Assembly (NCBI GenBank): GCA_964017235.1
Contig: OZ024928.1
Span: 151,056,881-151,120,880, forward strand
Source: Sabellastarte sp. h YS-2021
Taxonomy: Eukaryota; Annelida; Polychaeta; Sabellida; Sabellidae
DNA length: 64,000 nucleotides
Direction of reading: 5' to 3'
Numbering within the stretch: position 1 is the first letter of the stretch; each line of letters starts with the position of its first letter. The notes under the pieces were generated by a model, which worked only from the letters and a program-made list of their open reading frames with translations, was not told the origin of the DNA and did not search any database. Of this stretch, positions 1 through 64,000 are shown piece after piece. A program made the position numbers and the translations under genes.

Positions 1-310
1 TTCAAAGCATAGCCATGGCAACAGTTGCTACTAGATACCCCCAAAAAACTAATCAGCTCTAGATATTGTTGGGGTTAACATATCCTGAAAATTTGGTCAA
101 AATCAATGCCTGGGGTTTAGGTTGTGGAACGGCCACAAACTTTAAGACACAAAAATCTTAAAAGTTTTGCCATGGCAACAGTTGTTACCAGATACCCCCC
201 AAAAAACCTAATCAGCTCTAGATCCTCTTGGGGTATACTTACCCTGAAAATTTGGTGAAAATCTGTGCATGGGTTTAGGCTGTGGAACACCCACAAGCTT
301 TATGCCCGCC
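1..310 (-). repeat. Family A tandem repeat, about two monomers
   Basis: Two copies of a ~156-bp monomer that contains the core GCCATGGCAAC (near 12 and 169) followed by a conserved CTCTAGATC / GAAAATTTGGT segment. The same monomer occurs as a five-copy array at 4810-5570 in the opposite orientation and again at 18170-18450. No coding potential is seen. Confidence 0.8.
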
Positions 311-459
311 GCAGATGCCGCTCTGACGGCGCAGTGGATGACTATAACTAAATGATGACTAAATTATTTGTGTGTAAACATTACCTAAAATTGAGCTTTC
401 TTGTCTTTGAGTCAATGGTCTGGAGCCTAATTAGTGAACATATATTTGTATGATCACAG

Positions 460-571
460 GAAGATGAGCCACTGCTAGCCAAACGTGTACGTAAGAGGGT
501 ACTGCCTCTGGCTGATAGTGACGAGACAGGAGATTCAGAAGAAGAATTACTTGTATCAAGACGGAAGAAAG
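460..571 (+). CDS. Gene 1, internal exon (acidic/basic nuclear-type protein)
   Basis: Candidate internal exon of an unrecognised gene. It is bounded by an acceptor (TGATCACAG) and a donor (AAAG/GTTAGC), and only one frame is sensible. It encodes a basic patch (KRVRKR) followed by an acidic run (DSDETGDSEEE) and RRKK, a composition common in nuclear chromatin or DNA-repair proteins. It ends in phase 1, matching the two leading bases of the exon at 913. Exons upstream of the window are expected. The function is unknown. Confidence 0.6.
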
Positions 572-912
572 GTTAGCCTTGGTCTTTTAAAGGTTATGTT
601 GTGTGTCATGGTTGTTTAGATGTGTGTCGTAAATGTGTAAAATATCATCCTAAAGCAAGTAATTTGTACAATAAGATGGGGAACACCAGCTATTTCTGCA
701 ACTGTTAAACAACAATAGAACCTCTGTTATATGACATTCTGTAATCAGAATATTCACGGTTATGAACTCATTTCCACTCTACCAAATTTGTATTTCCATA
801 TCTTTTTACACTGCAATATCTTTCTTACCTTTTGACCATAATATTATCTGACCAATATTTTACCATCTAAGAATGATCAGACAATATGGGCTCTGCTGCA
901 AATCTTTTGCAG
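572..912 (+). other. Intron 1 of gene 1
   Basis: AT-rich intron between the first two visible exons of gene 1. It ends in a pyrimidine-rich acceptor (AATCTTTTGCAG). No repeats or ORFs of note are seen. Confidence 0.5.
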
Positions 913-1184
913 GTAGAAAATCAAAGCCAGTTTACATATCAGAAGATGAGAGTTGCACTGAAGTGGCCAGCTCGGGTGAAGCCACTGGCAGTGAAAGTGA
1001 AGCCACTCAGGGATATGGTACTGATGATGTCAGTCAAAGTGACGCAGGCACCAGTGAAGCTACCAGTAGCAGTGATGAGGAAGCTAGTGAGAGTAATAGT
1101 GAACTCACAAGTGAAGCTGACTTACCTAATCTTGACACACGACCACAGCACACACCTGAAGATCAAAGGACTAAAGCAGATGGT
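913..1184 (+). CDS. Gene 1, Ser/Glu-rich exon
   Basis: The exon starts after TTTTGCAG and ends at a consensus GTAAGT donor at 1185. Spliced from the previous exon, it reads GRKSKPVYISEDES and then about 70 residues dominated by Ser, Glu, Thr and Asp with recurring SEAT/SEA motifs. This is a low-complexity acidic region with likely casein-kinase-type phosphosites (inference). Frame-through would hit a stop at 1199, so the donor is needed. It ends in phase 0, compatible with the exon at 7979. No domain is recognised. Confidence 0.65.
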
Positions 1185-2070
1185 GTAAGTGTAAATTACT
1201 AAAATCTTATGCCCAATGTTTGTATTATTGCCCATCCCCAAAACATGTGAAATATGCATACACGTCCACCCATTCCAACAAAAAGCAGAGCTAAGGTTGT
1301 TTAAGGAATTTTTATTTTACCTTTTACTTAAGTTTTATCCCCTTTACATCACGAAACGTGCATAGTTTTAATCTAATTGCAAAAGTGTATATAACCACAC
1401 AATCAATGTTGGAATTCCCCACGCTGAGAAGTTTTGAGGGTTTTGATTGGCTGAGCTTTGGCAGGTACGATGCATTTGATTAGTTGTTCATAGATGAGAT
1501 CATGTACTGAGTATTTTATAAAGATGGATACTCAAATGTCAGACATTGATTATTGAATTAAATATTAATTAAAGTGAACTATTTCTGAGGTATGTTTGTG
1601 TTTTAACATTTACCCCCATTAGTCCGCATCTCATGTATCACCCATGCTGACGTAATGCCCATGCATGCATTATCACCTATTCCTAACTTTGCTGGTTAAC
1701 CCTGTGAAGGGTCCATGGGTATTTATGCGGAATTCGGTGTGTAAAATAATGGTAGATCACTCTTAAAGTGTAAATATATAAGATCACACATGCATGTTTC
1801 AGTTCAGTTTTCTTGAGTTGTCCATGTTATGTAAATAATAATATTTACGCTTTTGAGTTTACCATTGATTTGTAGTGACTGTCTATAGAGAATCATTTGT
1901 GAAATATATTCTATATAAAATAGAATGCATGAATGATTCATTGCATCCGGTGATGTGGGCAGGTAGTCAGTTTAGTGGGTGGCATGAAAATTTTTTTTGA
2001 AGGACATGGGGCATGTGTGGGGGTGGGGGTGGGGGTGGGGTTGGGTGTGTAGATGTGCAAAATCATGGTG
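1185..2070. other. Intronic unique sequence with G-rich microsatellite
   Basis: Unique AT-rich sequence in the large intron of gene 1. A (GGGGGT)n-type microsatellite lies near 2018-2044. Nothing coding is seen. Confidence 0.5.
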
Positions 2071-2074
2071 TCAG

Positions 2075-2345
2075 TGACCCAACGTCTAAAATCTTGCCTG
2101 GGCTATATCTTGGAAACAGTAATGTATGGGAAATTGATACTTGATAGGGACATGGATTGGGAGTGTAGGTGTGGCACATTGTGATGTGACCTTGACTTAA
2201 CTTTTGGCCTTGCTGCAGTGATCCTTACCTTTAAAATCTTGTTCTGGCTATATCTTGGAAACTGTAAGGTGTAGGAAGTTGATGCTTTGCAGGGACATCT
2301 GTTGAGAGTGAAGTTGTGCAGTGTCATAGTGTGGCCTTTGTCAGA
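2075..2345 (-). repeat. Family B (pearl-like) monomers, partial array
   Basis: About two monomers of the ~146-bp AGGTCA-rich repeat in reverse orientation: TGACCTTGAC, then AAAATCTTG..GGGC, TATATCTTGGAAAC and GTAGGAAGTTGAT. No terminal module is attached on the left side. Confidence 0.75.
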
Positions 2346-2385
2346 ATGTTTTCAACTGCCACAATTGATTTGGATTGGTAAACTG

Positions 2386-4445
2386 ATTATTGTATCCCCG
2401 GACAAAAGTCGGTGATACTTAGGATTCAGTACAGTCACGCCGCTGCCACCGCAGAGATTTCCTTTCGAATGCGATAAATTAAAAAATATTTTAGGTAGAC
2501 CTTTCAAATTTGGTATGTGGGTATATATGGGCAATGTCACGAATGCTATTGTTTTGTGAGCTTGACCTTCAATTTCAAGGTCACACTGGCCTCTTAAAGG
2601 TCAGATTTTGGCCATTTTTTCACATTTTGGCCCAGCTCATATACAGAAAGTTAGATCATCCTATGGTTGGTATATATAATACATATATATGTCCTCTGTA
2701 ACCATGCAGAAATTTAACCTTGAAGCTCTTCATTGAAGGTCATCTACAGACCGCCGAAGTACCTCACTGGGGCCATTTTGGGCCTTTTTACCCCGTATTG
2801 TTTTCACCCATGGTGTCCGGATGGGCGGGCGGGCGGGTTTGCGGGAAAAAGTTTGTCCGGGCTGTATCTCAGAAACCGTGAGGTGTAGGAAGTTTATACT
2901 TGGTAGGGACATTGGTTAGGATGTGTAGGTGTGCAACGTCATGGTCTGACCTTGATTTGACCTTTGACCTTGCCGTAGTGACCTTGAGTGTGAAAATCTT
3001 GTCCGGGCTATATCTCGGAAACCGTAAGGTGTAGGAAGTTGATGCTTGGTAGGGACATTAGTTAGGGAGTGTAGGTGTGCAACATCATGGTGTGACCTTG
3101 ATTTGACCTTTGACCTTGCCGTAGTGACCTTGACCTATAAAATCTTGTCCGGGCTATATCAAGGAAACCGTAGGGTGTTGGAAGTTGATACTTGGTAGGG
3201 ACATTGGTTAGGGGTTGTAGGTGTGCAACGTCATGGTGTGACATTGATTTGACCTTTGACCTTGCCATAGTGACCTTGACCTAGAAAATCTTGTCCGGGC
3301 TATATCTCGGAAACCGTAAGGTGTAGGAAGTTGATACTTGGTAGGGGCATTGGTTAGGAGGTGTAGGTGTGCAACGTCATGGTCTGACCAGGATCTGACC
3401 TTTGACCTTGCCGTAGTAACCTTGACCTATAAAATCTTGTCCGGGCTATATCTCGGAAACCGTGAGGTGTAGGAAGTTGATACTTAATAGGGACATTGGT
3501 TAGGGGTTGTAGGTGTGCAACATCATGGTCTGACCAGGATTTGACCTTTGACCTTGCCGTAGTGACCTTGACCTATAAAATCTTGTCCGGGCTATTTCTC
3601 AGAAACCGTAAGGTGTTGGAAGTTAATACTTGGTAGGGACATTGGTCAGGGGGTGTAGGTGTGTAACGTCATGGTCTGACCTTGATTTTACCGTTGACCT
3701 TGCTGTAGTGACCTTGACCTATAAAATCTTGTCCGGGCTATATCTGGGAAACCGTAAGGTGTAGGAAGTTGATACTTGGTAGGGACATTGGTTAGGAGGT
3801 GTAGGTGTGCAACGTCATGGTCTGACCAGGATGTGACATTTGACCTTGCCATAGTGACATTGACCTATAAAATCTTGTCCGGGCTATATCTCGGAAACCG
3901 TGAGGTGTAAAAAGTTGATACTTACTAGGGACATTGGTTAGGGGGTGTAGGTGTGCAACATCATGGTGTGACCTTGATTTGACCTTTGACCTTGTCGTAG
4001 TGACCTTGACCTTTAAAATCTTGTTGCACCTTTGGGTCTGTCTTTTGATGCAAATTAAGCACTGTTAAAATCATATTAGAATTGATTAAGAATTTTACTT
4101 TTACAACTTCCCATTGTAACAGATGGTATTTCATCAAGTGAGCCACAAATTTTGCTCCAACACCACACATAAGCATTCATTGAATTCATTACTACTTCTG
4201 TATGCATGGTAATATTCAAAACATCTAAACCATAATTTGGCCATGCCAGATGTAGATAAAGTACATTCATTATCTTTTTCTTAGACAGTATTTTGTCTAT
4301 TTAAACATTGTTTGGACCTTTATATTACTGACAGTGCTCTGAAAGTATCCTGAACTTTGTACTGATACAGTACTTCTATATCTCATGGTGTTAAAAATAT
4401 TTCCCTAGGCTGTGGGGTACGGGCACATTTCACACTTAATGCTGA
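2386..4445 (-). mobile_element. Pearl-like tandem-repeat element, copy 1
   Basis: Reading on the - strand, the element has a left end near 4440 that contains TACCCCACAGCC, then a ~400-bp unique left module (about 4030-4440). Next comes an array of roughly eight family B monomers (about 2830-4030), and then a G/C-rich right module (2780-2830) with an extension to TATCCCCGG at 2390. The same modules recur in order in the copies at 27385, 30915 and 44720. Unique-array-unique architecture is known from bivalve pearl/Helitron-like non-autonomous elements; identity to those families was not tested. Confidence 0.75.
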
Positions 4446-4805
4446 CTATATTGAATGGAAACTATTGAAAATGGCTTTGGAGGTTGAGTACATGATGGAG
4501 TACCAGCATCCATTTGTTGACTTTGGCTATTGTTTTCAAGGTCACCTTAGGCCTGCTAAAATGACTCATAATGGTACCTTTTACTGCATATATATGCCTA
4601 TATAAGACCGTGAGGCCATATACCTCCTTTACTACTGGCTGTATAACTTACTGGCTCATGTTGATTATCTCTAGATGGCCTGCTGGACAGGAGATTATGT
4701 ATGGCATAGGTCCATAGCTAAGTGAGTAATAGCACTGGTAGCTACTTTGAGTAAAGTGCTTATAACTCAAAAATGATTGCATTTACAACATTTTGGTAAA
4801 AATTG
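4446..4805. other. Junction module shared with inverted copy
   Basis: Sequence at about 4440-4640 is a reverse-complement match to about 27170-27360, so it belongs to the composite block duplicated on the other side of the intact DIRS element. The rest is AT-rich and unassigned. Confidence 0.5.
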
Positions 4806-4809
4806 TTGT

Positions 4810-5570
4810 TCAGCTACTTTCTCCAAAACCCCTGCATGGATTTTCACCAAATTTTCAGGATATGTTTACCTTAAGAGGATTTAGAGGAGATTACGTTTTG
4901 GGGGTATCCGGTAATATCTGTTGCCATGGCAACACTTTTAAGATTTTCGGGTCTTAAACGTTGTGGGTGTTCCACAGACTAAACCCCTGCATGGATTTTC
5001 ACTAAATTTTCAGAATATGTTTACCCCAAGAGGATCTAGAGCTCATTAGGATTTTCGGGGTATCTGGTAATATCTGTTGCCATGGCAACACTTTTAATAT
5101 TTTAGGGTCTTAAACGTTGTGAATGTTCCACAGACTAAACCCCTGCACAGATTTTCACCAAAGTTTTAGGGAATGTTTACCTTAAGAGGATCTAGAGCTG
5201 ATTAGTTTTTCAGGGGTATCCAGCTACCACTATTGTCATAGCAACACTTTTAATATTATCAGGTCTTAAACTTTGTGGGTGCTCCACAGCCTAAACCCCT
5301 GCACGGATTTTCACGAAATTTTCAGGGGATGTTTATCCCAAGAAGATCTAGAGCTGATTAGGTTTTGGGGGTATCCGGTAACAACTGTTGCCATGGCAAC
5401 ACTTTTAAGATTTTTGGGTCTTAAAGTTTGTGGGTGTTCCACAGCCTAAACCCCTGCATGGATTTTCACCATATTTTCAGGATATGTTTACCCCAAGAGG
5501 ATCTACAGCTGATTAGGTTTTGGGGGGTATCCAGGGGCAACTGTTGCCATGGCAACACTTTTAAAATGGA
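4810..5570 (+). repeat. Family A tandem array, five 156-bp monomers
   Basis: Five head-to-tail monomers. The 14-bp palindrome GTTGCCATGGCAAC is perfect at 4920, 5076, 5387 and 5543 and degenerate at 5232. The spacings are 156, 156, 155 and 156 bp. Each monomer also has CCCTGCATGGATTTTCACCA, AAGAGGATCTAGAGCT and GATTAGG blocks. The palindrome equals an ideal RFX X-box (known motif), but binding is untested. Confidence 0.85.
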
Positions 5571-6845
5571 CCCCTCCTTCAAGGTCAAATGTGGTTCTAA
5601 ATACCTATAATGACCTATCCTTACCAAGGTTTCAGGATATCTTCCCTGCTATGCAATCTTGCCTGGTTAACATTTTGGTCCAGTGTGTTCAATTGGGTTG
5701 GTTGCTATGGCAACAAATTTGAAAATCTGAGGTGACCAAACTTAAAGGAGCCTATATCTCCCTTATTATTGGTCGTAGAGGTTTGGATGTGAAGACAACT
5801 TATAGGAAATCATGTGCCCCGAATCTTTTGCTGGGGTCAGATTTGACCTTAGATCCCTCCTTCAAGGTCCAATGTGGTCCTTGATACCTCTAATGGTCTA
5901 TATCTCCCTTATTATTGGTCGTACAGGTTTTGGCAGAAAAGACGACTTATGGGAAATCATCTGCCCTGAATCTTATGGTGGGGTCACATTTGACCTTGGG
6001 ACCCTCCTTCAAGGTCGAATGTGGTCCTTGATACCTATAATAGCCTATATCTCCCTTAATATTACTTGTGGAGGTTTTGGATGTGAAGACAACTTATAGG
6101 AAATCAGGTGCTGCGAATCTTTTGCTGATGTCAGATTTGACCTTGGAGCCCTCCTTGAAGGTCGAATGTGGTCCTTGGTACCTGTAATGGTGTATATCTC
6201 CCTTATTATTGGTCGTAAAGGTTTGGATGTGAAGACGACTTATGGGAAATTATGTGCCCCAAATCTTTAGGTGGTTTCAGATTTGACCTTTGATCACTCC
6301 TTTAAGGTCGTACGTGGTACTTGATACCTATGATGGACTATATCTCCCTTAATATTACTTGTGGAGGTTTTGGGTGTGAAGACAACTTATAGGAAATCAG
6401 GTGCCGTGAATCTTTTGGTGATGTCAGATTTGACCTTGGAGCCCTCCCTGAAGGTCGAATGTGGTCCTTGGTACCTGTAATGGTGTATATCTCCCTTATT
6501 ATTGGTCGTAAAGGTTTGGATGTGAAGACGATTTATGGGAAATCATGTGCCCCAAATTTTTGGGTTGGTTCAGATTTGACCTTTGATCCCTCCTTTAAGG
6601 TCGAACGTGGTCCGTGATACTCATAATGACGTGTATCTCCCTTATAATTGGTCGCACCTTATAATTTTGCATAGAGGTTTGGGATGTCAGGACAACTTTC
6701 AGGAAACCATGTGCCCCAATTCTTGTGGTGGCGTCAGATTTGAGCTTTAGCCCCTCCTTGGAAGTCGCATTTAGTCCCTGATATCTATAGTAGCATGTGT
6801 CTCACTTATAATAGGTCGTAGCTTCTTTGGTTATGAAGAGAACTT
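5560..6845 (-). repeat. Family C tandem repeats, diverged
   Basis: About nine diverged monomers of ~140-150 bp, reverse-oriented relative to the arrays at 26030 and 45000. Each has AGATTTGACCTT, a CTCCTTCAAGGTC motif, TATATCTCCCTTA and a TTATAGGAAATCA block. Spurious open frames run through the array. Confidence 0.75.
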
Positions 6846-7140
6846 ATAGGAAATCGTGTGTGTTAACATAATACTCTATATGTCACGATTGAACCATGTC
6901 CCGTCCGGGGATACACTGCGTCGAGATGCAATATCTAGTTTTGATTTGTCTTTACATACATTTTTTAAAGTGTTCCTTCTCCTTCACCATTACATAACTT
7001 GCACTGTCTGTTCTGAAAGACTCCTGACTGTTTTGCTTTTGCATCGCCTATATATGTCATGGTGTCCAATGTTGTTTCCCCAGGCTGTGGGTTACAGCCA
7101 TCTCTGATGTTATTTTGTAAACCTTCAAAATCTGATAGCA
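6846..7140 (-). mobile_element. Fragment: family C flank plus pearl left end
   Basis: The segment 6850-6945 is a reverse-complement match to 25770-25860 and contains TGTCCCGTCCGGGGATA. The segment 6960-7120 is a degenerate pearl left module (CCCCAGGCTGTGGGTTAC and ATCTCTGATG). It has the same order as the inverted copy at 25545-25860. Confidence 0.6.
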
Positions 7141-7978
7141 TAACCATGAAAGTATGAAGAGAAATATTGAATACAAAGGCAAAAGCATTGAAAATTCAGT
7201 GAAAGTGGGGCTTTTGTACATTCCAGAATTTTTTTTTTGTCTGGAGTATATTCCAGGTCTTTCAAAAATTTAACCACTTCTTCCTTTGGTCAGGCCCTAT
7301 CCACATAAAAATGTTCAAACAGATCCGTTCATTAGTTTCAAAGTTATCATACAGACAAACAAGCCCAAAAACATAACCTAATTGCTGAAGGTAAAAAATA
7401 TATGAAACGGGACTGCAGTGAGGTGGAGCAGTGTTATGCCATTATGTTCAAACTACTACAGTTTATAGATGTATTTCTCAACCTCTGAAGCAAATTATTA
7501 AAGACTTCCATGAAGTGTTGGGAACCTACTTGGGGTACCACTCACCTTGAACAATCATGCTAAAGATTACATTCAGTCCTTTATTTCTGCTCACCAGCCT
7601 GCAAAAACTCTGCATTTTGGTGACAAAGCCTACAAACTGAAAAAAGACATTCTTGGAAAGCAAGAGATACTGGTCTTTTCCAGTTGCAGCACCACACCAC
7701 TTAAATAGCCTAACTGCCGGTGTACACAACATCACACTACATTTAAATGACTGAAAATATACAAATGACCAAAAAAAACCATGTTTTGTCACATCTGTAT
7801 TATTGAATTATTAATGCTGGCAAATATTTTAAAAAGTTACTAAAAATGAAGAGGAAGTTTAGTTTCCGTATAAAAGTGTTCAAAACATAAACTATGCAGA
7901 GAAAAGATTGTCTGGAGTATTCAAATTATGGATAGAATGAAAGCTGTTGCAAAAGTCTGTGTTGTATTTCTGTTTCAG
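7141..7978. other. Gene 1 intron, unique/decayed repeat sequence
   Basis: AT-rich intron sequence. Part of it (about 7200-7390) resembles 30740-30900 and 33560-33620: a 'CAGACAAACAAGCCCAAAAACATAA'-like tail after a Phe/Lys-rich stretch. This suggests an old dispersed element end. No coding region is supported. Confidence 0.4.
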
Positions 7979-8142
7979 GGAAGTAGCACCAGAAAGTCAT
8001 TAAGGATAAAAAAGAAGCAATCCCGAGTATTTCGTAAACCAAAGAAGGCGGATGTTTTCAATGCTATTCCATCACTTTCAGAAACAGACAAGTCCATGAG
8101 TGAATATCGTCCCAGAAAGCTTGTTACTGATTTTACAAAAGT
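7979..8142 (+). CDS. Gene 1, Lys/Arg-rich exon
   Basis: The exon follows the acceptor TGTTTCAG and stops at the donor GTAAGT (8143). Phase 0 at its start matches the preceding exon. It encodes 54 codons beginning GSSTRKSLRIKKK, with further basic clusters (RKPKK, RPRK) that could act as nuclear-localisation signals (inference). It ends in phase 2. The protein family is not recognised. Confidence 0.65.
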
Positions 8143-8850
8143 GTAAGTCTTTTTGTCACAGTTTAAAATTTTTTTGAGGCGTCTCCCTGACAGAAGTTTA
8201 TCCATAATCTGTGTCCGTGCTATGTGACTGACTTGGCCATGTGAGACCTTCATAAACACATTTCATGGTTTGTGATGTCACAAGTGTTATAATGATAATA
8301 CAATGCGATGACATCAGTCCCAAGATCATGCCTACCAAATCAACAGTCAGTTTAGTGGCAATTAGATTAATCAGTGTGAGGAACTGCAAAAATTTTTCTT
8401 CAAAAAAGAAAAAAAAAACTAAGAAAAAAATAGTTGAAATATTTACTTGGGTATAATGTTTACATCTTTGCTTCACTGTTTGATGTACGCGGTACAATCA
8501 CATATCTTTCTCAAAACACAACCAAATATTGCTTTCCACAGATAGCCTTTTGAAATCCTGGAAATTCCAGTCCAGAATTCATGGTTACAGAAAATGTTTT
8601 ACCTTGTCTTTTGAGAGCGGACTTTTAAACAAAAAAGTCTTTACTTTTGTCCCAGTTTTTGTGCATATTTGTTGGTGCAGATGAGTCATTATGTGTATAA
8701 ATTACTCACTGTTTGTATGTATTGACATTGATCTGTGCAAAAAAAAACAACAACAAAAAAAACCTTCTCTGTATTACACTGCAAGTGGGACAAAATCCTG
8801 TGGATTTTGAATGTTGTAATTTGATGGTGTATTTTTATGCGTGTCTGTAG
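8143..8850 (+). other. Gene 1 intron
   Basis: AT-rich intron of about 0.7 kb with several A-rich runs (8405-8430, 8740-8762). The acceptor at its end is GTGTCTGTAG. No repeats or ORFs are supported. Confidence 0.5.
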
Positions 8851-8989
8851 AAACAGCCATTATAACTACGACCCAGACTACACAAGCGGGGAAGACAATG
8901 AGATGGCAGACTTTCTTGATGATGATTATGAGTATGTGGATGATGACGGCCTTGTGTCTGAAGATTCTAACTATGACCCCAAAGTCAAG
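8851..8989 (+). CDS. Gene 1, Asp/Tyr acidic exon
   Basis: The exon completes the codon left open by the exon at 7979 and reads NSHYNYDPDYTSGEDNE followed by a strongly acidic D/Y/E tract that includes FLDDDYEYVDDD. The donor is AAG/GTGATT. It ends in phase 0, matching the terminal exon. The acidic tract with alternating Tyr is distinctive, but I cannot tie it to a family. Confidence 0.65.
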
Positions 8990-9575
8990 GTGATTAACAC
9001 AGAAAATTCAAAAGTATATCAGTAATCTTCCTATCCAACTTTTGTGCTGCAGATTCAATTTTATGAAGCATTTTTCTATTGTACCAAAGTTAATTTTCGT
9101 ATTGTTTCTTATGCCCAGGTTAGCCAGTGGCGATTTTATGAAGACAAATATTTACAATTCTAAAATGGTACGCTGCGCAGTGACCTTGGACACATCTTTT
9201 GCGCAATGCTTGAACCGCGAATATAGAACGGTAAATAAAGCACGCTGTTGAAATCTGTTACATCGTCCCTTCGCGTACAAATGTCAACAAATGACTCGCG
9301 GTAAAAATATTTATAAAATTGTTATTTTTTCCTTGATTTTAATAAATAGCATATCGTTTTAAAGCTTACAACAAATTGAAACCATCTACAGTGACAATCT
9401 CGCATATATTTCATGACAAATTATGTGAAAATAGAGTAACAAATATCCTTTATTTTTACAACAGCTATCACTATGTATGTGGTATTGATGGAACAGCCAA
9501 CATGGCGTTGGATTTGTTTTGATTTTTGCATAAGAATTACTGCTTATTTCAACGAAAATATAAATGTAGCCATTT
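8990..9575. other. Gene 1 intron, unique sequence
   Basis: AT-rich intron sequence. No element or exon is confidently seen. An open frame at 9042-9251 has no supporting feature. Confidence 0.4.
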
Positions 9576-9578
9576 TAG

Positions 9579-9740
9579 AATAGGAATAAAAGACAAATTC
9601 TCGTGCTTTATGATGGATTTAAACTATCGATCTGCTGTATTAAAGCACTCAGCCCTTCGGGCTTCGTGGCTTTAATATAGCTGCTCGATAGTTTAAATCC
9701 ATCATAAAGCACTCGAATACGTCTTTTATTCCTATAATAA
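9579..9740. repeat. Foldback palindrome
   Basis: Long inverted repeat. The left arm contains GGAATAAAAGAC..TGCTTTATGATGGATTTAAACTATCGA and the right arm is its reverse complement, with CCCTTCGGG at the centre near 9652-9662. The arms are roughly 70 bp with small indels. It forms an extended cruciform or hairpin and could be the end of a foldback transposon. Confidence 0.8.
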
Positions 9741-10152
9741 AAAGTTTGCCACAATGGGTAGCCCATTCTTTTATGTCATAAGTCCTTTGTCCCACCTCCT
9801 TCTTAGGTTGTGGCAGAAGATTTACACAGCTCTCATTCCTTTCTGGTCTATTTATAACCAATTTATTGGGTATTGTCGTGCAAAAGTTGTCAATTGTCTT
9901 TACTAATTCATAGAGTTTTCTCATGATAGTCGTGCTATAATGAGGTTTCATTTCAGTATACTTGAAGAAAATCACTAAACATTGTGGAAATCTGTATTTT
10001 ATGTCAGCTGACTGGTCAGCTAATTTTATGGCGTCACTCTGCAGTGTCCCTGTACACATCCGCATAATCAACTTCTCCAAAAGTACAAGGCCCAGAGACA
10101 TGCTGTTTGCTTTCAAAGATACTTTATCTATCGTGGATGAAAAGTTGTTCAA
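9649..10152 (-). CDS. Hypothetical ORF next to the foldback
   Basis: 167-codon open frame on the - strand whose 3' end runs into the palindrome at 9579-9740. Residue usage is protein-like (MSLGLVLLEKLIMRMC near residue 18, then LVKTIDNFCTTIPNK and NRPERNESCVNLLPQPKK). No domain is recognised. Possible identities are a captured exon or an element-encoded fragment. The last ~25 residues are specified by the foldback arm, so the true 3' boundary is uncertain. It lies in an intron of gene 1, antisense to it. Confidence 0.3.
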   Translation of the reverse strand: MNNFSSTIDKVSLKANSMSLGLVLLEKLIMRMCTGTLQSDAIKLADQSADIKYRFPQCLVIFFKYTEMKPHYSTTIMRKLYELVKTIDNFCTTIPNKLVINRPERNESCVNLLPQPKKEVGQRTYDIKEWATHCGKLFIIGIKDVFECFMMDLNYRAAILKPRSPKG

Positions 10153-10559
10153 GGCATGCAGATCTGTTTGTTCGTCTGTTCCCCAGAGCCGTTACAAATG
10201 AGGTACCACCACCCAGGGTGCAAAAATGTCAATACTTCATCACAATTTTCTCATTCAGTATTTAAAGGATTTTTCTCTTATCTTTCTTATACATGTGTAT
10301 ACCAGGCCACAAGTAGATTCCCTTGTGTATCAGGTCGGGATCTTTCTTAATTATTTTTTAATTAATTTTTCAAAGAAGTTTCAATGCATTACATTTTAAG
10401 AAAGCATGCACTAAATCACATATAACTTGAAGAGTATTGCATTTACAGCATTTTGTTAACGTGTTGTTCGGCTTCTTTTTCCATAGCTACAACATAGGGA
10501 GTAACTTGGGAATCTATCTCAATAGCTAAGTGAGAAATAGCTACTTTCTGACTTTTCAG

Positions 10560-10900
10560 TAACTTCCATAATGAGTAAAATCACTTATAACTTGAAAATC
10601 ATGTGCCCCAAATCTTTTTGTGGGTTCAGATTGAACCTTTGACCGTTCCTTCAAGGTCAAATTGGGACTTGCTACTTTCAGTCCCTTTTCTTTACTTTCC
10701 CCTGTACTCTGAAGCTCAAAACACAAAGTCAGCTGACAAAGAGCCTGTTCATAGGCACTACATGTAATTGCTTATTATATCCCCAGACGAAAGTCGGGGA
10801 TATATTGGATTCAGGTCCGTCGCGCCGCCGCCGCCGTAGAAATTTCCTTGTGGACGCGATAACTCAAAAACAAATTAATATTTTTTTTTCAAACTTGGTA
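10560..10900. repeat. Family C fragment and TATCCCC hairpin module
   Basis: The segment 10600-10680 resembles a family C monomer (TGTGCCCCAAATCTTTTTG, TTCAAGGTCAAA). The segment 10777-10870 carries TATCCCCAGACGAAAGTCGGGGATA, a hairpin with a 7-bp stem, then a (GCC)n-rich block. It is similar to 2390-2480. Confidence 0.6.
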
Positions 10901-10919
10901 CACATGTTAAGGGTGCCCA

Positions 10920-12830
10920 AAGGAAGATCCCTATTTTAAGGTGACCTTAAACTCCCAGTAAAAAAGAACTTATGGCCACCTTAAGGTCAGAAATTGCACT
11001 TTTGGCCACTTAGAGCCCTGTAGGTCACAAACTATGATGCTCAGCTGGCTGAAATTTTACCTGACAACACATTAATATGTTCTTAGTACATGTGCCGAAA
11101 ATCATGACTTTAAGTTGAGGAGAAAATTGTGTTTGAGGCCCATAAATACCCCCACTTAGGGATTTTTTGCTATACTTTACACATATTTTGCCCTATAATT
11201 TGGAAGTGATAATTCTGATGAGTCTCAAACTGCGCTAGGTATAACTTTGATATGTAATCCTTGTCTGTAGAAAATTTTAGGGCTGTAGGTTTACCCAAAG
11301 GGGTCGACTTAAGGTCTCAAAAGTGCCCACAGAGACCCAATTTATGCACTTTTTGCCACTTTCAAGCACTGTAGCTTTCAAACTATGTCTCTCATCTAAG
11401 TTAAATATCATCTGGGAATATATCTATGTGTTTTCTTATATGTGCCCCAACATTTAGGCCTTTAATAGACAGTTAACCTGTGTATCAGGACCATAAACAC
11501 CCACCCGAGTGACCCTTATAAGACATTTTTCACATCTTTTTCCCTGTAACTTGGAAATGGTAAGTCTGAGAAGTTTCAAACTGTATTAGATATATATTCT
11601 GTGTGTAATCTTAGTATGTAACAGATTTTAAGTCTGAAGCTTTAATTTTGAAGGTCAAATTGAGGTCTCTAAAAGGCTCCCAAAGACCCAATATTTGGAC
11701 TTTTTGCTACTTTTAAGCCCTGGGACTGTCAAACTATGTGACTGATAGAGCTCAAATCCTATCTGAGAAGATATTAGTATGTTATTTTTATATGTGCCAA
11801 AAATTAAGGCTTTAAGAAGACATTTAACCTGTGTATGAGGACCATAAATCCCCACCCGAGTGACCATTTTTAGACATTTTTCACATATTTTTCCCTGTAA
11901 CTTGGAAATGGTAAGTCTAAGAAGTTTCAAACTGTATTAGATGCATATTCTATGTGTAATCTTAGTATGTGACAAATTTTAAGTCTGAAGCTTTAATTTG
12001 AAGGCCACATTTAGGTCTCTAGAAGGCCCCATAAAGACCCAGTATTTGGACTTTTTGCCAATTTTAAGGCCTGTGACTGTTAAACTATGTGACTGATAGA
12101 GCTGAAATCTCATCTGGGAATACATTATTATGTTCTTTTTACATGTGCCAAAAATCAAGGCTTCAAGTAGACATTTAACCTGTGTATGAGGACCTTTAAC
12201 ACCCACCTGAGTGACCCTTTTAAGACATTTTTCACATATTTTGCTCTGTAACTTGGAAATGGTAAGTCTGAGAAGTTTCAAACTTTATTAGATACATATT
12301 CTATGTGTAATCTTAGTATGTAACAAATTTTAAGTCTGAAGCTTTAATTTGAAAGCCACATCGAGATCTCTAAAAGGCCCACAATGACCCAATATTTGGA
12401 CTTTTTACCACCTTTAAGCCCTGTAACTGTTAAACTATGTGATTGATGGAGCTGAAATCCCATCTGGGAATGCATTATTATGTCCTTTTTACATATGCCG
12501 AAAATCAAGGTTTTTAGTAGACATTTAACCTGTGTATGAGGGCCATAGACACTCGCCCAAGTGCCTTTTTTGACATTTTTTCCATATTTTGCCCTGTTAT
12601 TTGGAAATGCTTAGTGTGACAAGTCTTAAACTGTATTATATATGATTTTTGTTTGTTATGTATGTCCCCCCAAAAAGTTTCAGATCTGTAGTTTAATTGC
12701 TAAGGTCTCTTTAACAATTGTAAAATGCTCACAGAAACCCAATTTATGGATATTATGCCACTTTAAAGCCCAGTAACTGTCAAACTATGTGGGTTATAGA
12801 GCTGAAATCTTTGAATTTTTAAAAGGAAAT
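10920..12830 (+). repeat. Family E, ~350-bp tandem repeat, about 5.5 copies
   Basis: The anchor GGTCTC(T/A) falls at 11313, 11664, 12014 and 12364, giving a period of 350-351 bp. Each unit carries GACCCAATATTTGGAC, CTGTNAAACTATGTG, GACATTTAACCTGTGTAT, CACCCACC and TAACTTGGAAATGG. Outer copies are more diverged. It has no coding role; antisense open frames at 11655 and 11979 are the same repeat frame seen twice. Confidence 0.85.
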
Positions 12831-14879
12831 GCCTGTCTATTTAAATTTTGAATATTAATAATGTTATGGCTATCTTAGTCTTTTAAGAACTTATTTTTGT
12901 GTGTTATACCTCTGCTTGCTGAGTTTTTCACTTTTTAAAATGAAACTGGTGAAACATATTGAAGTAGACAAAATGGACACTTTAAGTGAGCTTTAAGTCC
13001 CAATATTAATGAAATTATATCCTTATGTAGTAAAACTAGGGGATTTTTAACCCTCAACTAGCCCAGTTTTATTCAACTTGCCTCAGTTAATTTTGGCACA
13101 GCTCCTACAGTTATGAACTCATTTCAGTTGATAATCACATACTTAAAATTCTCAATTCTTTTTGTATTTGAGTACCCCTTTTATATAGATTGTTTGTTTA
13201 CCATTTATGCTCAACCCACATCCCCCCACCCGGATTCCCCCCACCCACCTCTGGGACCTCCAGCTATATTGAGTGACACTAAATAAACAAAGGTATTTAA
13301 TGATATCAGATGAGAAACAAAGAACTCAATGGGGTTGCAGATCTTGTGTAATAGTGAGAGAGGTGTGGAGAAGGGGAGAGGGGTGGGGGTGGGAGGTGGT
13401 GGGCTTCATTACATATAACACAAAGGGGAGTCAGAACTGAGATTGTGTCACATATTTAGGTTGCATATATATGGACCACATATATAGGTATAGAGGAAAT
13501 GAATAACTGAAAACAATTTGCAAATTCTAAAAATAATATAATAAAATAATAATATAAATAATTTTTTTTTAAATAATATTTTATTTGTGAACAAATATAG
13601 AAACAGATATGCGCTTTTGGGATTATGAATTTTAGAATGGACATTGAATCATCAATCATTTAAATACTTTGAAGGAAGATTGAAAAATATGATGAGTTGA
13701 GTTAAAAATAATATTTTATTTGTCAACAAATATAGAAACAGATATGCTCTTTTGGGATTATTATTTTAGAATGGACATTCAATCATCAATCATTTAAATA
13801 CTTTGAAAATAGGTTTAGAGTTATCATTGCAGGAAGATTGAAAATATAATTTGAGTTATGTATTCGGCGTCTGGGGATACACCATCTTCCTTGGGGAGAT
13901 ATAAACAGAGCAGATTGATGTGCTGAAGTTCATATAATAATGGGTAATTATGTTTTAAAAAATTCCCGATCAAAACCTGTGGCGTGAGTGATGACCTGTC
14001 TGGGGATATGTTGGCGCCGAGTTGGCCCAATCTAGTTTATTATGTGACTCCAAATTTCTGCCTCTGACATTATTATTGGCCTCGTTTCAATCGCCTTGAT
14101 TCTTAATTATTTGCCAAGATTATCGCAGTAGTTTCCCCAGTGTTTGATTTTGACATCTGTCTTATTGCCCCCCCTACTGCAAATATGGAAAGGGAAGTTG
14201 TAAATTGTATTTTTTGGTCTCTTTATAAACTTCAAACTGACTCATAACTTTCAAGTTCCTTGCGTGGTGCCAGTTGGTTAGGTTTTGGGCAGCAAATGGA
14301 AACTCATTTTCCTAATATCCTCTTTGTGCGCTTTCATTTATATCTGCGGGTTAGGGTTCCACCTGTTGGCTATTTTATTATGGGTTATTTTGAATTTGTA
14401 TACAACACCACAGAATAAACCTTTTTTAAAGATTTTATTTTTTACAGTAATGTGCACTGAATAAGTGAAATATACACAAGTCAGTGCTAATTTGGTGGAC
14501 CATAATTCTCTGAATGTGCTTGTATATCTTGTATTAAAAGAAGTATGTAGTGTAAAGCTTAATCTCAAGGTCATGTAAACATGTTTTCATGGGCCTTTGT
14601 TAGACTGTCTGTTAAATTATAAGAAAGGTCACAATATCTGTTGACAGTGAATAATGAAATGCTGTAACTTTAAAATATTCAAAAAAATTATTTAAGTAGA
14701 AAATTGAAACAGAAAGGAAGTTTGTAATCTCAACTACAGATACACAAGTATCAGTGGTGCTGATGAATACCAGCAAAGTGTAAATTCCCAACTACTGTTA
14801 ATTTTTAGCTCATGAGCTTGGACAGTAAAACTTAATCCACGGTAATCATCTTTATACATTTGTTTTTCATCACGTCAAG
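12831..14879. other. Gene 1 intron, unique sequence with a local duplication
   Basis: AT-rich intron. A ~105-bp segment (from 13571) is tandemly duplicated at 13706 with a 135-bp offset. G-rich purine sequence lies at 13370-13400. The stretch 14080-14170 may be a decayed dispersed repeat. No exon is found that fits gene 1. Confidence 0.5.
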
Positions 14880-15308
14880 AATAAACACCAGAAAAACAAG
14901 ACCAAGAAGGGACGCAAGAAAACCATTGCAAGTGATAACAGCTCTGCTGATGTGACATCAGGCTCCAACACGACAGAATATTCCACTGAGGACAGTGATA
15001 GTGCTTTTGCAGAAACTCCAAAATGCTCAGCAAGCACATTCCAAAAACGAAAGAAGAAAGGCAAGTTCCAGAGAGTACAAAGATCTCAGAGCAGCAGTAG
15101 TGATCTTGAAAATGAAGTCAGTGATACCTCGGAGTCGGTTCATGAAAAAGGTTTTTCAGATGAAGACTCTGAGATGGGAGAACTAAGTAGATCTATCCTT
15201 GAAAAGGTGAATGAAAGGTCAAGGACAATGTCAGAACGTAAGCGTCAACAAGTGGATAAATTTAAAGAGTTAAAAAGAGTCAGGAAGCGAAGGCAGAGGA
15301 AACAATAA
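14880..15308 (+). CDS. Gene 1, terminal exon
   Basis: Terminal coding exon of 143 codons including the TAA stop at 15306. The acceptor is weak (CATCACGTCAAG); an alternative AG at 14891 keeps the same phase. The exon encodes NKHQKNKTKKGRKK, a Ser/Thr/Asp/Glu-rich middle (SSSSDLENE, DEDSEMGELS) and a highly basic C-terminus (RKRQQVDKFKELKRVRKRRQRKQ in overlapping parts) that is likely helical. All five visible exons are phase-consistent and sum to 372 codons. AATAAA overlaps the stop codon. The function is unknown; a chromatin or DNA-repair factor is only a guess from composition. Confidence 0.75.
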   Translation, partial: NKHQKNKTKKGRKKTIASDNSSADVTSGSNTTEYSTEDSDSAFAETPKCSASTFQKRKKKGKFQRVQRSQSSSSDLENEVSDTSESVHEKGFSDEDSEMGELSRSILEKVNERSRTMSERKRQQVDKFKELKRVRKRRQRKQ

Positions 15309-15845
15309 ATGAGGAGTTGGTACAGTGTGTGCCAAGGTCAAAATTCACTGCATTCTTTCTTAAAATTGAGAATCACAATATTTAATTATTTCCATTTCCT
15401 GTAGCCTTGTTCTAAGAAAAGTGAGGAAAATTACAGAGTAAGAATTTGCCAATTTTAAAGAATTTTAATCTTACTAATAGTAGTAATGACAATTTTGGCA
15501 CACTTGATGCATACGAGATAGGCAATAGTGAGATTCATTACAGACTGGTTTCTTGCCAGAGTTCTGCTAGGTATAACTTTCATGTAAATTTGACAGTATT
15601 GTCAAAATCAGTTCCAAGAACTTGTTCCAATTAGACTCATTTAAAAATACATGGCCATCTCTTGCAATGTTGAAATCTAATAATTACTGTGGGCAGTTTT
15701 ACTTAATATTTGATTATATTTAGAAATTTTGTATCCTGATATTGTTACTTATTATCCAAGGCAACATTTTATAAATGTTAACATGCAAACTGGTTCCACC
15801 AAGGACTAAGTATAGCTTCTTCTAGTGAAGTTTATTAAGTTCGAG
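15309..15845. other. Gene 1 3' flank / UTR
   Basis: AT-rich sequence after the stop. No definite poly(A) site can be assigned. Confidence 0.4.
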
Positions 15846-15850
15846 TTAAT

Positions 15851-16074
15851 ACCCTGTCACACTACAGGTGGTATTACCTATGTTTACAGGTGTTTTGTTA
15901 AATGCCCAGTTCCTGCAATTGCTGATACTCTTCTGTCTGTAAACCAGAGAACCCCTGCTTCACCTGTCAGTAGACACAAAATTTTTGGAATGATCCAAGT
16001 TTCCGCCTCCATGATTTTCTTTTTTTTTGGATGCCTATAAACATAGGTAATACCAACTCTAGTGTGACTGGGGT
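15851..16074. mobile_element. TIR MITE, ~224 bp
   Basis: Terminal inverted repeats of about 40 bp with a few mismatches. The left end reads CCTGTCACACTACAGGTGG..TTACCTATGTTTA. The right end is its complement, ending AGTGTGACTGGGG. The interior lacks coding capacity. The superfamily is not assigned because no clear target duplication is visible. Confidence 0.75.
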
Positions 16075-16214
16075 CCGAATAAATAGAACCAATTGGAATG
16101 TGATATTCATATATTTGTACAGTGTTTGTAAGAATTAAGTTATAAAAAGAGAATGTTTGCTTTATCTTCATATTTCAGCATGTTACATATGTGTAAATCA
16201 TCTCACCTACATTT

Positions 16215-16520
16215 TTAGCCCACAGCCTTTAAAGACTGTGTGGGTATTGCTTTCTTGGTGTCTGGCTTGAAAAATCTTGTTTGGGCTACCCCCTCAATAG
16301 TGACCTTGACTTTTAAACTTTGGACCGGGCTAGATCTTGGGAGACTTTCAGGGTGTAGGAAGTTGATTCTTGGTAGGGATAGTCGGGAGATGCAAGTGTG
16401 CAAGGTCTTGGTGTGATGCTGATTTTACCTTGCCGGTGACCTTGACCTTTAAAATCTTGTGTGTGTAGGGTCATGTGTAGCGCGATACTTGGTAGGGACA
16501 TTGCTTTGGAGTGTAGGTGT
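16215..16520 (-). repeat. Decayed pearl-like element, right end plus ~2 monomers
   Basis: Degenerate right-end hairpin (CACAGCCTTTAAAGACTGTG at 16220) followed by TGGGTATTGCTTTC and about two diverged family B monomers with CCTTGAC motifs and GTAGGAAGTTGAT. Confidence 0.65.
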
Positions 16521-17500
16521 TCATGATTTTTCTATGTATTTGCAATGATTTTTTTAGCCCCATTTGATGTTATATTCTAGTGCTTATGTATTCCTGTATA
16601 ATGTATTTTGTAAAAATAAGTACAAACACTAGGTTGATAATTTACCTAAAATTAATTTTGATCAGATCATAAGTGTTGCTTTGATTTACTTGGTGTGTGT
16701 AGATATTGATGCATTTAAACAAGAAAAACTTGAAAGTGTAAATTTTAGAATAGTAAATTTATCAGTTATGTTGAAAAAAAATTGACAGATCCATGAAAGT
16801 GTATTTTAATTACTAATTATATTCATGTTTTGTTTGGAAAAATAAATTGGCAATATACATTTATTAGCTTTTTTCCCCAAAAAAGGTGAAAGCAGGATAG
16901 ACTTCATGTTGGACGGTTACGTTATAATTACTATAATACAACATTTCTCAGAAAGATTAGAACTACATTTAACACAATAAATTTTATCTCTCTGTGTCGA
17001 ATATTTTTCTTTTTTGTACAAAATGAATTAAGATTATTACCCAACTGCCCCCTATTACGTATAATTCTGTTAAGAAGAAGTTTGTTACAAGATGAAGTAA
17101 ACATGAGGTCTTTTGAGGGTCTTTTCCCATTGAAATTTACTGATACCGAAATTCTACTGAACAATAAAGCACTTGCAACCTTTACCTGTTAAACCATTCT
17201 TATGAGGATTGCAGATTTGGCTATATACTCATATCTGCAACTGTGTAGAAACAAAGATGATGTGGTTATAACTGATGCAAAGAAAATAGTGTACAAAGCA
17301 GCTATACCAACTACAGAAACCTTGCTCATTTGCAAAATATCCTAAAGAAGCCAGCCTCAACAGGTAAGAACCCAAGCCTGCAGGTACAACTAAATGAGCA
17401 ACACCATTGAGATTTTGGAAAATCTTAGGAACAACTTCAGTTATAAAAAACATACAGAACCCACAAGATGTTGTCAGATGTAACATTCACAGGCTATGAT
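16521..17500. other. Spacer with short exon-like ORF
   Basis: AT-rich spacer. The only notable item is a 47-codon + frame from ATG 17202 to TAA 17343-17345, starting MRIADLAIYSYLQLCRNKDD. It looks protein-like but has no recognisable domain and no supported splice partners. Confidence 0.3.
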
Positions 17501-17519
17501 TTCTGACAAGTCGTTTTCA

Positions 17520-17885
17520 TATTTTGAAGTCCTAGGACCAATTATAAGGGAGATATAAGGCCTTTTTAGCTGATGACCCTACATGACCTTGAAGCAGGGG
17601 TCAAAGGTCAAGTCTGACACTTGCAAAAGATTAACAGGCCATGATTTCATGAAGTTGTTTTGACATTTGGAAGCCCTAGAAACCCTAATAAGAGAGATAT
17701 GTGCTTTTTAGCATGATGACCCCACTTGATGGAGGGGTCCGAGGTAAAATCAGACACTTGCAAAAAAATTCGCAAACCATGATTACCTATTAGTATTTTT
17801 CTCATTCTGAACCTCTAAGACCAATGATACGGAAGATATTAGGCCTTTTTGATATGATATCCCCCCCCCATTTGACATTAAAGAT
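17520..17885 (+). repeat. Family C diverged monomers
   Basis: About three diverged monomers with ACCTTGA..GGGGTCAAAGGTCAA, ACACTTGCAAAA and ACCATGATTTCATGAAGTT, followed by a CGGCCATGTTGG block like that which ends the arrays at 26760 and 46330. Confidence 0.6.
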
Positions 17886-18169
17886 GTGATCAGCTATGGC
17901 GGCCATGTTGGTTTTTAAAATGAGGACAACATTTTTTTTAACAGATATGTTTTCACGGCCATTCTCTACAAAGTTGGTGAAAATATCTTCATATACAAGT
18001 AAATGAGATGCAATAGTTGATGTGAAAATGTGACAAACATATGCACGCATACATGGAGGGCATTTCATAATCTCCCAACCCTGGCCTTTGGCTGGCGTGG
18101 GATAAAAATACAACTGTAGTAAAATCAGTTTAATAGCACCCCTTTTTCAATTAAGTTTAAGACAGAAAA

Positions 18170-18450
18170 GTGTTGTCATGGCAACAGCTGTTGCCAAATA
18201 CCATCCAAAAGCCAATTGGCTTTAGACCCTCTTGTGGTAAACATATCGTGAAAATTCTGTGAAATTCTGTGCATAGGTTTAGGCTGTGAAACACCCACAA
18301 ACTTAAGACCCAAAAATATTAAAAGTGTTGCCACATACCCCCAAACCTAATCAGTCTAGATCCTCTTGGGTTAAAAATATCCTGAAAATTTGATGAAAAT
18401 CTGTGCATGGGGCTTCGGCTATGGAACACCTGCAAGCTTTTTGCCTGCCA
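18170..18450 (-). repeat. Family A, about two monomers
   Basis: GTTGTCATGGCAAC near 18174 followed by CTTTAGACCCTCTTG and GAAAATTCTGTG blocks, then a second diverged unit. It has the same orientation as the copy at 1-310. Confidence 0.7.
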
Positions 18451-18695
18451 CTGCTTATGAAGAAAACAACCCACTGCTTTACTAATTTTTAATACTAAAC
18501 TTATAAAATACCATGTGGAGTAATTTTATTAAATATCTATAAATATAAGGAAAACTAAAACTGATAAACAAATATCCAACATAGAAAATAAATACTACTA
18601 GTTCATACAGCCACTACTTAAAAGAAGAAAATCTTACATGTATAAAAAAAACTAATACATTATTATTATAGAAGACTTTTATTGCGTTAATACAA

Positions 18696-18877
18696 CTTAC
18701 CTAGTGGACAGATGCATTTGTCCGGCGCTCTGCCGGTCACGCCAAACGTTAGAAAAAAACGTCCTGAGCTGGGCTCTGGCCGGGACCGGTAGTGTCCTGT
18801 TCACTCGCCAGGTGGCTGTACAGCCTACCTGCCGGTATACTGCGCATGCGTGCGCATGCGCTCTTCTTCTTTTTGTT
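18696..18877 (+). repeat. DIRS left inverted terminal repeat
   Basis: 182 bp that match the reverse complement of 25018-25199 with one mismatch seen (CTTCTTC versus CTTCCTC). It contains the NRF1-like palindromes and is the expected promoter region for the element transcript. The outermost 19 bp (18677-18695) differ from the right end, as in canonical DIRS ends. Confidence 0.92.
18841..18862 (+). promoter_or_regulatory. Paired NRF1-like palindromes in DIRS ITR
   Basis: Two adjacent TGCGCATGCG units (18841 and 18851) lie ~130 bp before the gag ATG. The second forms TGCGCATGCGC, the NRF1 core (known motif). They are also present in the right ITR. A role as promoter element is inferred. Confidence 0.5.
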
Positions 18878-18990
18878 TGGCGCGTGAGGATTCAAACGCT
18901 TGAAGTTTAAGAGAAACTATTTTAATTTTTTTATGTGTTTTACAAGTGAATTCTTGGTAAATTTGTAGTGAGTTATTGTCTTCATATGTC

Positions 18991-21198
18991 ATGGCATCCC
19001 CTGGAGATAAAAAAGGACAGAGGCGAGGCGTATGCGGTCATATTATGGCCTCTTTTGATTTGCACAAACGCTGTGCCAGATGCCGTGACAAGGGCATTGG
19101 GGATGATGACTGTGTTGCTAAGAAATCGTGTGTTATTTGTGATGGTTTCACGGATTCCCAGAAGGATATGCTAGCCACCCCTACATACAAGATACGCAAG
19201 GACAAAAAGGCGGGGGTTTTAGTGTCTCCGGATCAGGTAACAGTTATTGCGTCTGTTGAAGATACAGAGCCTGTTTTTCAACCATCTCCTTCTGCCTCTC
19301 ATCCCCCTGCGCATGCGCAGCCGGAGTCGTCAAGTTCTAGTTCTACTTTTGTGACCTCTGATCAATTCCAAAAGATGTCAGATCAATGGGCTGAACAATT
19401 CGCCCGTTTTGAGGCCTTACTCTCCAGGGGCAACGTTTTCTCTACCCCAAAATCTACTGTTCAGCATGTGCCTTCCCATGCTGCCATTTCAGACACTCCT
19501 TTTATTCCCCCTTCTGCCCGGCTCACCGGTCCGGTGGAGTTCCCGGCAGAAGGCGAGGGTGACAAACAACAGGCTAGTAAGAGTGTAGAAAGGGATGTTA
19601 AAGAACAAAAGAAGTCACGCAAATCCCGCAAGGACCATAAGGACGATAAACATTCAAAAAAGAGACAAGTTTCTCCCTCTCCTGATGTGGGCCCTCCTCA
19701 GGTTAAATCTGCACCGGTTCCAGCTAAGCCACCGGCTCAAACTCAAGTCTCCTCCGGTCCGGAGGTTGTGCAGAAGTTGACGTCTAAGCCTGCTCCACTT
19801 TCCTCTGTTGGTTCCGACCCGGAGCAGTCAGGTCTCTTTCTTCCCGGTGCAACCGGTCAAGGTTTTGCTCAACCCGGTTCATCCGGTCAAGTTCCTCCAG
19901 TAGATCACACTACGTCATCTCTCTTTGGTGATTCCTCTGTTTCAGATGCTTACCGGGCTCCACCGGAGCCGGATAATTTGGACATTGACCCTCCTCCTTC
20001 TGAAGCCAGTTTATCCGACGACCAGATTTCTGATGAGGGTGAGATATCTTCTGATACCTTGGACCGGCCTGAACAAACGGAGGATATGAATTACAGAGAG
20101 ACAGTTAGGTCCATCCGTTCCTTTATGGGATGGAATCATATCCCCACTTTTGAAAGCGACCTCAGTGAGCCTGATAAGAGTAATAACCCCTGGAAGGGGA
20201 AGCTGCCAAAGAGGCCTGCCCGCATCTCTGTAGCCATGCCACCGGACGACTGGCTTTGTCAGAAGTTAGAGAAGTTGAACACAGTGGTGGCGGAGGGGTA
20301 CCCTTCACGTTCCCAGGACTCGGCTGGACTAAAAAAGGATCAATTTGTCAAGGTACCGAAGTCGCAAAATAGATGGTACCAGATGCATATGATTAGACCA
20401 GAGGGGCCGCATAGGCCTGGAAAGACTTTATTTAGCTGGCACAACTCAGAGGCGAAGGTGAACTCTCAATTCCCTCGCATTGTCAAAGCTTCTGCTTACC
20501 CTGCCACCGGACCCCCTTCGCGCCCCATTTCACAGGAATATTTGCGTCGGTGGGAGAAGTGTGCCCGGGAGAATTCTTACATTGTGAATCATGCGGCAGG
20601 GTTTAACCGTTGCACCAGTGAGTTACAGGAACGCATGACCGGTCATGTCAACATGCTTCATGCTAGGCTTAACAAGGGCAAAGCCCCCAAGGAGGTATCC
20701 GCTGCTCTCTCAGACTTGAAGGACCTCTCTGCTTTTCACCAGAATGTTTCTGTGGCCATGGGCACTGCGCTCCAGCACCTAGCGGACAGTCTTTTTGTGC
20801 ACATGTCCAACTTGATTTTGCTGCGTAGGGATTCCTACCTTGATCACGTCAAAAACGGCATTAAACCTGATACCTATAACCAGTTGAGAAATGCTCCGTT
20901 ATTCGGACATGGACTTTTCCCTGATGCAGTTATCCGCACAGCGGAACAAGATATTGCCAGTCATCACTCCTCCGGTTCTGTTCCCAGACCCGGTCCGGGT
21001 GCTGCCCAACAGACCGGATGGAGATCTTCTCATAGATACCGTCCCTATGATAACAGAGACAGTAGGAATACCGGTACCGGAGATCAGGACCGTCAGGCTT
21101 GGAGGCAGTTTAGCCGGAATAGAGGTCGGGGTCATGGCAGAGGACGTGGTTCCAATCCCCGTTTCTCTAAATCGAGAGGTTACAAGCAATTTAAATGA
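18991..21198 (+). CDS. DIRS ORF1, Gag-like protein
   Basis: 735 codons from the ATG at 18991 (ATGG context; five upstream codons lack an ATG). The N-terminal region has a Cys/His cluster (HKRCARCRDK then CVICDGF) that may bind zinc. The middle is Pro/Ser-rich with a Lys-rich patch (KEQKKSRKSRKDHKDDKHSKK in overlapping parts). Around residues 365-450 lies a conserved segment (YRETVRSIRSFMGW, DDWLCQKLEKLN) that is shared with the decayed copies at 39790 and 59800. The C-terminus is Arg/Gly-rich (NRGRGHGRGRG), typical of nucleic-acid binding. It probably packages the element RNA. The gag stop is followed by TGACAATTA, conserved in all three DIRS copies. Confidence 0.88.
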   Translation: MASPGDKKGQRRGVCGHIMASFDLHKRCARCRDKGIGDDDCVAKKSCVICDGFTDSQKDMLATPTYKIRKDKKAGVLVSPDQVTVIASVEDTEPVFQPSPSASHPPAHAQPESSSSSSTFVTSDQFQKMSDQWAEQFARFEALLSRGNVFSTPKSTVQHVPSHAAISDTPFIPPSARLTGPVEFPAEGEGDKQQASKSVERDVKEQKKSRKSRKDHKDDKHSKKRQVSPSPDVGPPQVKSAPVPAKPPAQTQVSSGPEVVQKLTSKPAPLSSVGSDPEQSGLFLPGATGQGFAQPGSSGQVPPVDHTTSSLFGDSSVSDAYRAPPEPDNLDIDPPPSEASLSDDQISDEGEISSDTLDRPEQTEDMNYRETVRSIRSFMGWNHIPTFESDLSEPDKSNNPWKGKLPKRPARISVAMPPDDWLCQKLEKLNTVVAEGYPSRSQDSAGLKKDQFVKVPKSQNRWYQMHMIRPEGPHRPGKTLFSWHNSEAKVNSQFPRIVKASAYPATGPPSRPISQEYLRRWEKCARENSYIVNHAAGFNRCTSELQERMTGHVNMLHARLNKGKAPKEVSAALSDLKDLSAFHQNVSVAMGTALQHLADSLFVHMSNLILLRRDSYLDHVKNGIKPDTYNQLRNAPLFGHGLFPDAVIRTAEQDIASHHSSGSVPRPGPGAAQQTGWRSSHRYRPYDNRDSRNTGTGDQDRQAWRQFSRNRGRGHGRGRGSNPRFSKSRGYKQFK

Positions 21199-23557
21199 CA
21201 ATTACCTATTGTGTCCAACTCCCTCAACATCAGTAATAGCAAAGTTGGACAACAGGACCTTAGAAAAGACTGTAAACTCAGCAGTAATAGACAGTCCATG
21301 TTCAAAGACCTTTCATCAGACACCAGGTTTACCTTCTCAAAATGTGTCTTATCTTGCTGTAGATCATGTTCATTCTGTTTGTTTCCAAGGGCAACCGCAA
21401 AAGAAAGGTTTAAGTCCCTGTATACCAAAGAGAAAAATAAAAGATGTGAAAGGTGTTTTTTGTGCAAGTCAATGTCTTTTTGTCCCACATGTTCCAAATG
21501 TCCCCAATGTTGTCCCAAGTTTGGCTGTAGGGGGCAGACTGCAAAAGTTTTGGCAAGTTTGGCTCAGTCTGGGGGCGAATCCAAGGGTGGTCTCGATTTT
21601 ACAAGAGGGATACACGCTACCCTTCAAAATCAGACCACCTCTGACCCGATCCCCGGTGATCAAGAGTGGTTATGCTCACCCAGGCAAAAGCAAAGCCTTG
21701 TATCAGGCGGTAACGGACCTCATAAACAAGTTGGTAGTCGAAAAGGTGGTCATCAGATCCTCCCTGGCCTTTTACAACCGCCTCTTTCTGGTACCAAAAT
21801 CGAATCAGAGATGGAGACCTATCTTGGACCTCAGCCATCTAAATCTTTTCTTGAAACCACGCACCTTCAAAATGGAAACTCCGGAAACAATAAGGTTGTC
21901 CCTCCAAAAGGGGGAGTGGGTAACGTCGCTGGATTTCAGCGACGCTTATTTTCACATCCCCATCAGTCAGAGATCACGAAAGTATCTCAGGTTTTTTCTG
22001 GGAAAGAAAGCCTTTCAATTCACAGCCCTTCCTTTCGGGCTCGCCACAGCTCCACTGGAATTCACCAAGGTAGTCAAGGAGGTGAAACTGATGGCTCAGG
22101 CACGGGGTATCCGGATCCACCAGTACCTCGACGACTGGTTAGTCAGAGCCCCGGACCAGGAAACTTGCCAGTCACATACCCAGACCCTTTTGGCCCTGTG
22201 CCGCGAATTAGGGTGGGTGGTAAACATGGAGAAATCGGAACTTACGCCTCAACAGGTTTTCAATTTCGTAGGTTACCGGTTCGACCTGCTGTCCGGTCGG
22301 GTGTTGCCCACTCAGGACAGATGGATCACTCTTCAGCAGAAACTACGGTTCATCAAAGGCAGGGACTGTTGTTCAGTCCGTCAGTTCATGTCCCTAATCG
22401 GGCTACTTACTGCCAGGGAAAAACAAGTATGGGCCGGCCGGCTTCACATGAGACCGGTTCAGTGGCATCTAAAAAGACACTGGCATGTGCCGGAGAGCCT
22501 GGAGAAGATTATTCCGGTTCCCCTTTCTCTTCACCCACACCTGGATTGGTGGTTGGACGAGACCAATGTGCTAAAAGGGCAACCCTTGCATCCTCTTCAG
22601 CACGCCCTACAGATTTTTACAGACGCCTCAAACGAAGGCTGGGGCGCACACTTAGGGGGATCCATAGCAAGAGGCGTTTGGTCAGAACCAGAAAGTCGCC
22701 TCCACATCAATTTCTTGGAACTCAAAGCAGTTCTTCTGGCTCTCAAGAGTTTCGAGAAGCAGTGCAGGGGACAGATTGTTCTCATAGCAACCGACAACAC
22801 GACTGTAATGTCATACATCAACAAAGAGGGCGGTATGAGATCAGGGTCTCTCTGTGCCCTACTTTGGAGGCTCCTATCCTGGTGTCATCCCAGGAAGATA
22901 ATTCTGCGGGCCAGACACATTCCGGGTCGCTTGAATGTCGTAGCAGACAAGCTGTCCCGGCACAATCAGGTGATCCAGACCGAGTGGTGCCTGTCTCAAC
23001 AGGTGTTCAATCGCTTGTGCTTCAACTGGGGCCAGCCTCAGATAGATCTTTTTGCCACCCGATTCAATCACAAGCTTCCCAAGTTTGTCTCTCCAGTTCC
23101 GGACTCGACAGCTTGGGCGGTGGATGCTCTCAGCCTACCATGGAGCAACCTGGACGTGTACGCTTTTCCTCCAGTCTCCCTGCTCAGTCAGGTCACATCC
23201 AAACTGGTGAATCAGGGCTTTCACAGAATGATCTTAATCGCTCCGGGTTGGCCCAACATGCCTTGGTTTTGGGACCTGATCAGTCTCTCAAGTCAGATTC
23301 CCTTCAGTCTTCCCTTGGAGAGGACCCTGTTGACTCAACCGTTCAACGGCCTTCTCCACAGGAACTTGAATCATCTGAATCTGCATGCTTGGCTCCTAGA
23401 GCCTCGTCCATCAGGCGACAAGGGTTTTCTGAGGAGGTGGCAGCAAGAATTGAAGCTCCTCAGAGAAGTTCAACCAGAGCGGTCTATAAGTCAAAGTGGG
23501 CCATTTTTGTTAAGTGGTGCGACTCCAACCAGGTGGACTTCAGGGCGCCCTCTCTGA
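20891..23557 (+). CDS. DIRS ORF2: reverse transcriptase, RNase H, methyltransferase-like
   Basis: 888-codon frame; the first ~100 codons overlap ORF1 and may not be translated. RT spans roughly residues 230-480 with ILDLSHLN, TSLDFSDAYFHI (first catalytic Asp), ALPFGLATAP and YLDD at residues 412-415 (bases 22124-22135). RNase H follows with FTDASNEGWGA (Asp at residue 578), FLELKAV, ATDNTTV and the AD of NVVADKLSR. After this comes DLFATRFN..PGWPNMPWFWDL, the conserved segment that many DIRS elements carry and that is annotated as a DAM-like methyltransferase. It copies element RNA to DNA. All key residues are present. Gag may be bypassed by reinitiation or frameshifting; the mechanism is not visible. 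Confidence 0.9.
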   Translation: MLRYSDMDFSLMQLSAQRNKILPVITPPVLFPDPVRVLPNRPDGDLLIDTVPMITETVGIPVPEIRTVRLGGSLAGIEVGVMAEDVVPIPVSLNREVTSNLNDNYLLCPTPSTSVIAKLDNRTLEKTVNSAVIDSPCSKTFHQTPGLPSQNVSYLAVDHVHSVCFQGQPQKKGLSPCIPKRKIKDVKGVFCASQCLFVPHVPNVPNVVPSLAVGGRLQKFWQVWLSLGANPRVVSILQEGYTLPFKIRPPLTRSPVIKSGYAHPGKSKALYQAVTDLINKLVVEKVVIRSSLAFYNRLFLVPKSNQRWRPILDLSHLNLFLKPRTFKMETPETIRLSLQKGEWVTSLDFSDAYFHIPISQRSRKYLRFFLGKKAFQFTALPFGLATAPLEFTKVVKEVKLMAQARGIRIHQYLDDWLVRAPDQETCQSHTQTLLALCRELGWVVNMEKSELTPQQVFNFVGYRFDLLSGRVLPTQDRWITLQQKLRFIKGRDCCSVRQFMSLIGLLTAREKQVWAGRLHMRPVQWHLKRHWHVPESLEKIIPVPLSLHPHLDWWLDETNVLKGQPLHPLQHALQIFTDASNEGWGAHLGGSIARGVWSEPESRLHINFLELKAVLLALKSFEKQCRGQIVLIATDNTTVMSYINKEGGMRSGSLCALLWRLLSWCHPRKIILRARHIPGRLNVVADKLSRHNQVIQTEWCLSQQVFNRLCFNWGQPQIDLFATRFNHKLPKFVSPVPDSTAWAVDALSLPWSNLDVYAFPPVSLLSQVTSKLVNQGFHRMILIAPGWPNMPWFWDLISLSSQIPFSLPLERTLLTQPFNGLLHRNLNHLNLHAWLLEPRPSGDKGFLRRWQQELKLLREVQPERSISQSGPFLLSGATPTRWTSGRPL

Positions 23558-24465
23558 AACAGGTGGCCGATTTTTTGTTGTATCTCTTTAAGGAGAGACA
23601 GTTACAACCCAGTACTATAGAAGGCTACAGAACGGCTATTGCCGATATGGTGGGTAACGACCCGGTTCATTTTGGCAAGGATGAAAGCTTGACTCGCTTG
23701 CTGGACAGTTTCCATAGAGACAAGCCGAAAGGCAGGAGGGGAGTCCCTGCGTGGAACCTTTCATTAGTGCTCCACCAGTTGACCAAAGCTCCTTTCGAAC
23801 CCATGCGGAAGGCCTCTCTTAAACATTTGACCTTTAAGGCGGTTTTCCTATTGGCTTTGGGTTCTGGCAAAAGGCGGAGCGAAATCCATGCATGGTTATA
23901 CCGCAACATCAGGCATCAGGAGAACTGGAGTCAGGTCTCCCTATATCCCTCTCCCAGTTTTCTATCGAAGAATCAGCTAGCGCGGGACGGACCGTCTGCT
24001 GTGGCACCGGTTGTCATTCCCGCGTTGGCTCCATCATTGGACAGGTCCCTCAAAGAGGACAAGTCTCTTTGCCCGGTCAGGGCCTTGCGTTACTATTTAG
24101 ACAGAACCAAGGACTTGCGCTCGGGCAAAGACCTGGTGTTTGTGTCTTTCCGGAAGAGTTTTCAGAAGGACATTGTTCCGGCTACTGTCTCTTCCTGGAT
24201 CAAGCAAACTGTGTTGTTGTGTTATCAGCTCTCCGATCATGAGGCTCAAACTATACATCAAGTTCGAGCTCATGATGTGCGGGCCTTTGCCGCATCCAAA
24301 GCCTTTCAGGGCGGGGTTTCCTTGGACCAGATCCTATCAGCTTGCCATTGGAAGGCCCACAACACTTTTACACAATTTTACCTGAAGGACCTAGCCTGGG
24401 CAGATTCAGAGTTGTACCACCTAGGTCCTGTGGTAGCTGCTCAACAGATCCACGAACATCAGTGA
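21211..24465 (+). CDS. DIRS ORF3: tyrosine recombinase, long overlap with ORF2
   Basis: 1084-codon open frame with no ATG at its very start (GTG at 21211; the real initiation site is unknown). It overlaps ORF2 for about 2.35 kb. An N-terminal Cys-rich block at residues ~50-110 (CCRSCSFC, CERCFLC, FCPTCSKCPQCC) is conserved in the copy at 58309-58854. The recombinase occupies about residue 740 to the end: KSKWAIFVKWC, catalytic Arg in KRRSE (888/889), HDVR (His1021, Arg1024), CHW (His1046) and Tyr1057 in TQFY. It integrates the circular DNA product by recombination. The frame equals that of ORF1, which ends 13 bases upstream. ORF3 is the best candidate for integrase function here. Confidence 0.88.
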   Translation: MSNSLNISNSKVGQQDLRKDCKLSSNRQSMFKDLSSDTRFTFSKCVLSCCRSCSFCLFPRATAKERFKSLYTKEKNKRCERCFLCKSMSFCPTCSKCPQCCPKFGCRGQTAKVLASLAQSGGESKGGLDFTRGIHATLQNQTTSDPIPGDQEWLCSPRQKQSLVSGGNGPHKQVGSRKGGHQILPGLLQPPLSGTKIESEMETYLGPQPSKSFLETTHLQNGNSGNNKVVPPKGGVGNVAGFQRRLFSHPHQSEITKVSQVFSGKESLSIHSPSFRARHSSTGIHQGSQGGETDGSGTGYPDPPVPRRLVSQSPGPGNLPVTYPDPFGPVPRIRVGGKHGEIGTYASTGFQFRRLPVRPAVRSGVAHSGQMDHSSAETTVHQRQGLLFSPSVHVPNRATYCQGKTSMGRPASHETGSVASKKTLACAGEPGEDYSGSPFSSPTPGLVVGRDQCAKRATLASSSARPTDFYRRLKRRLGRTLRGIHSKRRLVRTRKSPPHQFLGTQSSSSGSQEFREAVQGTDCSHSNRQHDCNVIHQQRGRYEIRVSLCPTLEAPILVSSQEDNSAGQTHSGSLECRSRQAVPAQSGDPDRVVPVSTGVQSLVLQLGPASDRSFCHPIQSQASQVCLSSSGLDSLGGGCSQPTMEQPGRVRFSSSLPAQSGHIQTGESGLSQNDLNRSGLAQHALVLGPDQSLKSDSLQSSLGEDPVDSTVQRPSPQELESSESACLAPRASSIRRQGFSEEVAARIEAPQRSSTRAVYKSKWAIFVKWCDSNQVDFRAPSLKQVADFLLYLFKERQLQPSTIEGYRTAIADMVGNDPVHFGKDESLTRLLDSFHRDKPKGRRGVPAWNLSLVLHQLTKAPFEPMRKASLKHLTFKAVFLLALGSGKRRSEIHAWLYRNIRHQENWSQVSLYPSPSFLSKNQLARDGPSAVAPVVIPALAPSLDRSLKEDKSLCPVRALRYYLDRTKDLRSGKDLVFVSFRKSFQKDIVPATVSSWIKQTVLLCYQLSDHEAQTIHQVRAHDVRAFAASKAFQGGVSLDQILSACHWKAHNTFTQFYLKDLAWADSELYHLGPVVAAQQIHEHQ

Positions 24466-24518
24466 TAGTCTTATTGCTGACTGTATATAGTGTACACATG
24501 TTTTTTTTGGGTTAGTGT

Positions 24519-24551
24519 ATATAATAAAATAAAAAAAAAAAAAAAAAAAAA
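24519..24551 (+). other. DIRS internal AATAAA and oligo-A tract
   Basis: AATAAA-type signals run directly into a ~23-nt A tract 60 bp after the ORF3 stop, well before the ICR. It may be a poly(A) signal or a relic of priming; its length may also be a sequencing-sensitive homopolymer. Confidence 0.6.
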
Positions 24552-24862
24552 ACCTCCACTATCCTTTGCTTCTGGATTGCCATGATCCAAAGTGGATCCA
24601 GGAGCTTCTCAAGGATGGTGTTTCTTGCTCCTGTTCTTCTTCCTCATTCATGAATTTGTTAGTTCATGCCCTCTTAGCCTTCCTGCACCTTCGGCTCGAA
24701 TTGGTGTACGGGCTGTTTCCTCTTAGGAAAGATCAGGGGGGGGCAAGGGTGTTTGGTCCTTTAAAGGTTGGTTTATTTAACCAGTACCGGACACACCCGT
24801 TATACTATTGTCTATATGGGTTCCCCTTGTTTGGCTACCCCCCATCCAATGGGTAGTCATTC

Positions 24863-24959
24863 TGCATCTGTCCACTAGGTAAGTTGTATTAACGCAATAA
24901 AATGGAAAATTTAATAGTAAATTAAATTTTTATAAGTTAATACCTTACCTAGTGGACAG
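24863..24959 (+). repeat. DIRS internal complementary region (ICR)
   Basis: Bases 24863-24902 are the exact reverse complement of the left outer end (18677-18716). Bases 24897-24959 are the exact reverse complement of the right outer end (25184-25246). The two halves share ATAAAA (24897-24902), the complement of the TTTTAT at both termini. This is the template for joining ends in DIRS replication (known model). Confidence 0.93.
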
Positions 24960-25017
24960 GGGGAGTCCCACCCTACCTTCCCCGCTATCATAACCAACAA
25001 GGGGTCTTAAGGTAGAC

Positions 25018-25199
25018 AACAAAAAGAGGAAGAGCGCATGCGCACGCATGCGCAGTATACCGGCAGGTAGGCTGTACAGCCACCTGGCGAGTGAACAGGA
25101 CACTACCGGTCCCGGCCAGAGCCCAGCTCAGGACGTTTTTTTCTAACGTTTGGCGTGACCGGCAGAGCGCCGGACAAATGCATCTGTCCACTAGGTAAG
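25018..25199 (-). repeat. DIRS right inverted terminal repeat
   Basis: Reverse complement of 18696-18877 with one mismatch seen. It is followed by the right-specific outer end to 25246, which terminates in TTTTAT. Confidence 0.92.
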
Positions 25200-25544
25200 G
25201 TATTAACTTATAAAAATTTAATTTACTATTAAATTTTCCATTTTATACTATTTGCAAGCAACATTTACACAATACAAACTAAATGCATCTTCTGTGGTTT
25301 TTATGCATGTAGAGGTAATGAATAAACAGAATGGTGCTGTTGACTACAAAGCTCCAAATGTATGTGGGTCTCACCACAAGTTGTAAAGATTCTATCATGG
25401 ATAGTACTACCCAAAGATTTTCACAATTTTGCATAGGTTCAAATAATACTAGGCTCAAAGGTGCACCTTGTGTGGAATAATCTAGATATAAATTCACTGC
25501 ACTGATTACATATGTTGAAATACTAAATGTTAAAAATAGCATCA

Positions 25545-25770
25545 GACATGCTCGTACCCTACAGCCTGGGGAAATAGTTTCAACACCATGAGATATAGAA
25601 ATAATGAAATGGTACAAAGATTGGGATACTTTCAATGCAGTGTCCGTTACATAAAGGTCCAAATAATGTTTATGTGAAGAAAATAACTTCTAAGAGAAAA
25701 TAAATTATGTAAAGTATTAAAACAAGACAATTTAATAGCAAGACGACGGCATTAATCCGTAAACTAAAAA
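25545..25770 (+). mobile_element. Pearl-like left module, interrupted
   Basis: AAAAATAGCATCAGACATGC, then TACCCTACAGCC and the ~220-bp left module, cut off at about 25770 where the family C-type block begins. It is the counterpart of 6960-7120 in inverted orientation. Confidence 0.65.
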
Positions 25771-27180
25771 CTAGATATTGCGTCTCGACGCAGTGTATCC
25801 CCGGACGGGACATGGTTGAAGCGTGATATACAGAGTATTATGGTTAACACAAATAAACCCCTGTGGGGAGGGGGCCTAAATGTTTATGGGAGCAACTTGT
25901 ACTGACACTAAGTAAATAAAATGTTTGCTTAATGAAAGATACAAATGTAACAAGACCTAGCGCATCTGAGAACAGTTGCAAATTGTATTCACCAGGAAGA
26001 AAACTCACCAAAGCCAATCAAGCATCACTTAACCTTGAACGAGGAGCCCAAGGTGAAATCTGACCACATCAAAAGATTCTTAGCCCATGATTTCCAATAG
26101 GTTGGTGTGACATTGCAAACCTCTAGGAACACGAATAAGTGAGTTATAAGCACTTTTAATTTTGGCTATCCTCATTTGACCTTGAAAGAGGGGCCAAAGG
26201 TCAAATCTGACCACATAAAAAGATTCCCAGCCCACGATTTCCTATGAGTTGGTTTCACATTGCAAACCTCTAGGACCAATAATAAGGGAGTTACAAGCAC
26301 CTTTAGGTTTCGCTATCCTCATTTGACCTTGAAGGAGGGATCCAATGTCAAATGTGACCACACCAGAAGATTCCCAGCCCATGATTTCCTATAAGTTGGT
26401 TTACCATCCCAAACCTGTACAACCAATAATAAGCGATTTAAAAAGCACTTTTAAGTTGGGCTATCCTCGTTTGACCTTGAAGGAGGGGTCTAAGGTCAAA
26501 TCTGAATACACCAAAAGATTCCCAGCCCATGATTTCCTATAAGTTGGTTTACCATACCAAACCTGTATGACCAATAATATGCTAGTTATATGCACTTTTA
26601 GGTTTGGCTATCCTCTTTTGACCTTCAAGGAGGAGTCCAAGGTCAAATCTGACCACACCGAAAGATTCCCAGCCCTTGAGTTGGTTTACCATCCCAAACC
26701 TCTAGGACCAATAATAAGGGAGATATAAGCACTTTTCATGACTGACAAAGAAACGCCCATGGCGGCCATCTTGTTTTTCAAAATGAGGCCAAAAATATTA
26801 CCATCCCAAACCTCTAGGACCAATAATAAGGGAGATATAAACACTTTTCATGACTGACAAAGAAACGCCCATGGTGGCCATCTTGTTTTTTAAAATGAAA
26901 CCAAAAATATTTCTAGTCAAGATATTGTAATGCGGAACATATTCTGCAAATTTGAGATCTCTACGTATAATACCCTTTACTCTAGAGGACCAACAAAAGT
27001 CCTTGCTTTAAGTCGAATAAATGTCCCTCGAGGCCATCTTATTTTTCAAAATAAGGCCAAAAATATTCCCAGGCAAGATTTTATAGTTATGAATATATCC
27101 TGCAAATTTGAGAAGGCTAGCTATAATATTTTTTTTTTGTTAGAGCGGTAACAGCTAATAATAAAAGAGGTATATGGCCT
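25771..27180 (+). repeat. Family C block with CGGCCATCTTG modules
   Basis: It begins with ATTGCGTCTCGACGCAGTG and TATCCCCGG (as at 6850-6945), then has about five 140-150-bp monomers (26030-26740). Two to three copies of a module with GGCCATCTTGTTTTTCAAAAT follow. It is the same composite as 44941-46620. A CTAGCGCATC end-like motif lies at 25958. Confidence 0.75.
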
Positions 27181-27384
27181 CACAGTCTTGTATAGGCATA
27201 TATATGCAGTAAAAGGTACCATTTTGAGTTATTTTAGCAGGCCTAAGGTGACCTTGAAAACAATAGGCAAGGTCAACAAACTGGATGCTGGTACTCCATC
27301 ATGTAATTAACCTCCAAAGCCATTTTCAATAGTTTCCATGCAATCTAGTCAGCACTAAGTGTGAAAATATCTCCAATAAGAAAA

Positions 27385-28775
27385 ATAGCATCAGAGATGC
27401 CCATACCCCACAGCCTAGGGAAATATATTTAACACCACAAGATATAGAAGTACTGTATCAGTACAAAGTTCAGGATACTTTCAGAGCACTGTCAGTTATA
27501 TCAAGGTCAAAGTAATGTTTAAATAGAGAAAATAATGTCTAAGAGAAAGATAATGCATGTAAAGATGAAGTATTAAAACAAGACAATTTAATAACAAGAT
27601 GACAGCATTAATCAGTAAACTAAACATTACGACACTCTTTATCTACATATGGCATGGTCGAATTATGGTTTGGATGTTTTGAATATTACCATGCATACAG
27701 AAGTGGTAATACATTCAATGAATGCTTATGTGTGGTGTTGGAGCAAAATCTATGGCTCACTTGATGAAATTCCATCTGTTACAATGGGAAATTATAAAAG
27801 TAAAATTCTTAATGAATTCTAATATGACTTCAGTGCTTAATCTGCATCAAAAGACAGACCCAAAGGTGCAACAAGATTTTAAAGGTCATGGTCACTACAG
27901 CAAGGTCAGAGGTCAAATCAAGGTCACACCATGATGCTGCACACCTACAACCCCTAACCAATGTCCCTACCAAGCATCAACTTCCTACACCTTACGGCTT
28001 CCGAGATATAGCCTGGATATGATTTTATAGGTCAAGGTCACTATAGCAAGGTCAAAGGTCAAATCAAGGTCAGACCATGACATTGCACACCTACACCCCC
28101 TAACCAATGTCCCTACCAAGTATCAACTTCCTATACCTTACGGTTTCCGAGATATAGCCCGGAAAAGATTTTATAGGTCAAGGTCACTACGGCAAGGTCA
28201 AAGGTCAAACCAAGGTCAGACCATGATGTTGCAGACCTACACCCCCTAACTAATGTCCCTACCAAGTATCAACTTCCGACACCTTACGTTTTCTGAGATA
28301 TAGCCCAGACAAGATTTTCAAACTCAAGGTCACTACGGTAAGGTTAAATCAAGGTCAGACCATGACACTGCACACCTACACATCCTAACCAATGTCCCTA
28401 CCAAGTATCAACTTCCTACACCTTACGGTTTCTGAGATACAGCCTAGACAAACATTTCCCGCCGCCCGCCTCCCCACCCATCCCAACACCATGGGTGAAA
28501 ACAATACCCTGACAGCCCTTAAGGGCTGTGGGGTAAAAAGGCCTAAAAATGGTCTCGATGAGGTACTTTGGCAGTCTGTGGATGACCTTCAATGAAGAGC
28601 TTCAAGATCAAATTTCTGCCTGCTTACAGAGGACATATATTTGTATTGTACATACCAGCCATAGGATGATCTAACTTTCTGTATATGAGAACTGGGCCAA
28701 AATGTGAAAAAAATGGCCAAAATCTGAACTTTAAGAGGCCACCAGTGACCTTGAAATTGAAGGTCCGGGGATACA
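27385..28775 (+). mobile_element. Pearl-like element, copy 2
   Basis: Left end AAAAATAGCATCAGAGATGCC with TACCCCACAGCC at about 27405, a left module to 27880 (including ACAGACCCAAAGGTGCAACAAG) and four family B monomers. The right end is GCCCTTAAGGGCTGTGGGGTA at 28518, plus an extension to TCCGGGGATA (28766). It is the inverted partner of copy 1. Confidence 0.8.
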
Positions 28776-28904
28776 ATTATGAAGCTGTAAAAATTATTTA
28801 TCAGAGAATAGGAGTCAATGAAAATAGTACAATTATGTAAACATACATATAATAATCAGCTGCAGCAATCCATGCATCTTTGCGATAAGGGAAATATATC
28901 TAAA

Positions 28905-30066
28905 ATATGGCAGGTGAACATATTTTGGTCACAGCATGATGTTGCACACCTACAACCCTCAACCAATGTCCCTAACAAGTATCAACTTTCTACACCTTAT
29001 GGTTTCCAGGATATAGCCTGGACAAGATTTTATAGGTCAAGGTCACTACTTCAAGGTCAAAGGTCAATTCAAGGTCACAGCATGACGTTACACACCAACA
29101 ACCCCCGACCAATGTCCCTACCTAGTATCAACTTCCTATACCTTACAGTTTCCGAGATATAGTCCAGGCAAGATTTTATAGGTCAAGGTCACTACGGCAA
29201 GGTCAAAGATTAAATGAAGTTCACACCATGACGTTGCACACCTACAACCTAAATCAAATGTCCCCACCAGGTATCAACTTCCTATACCTTACAGTTTCCA
29301 AGATAAAGCCTGGACAAGATTTTATAGGTCAAGGTCACTACAGCACGGTCAAAGGTCCAATCAAGGTCACACCATGACACTGCACACCTACACCCTTTAA
29401 CCAATGTCCCTACCAAATAACAACTTCTACACCTTACGGTTTCCCAGATAAAGCCCAGACAAAATTTATAGGTCAAGTCACTTCGGCAAGGTCAAAGGTC
29501 AAATCAAGGTCAGACCATGACGTTGCACACCTACACCCACTAACCAATGTCCTCACCAAGTAACAACTTCCTACACCTTATGGTTTCCAAGATATAGCCT
29601 GGACAAGATTTTATAGGTCAAGGTCACTACGGCAAGGTCAAATCAAGGTCAAACCATGACATTGCACACCTACAACCCCCTACTGTCCCTACAAAGTATC
29701 AACTTCCTACACCTTACAGTTGACGAGATATAGCCCGGACAAGATTTTAAATGCCAAGGTCACTTAGGCAAGGTCAAATCAAGGTCACAACATGACGCTG
29801 CACACCTACACCCCTTAACCGATGTCCCTACAAAGTATCATCTTCCTACACCTTACAGTTGCTAAGATACAGACCCGACAAGATTTTTAAACTCTAGGTC
29901 ACTGGGGCAAGGTCACTGGTCAAATCAAGGTCACACCATGACGTTGCACACCTACACCCCTTAACCAATGTCCTTACCAAGAATCAACTTTTTCCTGCCG
30001 CCCACCCACCCACCCATCGGGGCATAATGGGTGAAAACAATACCCCGACAGTCCTTTAGGGCTGTA
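28905..30066 (+). mobile_element. Pearl-like element, copy 3 (no left module)
   Basis: About seven family B monomers followed by the right end (CACCCATCGG, CAATACCCCGACAG, GCTGTAGGGTAAAAA). The left module is missing. Confidence 0.75.
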
Positions 30067-30267
30067 GGGTAAAAATTAATATTTGTTCCAATGCAGTAGC
30101 ACCTCTTTTAATAGAAGCATGTTGGGAAAGTTGAACTTGTAATGAGTCTACAGAAAGCTAAAATACAAGACATTTGCTTAAACCGTCCTAATTAAATAAC
30201 TAGGAAACAGAATATTGTATAACAGAGTTTTTACTGTTTTTTGTTGAGATAGATTCCAATTAGTGAA

Positions 30268-30418
30268 CTAGCTTTCTTCAAAGCTGTCATCAAGGGGAAT
30301 GACTTGAGGAGAGAGATCATCCATGGCATCCTCTAAAATCTCTATGGTGCGATCTGAATTTGCCGTAGAAGCTGGTCGACTTCCTGATATGGATCCCATG
30401 TACTTGTCCATTGTTTGC
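30268..30418 (-). CDS. Gene 3, candidate terminal exon
   Basis: Acceptor TTTTAGTTCAG, then one base completing a codon and 49 codons to TAG (30268-30270). The encoded tail QTMDKYMGSISGSRPASTAN continues into an acidic end (EILEDAMDD..PLDDSFEES). Composition is strongly protein-like for a C-terminus. The exon at 36368-36435 ends in a phase that does not join directly, so at least one exon is missing or the assignment is wrong. No family is recognised. Confidence 0.4.
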
Positions 30419-30910
30419 CTGAACTAAAATACAAATATGTGTATTTAAAAACATTTTTCTTATCCATTTATTCCGGTTTAAGATACCCTTTGACACGACT
30501 TGATCCGTCACTTTAAGAAATTCAATTCAAGAGAATTTGCATTTTATTTTGTTACGATATTGCAATGACAGGCATTGAGAAGTTAATGCCAAGACCTCCT
30601 CCCAAGACTAACGAGATGCACTCAGAGAGAGCAAAACGCTCGACTCCATGTGACCAGTCTCTAAAGTGATATAAAGTATTGTTAAGGAAGGCAATAAAAT
30701 AAAACCAAACATGTAAATTAATTTTTAAAGAAATATCAAGTAGAAAGCCAAAAAATACATTGAAATGGGACCTCTGAAAATTCTTGAATTTTTGTATCCA
30801 AAATAAGATCCAGATCTTTCTTTTAGTAACTTCTTCCGTCGGCCAGGTCCTAACCAAAAAAATTTGTTAATAAAGATCTGTTTATTAATTCTTGAGTAAT
30901 CTAAACACCA
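30419..30910. other. Spacer with decayed repeat
   Basis: AT-rich. The part at 30740-30900 resembles 7200-7390. The segment 30560-30660 looks like a dispersed-repeat fragment. No exon is supported. Confidence 0.35.
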
Positions 30911-30914
30911 AAAA

Positions 30915-32746
30915 ATAGCATCAGAGATGCCCGTACCCCACAGCCTGGGGAAATATTTTTCAACACCATGAAACATAGAACTAGTGTAACAGTACAAAGT
31001 TCAAGATACTTTCAGAGCAGTGTAAGTTATATTAAGGTCCAAATAATGCTTAAGTAGAGAAAATAATATCTAAGGAAAAGAAATGTATATAAAGATGAAG
31101 TATTAAAACAAGACAATTCAATAATAAAATGACAGCATTTATCAGTAACCCAAAAATGGCCGAATTATGGTTTGGATGTTTTGAATATTACCCATGCATA
31201 CAGAAGTGGCAATACATTCAATGAATGCTTATGTGTGGTGTTGGAGAAAAGCCTGTGGCTCACTTGATGAAATTCCATCTGTTACAATGGGAACTTGCAA
31301 AAGGAAATTCTTAATGAATTCTAATATGACTTTAACAGTGCTTAATCTGCATCAACAGACAGACCCAAAGGTGCAACAAGATTTTAAAGGTTAATACAGC
31401 AAGGTCAAAGGTCAATCAGTGTTACACCATGACGTAGCACACCTAAAACCATCAACCAATGTCCCTACCAAGTATAAACTTCCTACACCTTACAGTCTCT
31501 GAGATATAGCCTGGACAAGATTTTATAGATCAAGGTCGCTACAGCAAGGTCAAATCAAGGTCACATGACATAGCACACCTACACCCCCTAACCAATGTCC
31601 CTAACAAGTATCAACTTCCTACACCTCTTACTGTTTCCAAGATATAGCCCAGACCAGGTATTATACGTCAAGTTCACTATGGCAAGTACAAAGGTCAAAT
31701 CAAGGTCACACCATGACGTTGCACACCTACTACCCCCAACCAATGTCCCTACCAAGTATCAACTTCCTACACCTTACAGTTGCTGAGATATAGCCCGGAC
31801 CAGGTTTTATAGGTCAAGGTCACTACGGCAAGGTCAAAGGTCCAATCAAGGTCACACCATGACGTTGCACACCTACAACTCCTAACCAATGTTCGTACCA
31901 AGTATCAACTTCCTACACCTTACGGTTTCCGAGATATAGCCCGGACAAGATTTTATAGGTCAAGGTCACTACAGCAAGGTCAAAGGTCAAATCAAGGTCA
32001 GACCATGACGTTGCACACCTTCACCCCCTAACCAATGTCCCTACCAAGTATCAACTTCCTACACCTTACGGTTTCTGAGATATAGCCCGGACAAGATTTT
32101 AAAGGTCAAGGTCACTACAGCAAGGTCAAAGGTCAAATCAAGGTCACACCATGACGTTGCACACCTGCAACCCCTAACTAATGTCCCTGCAAAGTATCAA
32201 CTTCCTACACCTTATGGTTGCCGAGATATAGCCCGGACAAGATTTTCAAACTCAAGGTCACTACGGCAAGGTCAAATCAAGGTCAGACCATGACGTTGCA
32301 CACCTTCACCCCCTAACCAATGTCCCTACCAAGTATCAACTTCCTACACCTTACGGTTTCTGAGATATAGCCCGGACAAGATTTTAAAGGTCAAGGTCAC
32401 TACAGCAAGGTCAAAGGTCAAATCAAGGTCACACCATGACGTTGCACACCTGCAACCCCTAACTAATGTCCCTGCAAAGTATCAACTTCCTACACCTTAT
32501 GGTTGCCGAGATATAGCCCGGACAAGATTTTCAAACTCAAGGTCACTACGGCAAGGTCAAATCAAGGTCAGACTATGACGTTGCACACCTACAACCCCCA
32601 ACCAATATCCCTGCCAAGTATGAACTTCCTACACCTTACGGTTTCTGAGATACAGCCCGGACAAACTATTTCCCACCACCCGCCTACCCATCCGGACACC
32701 ATGGGTGAAAACAATACCCCGACAGCCCTTAAGGGTTGTGGGGTAA
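30915..32746 (+). mobile_element. Pearl-like element, copy 4 (complete, dimeric higher-order array)
   Basis: Left end AAATAGCATCAGAGATGCC with TACCCCACAGCC at 30934, a left module to 31390, about nine family B monomers, and a right end at 32700-32746 with AGCCCTTAAGGGTTGTGGGGTA. Monomers alternate between 146 and 139 bp. The 285-bp dimer starting near 31997 is repeated almost identically from 32282. A hAT MITE interrupts the last bases. Confidence 0.85.
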
Positions 32747-32750
32747 AAAC

Positions 32751-33552
32751 TAGTGATCTCAACGGGTATCCGGATATCCGGGTACCCGAACCCTGAACAT
32801 TTACCCGAATCCGAAATCACATACCCGAGTACCCGAATCTAAGCTATATTGCTGTTAATATCGCCCACGTTGGCCGAGTACAGACATATCTCGACTTCAT
32901 AAATTCACCTAAAAATGAAACTATTCAATTAAAATGCACAAGAATATTGTTTTCTCACCCTTGTACACCATTTATAGTATTTTATGTATCTATTATTTTG
33001 GTTGTTTATGCACTGTCAAATGCTGGTAAACTTGGAAAATCGTCAGTATATTAACACAGTTACCTAATTCCGAGTCCATAAAATGCTGTATATTGGCTAT
33101 ATAGCAGCATGCTCTCCTTAAATAAATAAGAGTACAATATTTTCTGACAGTTGTTGATAATTTTGCATTTATAAAATTCACTTACAAACCTGATATAAAA
33201 AATGAAGTTTCAATTCCGAAACTACATTCGAGCAATAGTGTAATGCTTTCGTGATAGCTGGGTGATAGGTCATGTGACTCCATTTTTATATAAACAACCG
33301 TGTTTTGAATGTACAGAAGTCTTTTTTATTTAACATTTCTTCCGTGTGATAATGTTTTGAATGCAAAAAAGGTGGCCGACAAGAAATAAAGTAAATGGTT
33401 GGATCCCATTATTTGTGTGAGTTTTAAGTCTGTAAATGTGTAGATTTTTGTAGAATCAGCTATTATCGCCCATCGGCACGAGTACCCGGGTACCCGCCCG
33501 TTGAAATCACTACCTACCCGGTCCCACTAAAAAGGGTTTATTGAGAACACTA
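32751..33552. mobile_element. hAT-type MITE, 802 bp
   Basis: Ends TAGTGATCTCAA and TTGAGAACACTA form short inverted repeats of hAT type, flanked by an 8-bp near-duplication (GTAAAAAC / GTACAAAC). The subterminal regions are rich in GGGTACCCG-like palindromes at both ends. There is no transposase frame. It is inserted in the terminal TAAAAA of pearl copy 4. Confidence 0.75.
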
Positions 33553-33559
33553 GTACAAA

Positions 33560-34125
33560 CAGACAGACAGACAAATAGACAAACAATTTGCACCCAAAAA
33601 CATAAACTGCTGGTGGAGGTAAAATATAGCTTAAGTCACTTCTTGGTGAAAATCACTTGTGATGGACTGTCAAGGAATTGAAAGAAAAAAAAGAGAAAAT
33701 AAAAACAGAAATAATAATTAATAAAAATAATGACTATACCAACCCCCTCTTTATTATCTTTGTGTCAATTTCAAGAAAAAGAAATATTTTTACTTAAAGA
33801 CAGCAAGTATCACAAGCTAGGCTTGTGACCTCACAATGAGAATTGCATTGTGACAGCATTAAGTATAATGACATCAGAAAGCAAAATATTGATTTTTTAC
33901 GTATGTGATGAAGAGAAGCAGTTTCACTGTGTATTCCCAATTAAAAACTAGAAATAGGACACCCTATTGATAGTAGCTGCGACATATGAATAGAAAGAGG
34001 ATAGCACAGAAGAACACACATTATCATGTGTAATGTCCTGTTTCATTTGTAAAATATATCAATGATGCTTAAATATTTATTAGTGTACATGTAAATTATT
34101 TCAGCTTCATGCCTTTTTGCATTGG
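33560..34125. other. AT-rich spacer
   Basis: It starts with a (CAGA)n run and a CCCAAAAACATAA tail seen elsewhere (near 7370). The remainder is AT-rich, without supported features. Confidence 0.4.
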
Positions 34126-34129
34126 TTGG

Positions 34130-35520
34130 GTCGAAAATTTTGACGAAATCACTATCTTGCACGGTTAAGAAGATAGAAGCAAATTTCTGTTTTTCTATTT
34201 TTGGCAAAAATTTGAAAATTCAAAATGGCCGCCATTTTTGGGAAAGGGAAAATTTTTTTGAAAATTGCCAAGAGTACATTTCTTAGATACCCTATGGGTC
34301 GAAAATTTCAACGAAATAACTCTACTTTGCACGGTTAAGGACAGTTTGTGTTTTTCTATTTTTGGCAAAAATTTGAAAATTCAAAATGGCCGCCATTTTT
34401 GGGAAAGGGAAAATTTTTTGAAAATTGCCAAGAGTACATTTCTTAGATACCCTGTGGGTCGAAAATTTCAACGAAATAACTCTACTTTGCATGGTTAAGG
34501 CCAATTTGTGTTTTTCCATCTTGGGCAAAAATTCGAAAATTCAAAATGGCCGCCATATGTGGGGAGGGGAAAATTTTTTTGAAAATTGCCAAGAGTACAT
34601 TTCTTAGATACCCTGTGGGTCGAAAATTTCGACGAAATCGCTTTATCTCGCATGGTTAAGGAGATAGAAGCAAATTTTGTGTTTTGCCATTTTGGGGGAA
34701 AAAATCGAAAATTCAAAATGGCCGCCATATGTGGGAAGAGGAAAATTTTTGAAAATTGCCAAGAGTACATTGCTCAGATACCCTGTGGGTCGAAAATTTC
34801 GATGAAATCCCTCTATCTCACACGGTTAAGGAGATAGAATCAATTTTGTGTTTTGCCATTTTTGGGAAAAATTCGAAAATTCAAAATAGCTGCCATTTTT
34901 GGGAAGGGGAAAATTTTTTGAAAATTGCCAAGAGTACATTGGTCAGATACCCTGTTGCTTGATAATTTCGACGAAATCGCTTTATCTCGCACGGTTAAGG
35001 AGATAGAAGCAAATTCCTGTTTTGCCATTTTTGGCAAAAATTCGAAAATTCAAAATGGTCGCCATTTTTAGGGTGGGGAAAATTTCTTGAAAATTGCAAA
35101 GAGTACATTCCTTAGATACCCTGTGGGTCGAAAATTTCGACGAAATCGCTCTATCTCGCACGGTTAAGGAGATAGAAACAAATTTGTGTTTTGCCATTTT
35201 TGGCAAAAATTCGAAAATTCAAAATGGCCGCCATTTTTGGGGAGTGGAAAATTTTTTAAAAATTGCCAAGAGTACAATGCTCAGATACCCTGTGGGTCGA
35301 AAATTTTGACGAAATCGCTCTATCTTGCACGGTTAAGGAGATAGAAGCAAATTTGTGTTTTGCCATTTTTGGCAAAAATTCGAAAATTTAAAATGGCCGC
35401 CATTTTTGGGGAGGGGAAAATTTTTGGAAAATTGCAGAGTACATTCCTTAGATACTCTGTGGGTCGAAAATTTCGATGAAATCGCTCTATCTCGCACGGT
35501 TTAGGAAATATGAGCACATT
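34130..35520 (+). repeat. Family D tandem array, nine units of 160-170 bp
   Basis: The anchor TCGAAAATTT occurs at 34131, 34299, 34459, 34620, 34790, 34960 (diverged), 35128, 35297 and 35464. Each unit has AAAATGGCCGCCATTTTT, TTTTTGGCAAAAATTCGAAAA and CAAGAGTACATT. The open frames on both strands are repeat artefacts. Confidence 0.88.
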
Positions 35521-36360
35521 TGCCTTTTTCAGTATTCAATTACTCATTTATTTAATTAATTACTCACTCATCTATGAAGCAATTCCCCCCAAAAGCAATC
35601 CCAACCTATTAACCCAATGAACCAAATTTCAGAAAGCTAGGCTTAATAGCATTCTATAAAATGTCTGGAAACCAAAGAGATACTCAAAAGTAGCAAAGTA
35701 GCTATTACTCAGTTAGCTATAGAGCCATCATCACCAAAAGCAATCCCATACAAGCTATTAACCCAATAAACCTGCATGCCAAATTTGGTAAAGATAGGAT
35801 AAGAACTGTTGCCTAAAATGTCTGGAAACCAAGTGGGACGCCGGACAAAGCAAAAATAATATGTCCACCCCCCCAGTGGGGTGGACATAATAAGAAAAAC
35901 TCTCTCCTGACTTTAATTTTTAAACAAATTACACCAAATTTGGAAGAATCTGTCTGTACCCCATGAAATACCTGCCCACCAAATTTGAGAGAGATTGATG
36001 TCATAGTTTTTGAGCTATAAGGGCAAAACGGTGCACAGACAGACAGACATAAACAACCTGATTACAATAACCCTCTCCTATCGTTGAGCGTTAATGAACA
36101 GTGCCACTAATGTTCTTGCTGACACAGTAGGGGGTTAAAAATAATTATATTAGTCAGTTGGTGTGTTGTAACATATGTGGACCATAGGATACATTCTTCA
36201 TATCCAGAAAATATTACATGATGGAAATATTAGACTTGTACATGCAAGACTGTCTTAAAGCATATATATAAGTTATGTACTTTTTTGATTGTTTAAAAAA
36301 TCCAAGTTATTAATTTTCTGCAGTTTTACTTACTGTTACAGTACCATTCAACAATACGAG
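35521..36360. other. Spacer with hairpin 35859-35889
   Basis: Degenerate repeat sequence with AAAAGCAATCCC duplicated at 35590 and 35720. A perfect-stem hairpin TATGTCCACCCC / GGGGTGGACATA lies at 35859-35889. The rest is AT-rich. Confidence 0.5.
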
Positions 36361-36367
36361 TACTTAC

Positions 36368-36435
36368 AACATTTTCAAGATCTGCTGAATGACTATTTTG
36401 TTGATATTCTTCACTGTGTGAATCTGAAGATACAA
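36368..36435 (-). CDS. Gene 3, candidate internal exon
   Basis: Acceptor AAAAAGTTCAG and consensus donor GTAAGT. It encodes VSSDSHSEEYQQNSHSADLENV-type residues (22 codons, shown in part). The phase at its start fits the exon at 43023-43123. Short exons of this kind can be chance, so confidence is limited. Confidence 0.35.
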
Positions 36436-36719
36436 CTGAACTTTTTAAAATTTAGCTTTTTTAAATAAATGAGGTGCATACAAAACTATCGTCACTTTTT
36501 CTTCACTACTTTCACTCAGTGACAAAATGATGAAACATAACTTGTTCCATCAGAAACTTGGAAAAATTTGTTAAGCCGTTGGGACTGTGAAAAGCAGTCT
36601 AGACGAAAAACCTCATATTTGTGCTTGTTAGACATTATAAATTTAAAAAAAAACAGAGGCTGGATATAATGAACATAAACCATAGTATTCTTAAAACTGG
36701 CCCCAAATATAAAGCAAGT

Positions 36720-38592
36720 AAGAAAAATAGCATCAGAGATGCCTGTACCCCGCAGCCTGGGGAAATAGTTTTCAATACTATGAGATATAGAAGTAGTGAA
36801 ACAGTACACAGATTGGGATACTTTCAGAGCAGTGTCAGTGTCCAAATAATGTTAAAGTAGAGAAAATAACATCTAAGAGAAAGAAACTGCATGTAAAGAT
36901 TAAGTATTAAAACAAGACAATTCAATAAACTAAAAATTATGAAGCTTTAAGACTTCTCCCATTTTGATATTCATTTGTATGGTCGAATGATCGTTTGAAT
37001 GTTTTGAATATTACCCATACATACAGATGTGGCAATACATGCTTTTATGTGGAGTTGGGGCAAACCTGTGGCTCACTTGATGCAATACCATCTGTTACAA
37101 TGGGAAGTTGCAAAAGTAAAACCCTTAATGAATTCTAATATGACTTTAACAGTACTTAATCTACATCAAAACACACTCAAAGGTGCAACAACCAAGATTC
37201 AATTAAAAAGATATAAGAAAGATATAAGAGAGATAAAATAGTATCAGATATCCCCGTAGAGAGATAAAATAGATATGCAGAGATATGATATCAGATATGC
37301 AAGATCAAAGGTCAAATCTAGGTCACACCATGACATTGCACACATATAACCCCGGACCAATGTCCCTACCAATTATCAACTTCCTACACCTTATGGTTTC
37401 CGATATATATCCCAGACAAGATTTTATAGGTCAAGGTCACTACGGCAAGGTCAAATCAAGGTCACAAATTTTACATCTACACACCCTAGCCAATGTCCCT
37501 ACACAATATCAACTTCCTACACCTTATGGTTGCCGAGATATAGCCCGGACAAGATTTTATAGGTCAAGGTCACTACGGCAAGGTCAAATCAAGGTCACAA
37601 CATGATGTTGCACACCTACACCCTCTAACCATTGTCCCTACCAAGTATAAACTTCCTACACCTTACAGTTGCCAAGATATAGCCCGGACAAGATTTTATA
37701 GGTCAAGGTCACTACGGCAAGGTCAAAGGTCAAATCAAGGTCACACCATTACGTTGCACACCTACACCTCCTAACCAATGTCCCTACCACATATCAACTT
37801 CGTACACCTTACGGTCGCCGATATATATCCCAGACAAGATTTTATAGGTCAAGGTCATTACGGCAAGGTCAAATCAAGGTCACAACATGATGTTGCACAC
37901 CTACACCCCCTAACCATTGTCCCTACATAATATCAACTTCCTACACCTTATGGTTGCCGAGATATAGCCCGGACAAGATTTTATAGGTCAAGGTCACTAC
38001 GGCAAGGTCAAATCAAGGTCACAACATGATGTTGCACACCTACACCCCCTAACCATTGTCCCTACCAAGTATAAACTTCCTACACCTTACGGTTGCCGAG
38101 ATATAGCTCGGACAAGATTTTATAGGTCAAGGTCACTACGGCAAGGTCAAAGGTCAAATCAAGGTCACATCATTATGTTGCACACCTACACCCCCTGACC
38201 AATGTCCCTACCATGTATCAACTTCGTACACCTTACAGTCTCCGAGATATAGTCCGGACAAGATTTTATAGGTCAAGGTCACTACGGAAAGGTCAAATCA
38301 AGGTCACACCATGACGTTGCACACCTATGTCCCTAGCAAGTATCAACTTCCTACACCTTACAGTTTCCGAGATATGGTCCGGACAAGATTTTCAAACTCA
38401 GGTCACTCTGGCAAGATTAAAGGTGAAATATAGGTCACACCATGACATTGCACACCTACACCCCACTAACCAATGTCCCTACCAAGTATGAACTTCCTCC
38501 ACCTTATGGTTTCTGAGATACAGGCTGGACAAACTTTCCCACCAGCCGCCTACCCATCCGGACACCATTGGTGAAAGCAATAGAAACCAAAA
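36720..38592 (+). mobile_element. Pearl-like element, copy 5 (right end truncated)
   Basis: Left end AAAAATAGCATCAGAGATGCC, left module fragments to 37195, a degenerate stretch with AGATATAAGAGAGATA repeats (37200-37290), and then about nine family B monomers to 38520. The right module stops at 38580 (GGTGAAAGCAATAG), where a DIRS copy begins. Confidence 0.75.
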
Positions 38593-38898
38593 TGTTATTG
38601 CGTTAATACATCTTATCCAATGGGCAATTGCTTTACCGGTCGGCGCGACTGGTCCAGCCAAATGCCAGAAAAAAACGTCCTGTATATACTATCCGCAGGA
38701 CAGGTCACGGAGTGTGCATTCCCCAGGTGTCGCCTCATACTTCCTTCCTATCTAGACAGCGTGATGTCACAGCATCTTTTTCGTTTGGCGCGTGGAGTGA
38801 GCAGACATGTTTTCAACAGAGAGACTTTTTTGAAGTTTCAACCATTTATTGAACTTTTAACTATTTCTACATAATTCTGCTATTTAACTGATCATCAT

Positions 38899-40821
38899 GT
38901 CATCCCCATGACTGAAAAGAGGCACTTGTGGCCACGTTATGGCTGTGTTCGATGGTCACCTCAAGTGTGTGAGATGTAGAGACAATGGGGGTTGGAGAAG
39001 ATCCTTGTGTCTTGAAGAAGGATTGCTAAATATGTAAGGCGTTTTCCCCAGAGCTGTTACTACAACTAGCCACCCCCACCTACAGGGACAGAAAGAATCG
39101 AGGTAAGAAGACAGTTTCTGCCTCCCCTACCCTCACTCTTGTGGACCCTTCACAAGTCAGTGTGTTGGAGACGGAGAGAAGACTGTTAAGAAGCCTGAAA
39201 CCACCCCTGCTGGGAAGAAGAAGCTTTTTGATGACTCTCCCAAACCTAAACCTTCTGAAGAGTTTAGATTATAAGTGGGCTGAACGCTTTGCAAGGCTTG
39301 AAGCTATGTTGCTTGCAAAGTCATTTGAAGTTCCTGTTGAACCGGTGGTGAAGTCTGCTGGGGTTATCACCAGTCAGAAGCCCTTCTTTGACTCTGGTGC
39401 CGGTGCCAGCCAATCTACTTCCGGTGGGGTCTCACATGTGACTGGTACCGGTCCCAGCCCTGTTCAGGCCACCGGAGAAGTTGCTGTGATGAAAGCTACC
39501 CAGCCTGTTGAGGCTCCCGGTACTAGTAGGGGAAATGTGATCCACAAGAATGTCACCCAGCCTGTTGAGGCTCCCGGCGCAGGTCCTGAAGTTCTGCTTT
39601 CCGGTACTGGTAGTGAAACTGCACAGTTGGACCAGTCACTTACCGGTGGAAATCTTCCTGATGTTACCGGTGCACCTGAGAGTGAGGAAGATATGCAGAG
39701 TGAACCGGGCACCTACTGCTGGCAACTTCTGGGACGGCTCACCAGACAGACAAGATCACACAGCTGACCAGGATCTCTCTGAAGAAGCCAATTACAGTGA
39801 GACTATCAGAGGAGTCAGGTCATTCATGGGCTGGCGTCAGATACCTGATTTCGACAGTGCTTCATCTTCCTTAGATGACGATCCATTTGCGGTTCCTGAG
39901 ACAAGCCCACCGGGAAAGTGTCAGTGAAACTACCGGTAGATGAATGGCTGTGTTGGAAGTTTGAGAAGTTAAACCTCACTGTGTCTGAAAGCTACCCTTC
40001 AAGAAATACAGAGACTGGTGGTCTGCTTAGAGACCAGTTTGTGAAGACACCCAGGCTTTCCAAATGGTACAAGATGCACACAGATAAGAAGGACTCTGAT
40101 AAATCTACTGTGTGTTCCTGGTCTCCAGAACCGGCAAAGCTGAAAAGTGTATTCAGCAGGGTAGCCAGACGTTCTTTACCCTCTGCCCCAGATTCCCGTA
40201 CTATCAGCCGGGACACCTAAAGACATTGGGAGTGTTCTTTTAGAGGCAGCAGGACTATGAAGATGTCTTACCAAAGTACAGGACTTGGTTAAACACTCAA
40301 AGACACTGCGTACTGACAGGGGGCAAGGCATCAGAGAAAATGCAGCAAGCTGCTGAAGACCTGGAGTATTTGGTGACCTTTAACCAGTCCATCTCCCAGG
40401 CCATGCAACGTAACACGCAGGACTTGTCTGAAGGCGTTTTAACCAGCATGGCTAACCTCACTCTGGCACGTAGAGACAGCTACCCGAAGTATTTACATGG
40501 TGGGGTGAAGCAAGATACCCTCACTGACTGCGTAATGCACTGGTCCACTTGACATCACTGTTCCCTGATCAGCTGCTAGTTAAAGCAGAAGACAAGATTT
40601 CCCGTAGTGAAGAGAAGCGTTCTTCTGGCAGCTCACACAGGAAGACCGGTTGCTTTAACCCGTATGCTTCCCCATCTTCAAAGCCTGCACATCAACTGGA
40701 CCGGAAGTCCACTGTACCTGCTTGGAAGCTGATCCGGGACCGGCAACAGGGAAAGAAAGGATGGGGCAAGCCCTCTAATTTTCAACAAAAACTGGCTGAG
40801 GGTTCCAAGCAGAGTAAATGA
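38899..40821 (+). pseudogene. DIRS gag pseudogene, copy 2
   Basis: Gag relatives occur in broken frames: a start-like ATGTCATCCCCATGA stop, a Ser/Pro/Gly-rich middle (39141-39767), SETIRGVRSFMGW (about 39800-39840), DEWLCWKFEKLNLTVSE (39940-39990) and NQSISQAMQRNTQDLSEG (about 40385-40440). It ends QSK-stop at 40819-40821 followed by CAATTAG. At least three frameshifts or stops are present, so it is non-functional. Confidence 0.8.
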
Positions 40822-41025
40822 CAATTAGTGTGTTACTGGACTGTCGCTTGGGGCGTTTGGGCGACCCAGTCCTCCTCCAAGGCAGGGGGGGGTTTTGTTG
40901 TTTGTTGGGACTGAGCTGGGTACCAGACTATCTTCAGGTTTTCACACAAGAAACCCTGAAGTGGGGTTTTCTGTGGTCGCCAATAGAAACGCTATAACAA
41001 AGTCATCTCATTGGTTGGGCATTTT

Positions 41026-41475
41026 TCATTCCAGACAGAATGGTCCCTTCACCCAGAGGTCTCCCAAGCCATATGCTCCCAGTGGTACCAGCCCCAAGTG
41101 GACTTGTTTGCCACCAGGTTCAACAAACTGCCAGTTTGTGTTATAGGTTCCAGACCCCCAGGCATGGGCAGTGGATGCACTCAGTCTGTCCTGGTAAGAC
41201 CTGGACCCATGGAGCCTTCCCATCAGCTGCCATCTTGGGCAAAATGGTGAAGTTACAGGACTACCCATGAAACAGAAGCATACTGATTGCACCAGGGTGG
41301 CCCAATATGCCCTGGTTTTGGGACCTAGTGTCCAGTCAGATCCCACTGTGCCTGCCCAATCTGGTGACTCAACCATTCAACCAGACCCTGCACAGGAACC
41401 TGTCAAACTTGAACCTACATGCCTGGCTCCTAGAGCCACAGCAATCAAGCAGCAGGGCTTCTCTGAGGCAACTCC
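41026..41475 (+). pseudogene. DIRS methyltransferase-like fragment, copy 2
   Basis: EWSLHPE, VDLFATRFN, then (after frameshifts) VTQPFNQTLHRNLSNLNLHA and WLLEPQQS match the C-terminal part of ORF2. RT and RNase H are missing between 40830 and 41020. It is truncated at the family B junction. Confidence 0.75.
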
Positions 41476-42806
41476 CTACACTTTATGGTTTCTGACATAT
41501 AGCCCACATAGGATTTTCAAACTCAAGGTCACTATGGCAAAATCAAAGCTCAAATCAAGGTCACACCATGAAATTTCACACCTAAACCCCTAACCAATGT
41601 CCTTGCCAAGTATAAACTTCCTTTACCTTGTGGTTTCTGAGATATTGCCTGGACAAGATTTTAAAGGTCAAAGTCACTAAAGCAAGATCAAATCAAGGTC
41701 ACACCATGACGTTGCACACATACACCCCTTAACCAATGTCCCTTCCAAGTATGATCTTCCTACACTATACAGTTTCTGAGATATAGCCCGGAGAGGATTT
41801 GCAGGTCAAGGTCACTACAAGGGCAAATGTCAAATCAAGGTAACACCACGATGTTGCAGTTACACCTTCTAACCAATGTCCCTACCAAATATCAACTTCC
41901 TACACCGTACAGTTCCCGAGATATAGCCTGGACCAGATATAAAAAGGTCAAGGTCACTACGGCAAGGTCAATGATCAAATCAAGATCACACCATGATGCT
42001 GCACACATGCACGCCCCAACCAATGTCACTACCAAGTATCAACTTCCTACACCTTATGTATGCCAAAACATAGCCCAGATTTTTAAGGTCAAGGTCACTA
42101 CAGCAAGGTCAAATCAAGGTCACAATATGATGTTGCACACTTACAGCCCCCAACCAATGTCGCTACCAAGTATCAACTTCCTACACCTTACAGTTTATAA
42201 GATATAGCCCGGTCAAGGTCACACAATGATGTTGTACCCCTGCATCTCCCCCCCCCCCCCCCCCCCCCCCCCCCAACCCAAACAATGTCCCTGCCAAGTA
42301 TCAACTTTCTACACCTTACGGATGCCAAGATAGAGCCCAGACAAGATTTTGAAGTTCAAGGTCAATGTTGCACACCTACACCCACAACCAATGTACCTGC
42401 CAAATATCAACCTTCTACACCTTACGGATTCCCAGATATTGCCCAGACAAGATTTTAAAGGTCAAGGTCAGTACAGCAAGGTCAAATCACACCATGATGT
42501 TGCACAGCTACAGCCCCTAACCAATGTCCCTACCAAGCATCAACTTCCTACGCTTTACAGTTAATGAGATGTAGCCCAGACAATATTTTAAAGATCTAGG
42601 TCACCACAATAAGGTCAAATCAAGGTCACACCATGACATTGCACACTTACACCCCCTAACCAATGTTCCTACCAAGTATCAACTTCCTACACCTTACGGT
42701 TTCTGAGACACGGACAAACTTTTCACGCTGCCCACCCACCTGCCCATCCGGACGCCCTGGGTGAAAACAATACCCTAACAGCCCTTAAGGATTGTGGGGT
42801 AAAAAC
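41476..42806 (+). mobile_element. Pearl-like element, copy 6 (array and right end)
   Basis: About nine diverged family B monomers followed by CCATCCGGACGCCCTGGGTGAAAACAATACCC-type right module and AGCCCTTAAGGATTGTGGGGTA. The array starts directly at the truncated DIRS fragment. It contains a ~26-nt C homopolymer at 42249-42275. Confidence 0.75.
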
Positions 42807-43022
42807 AAGTTTATTACGTCGTGACTTTTCAAAAGGTAAAGTTACTTTAGAACTAGTCCAAAACCCTATAAAGGTCCTTTTCATGGGATGCTTAACAATA
42901 CACTAGCTGGGGGAGGGGGTGAGCAATCTAGACAAGCTGTGTATAACCTTAGTTAAGTGTAGGATCTTAACTGTGACTCAAATAATATCGAAGAACATCG
43001 ATGTACTTGAGAACAAGGTTAC
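42807..43022. other. Spacer upstream of candidate exon
   Basis: AT-rich with a GGGGGAGGGGG patch near 42910. Intronic if gene 3 is real. Confidence 0.35.
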
Positions 43023-43123
43023 CTGGCTCACTGTATCCCTCTGAAGTATTCATTCTTCCATCGTCTGTGTCATTTTGGTCATTTGTGGTTGGATCTATGG
43101 TTTTTCTTGCATGACTAGGTTTT
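43023..43123 (-). CDS. Gene 3, candidate internal exon
   Basis: Acceptor ACCAAAG, donor CCAG/GTAACC. Only one of three frames is open over its 101 bases, reading KPSHARKTIDPTTNDQNDTD then GRMNTSEGYSEP. It ends in phase 1 and joins in frame with 36435. The protein family is unknown; 5' exons would lie between here and about 48 kb but none is recognised. Confidence 0.4.
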
Positions 43124-44715
43124 CTTTGGTAAAAGATAACATCAAGTTACTATGTAATGGATCATATAAATGCTGGTTGAGGTATTTGTGTTCATCTTTT
43201 TAAGGTTAACTTTCTGGGGAAAGTATACATATTTCTATGAACTGAATCGGAACTAATCTGCAAACTGAAAGTTTACATGTTTTTGTAAATTAAAACATCA
43301 AGACTAACAGTTGGTATAACCTAAGTATAAATCTTGCGATGTCAAAAGTTTAATCCAAAACAAATGGGTTCTGGATGAAATATCACAAAACTTGAAATGG
43401 ACAAATTCACAACAAATTCAAGGTCACTTTACCAGCAAAATAAAACCTTTCCCAGTTATATTTCAACTTTATGCTACAATCCAATTACCTTAATTGGTAA
43501 CAGAGAGGTATTTAGCAAAGGACATAACATAGGACCTTAACATTGCAAAGGAACATGACTCCCAAACATTTGGCCTTTCATTTCATAGTTGCTCCAGGGA
43601 GATTTATCCAAGGCATTGATCTTGAGGGGAAAAACTTTTAAGACCTGCACATTCCTCAGGTGGAATCAAAAGCCTACTTAAAGAGATTGTATCTTTCAAG
43701 TTCAGCTAAAAGTCATATGACTGAGTAAAGGTTTCTATAAATAACAGTTTGCATTTGAATGTCATACTTCTTTACACATCTGACACAAGCCAAGTTATCT
43801 CCCTAAAATATCCCATAAACTTGAAAAGAAAAATATTAAACACTGGGACAAACCCAATCAAGCATAGAGTAAAATTATTGTCAGCATTAAGCTGCTCTTC
43901 TGGTGGGGAAAAAGACCTAAAGAAAATAGTAAATTGTAAGATCCTTGGTTATCAACTTACAATAACCATAGGTGAATAACAACAAAATCTGATACAACTT
44001 AAAATACACTCAGATGGAACCAAATGTACGGTTCCCCAAGATGTTAAATTTGTAGTAAAAATCATTTATATATTACCATAGTTTCCTGATTTTAAAACAA
44101 CCCAAGAAATTGTTTGTTGTACTACAACAGGTATTGAAATATTAATTTAATATAATTTCAAATTTAAACTAAGGTAACATTGCATAACGAACTATACACC
44201 CAAAATTAACTATTTTCCTTTCACAGGACTTTGATGTAACTTTAACCAAGGAATTTTTATCCGACATAATACATTTTTATACCCAGATGAAGACTGGATG
44301 AATAATTTCACGAACTGAAGGGAAAGGAAATATCAAAACATGCATTGATCAACACCTGCAATCTTTAGATCACCGTAAGTCACTTATGTAAGGTCCACAT
44401 TAGCCAAGCAAAAAGTAATAATCATATGTACATTTAATTACGTGTGTGAAGCATTTTTGAAATAAAGTACATTTTATAACTTTAAACTACATCTCACTCT
44501 AACTGCAAGCTGTCATTCGTTTTTCAGTCTACAGTTTGACCAATAATTCATGAAATTAAAAGGAACATTATTTAAAACAGCAGGACTATGTTACATTGAA
44601 TCTTGAGGGTCCAACAAAATACTTCCTTCTTAACCAGGGTTCTGGATAATAAATAGTGGATATGTTCTGATTTGTTCTTATTAGTGATGCGACAACTTTT
44701 GTTGAAGTTTGATAG
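43124..44715. other. Unique AT-rich sequence
   Basis: About 1.6 kb without convincing exons or repeats. A possible acceptor plus 24-codon + frame at 44227-44301 was considered and not accepted. Confidence 0.35.
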
Positions 44716-44719
44716 TTTA

Positions 44720-47700
44720 CCCAAAATAGCATCAGAGATGCCTGTACCCCACAGCCTGGGGAAATATTTTTCAACACCATGGGATATAGAAGTCGTGAAA
44801 CAGTACAAAGTTCAAGATACTTTCAGAGCAGTGTCAGTTATATTAAGGTCCAAATAATGCTTAAGTAGAGACAATAATATCTAAGGAAAAGAAATGTATG
44901 TAAAGATGAAGTATTAAAACAAGACAATTCAATAATAAAACTAGACCTATCGCATTGAAGAACCGATGCAAATTGTATCCACCAGAAGAAAACTCACCAA
45001 AGCCATTCTAACATCGCTTAACCTTGAAGGAGAAGCCCAAGGTGAAATCTGACCATATCAAAAGATTCTCAGCCCATGATTTCCTATAGGTTGGTGTGAC
45101 ACTGCAAACCTCTAGGAATACGAATAAGCAAGATATAAACACTAATTTTGGCAATCCTCATTTGACCTTGAAAGAGGGGCCAAAGGTCAAATCCGATCAC
45201 ACCAAAAGATTCCCAGCCCATGATTTCCTAGATTTTCGTTTACCATTCCAAAGCTCTAGGACCAATAATAAGCGAGTTATAAGCACTTTTAAGTTTGGCT
45301 ATCCTCGTTTGACCTTGAAGGAGGGGTCCAAGGTCAAATCCGACCACAGCAATAGATTCCCAGCCCATGATTTCCTATATGTTGGTTTACCATCCCAAAC
45401 CTCTAGGACCAATAATAAGCGAGTTATAAGCACCTTTAAGTTGGGCAATCCTCATTTGACCTTGAAGGAGGGGTCCAAGGTCAAATCTGACCGCAGCAAT
45501 AGATTCCCAGACCATGATTTCCTATAGTTTGGTTTACCAACCCAAACCTCTAGGACCGATAATAAGCGAGTTATAAGCACTTTTAAGTTTGGCTATGCTC
45601 GTTTGACCTTGAAGGAGGGGTCCAAGGTCAAATCCGACCACACCAAAAGATTCCAAGCCCATGATTTCCTATAGGTTGGTTTACCATCCTAAACCTCTAG
45701 GACCAATAATAAGCGTGCTATAAGCACATTTAAGTTTGGCTGTGCTCGTTTGACCTTGAAGGAGGGATCCAAGGTCAAATTCGACCACATCAAAAGACTC
45801 CCAGCCCATGATTTCCTATAGGTTGGTTTACCATCCCAAACCTCTAGGACCAATAATAAGCGAGTTATAAGCACTTTTAAGTTTGGCTATGCTCGTTTGA
45901 CCTTGAAGGAGGGGTCCAAGGTCAAATCTGACACCAAAAGATTCCCAGCCCATGATTTCCTATAGGTTGGTTTACCATCCCAAACATCTAGGACCCATAA
46001 TAAGCGAGTTATAAGCACTTTTAAGTTTGGCTATCCTCGTTTGACCTTGAAGGAGGGGTCCAAGGTCAAATCCGACCACACCAAAAGATTCCCAGCCCAT
46101 GATTTCCTATAGGTTGGTTTACCATCCCAAACCTCTAGGACCAATAATAAGCGAGTTATAAGCACTTTTAAGTTTGGCTATCCTCGTTTGTCCTTGAAGG
46201 AGGGGTCCAAGGTCAAATCTGACCACACCAAAAGATTCCCAGCCCATGATTTCCTATAGGTTGGTTTGCCATCCCAAACCTCTAAGACCAGTAATAAGGG
46301 AGATATAAGCACTTTTCATGACTGCAAAGAAACGCCTGTGGCGGCCATCTTGTTTTTCAAAATGAGGCCAAAAATATTCCCAGTCAAGATTTTATAATGA
46401 GGAACATATCCTGCGAATTTGAGATCTCTAACTATAATACCCTTTGCTCTAGAGGGCCACCAAAAGTCCTTGTTTAAAGTCGAAAAATGCCCGTGGCGGC
46501 CATCTTGTTTTTCAAAATGATTCCGAAAATATTCCGAGGCAAGATTTTATGGCTATGACTATATCCTGCAAATTTGAGAAGACTAGCTATAATATTTTTT
46601 CGTTAGAGCGGTAACGGTGAAATATCTCTACACACTGCGGCGGCGTAACGAAGTCAAATCCATAGTATCCACCAGATGCTATCCGCTATCCGGTGGATAC
46701 AATGACAGCATTTATCAGTGAACCAAAAATGGCCGAAATATGGTTTGGATGTTTTGAATATTACCCATGCATACAGAAGTGGCAATACATTCAATGAATG
46801 CTTATGTGTGGTGTTGGAGAAAAGCCTGTGGCTCATTTGATGAAATTCCATCTGTTACAATGAGAACTTGCAAAAGGAAATTCTTAATGAATTCTAATAT
46901 GACTTTAACAGTGCTTAATCTGCATCAACAGACAGACCCAAAGGTGCAACAAGATTTTAAAGGTCACTACAGCAATGTCAAAGGTCAAATCAGGGTCACA
47001 CTATGACGTAGCACACCTACATCCCCTAACCAATGTCCCTACCAAGTATCAACTTCCTACACCTCTTACGGTTTCCAAGATATAGCCCGGACAAGAATTT
47101 ATAGGTCAAGTTCACTACAGCAAAGTCAAAGGTCAAATCAAGGTCACACCATGACTTTGCACACCCGCTACCCCCAACCAATGTCCTCACCAAGTATCAG
47201 CTTTCTACACCTTACAGTTTCAGAAATATAGCCCAGGCAAGATTTTATAGGTCAAGGTCACTACGGCAAAGGTCAAATCAAGGTCACATTATGACGTTGC
47301 ACATCTACACCCCCTAACCAATGTCCCTACCAAGTATCAACTTCCTACACCTTAAAGTTGCTGAGATACAGCCTGGACAAGGTTTTATAGGTAAAAGTCA
47401 CTACGGCAAGATCAAAGGTCAAATCAAGGTCAGACCATGATGTTGCACACCTACAACTCCTAACCAATGTTCCTACCAAGTATCAACTTCCTACACCTTA
47501 CGGTTTCCGAGATATAGCCCGGACAAGATTTTATAGGTCAAGGTCACTACAGCAAGGTCAAAGGTCAAATCAAGATCAGACCATGACGTTGAACACCTAC
47601 AATCCCTAACTAATGTTCCTGCCAAGTATCAACTTCCTACACCTTATGGTTGCCGAGATATGGCCCGGACAAGATTTTCAAACTCAAGGTCACTACGGCA

Positions 47701-47896
47701 AGGTCAAATCAAGGTCAGACCATGACGTTGCACACCTACACCCCCCAACCAATGTCCCTGCCAAGTATGAACTTCCTACACCTTACGGTTTCTGAGATAC
47801 AGCCCGGACAAACTATTTCCCGCCGCTCGCCCGCCCATCCGGACACCATGGGTGAAAACAATACCCCGACAGCCCTTAAGGGCTGTGGGGTAAAAA
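44720..47896 (+). mobile_element. Pearl-like element, copy 7, carrying a nested insertion
   Basis: Left end ATAGCATCAGAGATGCC with TACCCCACAGCC at 44745-44756. The left module is interrupted at 44941-46702 and continues to 46960. Then come about six family B monomers and a right end with GCCCTTAAGGGC and GGCTGTGGGGTA (47881-47892), which is the exact inverted repeat of the left motif. It is the clearest complete copy. Confidence 0.88.
44941..46702 (-). mobile_element. Helitron-like insertion with family C array
   Basis: 1,762-bp block inserted in the pearl left module. The uninterrupted site is visible at 31121-31140 (AATAATAAAATGACAGC), and insertion is between A and T without duplication (one placement). 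On the - strand it starts TTGTATCCACCGG with a GGTGGATA hairpin partner and ends in CTAG followed by T. It holds ~147-bp monomers (anchors 45311, 45458, 45605, 45752, 45899, 46043, 46190) and CGGCCATCTTG modules. A CTAG 3' end and A/T insertion are Helitron traits (known). Confidence 0.75.
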
Positions 47897-48098
47897 CTGC
47901 ATACAAAATTAACTTCAGCAAGGTCAAAGGTCACATCAAGGTCACACCATGATGTTGCACACCTACACCCCTTACCAATGTCCCTACAAAGTATCAACTA
48001 CTTACACCTTACAGTTTCTGAGATCCAGCCCGGACAAACTTTTTCCTGCTGAGCCCATCCGGACACCACGGGTGAAAACAATACCCCGACAGCCCTTA
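47897..48098 (+). mobile_element. Pearl-like fragment, copy 8 (one monomer and right end)
   Basis: A single family B monomer followed by a second right module (CCCATCCGGACACCACGGG, AATACCCCGACAGCCCTTAA), directly abutting copy 7. Confidence 0.7.
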
Positions 48099-48182
48099 AT
48101 TATCTGGGTTTTGTGGCAAGTATGAACTGATTTTTTTGGGTTGATCTTTCACTGAATAAATTTTTTGACGAACACAGCCCTT

Positions 48183-48226
48183 ACCATTATGTCAGTGTGG
48201 GGGTGTGTGTGTATGTGTGTGTGCAC
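48183..48226. repeat. GT-rich microsatellite
   Basis: (GT)n with interruptions, GGGGGTGTGTGTGTATGTG and onwards, just downstream of the inferred PIAS poly(A) site. Confidence 0.7.
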
Positions 48227-48279
48227 ACGTATGGGAGTATGGTCTGAAGGGTAGAAGTCAATGGAGGAAATGACAACAC

Positions 48280-51200
48280 ACTGCAGACAACTCCATGGAT
48301 TTTATTGCACTAAAATATCTACACCAAATCAGTGGTATATACAAAGAAGACAGAACCTCTGTACAGGCTTAAATGCACTATAACATACTGTAAACCCTTT
48401 TTAACTTTTACTGACTCAATAAATTAGCTGTTTCCACCCAAGGAAGGAAATGCATGTTATTTTGGTAGACTCTAAAATTCATCATATTAATTTTTAGGTT
48501 TGTGACTTTTTACTTTGAATAATTAAATATTGATAAGATGTCTTAAAACCTTAAATCTAACACTGATACTTCAACTGACGTGAATTCTAGAGTCATTCAC
48601 AAATTTTACACATATCCTTTCAGTAAAGCTATAATATTTGTTCAAACCTTGTGCCTGTTAGTCTTTTAAATCAACCAATTTAAAGGCAGTACAAGTATAC
48701 TGGTTTACAGTAATTCCTTCGACTCGATTACACAAATTTCATATATATAATATAAACTGTTTATTTAGAAAAAGTAGGCATCAACTGATTTTGCAGAATT
48801 TCTGAATATTCATGTAATCTACACCCTGTATGAAAAATATATACAAAAGATTAACTAACTTTAGCGATATGTAAAGGAAGATATTGTTTTAACAATGTTT
48901 TTGACAGGCATTTATAACATCAACATTTTAAACAATTTCGAAGTAGCTTTGTAGAATGTACATAACTTACCCCTGACCCCATTCTTAATTGTGCATCTAT
49001 GCCAAATTAAAAAACAGCATTTTGCCTTTTTTTGTAACCAGCACAAAACTGTTGTATTTGTTCACCATTTTGCTTCAATGACACATATTTTACGTGTCTC
49101 TATTTCAGCACTGGCAGTGGTGGCAGTGTTATCAGTGATGTTTGTTCATAAAATGTAAAACCAAAAAATCAAAACAAACTTTCTAATAATAAAATAATTT
49201 TATCCACACTGATTTACCTTGAAACAAATTACAAAATACACTGTGAAGTTATGAAAAACACACAAAATAGTGACTGCACTTTACATCATCAAACTTTTTT
49301 GTGATTTAATACCAACAGTTCACATGATATATTTCAAGCTGAAGCTGATATGTTATCTTCAGTAGTCCCATTCATTGTAAGGCCAAACACTAACCATCCC
49401 TAGATTCTGGTACTGTTTCAGCAGGAATGGCAAATATAAACATCAAAATAACATCATTAGTTCACCAACAGGGGAACTTGCATGATAATGGCTGCACAAT
49501 TTAGCTCGACAAACCAAAGTCCAGATCAGCCGGACCATTATTATATGTACCAGTACACAAAGGCAATTACACTATACTAGCACATATCTTGGATAAACGT
49601 AGTCTGTAATGGGAGCACGTTTTCCTATTTTTAGTATTTAATAAAACATAAATTTTTTTCTCCTCAAATAATCTGTGGTAAAACCGAAAAAAAAAAATTT
49701 ATTCACATCATTCATTGCAAATCACATTACTTAGATTGCTTATCAAAACTCATTTAACTGACAGGGAAAGCTTAAAAATAAATGGTGAAGTTTATTACTA
49801 GCACAGGTATGCACTTTCAACACATCAATAGTCTTTGGTTTAATGAGCACACCTGGATATTTCATAAATTCTGGGTTAAACAAAAACACACAAATTTCAA
49901 GTAGTTTTTTTGTTGTACATTACTTTTCAAAGTCAGTTTCAACTTAAATGCAACGGTGATAGTAAAATATATAGCAACTTAGTAAGCATGAAATATCACA
50001 TTTATTTATAATAAAATATTTAAAAGTAAGCTTCAAAATTATTCAGATATATTTTCTGAAGGTTCAGCCTTTATATCATGAAGAATACATGAAATAAGTT
50101 GCATTGACTCATTGAATATCAGTCAGCATATATATTTACAAAGGTTTTCTTGAATGATTCACTTACACACATTTGTGGTAATATCAACACCTAATTCCTT
50201 TCAAATGAAATTGAATAACAAAGCAATTTTCCTACTTGAGTGCATTCGTCATAATTATACAAGCAAACTTCTGACATATACATGTATCTTTTGACCAGTA
50301 CTCTTGTAAGATGTTCTGAAAAAAATTACAAGCAAATGACATACTTTGAGAAAATCACTATGTTAATGTGTTCATGGGTATTTTAACTGATAAAATATAC
50401 ACTGGTTTGATCTACCTATTTCTTGAGTTCCAAATATGTTACAAATATATAAGACTGTCATTTAATGTTAAATAATAAATATAATATTATACAAATTTGG
50501 CAGGTCTTTATGCAGTATTTTCTGTCTTAATAACTACTTGAGTACAAAGTAAAATATATGTACCAAACTCAAACTTCCTACAACTTTTATACTCTATTAT
50601 ATATACACAAAATATCTAAGTGCTCAATAAGGTACATGAATTGTCAGAAACTGAAATATTTATCAACAGAACTATGCATACCCTGTTATATATACACAGA
50701 TAAATAACAGATATAATTTACACTGAAATATATAGAACATACACATTTTAACTTAATGCTTCACATATACATTAAAACTGCTAGAAAATAATTGGTTCAA
50801 GAAACAATGTCAGCAGTCTGAAATGTATTACAGATCCAAATTGCAAACAATGCCTGTTGGGGTATTAAATCGAAGGAATCAATTTTTGGCATGTCAGAAT
50901 GAGCTAATTGTGGGAAATTTCAAACTCAAAGCCAGTATGGGTCAGTATAAGGGTATTCAACAGTAGACACATTCGAGTAATTACAATTTTGAACAGCTTT
51001 TTCAGTTACACCAAAGATGCAATAAAGTTCCAGTTCCAATGAGTGCAGACTAGTACATATGAAAGGAGCAGGTATGAAACATGATTATGGTTTCTATTTA
51101 CTCCAATTTTAATTTGATACAAAGAAAAGTTAATTATACATTTCCAAATGGTGAGAAAAACAATCATGCTAAATAGAGGAATGAAAGTTTCTTTGATTTC

Positions 51201-54035
51201 TTTGCTCTGAAACAATGATATCCCAATTTCTGCACAAAAGGTTGTTCAAACATGCACACACTTTATGCACACTTCCCTGAGATTATTTCCACGCAAAATG
51301 CAAAACTTTCTTCATTTTCCAAAAGCATTTTTCTAGACAGAATATGTTAAATTTAAGTAAAAAAATGTCAGCTGTTAGTATTCCAATAATCCCAGAATTA
51401 TCTTCTACTACAAGTTGGACAGCATTCCTATACAGATGAAACAGTACATTAATGTGTCCCTAAATCTCTGGCTAACAAATATCTGGTCAAATTTGTGCTA
51501 TTGACTTACTGCAGCAAAAAAGAAACGAGTTATCATATTTACAGGAAATAAATACACTAACTTGTACATACTTTTGATTTGGGCACTTGCAACATGATAC
51601 CTGACTTGAAAGTTATGCATGGCCTATATTAGACTAAAAGTAATGCTATTTACAAAATATTGAGTTAATTTCATAATTATAACGTTTCACATGTATACAC
51701 ACTAGGCTTTACAGGCCTCCATTACAGAATTACAAATTTCCAGGTTGGTATTAGTACTCTAGATACCTCAAATTTGTTCTTTCTCATTCTATATATAATA
51801 AGAAAGTGCTGGGGATCTCAAGTTGGCGTCAGACTTGTCTGTACCTTGAAATTCAAACAAGCACTACTCATGTTACCACAGTCTAACCGTCATTAAGTAG
51901 AACCTTAATACATAAAATACAACAGTTGGTTAGAAGTGCAAAGAATAATACCCTGAACACAATGTTTCATGCTAGTCTCATGAGGGACATAGCCCCGCCA
52001 AATTTTTAACTTGTCGCAGCTCATTTCTGGCTTGATCCATTTTTTTGCGCGTTTTGATAGTGGTCACAAGGTTTAATCAGTCAGGATTTATATTTGAGTA
52101 GGACGCACTCGACACAAGCCAGCCATTTCAACATGCAGTGGAGTTCTCATGTGCTAACCTAAAATGTACACGCTAAAAGGGTGAGTAGGGCAGTAGGATT
52201 ACCTTATGAAGCAACTCAGTTTTTAAACATGCAATAACCCACACCCAAGGTCCATTTAAGGAACAATAAGGGCAAGGTAGTGGATTCACATGAGTTGATA
52301 CGACCATACAGAACAATGTGAACAGGCTTTCAGGTGGTGGTTACAACATGTGAAAAACTAACAAACATGGCTAGTGAAAGTGCTTGTTAAATGGGTTGCT
52401 GAAGTAATATGGCTTGACACAAAAGTGAGGAATCAGTTACAGAGTGTCACAATGGTACTATTTTGTCACCTCTTTCTTGGCTATTGATACTTCTGTATAC
52501 ACAAAGTTTATAGGTTCTTCTTTTACTTTGTTATTCCCATTGAAAAGTAACACTTTGTGCCTCAAATTAGGTTCTAGTTATGGCCACTTCATGAAGTGGA
52601 ACTTCTACTAGTTATCCTTATATTTTGAACTAATAATTGTTGGGACTTAGAAAATACTTCTACTTATGGCAATATTCTACTTATGGCAGTTCTACTTATA
52701 CCAAATCTACTGTATAACACAGTTGACAAAAAATTTCAAAGTTATCGCACATTAAAATCTTTGCAAAACTTTTTCAATTTAGTTCCAAATTTTTTTTAGC
52801 ATTAGTTTTGGGAGAATTTCATAAATTTGAAACCAATGGCAAATTTAAACTTTATTGCTTGAAAATATTTACACAAAACATCTTCATTAAAATACAGAAG
52901 AACATGACCTGGCATTAAAGTACATGTACCAACCTATGATTACAGCTTTTAAAATTGAATGAATAAACATCCCTGATGGGCTATTAAATTACTTTAAACT
53001 TCACACAAAGAGACATATATTTGTTTCACATCAAATGTTTCATTTTAAGTGACTTAACTGCCCAAGAATAATTTCTTAAATAATAGTCTTATAAAAATAT
53101 AGTTAACCTGTCAAACACAAATCTAATATAGCAGTACAACTAAAACAGATAAAACACTCTCAAAGAAATCCACTCATAAATGCCACAGGCTTACCTACAA
53201 TCTCAAATACAGATAAGTAACTGTAAATAGATATAGAGCCTGTGTTAAACTGGATGCCTCTATTATGCCTGAATAAATCCCTAAATCGGATATTAGTGGA
53301 AAGGATGTCTCATACAATGCTACCGAGACACAACACTTCCTAACCTACTTCAGTGTTGACTTTATCTAGATGAATTTCTCTGAGAACAGTTATATATACT
53401 AAGCTTTTTTGGCAGCAAAAATTTCATAAAAAAACAAACACTCCACCTTCTGCTAATCCAAAAATATTTTGATTTTTAGACATACAATTTTAACAAAGCA
53501 TCAAGTCCAGAAAACACATTAAAAACCTTGGATGATAAAGTCATTAAAGTAAATAATTGAAGAAAGTTACAAATTACTGTAATATAGACATGTCCAACAT
53601 GATTGTGATTTGTTATGACTACTTTCAGAACACATAAACTGAGATTCTGAGTGATACTTTAACAAGACAACCTCAGGTAAAACAAATAGTTAGCTTAACA
53701 AACACTAGAACCAAAAACAAATGGTACTCTTTAAATTCTGTATATATAAATATCTTTCTCAATAACACATTATATTTACAAGAAACACAGACCTTCCAAC
53801 AAAATACATTGACATCATCACAGTCAGTTTCTTTGTTTACTTAAATACTAATAAGTACCAAACAGCTTTGTACTTAGGTTACAGAGTAACATTTTTGTAC
53901 TTAGCACTAAACCCGTCAAACATACACATCTTACTTCCAGTATACTACTAACCACCATACTTTTCAAGTACTAGAAGACACTGTTTTTACACAACAGGAC
54001 ATAACAATGAAAAGTCCTAGTGAATATCCATTCAC
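48280..54035 (-). other. Probable PIAS 3' UTR, ~5.7 kb
   Basis: Repeat-free, AT-rich sequence between the PIAS stop codon and an AATAAA (complement at 48301-48306) that is followed on the - strand by a GT-rich GTGTGTTGTC element, as expected at a cleavage site. No ORFs of note and no family A-E repeats occur, in sharp contrast to its surroundings. Five TGTAAATA Pumilio-type motifs occur on the - strand (see findings). Alternative signals exist, for example near 52850. Transcript extent is inferred. Confidence 0.55.
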
Positions 54036-55051
54036 TTAGGGGGTTGATAACAAAGGATCGTGGTCAAGGAGTAAGGTTCCATCAACCCTACAAGGAGGCG
54101 AAGGTGTATTAAGCTGGCGGTCCTGTTTTGTGAGAGGCAAAGCATAACCAGCCTCATATGTTGATGATGAGGCAGCTGAATACGAATGATGAGAGGTTGC
54201 CGATGGCGACAGATGGGAGCTACTTAACGAGGAGGAAAATGGCTGATGGGCAGCAGGGGGTGACCTCCGTAGGTCACCCATGAAACCCAATAAATTCTCA
54301 AAATCTGGCTCATTACTACTGCTATCTGACGGCCCATACAGCGAGTGTAAAATGTCCCTATGGAACTGAGGCGGGGGCGTGGGCCGACTATTAGAGTGAG
54401 CTGGTGGGGGCTGGTAGAGAGAAGAGGTCAGACTTGGGGTAGGCGGGTACCCATAGGGAGTGGACAGATGGGGTAGGGGTAAGTGGGTGATGGGGTTTAA
54501 AGTCGGAGGTGAAGACGACTGACGTTGGGCAACGGGTGAGTGTAACTTATGTGGAGACGATGCAGAATTGTGTGAAGAGGACGAGAAATTTGAGGAGGAT
54601 GAAGATGACGAAGAGTAGGGTGACCGTGGATGCCCGTTGGTCGGCAGGGAGCTCACAGATTGAGGGCTGCGGGGGAGACTAGAAACACTGGCTGGGGAGT
54701 AACTAGAGAGACTAGGCGGGGAGTGAATGGAGGAGTAAGACAGCCGACTAGGGCTATCTAGGCTGATGATTGGAGGACTCACGCACCCAGAGTTTTGTTG
54801 ATGATGGCTTCCTCCACCTCTATCACCACCACCAAGGATATTGTAACTGGAACCACCACCCCCATTATTACTGGTACCACAGGTGGTGGGTGGTTTGGTG
54901 GTGATTATGGTAGGATTGGAGTCACTAGAGGGACTGGCAGGGATAGCCTCAGGCATGTCTTCATCATCAGACTCTGTTAAGTCTATCACATGAATGGCTT
55001 CATTCTTCTTACTGCTGGAACTCGTGCTCTGCTCTTCTGGTGTGTCATCAC
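54036..55051 (-). CDS. PIAS-family E3 SUMO ligase, terminal exon (SIM and Ser-rich tail)
   Basis: It starts after the acceptor TTTAAG at 55051 and reads GDDTPEEQSTSSSSKKNEA, then VIDLTESDDEDMPE, a SUMO-interacting motif with the acidic stretch found C-terminal to the SP-RING in PIAS proteins. About 300 residues of Ser/Pro/His-rich low-complexity tail follow, ending LLDHDPLLSTP with a stop at 54036-54038. The phase fits the exon at 60498-60628. PIAS proteins transfer SUMO to nuclear transcription regulators. Confidence 0.9.
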
Positions 55052-55676
55052 CTTAAAGACAGAGAAATGTTGTATTAATGGCTGCAAAAATCAAATTAAA
55101 AGTTCATAACATAGTAAAAATACACCAAACTATCGCCAAAATGCCAAATAACATTTACAGTAACAACCAGTAAAACCAGAGTAAAATAATGCAGGTGTAA
55201 GTGAAATCAGTTAATCACATTATTACTGTCAAAATTTGCAATGTTTAGTTGTTTTTTTTTGTCAATGTATTTCTCATATAATTTGATGACCCAGGGAAAG
55301 TGAAATATTAAATCACAAATACATTAAAACATTGCCCAGAAATGTTAAAGAGCACATTTTTTCATTTGTTTCTATAGCTGAACTGTAACTTTATATTTTA
55401 GTGGACCATACATATATTTGTAATTATTGTAATTATGTGGTGCTGATAGTTCTACTGACTGAGGGTTAACTGTGTATCTAATGAACAACACGTGGGATTA
55501 CACCGATTACAACAAAGCCACAATTCATTAAATTTTACTTTCTGAAATGGGTTCCAGTACGCTAAATGATCAAAACTGGAAAAATGTTTTTGCTAATGCA
55601 AAAATGAAGCATCCAACAGGAAAAGAAGTGCGCTATGGTCAAAAAAAAAACCGCAAAAAAAACCCCAAAAAACCCC

Positions 55677-55715
55677 ATAAAATTGCAAATTTAATAAGTA
55701 AATTAAATTTTTACA
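55677..55715 (-). mobile_element. DIRS right-terminus fragment
   Basis: ATAAAATTGCAAATTTAATA and following bases closely match the outer right end of the intact DIRS (reverse of 25206-25246). It lies where the 3' end of DIRS copy 3 should be, so pearl copy 9 probably inserted into or replaced the element's 3' part. Confidence 0.65.
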
Positions 55716-56238
55716 ACACAGCCCTTAAGGGTTGTCAGGGTATTGCTTTCACCCATGGTGTCCGGATGGGCAGGCGGGCGGGCAGAAAAAGTTTGTCCAG
55801 TCTGTATCTCAGAAACGATAAGGTGGAGGAAGTTGATACTTGGTAGGGAAACTGGTTAAGGGGTGTATGTGTGCAATGTCATGGTGTGACCTTGATTTGA
55901 CCTTTGACCTTGCCGTAGTGACCTTGACCTATAAAATCTTGTCCGAGTTATATCTCGGAAACCATAAGGTGTTGGAAGTTTATACTTGGTAGGGGCATTG
56001 GTTAGGGGGTGTAGGTGTGCAATGTCATGGTGTGATCTTGATTTGAACTTTGACCTTGCCGTAGTGACATTGAGTTTGAAAATCTTGTCTGGGCTATATC
56101 TCTGAAACTGTAAGGTGTAGGAAGTTGATACTTGGTAGGGACATGGTTAGGGGGTGTAGGTGTGCAATGTCATGGTGTGACCTGATTTGACCTTTAACCT
56201 TGCCGTAGTGACCTTGCCTGTAGTGACCTTGTTACTTG
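55716..56238 (-). mobile_element. Pearl-like element, copy 9
   Basis: Right end AGCCCTTAAGGGTTGTCAGG with TGGTGTCCGGATGGGC, then about three family B monomers read on the - strand. It is truncated at the DIRS junction near 56238. It is oriented opposite to copy 10, so the two right ends face outward. Confidence 0.75.
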
Positions 56239-56600
56239 GTAGGAAAGTTAAGTGTTTCAGGGAGGCCTCTTTTAGGGGTTCAAAAGGAGCCTTTAACAGC
56301 TGGTGCAGTACCAGGGAAAGGTTCCAAAAGGGGATGCCTCTCTGACCCTTGGGTCTGTCTCTGTGGAAAGCTATCCAGGAAACGAGGGAGATTCTCATCT
56401 TTGCTGACATTAATGGCTGATCTATAGCAATCAATGGTGCACGACTGCAACTTCCTGTCCTGAAACAAGTACAGGAAGAAGTCAGCAATTGCTTTCAGAG
56501 GTGGTGCCCTGAAGTCCACCTGATTACTGAGGCACCACTTTGTAAAAATGGTCCACTTTGCCTCATAGACGGATCTGGTTGATCCTCTTTGAGGAGCCTA
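56239..56600 (-). pseudogene. DIRS tyrosine-recombinase fragment, copy 3
   Basis: WTIFTKWC-like start, DFRAPPLKAIADFFLYLFQD and SCTIDCYRSAI, then a frame change to HRDRPKGQRGIPFWNLSLVL and EASLKHLTF, where family B sequence takes over. All catalytic Arg/His/Tyr positions lie beyond the truncation. Confidence 0.8.
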
Positions 56601-58600
56601 AATTTGTGTTGCCACTGCCTCAGAGAAGCCCTGCTCCTTGATTGCTGTGGCTCTAGGAGCCAGGCATGTAGGTTCAGGTTTGACAGATTTCTGTGCAGGG
56701 TCTGGTTGAATGGTTGGGTCACCAGATTGGGCAGGCACAGTGGGATCTGACTGGACATGAACACAAGGTCCCAAAACCGAGGCATATTGGACCACCCTGG
56801 TGCAATCAGTATGATCCTGTTGCACGGGTAGTCCTGCAACTTCTCCACCACTTTGCCCAAGATGGCTGCTGGTGGGAAGGCATAGGTGGGGTCCAGGTCC
56901 TCCCATGACAGGCTGAGTGCATCCACTGGCCATGCCTGGGGATCTGGTACCAGTGAGACAAACTGAGGTAGTTTGTTGTTGAATCTGGTGGCAAACAGGT
57001 CCACACTGGGTTGGTGCCACCGGTTGCAAATTGCTCTGAAGACCTCTGGATGAAGAGCCATTCTGTTTGAATGGTCTGTCCCAGTCTGGATAGCTTGTCT
57101 GCTATCACGTTCAGACAGCCGGGGATGTGTTGAGCTTTGAGAATAACCTGTTTTCTGGCACACCAGGTCAGTAATCTCCACAGAGGGCACATAAGGGGCC
57201 CGACTTCATCCCTCCTTCCTTGTTTATGTAGGCAACTACTGTGGAGTTGTCTGTAGCTATGAGGACAATATTGTTTGAGCAGAGGTCTTGAACTCTTTTA
57301 GGGCCAGAAAGACCACCTTTAGTTCCAGATAATTTATGTGCAGTTTGCTTTCTGAAAGGGACCAGTCTCCCCTTGTAAAGTACTCGTTTAAGTGAGCACC
57401 CCACCCTTCTTTTGATGCATCTATAAAAATCTCCATAGCATGTTTTAGTGGGCTGTAATGGTTGACCTTGAAGTACACTGCTTTCCTCCAGCCACCATTT
57501 CAAATGTGGGTGGAATGATTTTGGTATTGGGATGACCTTTGCCATTGTCTCTGGAACTCTCCAGTTCTTTTTGACATGCCACTGTATGGGTCTCATGTGT
57601 AACCACCTAAGTGCACCTGCTTCTCTGTTGCTGTCAGTAACCCTATTAGGGACATTAGTTTTCAGACCAGACACCCCACACCAGTCATGAGGTTGTAGGG
57701 TCGGCCAACGCTCTTGGGTGGGTCTGACCCTGCCCCCCATCAGATTGAACTGGTAACCTACGAAGTTGAAAACCTGTTTGGGCTCCAGTTCTGGTTTGTC
57801 TTTGTTCACTAGCCAGTCCAACTCCTGATAGAGGGCTACCAAGGTTTGTGTATGCTGGAGACAGATTTGGCGGGATCTGGCTCTGTCCAATCAGTCGTCT
57901 AGGTACTGGTGGATTCTTATACCCTTTTGCAGTGCAAGAAACTTGACCTCTTTGACCACTACTGTAAACTCCATTGGGGCTGTGGATAGGCCGAATGGTA
58001 GTGCTTTGAACTGGTAGGACTGATCCTGGAGGTGAAAACACATGTACTTCCTGGACTGACTGTGAATAGGTATGTGGAAGTATGCGTCCTTGAAATCTAT
58101 GGATGTAACCCACCCACCCTGCTTGTTGGGAGATTCTTATTGTCTCTGGGGTCTCCATTTTGAATGAATCTGTCTTTAAAAATTTAAGTTGCTGAGGTCC
58201 AGTATAGGTCGCCAGCGGTTGTTGGGTTTTGGTACCAAGCATAGCTGGTTGTAAAAGCCTAGGGATTCTTGATTTTTGACGAACACTACTGCATTTTTGT
58301 TCAACAGCTCATGCAATGCTTCCAACAGGTATAGATTCCTGTGGGGATTTATATAGCAGCTTGTTATTGTGGGTGAACTGGTCAAGTTGGGCCGAAACAG
58401 GAAGGGGAGAGTGTAGCCTTCTCTGAGGACTGTTAGTTCTTTGGGGCTGACGATTAGGGCTACCCATTTTTTCCAAAACTGGTGTAATCTGGCTCCTACA
58501 GGCAGATTTGATACAACAGTTGGGACATTTGTGACATTTCTTACAGAACTCGACTGATCTACACAGGAAACATCTTTCACATGCTTTATTTCTGGACACT
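56495..58600 (-). pseudogene. DIRS RT/RNase H/methyltransferase pseudogene, copy 3
   Basis: RT N-terminus LREGYTLPFLFRPNL (58176-58580), YLDD (57905-57894) followed at once by TGA where the intact copy has Trp, VFNFVGYQFNLMGGR, RNase H IDASKEGWGAHL (about 57440) and ATDNSTVVAYINKEGG. The methyltransferase-like VDLFATRFNNKLPQFVS and APGWSNMPRFWDLV follow. Several frameshifts are present, so it is non-functional. Confidence 0.85.
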
Positions 58601-58854
58601 GATAACAATAACTGGGATTTACATCTTTCTTTTGCAGTTACCTGTTTGCAAAATGAACATGATCTACAGCAATACAAGAATTTATATTCAAAGTTCTTAC
58701 AGTGTCTTTCCTGCTGGTCACAAAACAGTCCTGGTTTCCGGTCAATCCTTCTTTTCCAGTCACATTTGCACAACTCTGGTTTCCCATTACACAGTTTGCA
58801 ATACAAGTTTTGTTGCCAGTCACAGAAACATTCACTAAACTGCCAGCTACACAA
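58309..58854 (-). pseudogene. DIRS Cys-rich frame overlapping the RT start, copy 3
   Basis: 181-codon open frame with YCCRSCSFC, TAKERCKS, ACERCFLCRS and FCKKCHKCPNCC. It matches residues ~50-110 of ORF3 in the intact element, in the equivalent frame, and overlaps the RT N-terminal frame. It is still open here although the element is decayed. Confidence 0.7.
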
Positions 58855-58869
58855 CCCACACAGTAATTG

Positions 58870-59995
58870 TCATTTATACTGCTTCTGTGTCTTGGCTGGT
58901 CGCTGACAGTAAGAAGCAGTCTTGCCCCTGTAAGATCTCTGGCCACATCTTCTAATCTGCTTCCATGCTGGTGGACCAGGCTTCCGGTCAATATCTTCCT
59001 GCTGTCTGGAAGGCTGAGTGTAGGGGTGGAAACGTTTTGGTTTCCTGTGACGGGCCCGCACTACACTTGTCTTCATGATGTCGTATTTCTTCCTCTGCCT
59101 TTGCAATAATGTGGTCAGGGAATAACACACTCATGTGTAGTGGAGCACCTCTCAGAGAAGCAAGCGTATCCTGCTTGATGCCTGCCTTGATGTATTCTAA
59201 GTAACTGTCCCTGCGAGCAAGAGTAAGGTTTGCCAAATTTATAAACACACCATCAGAGAGATCCTGCATGGTACGGGCCACTGCTTGTGTAATGCTCTGG
59301 TTAAAGGTGTTAAGGTAATCCAGCTCGTCTGCTGTCTGGTGTAGCTTGCTTGAAGACTTGCGCTTTGAAGTAACACCCTGTATCACCTTTAACTGTGAAA
59401 CCATGTTGTCCTGCACTTTTGTAAGGCACCTGCTGAAAGCTGCAGCCTGGTTGAACATATACGTCCGGTCATGTGCAGCCCGTTCCCCTACTTTCTCAAT
59501 GTGTCTTGTGATATGGGTCTGGAGGTAGGTGCGAGGGCAGAGAACGGTTGGCAATTTTAGGAAAACAACTATTTATTCTAGTTGGGTCACTTGTCCAGGT
59601 ATACACTTGTCACAATGTATACTGTACCACTTGAGTGTCTTTGGTGGTTTCACAAATTGGTCCCTGTTTAAACCAGCAGTCTCTGAAGTATGGGACGGGT
59701 AACCTTCCTGAACAGTCAAATTCAGTTTTTCAAACTTTCTACACAACCAATCATCAACAGGGACCTTTATAGACACTTTACCCGTATGTGAGGTTTGGGA
59801 ACCGGTGAAAGGGTTGCCATCTCGTGACATTCCAGGCCATAAAGGCCCTCACACAACGCATTGTCTCCCTGTATGTTTGTTCAGCTGAAAGTTCCTGGTC
59901 CACATCTAACATTTCTTCCGGTATGATTCCAGGTCAGAGACCTCACCTTCAGCAGCATAGCTAGAAGCATGGTCACTAAACTGTTGAATATCAAT
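58870..59995 (-). pseudogene. DIRS gag pseudogene, copy 3
   Basis: YRETMRCVRAFMAW-type block (about 59840-59870), VDDWLCRKFEKLNLTVQEG, FNQSITQAVARTMQDLSDG, ANLTLARRDSYLEYIKAG and a C-terminus ending KTQKQYK at 58870. The N-terminal third is missing and the frame changes at least twice. Confidence 0.8.
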
Positions 59996-60171
59996 GGTCA
60001 GGTCAGATAGGTTTCATTATTGTATTATTGTATGTACTATTGAGAGCATACCAGTTGACTGTAATCATTATTTTTAATTGCTAAATACATTTGTTAAGTT
60101 AAATGTTTTGTCTTTTCCTGTTGCAACGTAAAAGCAACCGGTAATTGCTACCGCGCTTGCCCCATAACCGT

Positions 60172-60368
60172 AACACAAGGTCAAAGGTCAAATCAAGGTC
60201 ACACCATGACGTTGCACACCTACACCCCCTAACCAATGTCCCTACTAAGTATCAACTTCCTACACCTTATGGTTTCTTAGATACAGGCTGGACAAACTTT
60301 TTCCCGCCGCCCACCCACCATGGGTGCAAACAATATCCCGACAGCCCTTAAGGGCTGTGGGGTAAAAA
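60172..60368 (+). mobile_element. Pearl-like fragment, copy 10
   Basis: One family B monomer with AAGGTCAAAGGTCAAATCAA, a right module and GCCCTTAAGGGCTGTGGGGTA. It lies just 3' of DIRS copy 3 in the PIAS intron. Confidence 0.75.
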
Positions 60369-60497
60369 CTTTACAAACCAATTTTATGTGAAAATATTTT
60401 CTCATGCTTATAAGTGAGAACTGCCCAGAAAAAAAAATTGATAGGGGGTAAAACCAAAAAGCATCCCCCTTTCAAGGGGACTTCATAATGCCCTTAC

Positions 60498-60628
60498 CTG
60501 TAATCATAGTGATGGGTTCAGGACTAGAACTTCCTTTCTCTTTTTGTTTCAATGGCTGCCACTGGCCATCCTCTGAAAACTGAATCTCTGTGGCTTCTGC
60601 TGCCACTTTCAGAATCTCAGTAAAATAT
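60498..60628 (-). CDS. PIAS-family E3 SUMO ligase, exon after SP-RING
   Basis: Acceptor TTATCAG, donor CAG/GTAAGG. It reads YFTEILKVAAEATEIQF and GQWQPLKQKEKG, corresponding to the helix and linker directly C-terminal of the PIAS SP-RING. Phases fit both neighbours. Confidence 0.92.
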
Positions 60629-60928
60629 CTGATAAAAAATACAGCTTAACTTGATTTGTGTTCTTTCCTTGTGTTTATATTTACTTTGAGTCATATCTGT
60701 AACTACCTGAGTATTTGTTTATAATAATATCACACAGCAGGTAAACATTTTATCAATACATTAGCAAAAGTAAATGCATTTTTATGCTACTACTATTATT
60801 TAATTGGAAGTTTACAAAATTAAACATGTAACAGAGTTAAGCTACATACAGACATGACTGAAACAAAATATAACTATCAGGCTACAGCTTCCCAATTCTT
60901 AATATCTTATGTACTGCAATGAGCATAC
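60629..60928 (-). other. PIAS intron
   Basis: Short AT-rich intron of 300 bp, with donor GG/GTATGC at its 5' side. No features. Confidence 0.8.
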
Positions 60929-61089
60929 CCATCAATGATGAGATTGTCAAACTCTGCGGCTCTGTCACAAACTGGACACTGCCAAGTGGGTTTCTTCTCA
61001 TTCATCTGTAGGAATGTGGGTGCGTCAAAACACTGGAGGTGGTTGCAAGTGGAGGCGCGGCATGGGGACGACATCCGCATCTTCCCAAG
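60929..61089 (-). CDS. PIAS-family E3 SUMO ligase, SP-RING core exon
   Basis: Acceptor TTTGACAG at 61090-61091. It encodes [20 protein letters not shown] then [16 protein letters not shown] and [17 protein letters not shown]. The Cys/His set (CRAS.CNHLQC and CPVC) is the zinc-binding part of the SP-RING that recruits SUMO-loaded UBC9. All ligands expected for PIAS are present. It ends two bases into a Gly codon completed by the next exon. Confidence 0.96.
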
Positions 61090-61808
61090 CTGTCAAAGGG
61101 TTAAATGTAAAAATAGGGCGATTTTTTGTCAATTGTTGTGGGATGCTTAAATGCAAAATTAACATCACTTCAGTAATCAAAGGGTTAAACATGACAATAA
61201 AAATATTTAACTAATTCTTAAATATAAGAAAGAAGCAAAGAATGCAAAACATAGGAGGGTATCTTATCCAGTTGCTAAAGGGTTAAGCGAAGATATAACA
61301 TGGGCTTAACATCTGTCAAGAGGTTAAACATAAACTTACACAACTTTTATCTTAAAGAATGAAAACATGAGGTTACCCGCCTGTCAAAAGGTTAAACATA
61401 GAAATAACTCGGGCAACTGTAAAATAGTTAAAAAGTAGAAATAAGTTAAATGTGGAACATAAAACATGGGAATGTCATACGAATCTTACAAAGTAATTTT
61501 GAATATTGCAATACAATAGTAATAGCCAGTCTTCAAACATGAAACTATATATATTTAATCAACTGGAGGGGTTAAGAAAAAATAATGCAAATAAAAAAAT
61601 GTAAAAAAAAAAAAAATAGACGATGTGATTAACTTTGTGTATAACTTTCAAATCAAGAATGTTACAGAGAGAAATACAGGAAGACTGGAGTAAAAATATT
61701 CACTGGACACAAACAAAAGAACCTGCACACATATTCACAGCTGTGTGGTTGCTAGGACTTCTTAAATAATTTATTACACAGAGTTCACAACAGAAAATGT
61801 AAACTTAC
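61090..61808 (-). other. PIAS intron with repeated acceptor-like motif
   Basis: AT-rich intron. A TTTAACC(Y)TTTGACAG-like segment, the one used as acceptor at 61090, recurs upstream near 61313 and 61381, with weaker relatives near 61180, 61280 and 61425. Confidence 0.6.
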
Positions 61809-61882
61809 AGGACACATGAGGCTGACTCTGAGACTTGTGGTTGCAATTTCACTGTCTGGATCATGAGCTAACTTCTCTTTGA
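61809..61882 (-). CDS. PIAS-family E3 SUMO ligase, exon before SP-RING core
   Basis: 74 bases between TTGTAG and GTAAGT. Spliced, it reads IKEKLAHDPDSEIATTSLRV and SLMCP, near-invariant in PIAS proteins and leading into the SP-RING (the Cys of MCP is part of the fold). Confidence 0.96.
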
Positions 61883-62330
61883 CTACAACATGAAACATTC
61901 TGTGTTAACATGGGGAACAAAATAAAGGTCTTGAAGTTTAAATTAAGTACTCCATGTTTTGAATGTGGAAGCAAAAAATGCATACTCTTGTTAACATTTG
62001 TCAAAAGTTTTTAAAAAACATGTTCCACACAAAATCAGACAATAAGTGACACTAGTTCTAGTTCACTTAGTTATAGTTTAATGAGGATCTCAATTGTCAA
62101 AAAGTTTTCTTCACTACATTGAAAATCCAAAAAAAAATATGAAGAAAGATCACAAGCAGTAACAGATACATTTGTATTACAATGACTGAGGTTCTGCTTC
62201 CTGCTTTTCTTAAATTTATTAAATATATAAAGCTATCCTCAAATAGAGAAGAACTGGACATGTGGCCAGCACAGAATCATTTGGAACATACAGCATAATC
62301 TGTGGTTTTTGGCATGCCGTTTGTACTCAC
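61883..62330 (-). other. PIAS intron
   Basis: AT-rich intron with no recognised features. The donor is GTGAGT at 62330. Confidence 0.7.
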
Positions 62331-62436
62331 TGAGTGCTCGCGTATGGTCTGGGTGCTTGGATCCCCGCTGCTTGAGACGTCCCAGAAGAATACTGGCATT
62401 CAACTTCCTCACCAAGTTCACACAAACACAGTAGCT
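62331..62436 (-). CDS. PIAS-family E3 SUMO ligase, upstream exon
   Basis: Acceptor TGCTTACAG, donor GTGAGT. It encodes SYCVCVNLVRKLNASILLGR then LKQRGSKHPDHTRAL, the end of the PINIT-to-SP-RING linker region in PIAS proteins. Earlier exons (SAP and PINIT domains) are not in the window up to 64000. The visible coding part totals ~495 codons in five exons. Confidence 0.93.
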
Positions 62437-63185
62437 CTGTAAGCATGGAGTGAAATATTACTATGCAAACAAATTACAACATACTAGGGATGTCACGACT
62501 TCAAATATTTTATGCCAGCTAATCGCTCACCACTATTCATACGACACCGAATAACCATCAAATTTATATAACTCCAAAAAATCTTAAACTTCATTTTCTA
62601 AAAGGCAATGAAAACGATAAATGTGTGAAATAAAATGAAACTATATGTTCATATTCTGTAAAATCTGATAACTCTGCTGTTTTCCTGCGACTTCCAGTTC
62701 ATTTATTTCAGACAAGAAGTGGGCGAAATAAGAGGTATATGGTACTTCCGGTTTTACGTGATTGCACAAACAATACAGAAAACATGGCTGTAGTTGGATT
62801 TAAACTTATTCTATGTGACAACATGCTTATACTTGATGGATTCAGGCCTTTTGTATATTTTACTACATTGGGCAATTATTTGTATTCTAAAATATGACAC
62901 CAAAAAAAAACAAGAGGAGAGTGCCCGTGAACGGGCACTGTGTCAGCTGACTGAATGTTTTTGATTTGTGATGGTGATAATGAGAGGAAAGCATAATTAT
63001 CAGGGAAAGGGCTGTACAGAAATACAGTAAATGGTAACTGAACAGCATGTTCGAAAGATATTCCGAAGCTGACAGAAGAAAAGGACAAAAAAGTTGGGCC
63101 CTGCAAATGGTATTATGAAATAAAGTAACAAGGTAATTGTTTAAGTGTAAAAAGTAGGTTAAAAATATTTAAAGAAATACTATAA
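62437..63185. other. PIAS upstream intron, decayed repeats
   Basis: CTAGGGATGTCACGA at 62484 resembles a hAT-type terminus, without a confirmed partner. A hairpin GTGCCCG-TGAA-CGGGCAC lies at 62921-62938 after an A-rich tract, possibly a dispersed-element tail. The rest is AT-rich. Confidence 0.4.
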
Positions 63186-63189
63186 ATGC

Positions 63190-63860
63190 AATATCCTCGT
63201 TCGACCATGAAGAAGGGATCCAAAGGTCAAATCTGACCATACCAAAAGATTCCCAGCCAAAGAATTTAGGATGGTTTACCATCCCAAACCTCTCGGACCA
63301 ATAATAAGTGAGTCATAGGCACTTTTTAAGTTTGGCTATCCTTGTTTGACCTTGACGGAGGGGTCTAAGGTCAAATCCGACCACACAAAAAAATTCCCAG
63401 CCCATGATTTCCTGTAGCTTGTTTACCATCCCAAACCTGTAGGACCAATAATAAGCGAGTTATAAGCAATTGTAAGTTTGGCTATCCTCAATTGACCTTG
63501 AAGGAGGGGTCCCAGGTCAAATCTGACCACACCAAAAGAATCCCAGCCCATGATTTCCTATATGTTGGTTTACCATCCCAAACCTCCAAGACCAATAATA
63601 CGCGAGTTATAAGCACTTTAAGTTTGGCTATCTTCGTTTGACCTGGAAGGAGGGGTCTAAGGTGAAATCCGACCACACCAAAAGATTCCCAGCCCATGAT
63701 TTTCTATAGGTTGGTTTTCCATTCCAAACCTCTAGGACCAATAATAAGCGAGTTATAAGCACTTTTATGTTTGGCTATCCTCATTTGACCTTGAAGGAGG
63801 GTTCCAAGGTCAAATCGGACCATATTAACAGATTCCCAGCCCATGATTTCCTACAGGTTG
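63190..63860 (+). repeat. Family C tandem array, ~4.5 monomers
   Basis: Monomers of ~147 bp with TGACCTTGAAGGAGGGGTC, AAAAGATTCCCAGCCCATGA, GGTTTACCATCCCAAACCT and AATAATAAGCGAGTTATAAGC. It has the same orientation as the array at 45000-46260. Confidence 0.85.
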
Positions 63861-64000
63861 GATACAATGATTTACTCAACAGTGAGAACCTGAAAGAAGC
63901 TATTGCTCAGCTATGCCATGACATAGAGGTCTGCAATTTCACTATGTTATAGCTGACCAAAACGTCTGTGAATAACATATTTAACAAAATACTCTACATG

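What the first reader, a model, noticed from the sequence alone, without database searches (positions are those of the whole stretch)
18677..25246. Complete, apparently recent DIRS retrotransposon with intact ITR/ICR geometry
The sequence shows ITRs of 182 bp with one difference, an ICR that is the exact complement of 40 bp of the left end plus 63 bp of the right end, and three long open frames with YLDD, the RNase H acidic residues and R/H..R/H/Y recombinase residues. This is the full set needed by the known DIRS life cycle, so the copy may be active. Full-length intact copies are uncommon compared with decayed ones.
Basis: partly seen in the sequence, partly recalled or inferred. Interest (0 to 1): 0.85.

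Follow-up and report, generated by a model that had tools for sequence, protein, structure and literature searches.

The report
Recent DIRS element with readthrough-type gag stop
This is a complete, recently copied DIRS jumping gene, and its sequence suggests that its DNA-joining enzyme is made by ribosomes ignoring a stop signal and reading through another gene in a different frame.

Summary
In detail: window 18677-25240 is a complete DIRS retrotransposon with 182-bp inverted repeats, a matching internal complementary region (ICR), and gag, RT/RNase H/MT-like and tyrosine recombinase (YR) frames. The right end is 25240, not 25246; the last 6 bp are target DNA. Fifteen copies, this one included, differ by 7-36 substitutions in about 6.55 kb, and 7 of the 15 keep all three frames. 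Forty perfect uninserted paralogues of two insertion sites show blunt insertion at x|NTT without target duplication.

Gag and YR share one frame, separated by UGA-CAAUUA, which fits the CARYYA readthrough hexamer and is kept in a second, 69%-identical family and most decayed relatives. The YR frame crosses RT-MT with 0 stops, where synonymous shuffles give 27.4±3.9 (second family 0 versus 18.4±3.3; under a stricter null 13.2 and 8.7). A Cys-rich stretch lies between stop and pol core.

I infer that YR is made by stop-codon readthrough as Gag-Cys-spacer-YR, which would explain the long ORF overlap reported in half of 28 annotated DIRS1-like elements. RNA and protein evidence is lacking, and only one genome was tested.

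The parts
18677..25240 (+). DIRS retrotransposon, 6564 bp, blunt ends TTTTATTGCG...TTTTCCA
   Evidence: 22 left ends and 36 right ends of copies compared; uninserted sites
18696..18877 (+). left ITR, 182 nt
   Evidence: one mismatch to the right ITR at 18867
18991..21198 (+). gag frame (frame 1), first ATG 18991, stop TGA 21196-21198
   Evidence: no Pfam match; similar frames at window 38.9-40.8k (+) and 59.9-59.0k (-)
21196..21204 (+). gag stop plus hexamer TGA-CAATTA, fits UGA-CARYYA readthrough motif
   Evidence: motif description in PMC4132726 (passages)
21331..21560 (+). Cys-rich stretch in frame 1 (CCRSCSFC..CERCFLC..FCPTCSKCPQCC), conserved between families; begins about 45 codons after the stop here, within a few codons in family B
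   Evidence: frame-1 wobble divergence within the family
21561..23400 (+). part of frame 1 crossing RT-RH-MT: free of stops, no detectable constraint on its residues (inferred translated spacer)
20888..23557 (+). pol open frame (frame 2, +1 relative to gag): RT about 21791-22282, RNase H about 22604-22825, MT-like about 22976-23212 (weak match)
23386..24465 (+). tyrosine recombinase at the end of frame 1; AHDVR at about 24268-24282, putative catalytic Tyr about 24379
24523..24552 (+). AATAAA followed by an A-rich run, between the YR stop and the ICR; length varies among copies
24863..24959 (+). internal complementary region: left part 24863-24902, right part 24903-24959; encodes the circle junction CCA|TTTTAT
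25018..25199 (+). right ITR, 182 nt
25200..25240 (+). right extension outside the ITR
25241..25243 (+). target NTT (here TTT), host DNA not element

Best explanation
This is a young full-length DIRS retrotransposon. Shown: its structure, its group of near-identical copies, blunt insertion between x and NTT, and matching changes of termini and ICR. Inferred: it is copied through RNA, its ends are rebuilt on the ICR, and a circle is integrated by the YR. Most likely expression route: ribosomes make Gag and usually stop at UGA. A fraction reads UGA-CAAUUA as sense and continues in frame through the Cys-rich stretch and about 600 codons of pol's alternative frame to the YR, giving a Gag-Cys-spacer-YR protein. 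Pol, in the +1 frame and without an ATG between the gag stop and the RT core in this copy, is probably reached by a +1 shift at or before the same UGA. Shown: same frame, conserved motif, conserved Cys-rich stretch, avoidance of stops. Inferred: readthrough itself, its efficiency, any later cleavage, and the +1 shift.
For: DIRS structure. Recent copies. Uninserted sites: joined flanks of L011 and L014 match 17 and 23 places, each 100% over 180 of 180 bp (40 of 2459 candidates scored); those of L016 match 40 places at 96-99% (4 fetched).

Stops in the YR frame across RT-MT: this copy 0 in 607 codons against shuffle mean 27.4, sd 3.9, minimum 14 in 5000 shuffles; L043 of family B 0 in 595 against 18.4, sd 3.3, minimum 7. 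The remaining frame lies near expectation (37 vs 35.2; 45 vs 40.4). A stricter null that also holds the first base of the next codon gives 13.2±2.7 (minimum 3) and 8.7±2.3 (minimum 2) in 3000 shuffles. Wobble T before AA/AG/GA, which would make a stop: 0 of 137 and 0 of 142; before other purine-first codons 20 of 169 and 23 of 172; in gag, as control, 51 of 168.

Frame-1 first codon positions inside pol diverge between families as fast as wobble sites in the YR (0.55-0.65 vs 0.55): stops are avoided while residues drift.

Gag stop: of 43 loci examined, 36 show the homologous gag end; 35 of 36 keep TGA and 32 of 36 fit CARYYA. This copy against L046: 1 of 11 aligned bases differs at 21196-21207, against 143 of 272 upstream and 66 of 100 downstream. 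L043 has no ATG in that frame before codon 597. CARYYA after UGA gave about 15% readthrough in an OPRL1 reporter (PMC4132726, passages).
Against: No RNA, ribosome or protein data. One genome only; no relatives found in viral contigs or genome contigs. Only two families were intact enough for the shuffle test, and of family B only L043 was shuffled.

A control misbehaves: in the YR-only region a frame that should be unconstrained has 8 stops against 17.5±2.8 or 14.9±2.2 (fraction 0.0007 in both), so some stop-lowering codon context exists without a known reason; it falls short of the zeros seen in pol. Wobble T is also rarer before all purine-first codons of pol (about 12-13%) than before pyrimidine-first ones (33% and 19%).

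In this family the first 44 codons after the stop show no frame-1 constraint (wobble-class divergences 0.36/0.32/0.25 and 0.25/0.27/0.25). In the Cys-rich stretch the frame-1 wobble excess is clear within the family (0.15/0.03/0.01; 0.14/0.03/0.06) but not between families (0.36/0.25/0.32; B43-L048 0.28/0.30/0.21; B43-L049 0.21/0.20/0.19).

The stop context also encodes pol-frame residues (NDNY), which could add to its conservation. The search pattern contained the motif, so that count is not blind; four junctions (L039, L041, L056, L068) break the hexamer and one (L034) has lost the stop. This copy has an ATG at frame-1 codon 34, so initiation there is not excluded. No consistent RNA structure follows the stop. 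In the decayed in-window relative frame 1 carries 13 and 5 stops over two pol matches, pol itself 4 and 7, the third frame 33 and 18.
Confidence: 0.65

Rival explanations
1. The YR is translated by internal or non-AUG initiation, or by reinitiation after the gag stop, in the long frame; gag and YR sharing a frame is incidental.
For: This copy has a frame-1 ATG at codon 34 after the stop, before the Cys-rich stretch, and the codons before it look unconstrained. The gag stop overlaps an ATGA in a third frame.
Against: L043 of family B has no frame-1 ATG until codon 597 of 1081, although its Cys-rich stretch begins within a few codons of the stop. Reinitiation does not predict conservation of CAAUUA.
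Confidence: 0.17
2. The YR is expressed from a spliced or shorter mRNA and the open frame across pol is left over or accidental.
For: Spliced or shorter RNAs were not tested. Overlap of pol and YR frames is already known in DIRS elements (PMC3266345, sections 3 and 10). A stop deficit of unknown cause also appears in one control frame.
Against: A spliced-out or untranslated frame has no reason to lack stops altogether: 0 vs 27.4 and 0 vs 18.4 expected, or 0 vs 13.2 and 0 vs 8.7 under the stricter null, in two families whose pol wobble sites differ at 55-65%.
Confidence: 0.1
3. The conserved UGA-CAAUUA serves only a +1 frameshift into pol, and the YR frame is entered in some other way.
For: Skipping the T of TGA gives GAC AAT TAC, exactly the pol frame. 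UGA-C is a weak terminator at which +1 shifting and readthrough compete (PMC9841425, passages). The pol frame has no ATG between the gag stop and the RT core in this copy.
Against: It leaves the lack of stops in the YR frame and the frame-0 Cys-rich stretch unexplained. The pol frame is also open for about 300 nt upstream, so a shift need not occur at the stop; that openness is uninformative (expected stops 0.0 and 1.5). L043 does have a pol-frame ATG between its gag stop and the RT core.
Confidence: 0.15

Closest known systems
DIRS1-like retrotransposons (Piednoel et al. 2011, PMC3266345; abstract, sections 3, 9 and 10 read, plus word finds)
   Same: ITRs, two overlapping ICRs, right extension, NTT start and end, gag/YR/pol(RT-RH-MT) frames, no target duplication. 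Long pol-YR overlap is reported in half of 28 annotated elements.
   Different: Here the YR frame begins directly at the gag stop, carries a Cys-rich stretch, and is shown to avoid stops. The words zinc, cysteine and stop codon were not found in that paper's main text. At 6564 bp it is longer than the 28 listed there (3974-6283 bp).
Dictyostelium DIRS-1 (review PMC5633606, passages)
   Same: Three partly overlapping ORFs, circle intermediate, reported insertion into existing copies of itself; L071, L072 and L024 here are head-to-tail junctions.
   Different: That passage describes no apparent sequence preference; here NTT is preferred (T at 35 of 36 in each of the last two positions).
CARYYA readthrough signals, first known from TMV (PMC4132726, passages)
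   Same: Stop codon followed by CARYYA with a long in-frame extension.
   Different: That paper describes the type as mostly UAG-CARYYA in diverse plant viruses; here it is UGA in a retrotransposon, with the extension overprinted on pol. Works like these signals; not a member of a virus family.
Retroelements with a gag stop before pol, such as Tca2 (PMC2194720, search listing and start of abstract only)
   Same: UGA separating gag from the next frame.
   Different: Here the in-frame extension leads to the recombinase, not to pol.

Membership tests
DIRS1-like retrotransposon | Inverted terminal repeats | tested here: met
   182 nt, 1 mismatch
DIRS1-like retrotransposon | ICR complementary to both ends with overlapping circle junction | tested here: met
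   Exact in this copy; exact in 17 of 18 copies in which an ICR was found (not found in L028), and right-end changes in L023 and L025 are matched by their own ICR
DIRS1-like retrotransposon | RT and RNase H | tested here: met
   RVT_1 E=3.7e-22; RT_RNaseH E=2.2e-4, below its curated cut-off
DIRS1-like retrotransposon | Dam-like methyltransferase region after RNase H | tested here: inconclusive
   Dam E=0.15 only; region conserved between families
DIRS1-like retrotransposon | Tyrosine recombinase with catalytic residues | tested here: met
   Phage_int_SAM_1 E=4.1e-5 (above cut-off), Phage_integrase E=2.4e-4 (below cut-off); H..R and Y align with Cre only at E=1.3; AlphaFold model unusable, pLDDT 33
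DIRS1-like retrotransposon | No target site duplication, insertion at a site resembling the circle core | tested here: met
   40 perfect uninserted places for two insertions, 40 near-perfect for a third; the first core base need not match the circle
DIRS1-like retrotransposon | RNA intermediate and circular DNA | not testable with these tools
   needs RNA or extrachromosomal DNA
CARYYA-type stop codon readthrough | Stop followed by CARYYA | tested here: met
   TGA CAATTA; 32 of 36 homologous junctions fit the hexamer, 35 of 36 keep TGA
CARYYA-type stop codon readthrough | Conserved in-frame coding extension | tested here: met
   Cys-rich stretch then YR in the gag frame in families A and B; but the first 44 codons after the stop are unconstrained in family A
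CARYYA-type stop codon readthrough | Measured readthrough product | not testable with these tools
   needs reporter or peptides

The most novel reading that the evidence does not exclude
One UGA splits ribosomes three ways: stop gives Gag, a +1 shift gives Gag-Pol, readthrough gives Gag-YR. About 600 codons of pol's second frame are kept open purely as a translated, functionally neutral spacer. This would be the general reason for the long pol-YR overlaps seen across DIRS elements.
Probability: 0.3. Interest if true: 0.8.

Novelty: new variant of a known kind. Interest (0 to 1): 0.62.

Why it matters
How DIRS elements express their recombinase from overlapping frames is not explained in the passages I could read. 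The stop avoidance suggests that the overlapping frame is translated, not leftover, and the CARYYA context names a specific, cheap test. It would add a recoding strategy to retrotransposons and explain a structural oddity noted in half of 28 annotated DIRS1-like elements. The copies also give a direct picture of DIRS integration: blunt, at x|NTT, with the circle's base kept on the left and the target's on the right.

Tried and rejected
Rejected: TTTTAT as a 6-bp junction core; other copies share only about NTT. Rejected: a third ORF that is only a recombinase; the frame starts at the gag stop. Rejected as a general feature: base changes beside the insertion. L016 differs at -3 and -2 from the four fetched uninserted sites, but L011 and L014 match 180 of 180 bp. 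Considered: the internal A-run as a sign of an old polyadenylated chimera. An A-run was found in 17 of 19 aligned copies (the sequence anchor was missing in L016 and L028) and an A-rich run in the three family-B copies printed, so it is old; origin unknown. No useful result: AlphaFold models of YR and Cys-rich stretch (pLDDT 33 and 45), so no fold search was run; PDB search of the Cys-rich stretch; RNA folding after the stop; searches for relatives in IMG/VR and prokaryote genomes. The host was not identified. Dropped rows: L024 and L027 were left out of the full-length alignment (L024 matches only its first 1.5 kb in one piece; no right end was found in L027).

A stricter shuffle null was added. 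I lowered the main confidence from 0.68 to 0.65 because of the misbehaving control frame and the unconstrained first 44 codons. The script ended in an error after the results cited; the rest ran.

Papers: PMC3266345 abstract and sections 3, 9, 10 and word finds; passages only of PMC9210276, PMC4132726, PMC2685390, PMC3783388, PMC5633606, PMC6681497, PMC9841425; a find in PMC4157794 failed and it was seen only as a listing; all other papers only as search listings. Statements that something was not found in print rest on searches only.
Full report
WHAT IS THERE. The window is G000:C2:151056881-151120880 of an unnamed 1.786-Gb, 647-contig assembly. At 18677-25240 lies a DIRS retrotransposon. The 182-nt ITRs differ at one base. 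The ICR complements both ends exactly. RT, RNase H and tyrosine recombinase match Pfam models, RNase H and one of the recombinase models below their cut-offs; the methyltransferase region matches Dam only weakly (E=0.15).

COPIES AND AGE. The first 1324 bp matched 41 places; only 40 of 2622 candidates were scored, and 15 places, this copy included, are at 99-100%. Twenty other copies were fetched; 18 of them and this copy could be aligned over full length. Among the 15 closest, pairwise differences are 7-36 substitutions in about 6.55 kb; this copy's nearest relative differs by 8. Seven of the 15 keep gag (745 codons), pol (889) and YR frame (1088) at full length; the other eight have at least one frame broken or shortened. 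An older copy, L023 (123 substitutions from this one), also has all three open. Genome-wide, 243 left ends and 891 right ends fit the patterns within 3 mismatches; the left count is too low because its pattern included 5 flank letters. This is a recent burst within an older population. I did not convert it to years.

ENDS AND INTEGRATION. All 22 left ends seen read x|TTTTATTGCG. In 36 right ends the sequence after ...TTTTCCA (TTTTCTA in L025 and L028) is N (T15, A11, G9, C1), then T in 35 of 36, then T in 35 of 36; 17 of the 36 were picked by an exact match to the end, so the CCA itself is by construction there. Joined flanks of L011 and L014 match 17 and 23 uninserted places perfectly over 180 bp, and those of L016 match 40 places at 96-99%. 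Insertion therefore adds TTTTA...CCA exactly between x and NTT, with nothing lost or duplicated. In L011 the target base is A: it stays on the right, while the left carries the circle's T. The same polarity holds in all 13 of 19 copies with both ends whose first target base is not T; two of these, L017 and L021, are collapsed nests whose two ends come from different insertions. This fits strand exchange at a fixed point with the same strand's information kept at both joints; that step is inference. Two of three fetched candidates, L071 and L072, are head-to-tail joints CCA|TTTTATTGCG between a right end and a left end, and L024 is a third, so existing left ends serve as targets.

ICR AS TEMPLATE. 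Of 18 copies in which an ICR was found, 17 match both their own ends exactly; L025 has one mismatch in the left part. Where the right end has changed (L023, L025), the copy's own ICR carries the same change. This is what the established DIRS model, in which the ICR rebuilds the termini, predicts.

THE OVERLAPPING FRAME. Gag is in frame 1 and ends in TGA at 21196-21198. The same frame is then open for 1088 codons to the YR stop, across the whole of pol in frame 2. Synonymous shuffling of pol shows that this is not chance: RT-MT has 0 stops in frame 1 against 27.4±3.9 (minimum 14 in 5000 shuffles), while the third frame is as expected (37 vs 35.2). A second family (L043-L047; 69% identical to this one, 96-99% among themselves) has the same layout: gag, stop, then an open frame of 1080 codons in 4 of the 5 fetched copies (968 in L046). 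L043 gives 0 against 18.4±3.3 (minimum 7), third frame 45 vs 40.4. By my count about 50 of the 150 scored hits to the Cys-rich stretch lie in open frames of 1070-1080 codons (14694 candidates, 150 scored).

CONTROLS ON THE STOP TEST. A stricter null that keeps the first base of the next codon lowers the expectation to 13.2±2.7 (minimum 3 in 3000) and 8.7±2.3 (minimum 2); the observed zeros still lie outside it. Wobble T that would make a frame-1 stop occurs 0 of 137 and 0 of 142 times in pol, against 20 of 169 and 23 of 172 before other purine-first codons, and 51 of 168 in gag. Against this, one control frame in the YR-only region also has fewer stops than expected (8 vs 17.5 or 14.9; fraction 0.0006-0.0007), for which I have no explanation; it is a reduction, not an absence. 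The gag control is normal (51 vs 56.6 and 54.4).

WHAT IS UNDER SELECTION. Divergence by codon position between the two families: across RT, RNase H and MT the pol wobble, which is the first codon position of frame 1, differs at 0.55-0.65, as much as the wobble sites of the YR (0.55). So residues of the frame-1 product there drift freely while stops are avoided. Within the family the Cys-rich stretch changes mainly at frame-1 wobble sites (0.15 vs 0.03 and 0.01; 0.14 vs 0.03 and 0.06). Between families this is not seen (0.36, 0.25, 0.32), perhaps because pol's N-terminus is also coded there. The 44 codons between the stop and the Cys-rich stretch look unconstrained in this family (0.36/0.32/0.25 and 0.25/0.27/0.25).

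THE STOP CONTEXT. Here it reads AAA TGA CAATTA. Family B has CAATTA (L046) or CAATCA (the other four); the in-window relative has CAATTA. Of 43 loci examined, 36 show the homologous gag end; 35 keep TGA (L034 does not) and 32 fit CARYYA. The four exceptions are L039, L041, L056 and L068. The remaining seven loci gave no hit or only a spurious one. The pattern held the motif, so this count is not blind. An independent look is the alignment of this copy with L046: 1 of 11 bases differs at 21196-21207, against 143 of 272 in the gag end and 66 of 100 just downstream. L043 has no frame-1 ATG for 596 codons after the stop, yet its Cys-rich stretch begins almost at once. CARYYA is a known readthrough stimulator and gave about 15% after UGA in an OPRL1 reporter (PMC4132726, passages).

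READING. The simplest account is stop-codon readthrough giving Gag-Cys-spacer-YR. It explains the shared frame, the hexamer, the Cys-rich extension and the stop-free passage together. Splicing or a short YR mRNA would not need a stop-free spacer. Pol lies +1 to gag and lacks an ATG between the stop and the RT core in this copy (L043 has one); a +1 shift at UGA would enter its frame exactly, but this is less well supported.

LIMITS. One genome, two intact families, no RNA or protein. Structure models failed. No DIRS paper in my searches was seen to mention readthrough, but the library lacks most subscription papers on DIRS, including the founding ones.

Noticed in passing
window 38595-41471 (+) and 55671-59930 (-): Two further, decayed DIRS elements of other families (gag 31-64%, pol 46-60% amino-acid identity in the matched pieces).
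   Followed up: partly
L017 and L021: Copies inserted into another copy of the same element whose remaining half was not found beside them; fits nesting followed by recombination between the two copies, or an assembly collapse.
   Followed up: partly
L071 (C2:56644000-56644700), L072, L024: Head-to-tail junctions identical to the circle junction: DIRS copies joined to the end of another DIRS.
   Followed up: partly
window 24523-24552: AATAAA plus a genome-encoded A-rich run of variable length between the YR stop and the ICR; an A-run is seen in 17 of 19 aligned copies; origin and role unknown.
   Followed up: partly
L016 left flank: Two bases (-3 and -2) beside the insertion differ from all four fetched uninserted paralogues although nearly everything else matches (177-179 of 181).
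   Followed up: partly
window 23560-24462: One unused frame of the YR-only region has about half the stops expected from synonymous shuffles (8 vs 14.9-17.5); cause unknown.
   Followed up: partly
window 2853-4024, 27873-32664, 37308-38532, 45014-47811, 63192-63861: Large arrays of about 139-147-bp tandem repeats across the window.
   Followed up: no
window 54036-54989 (-): A 317-codon serine/proline-rich open frame beginning MIDLTESDDEDMPEAIP; possibly an exon of a host gene; no Pfam match.
   Followed up: no
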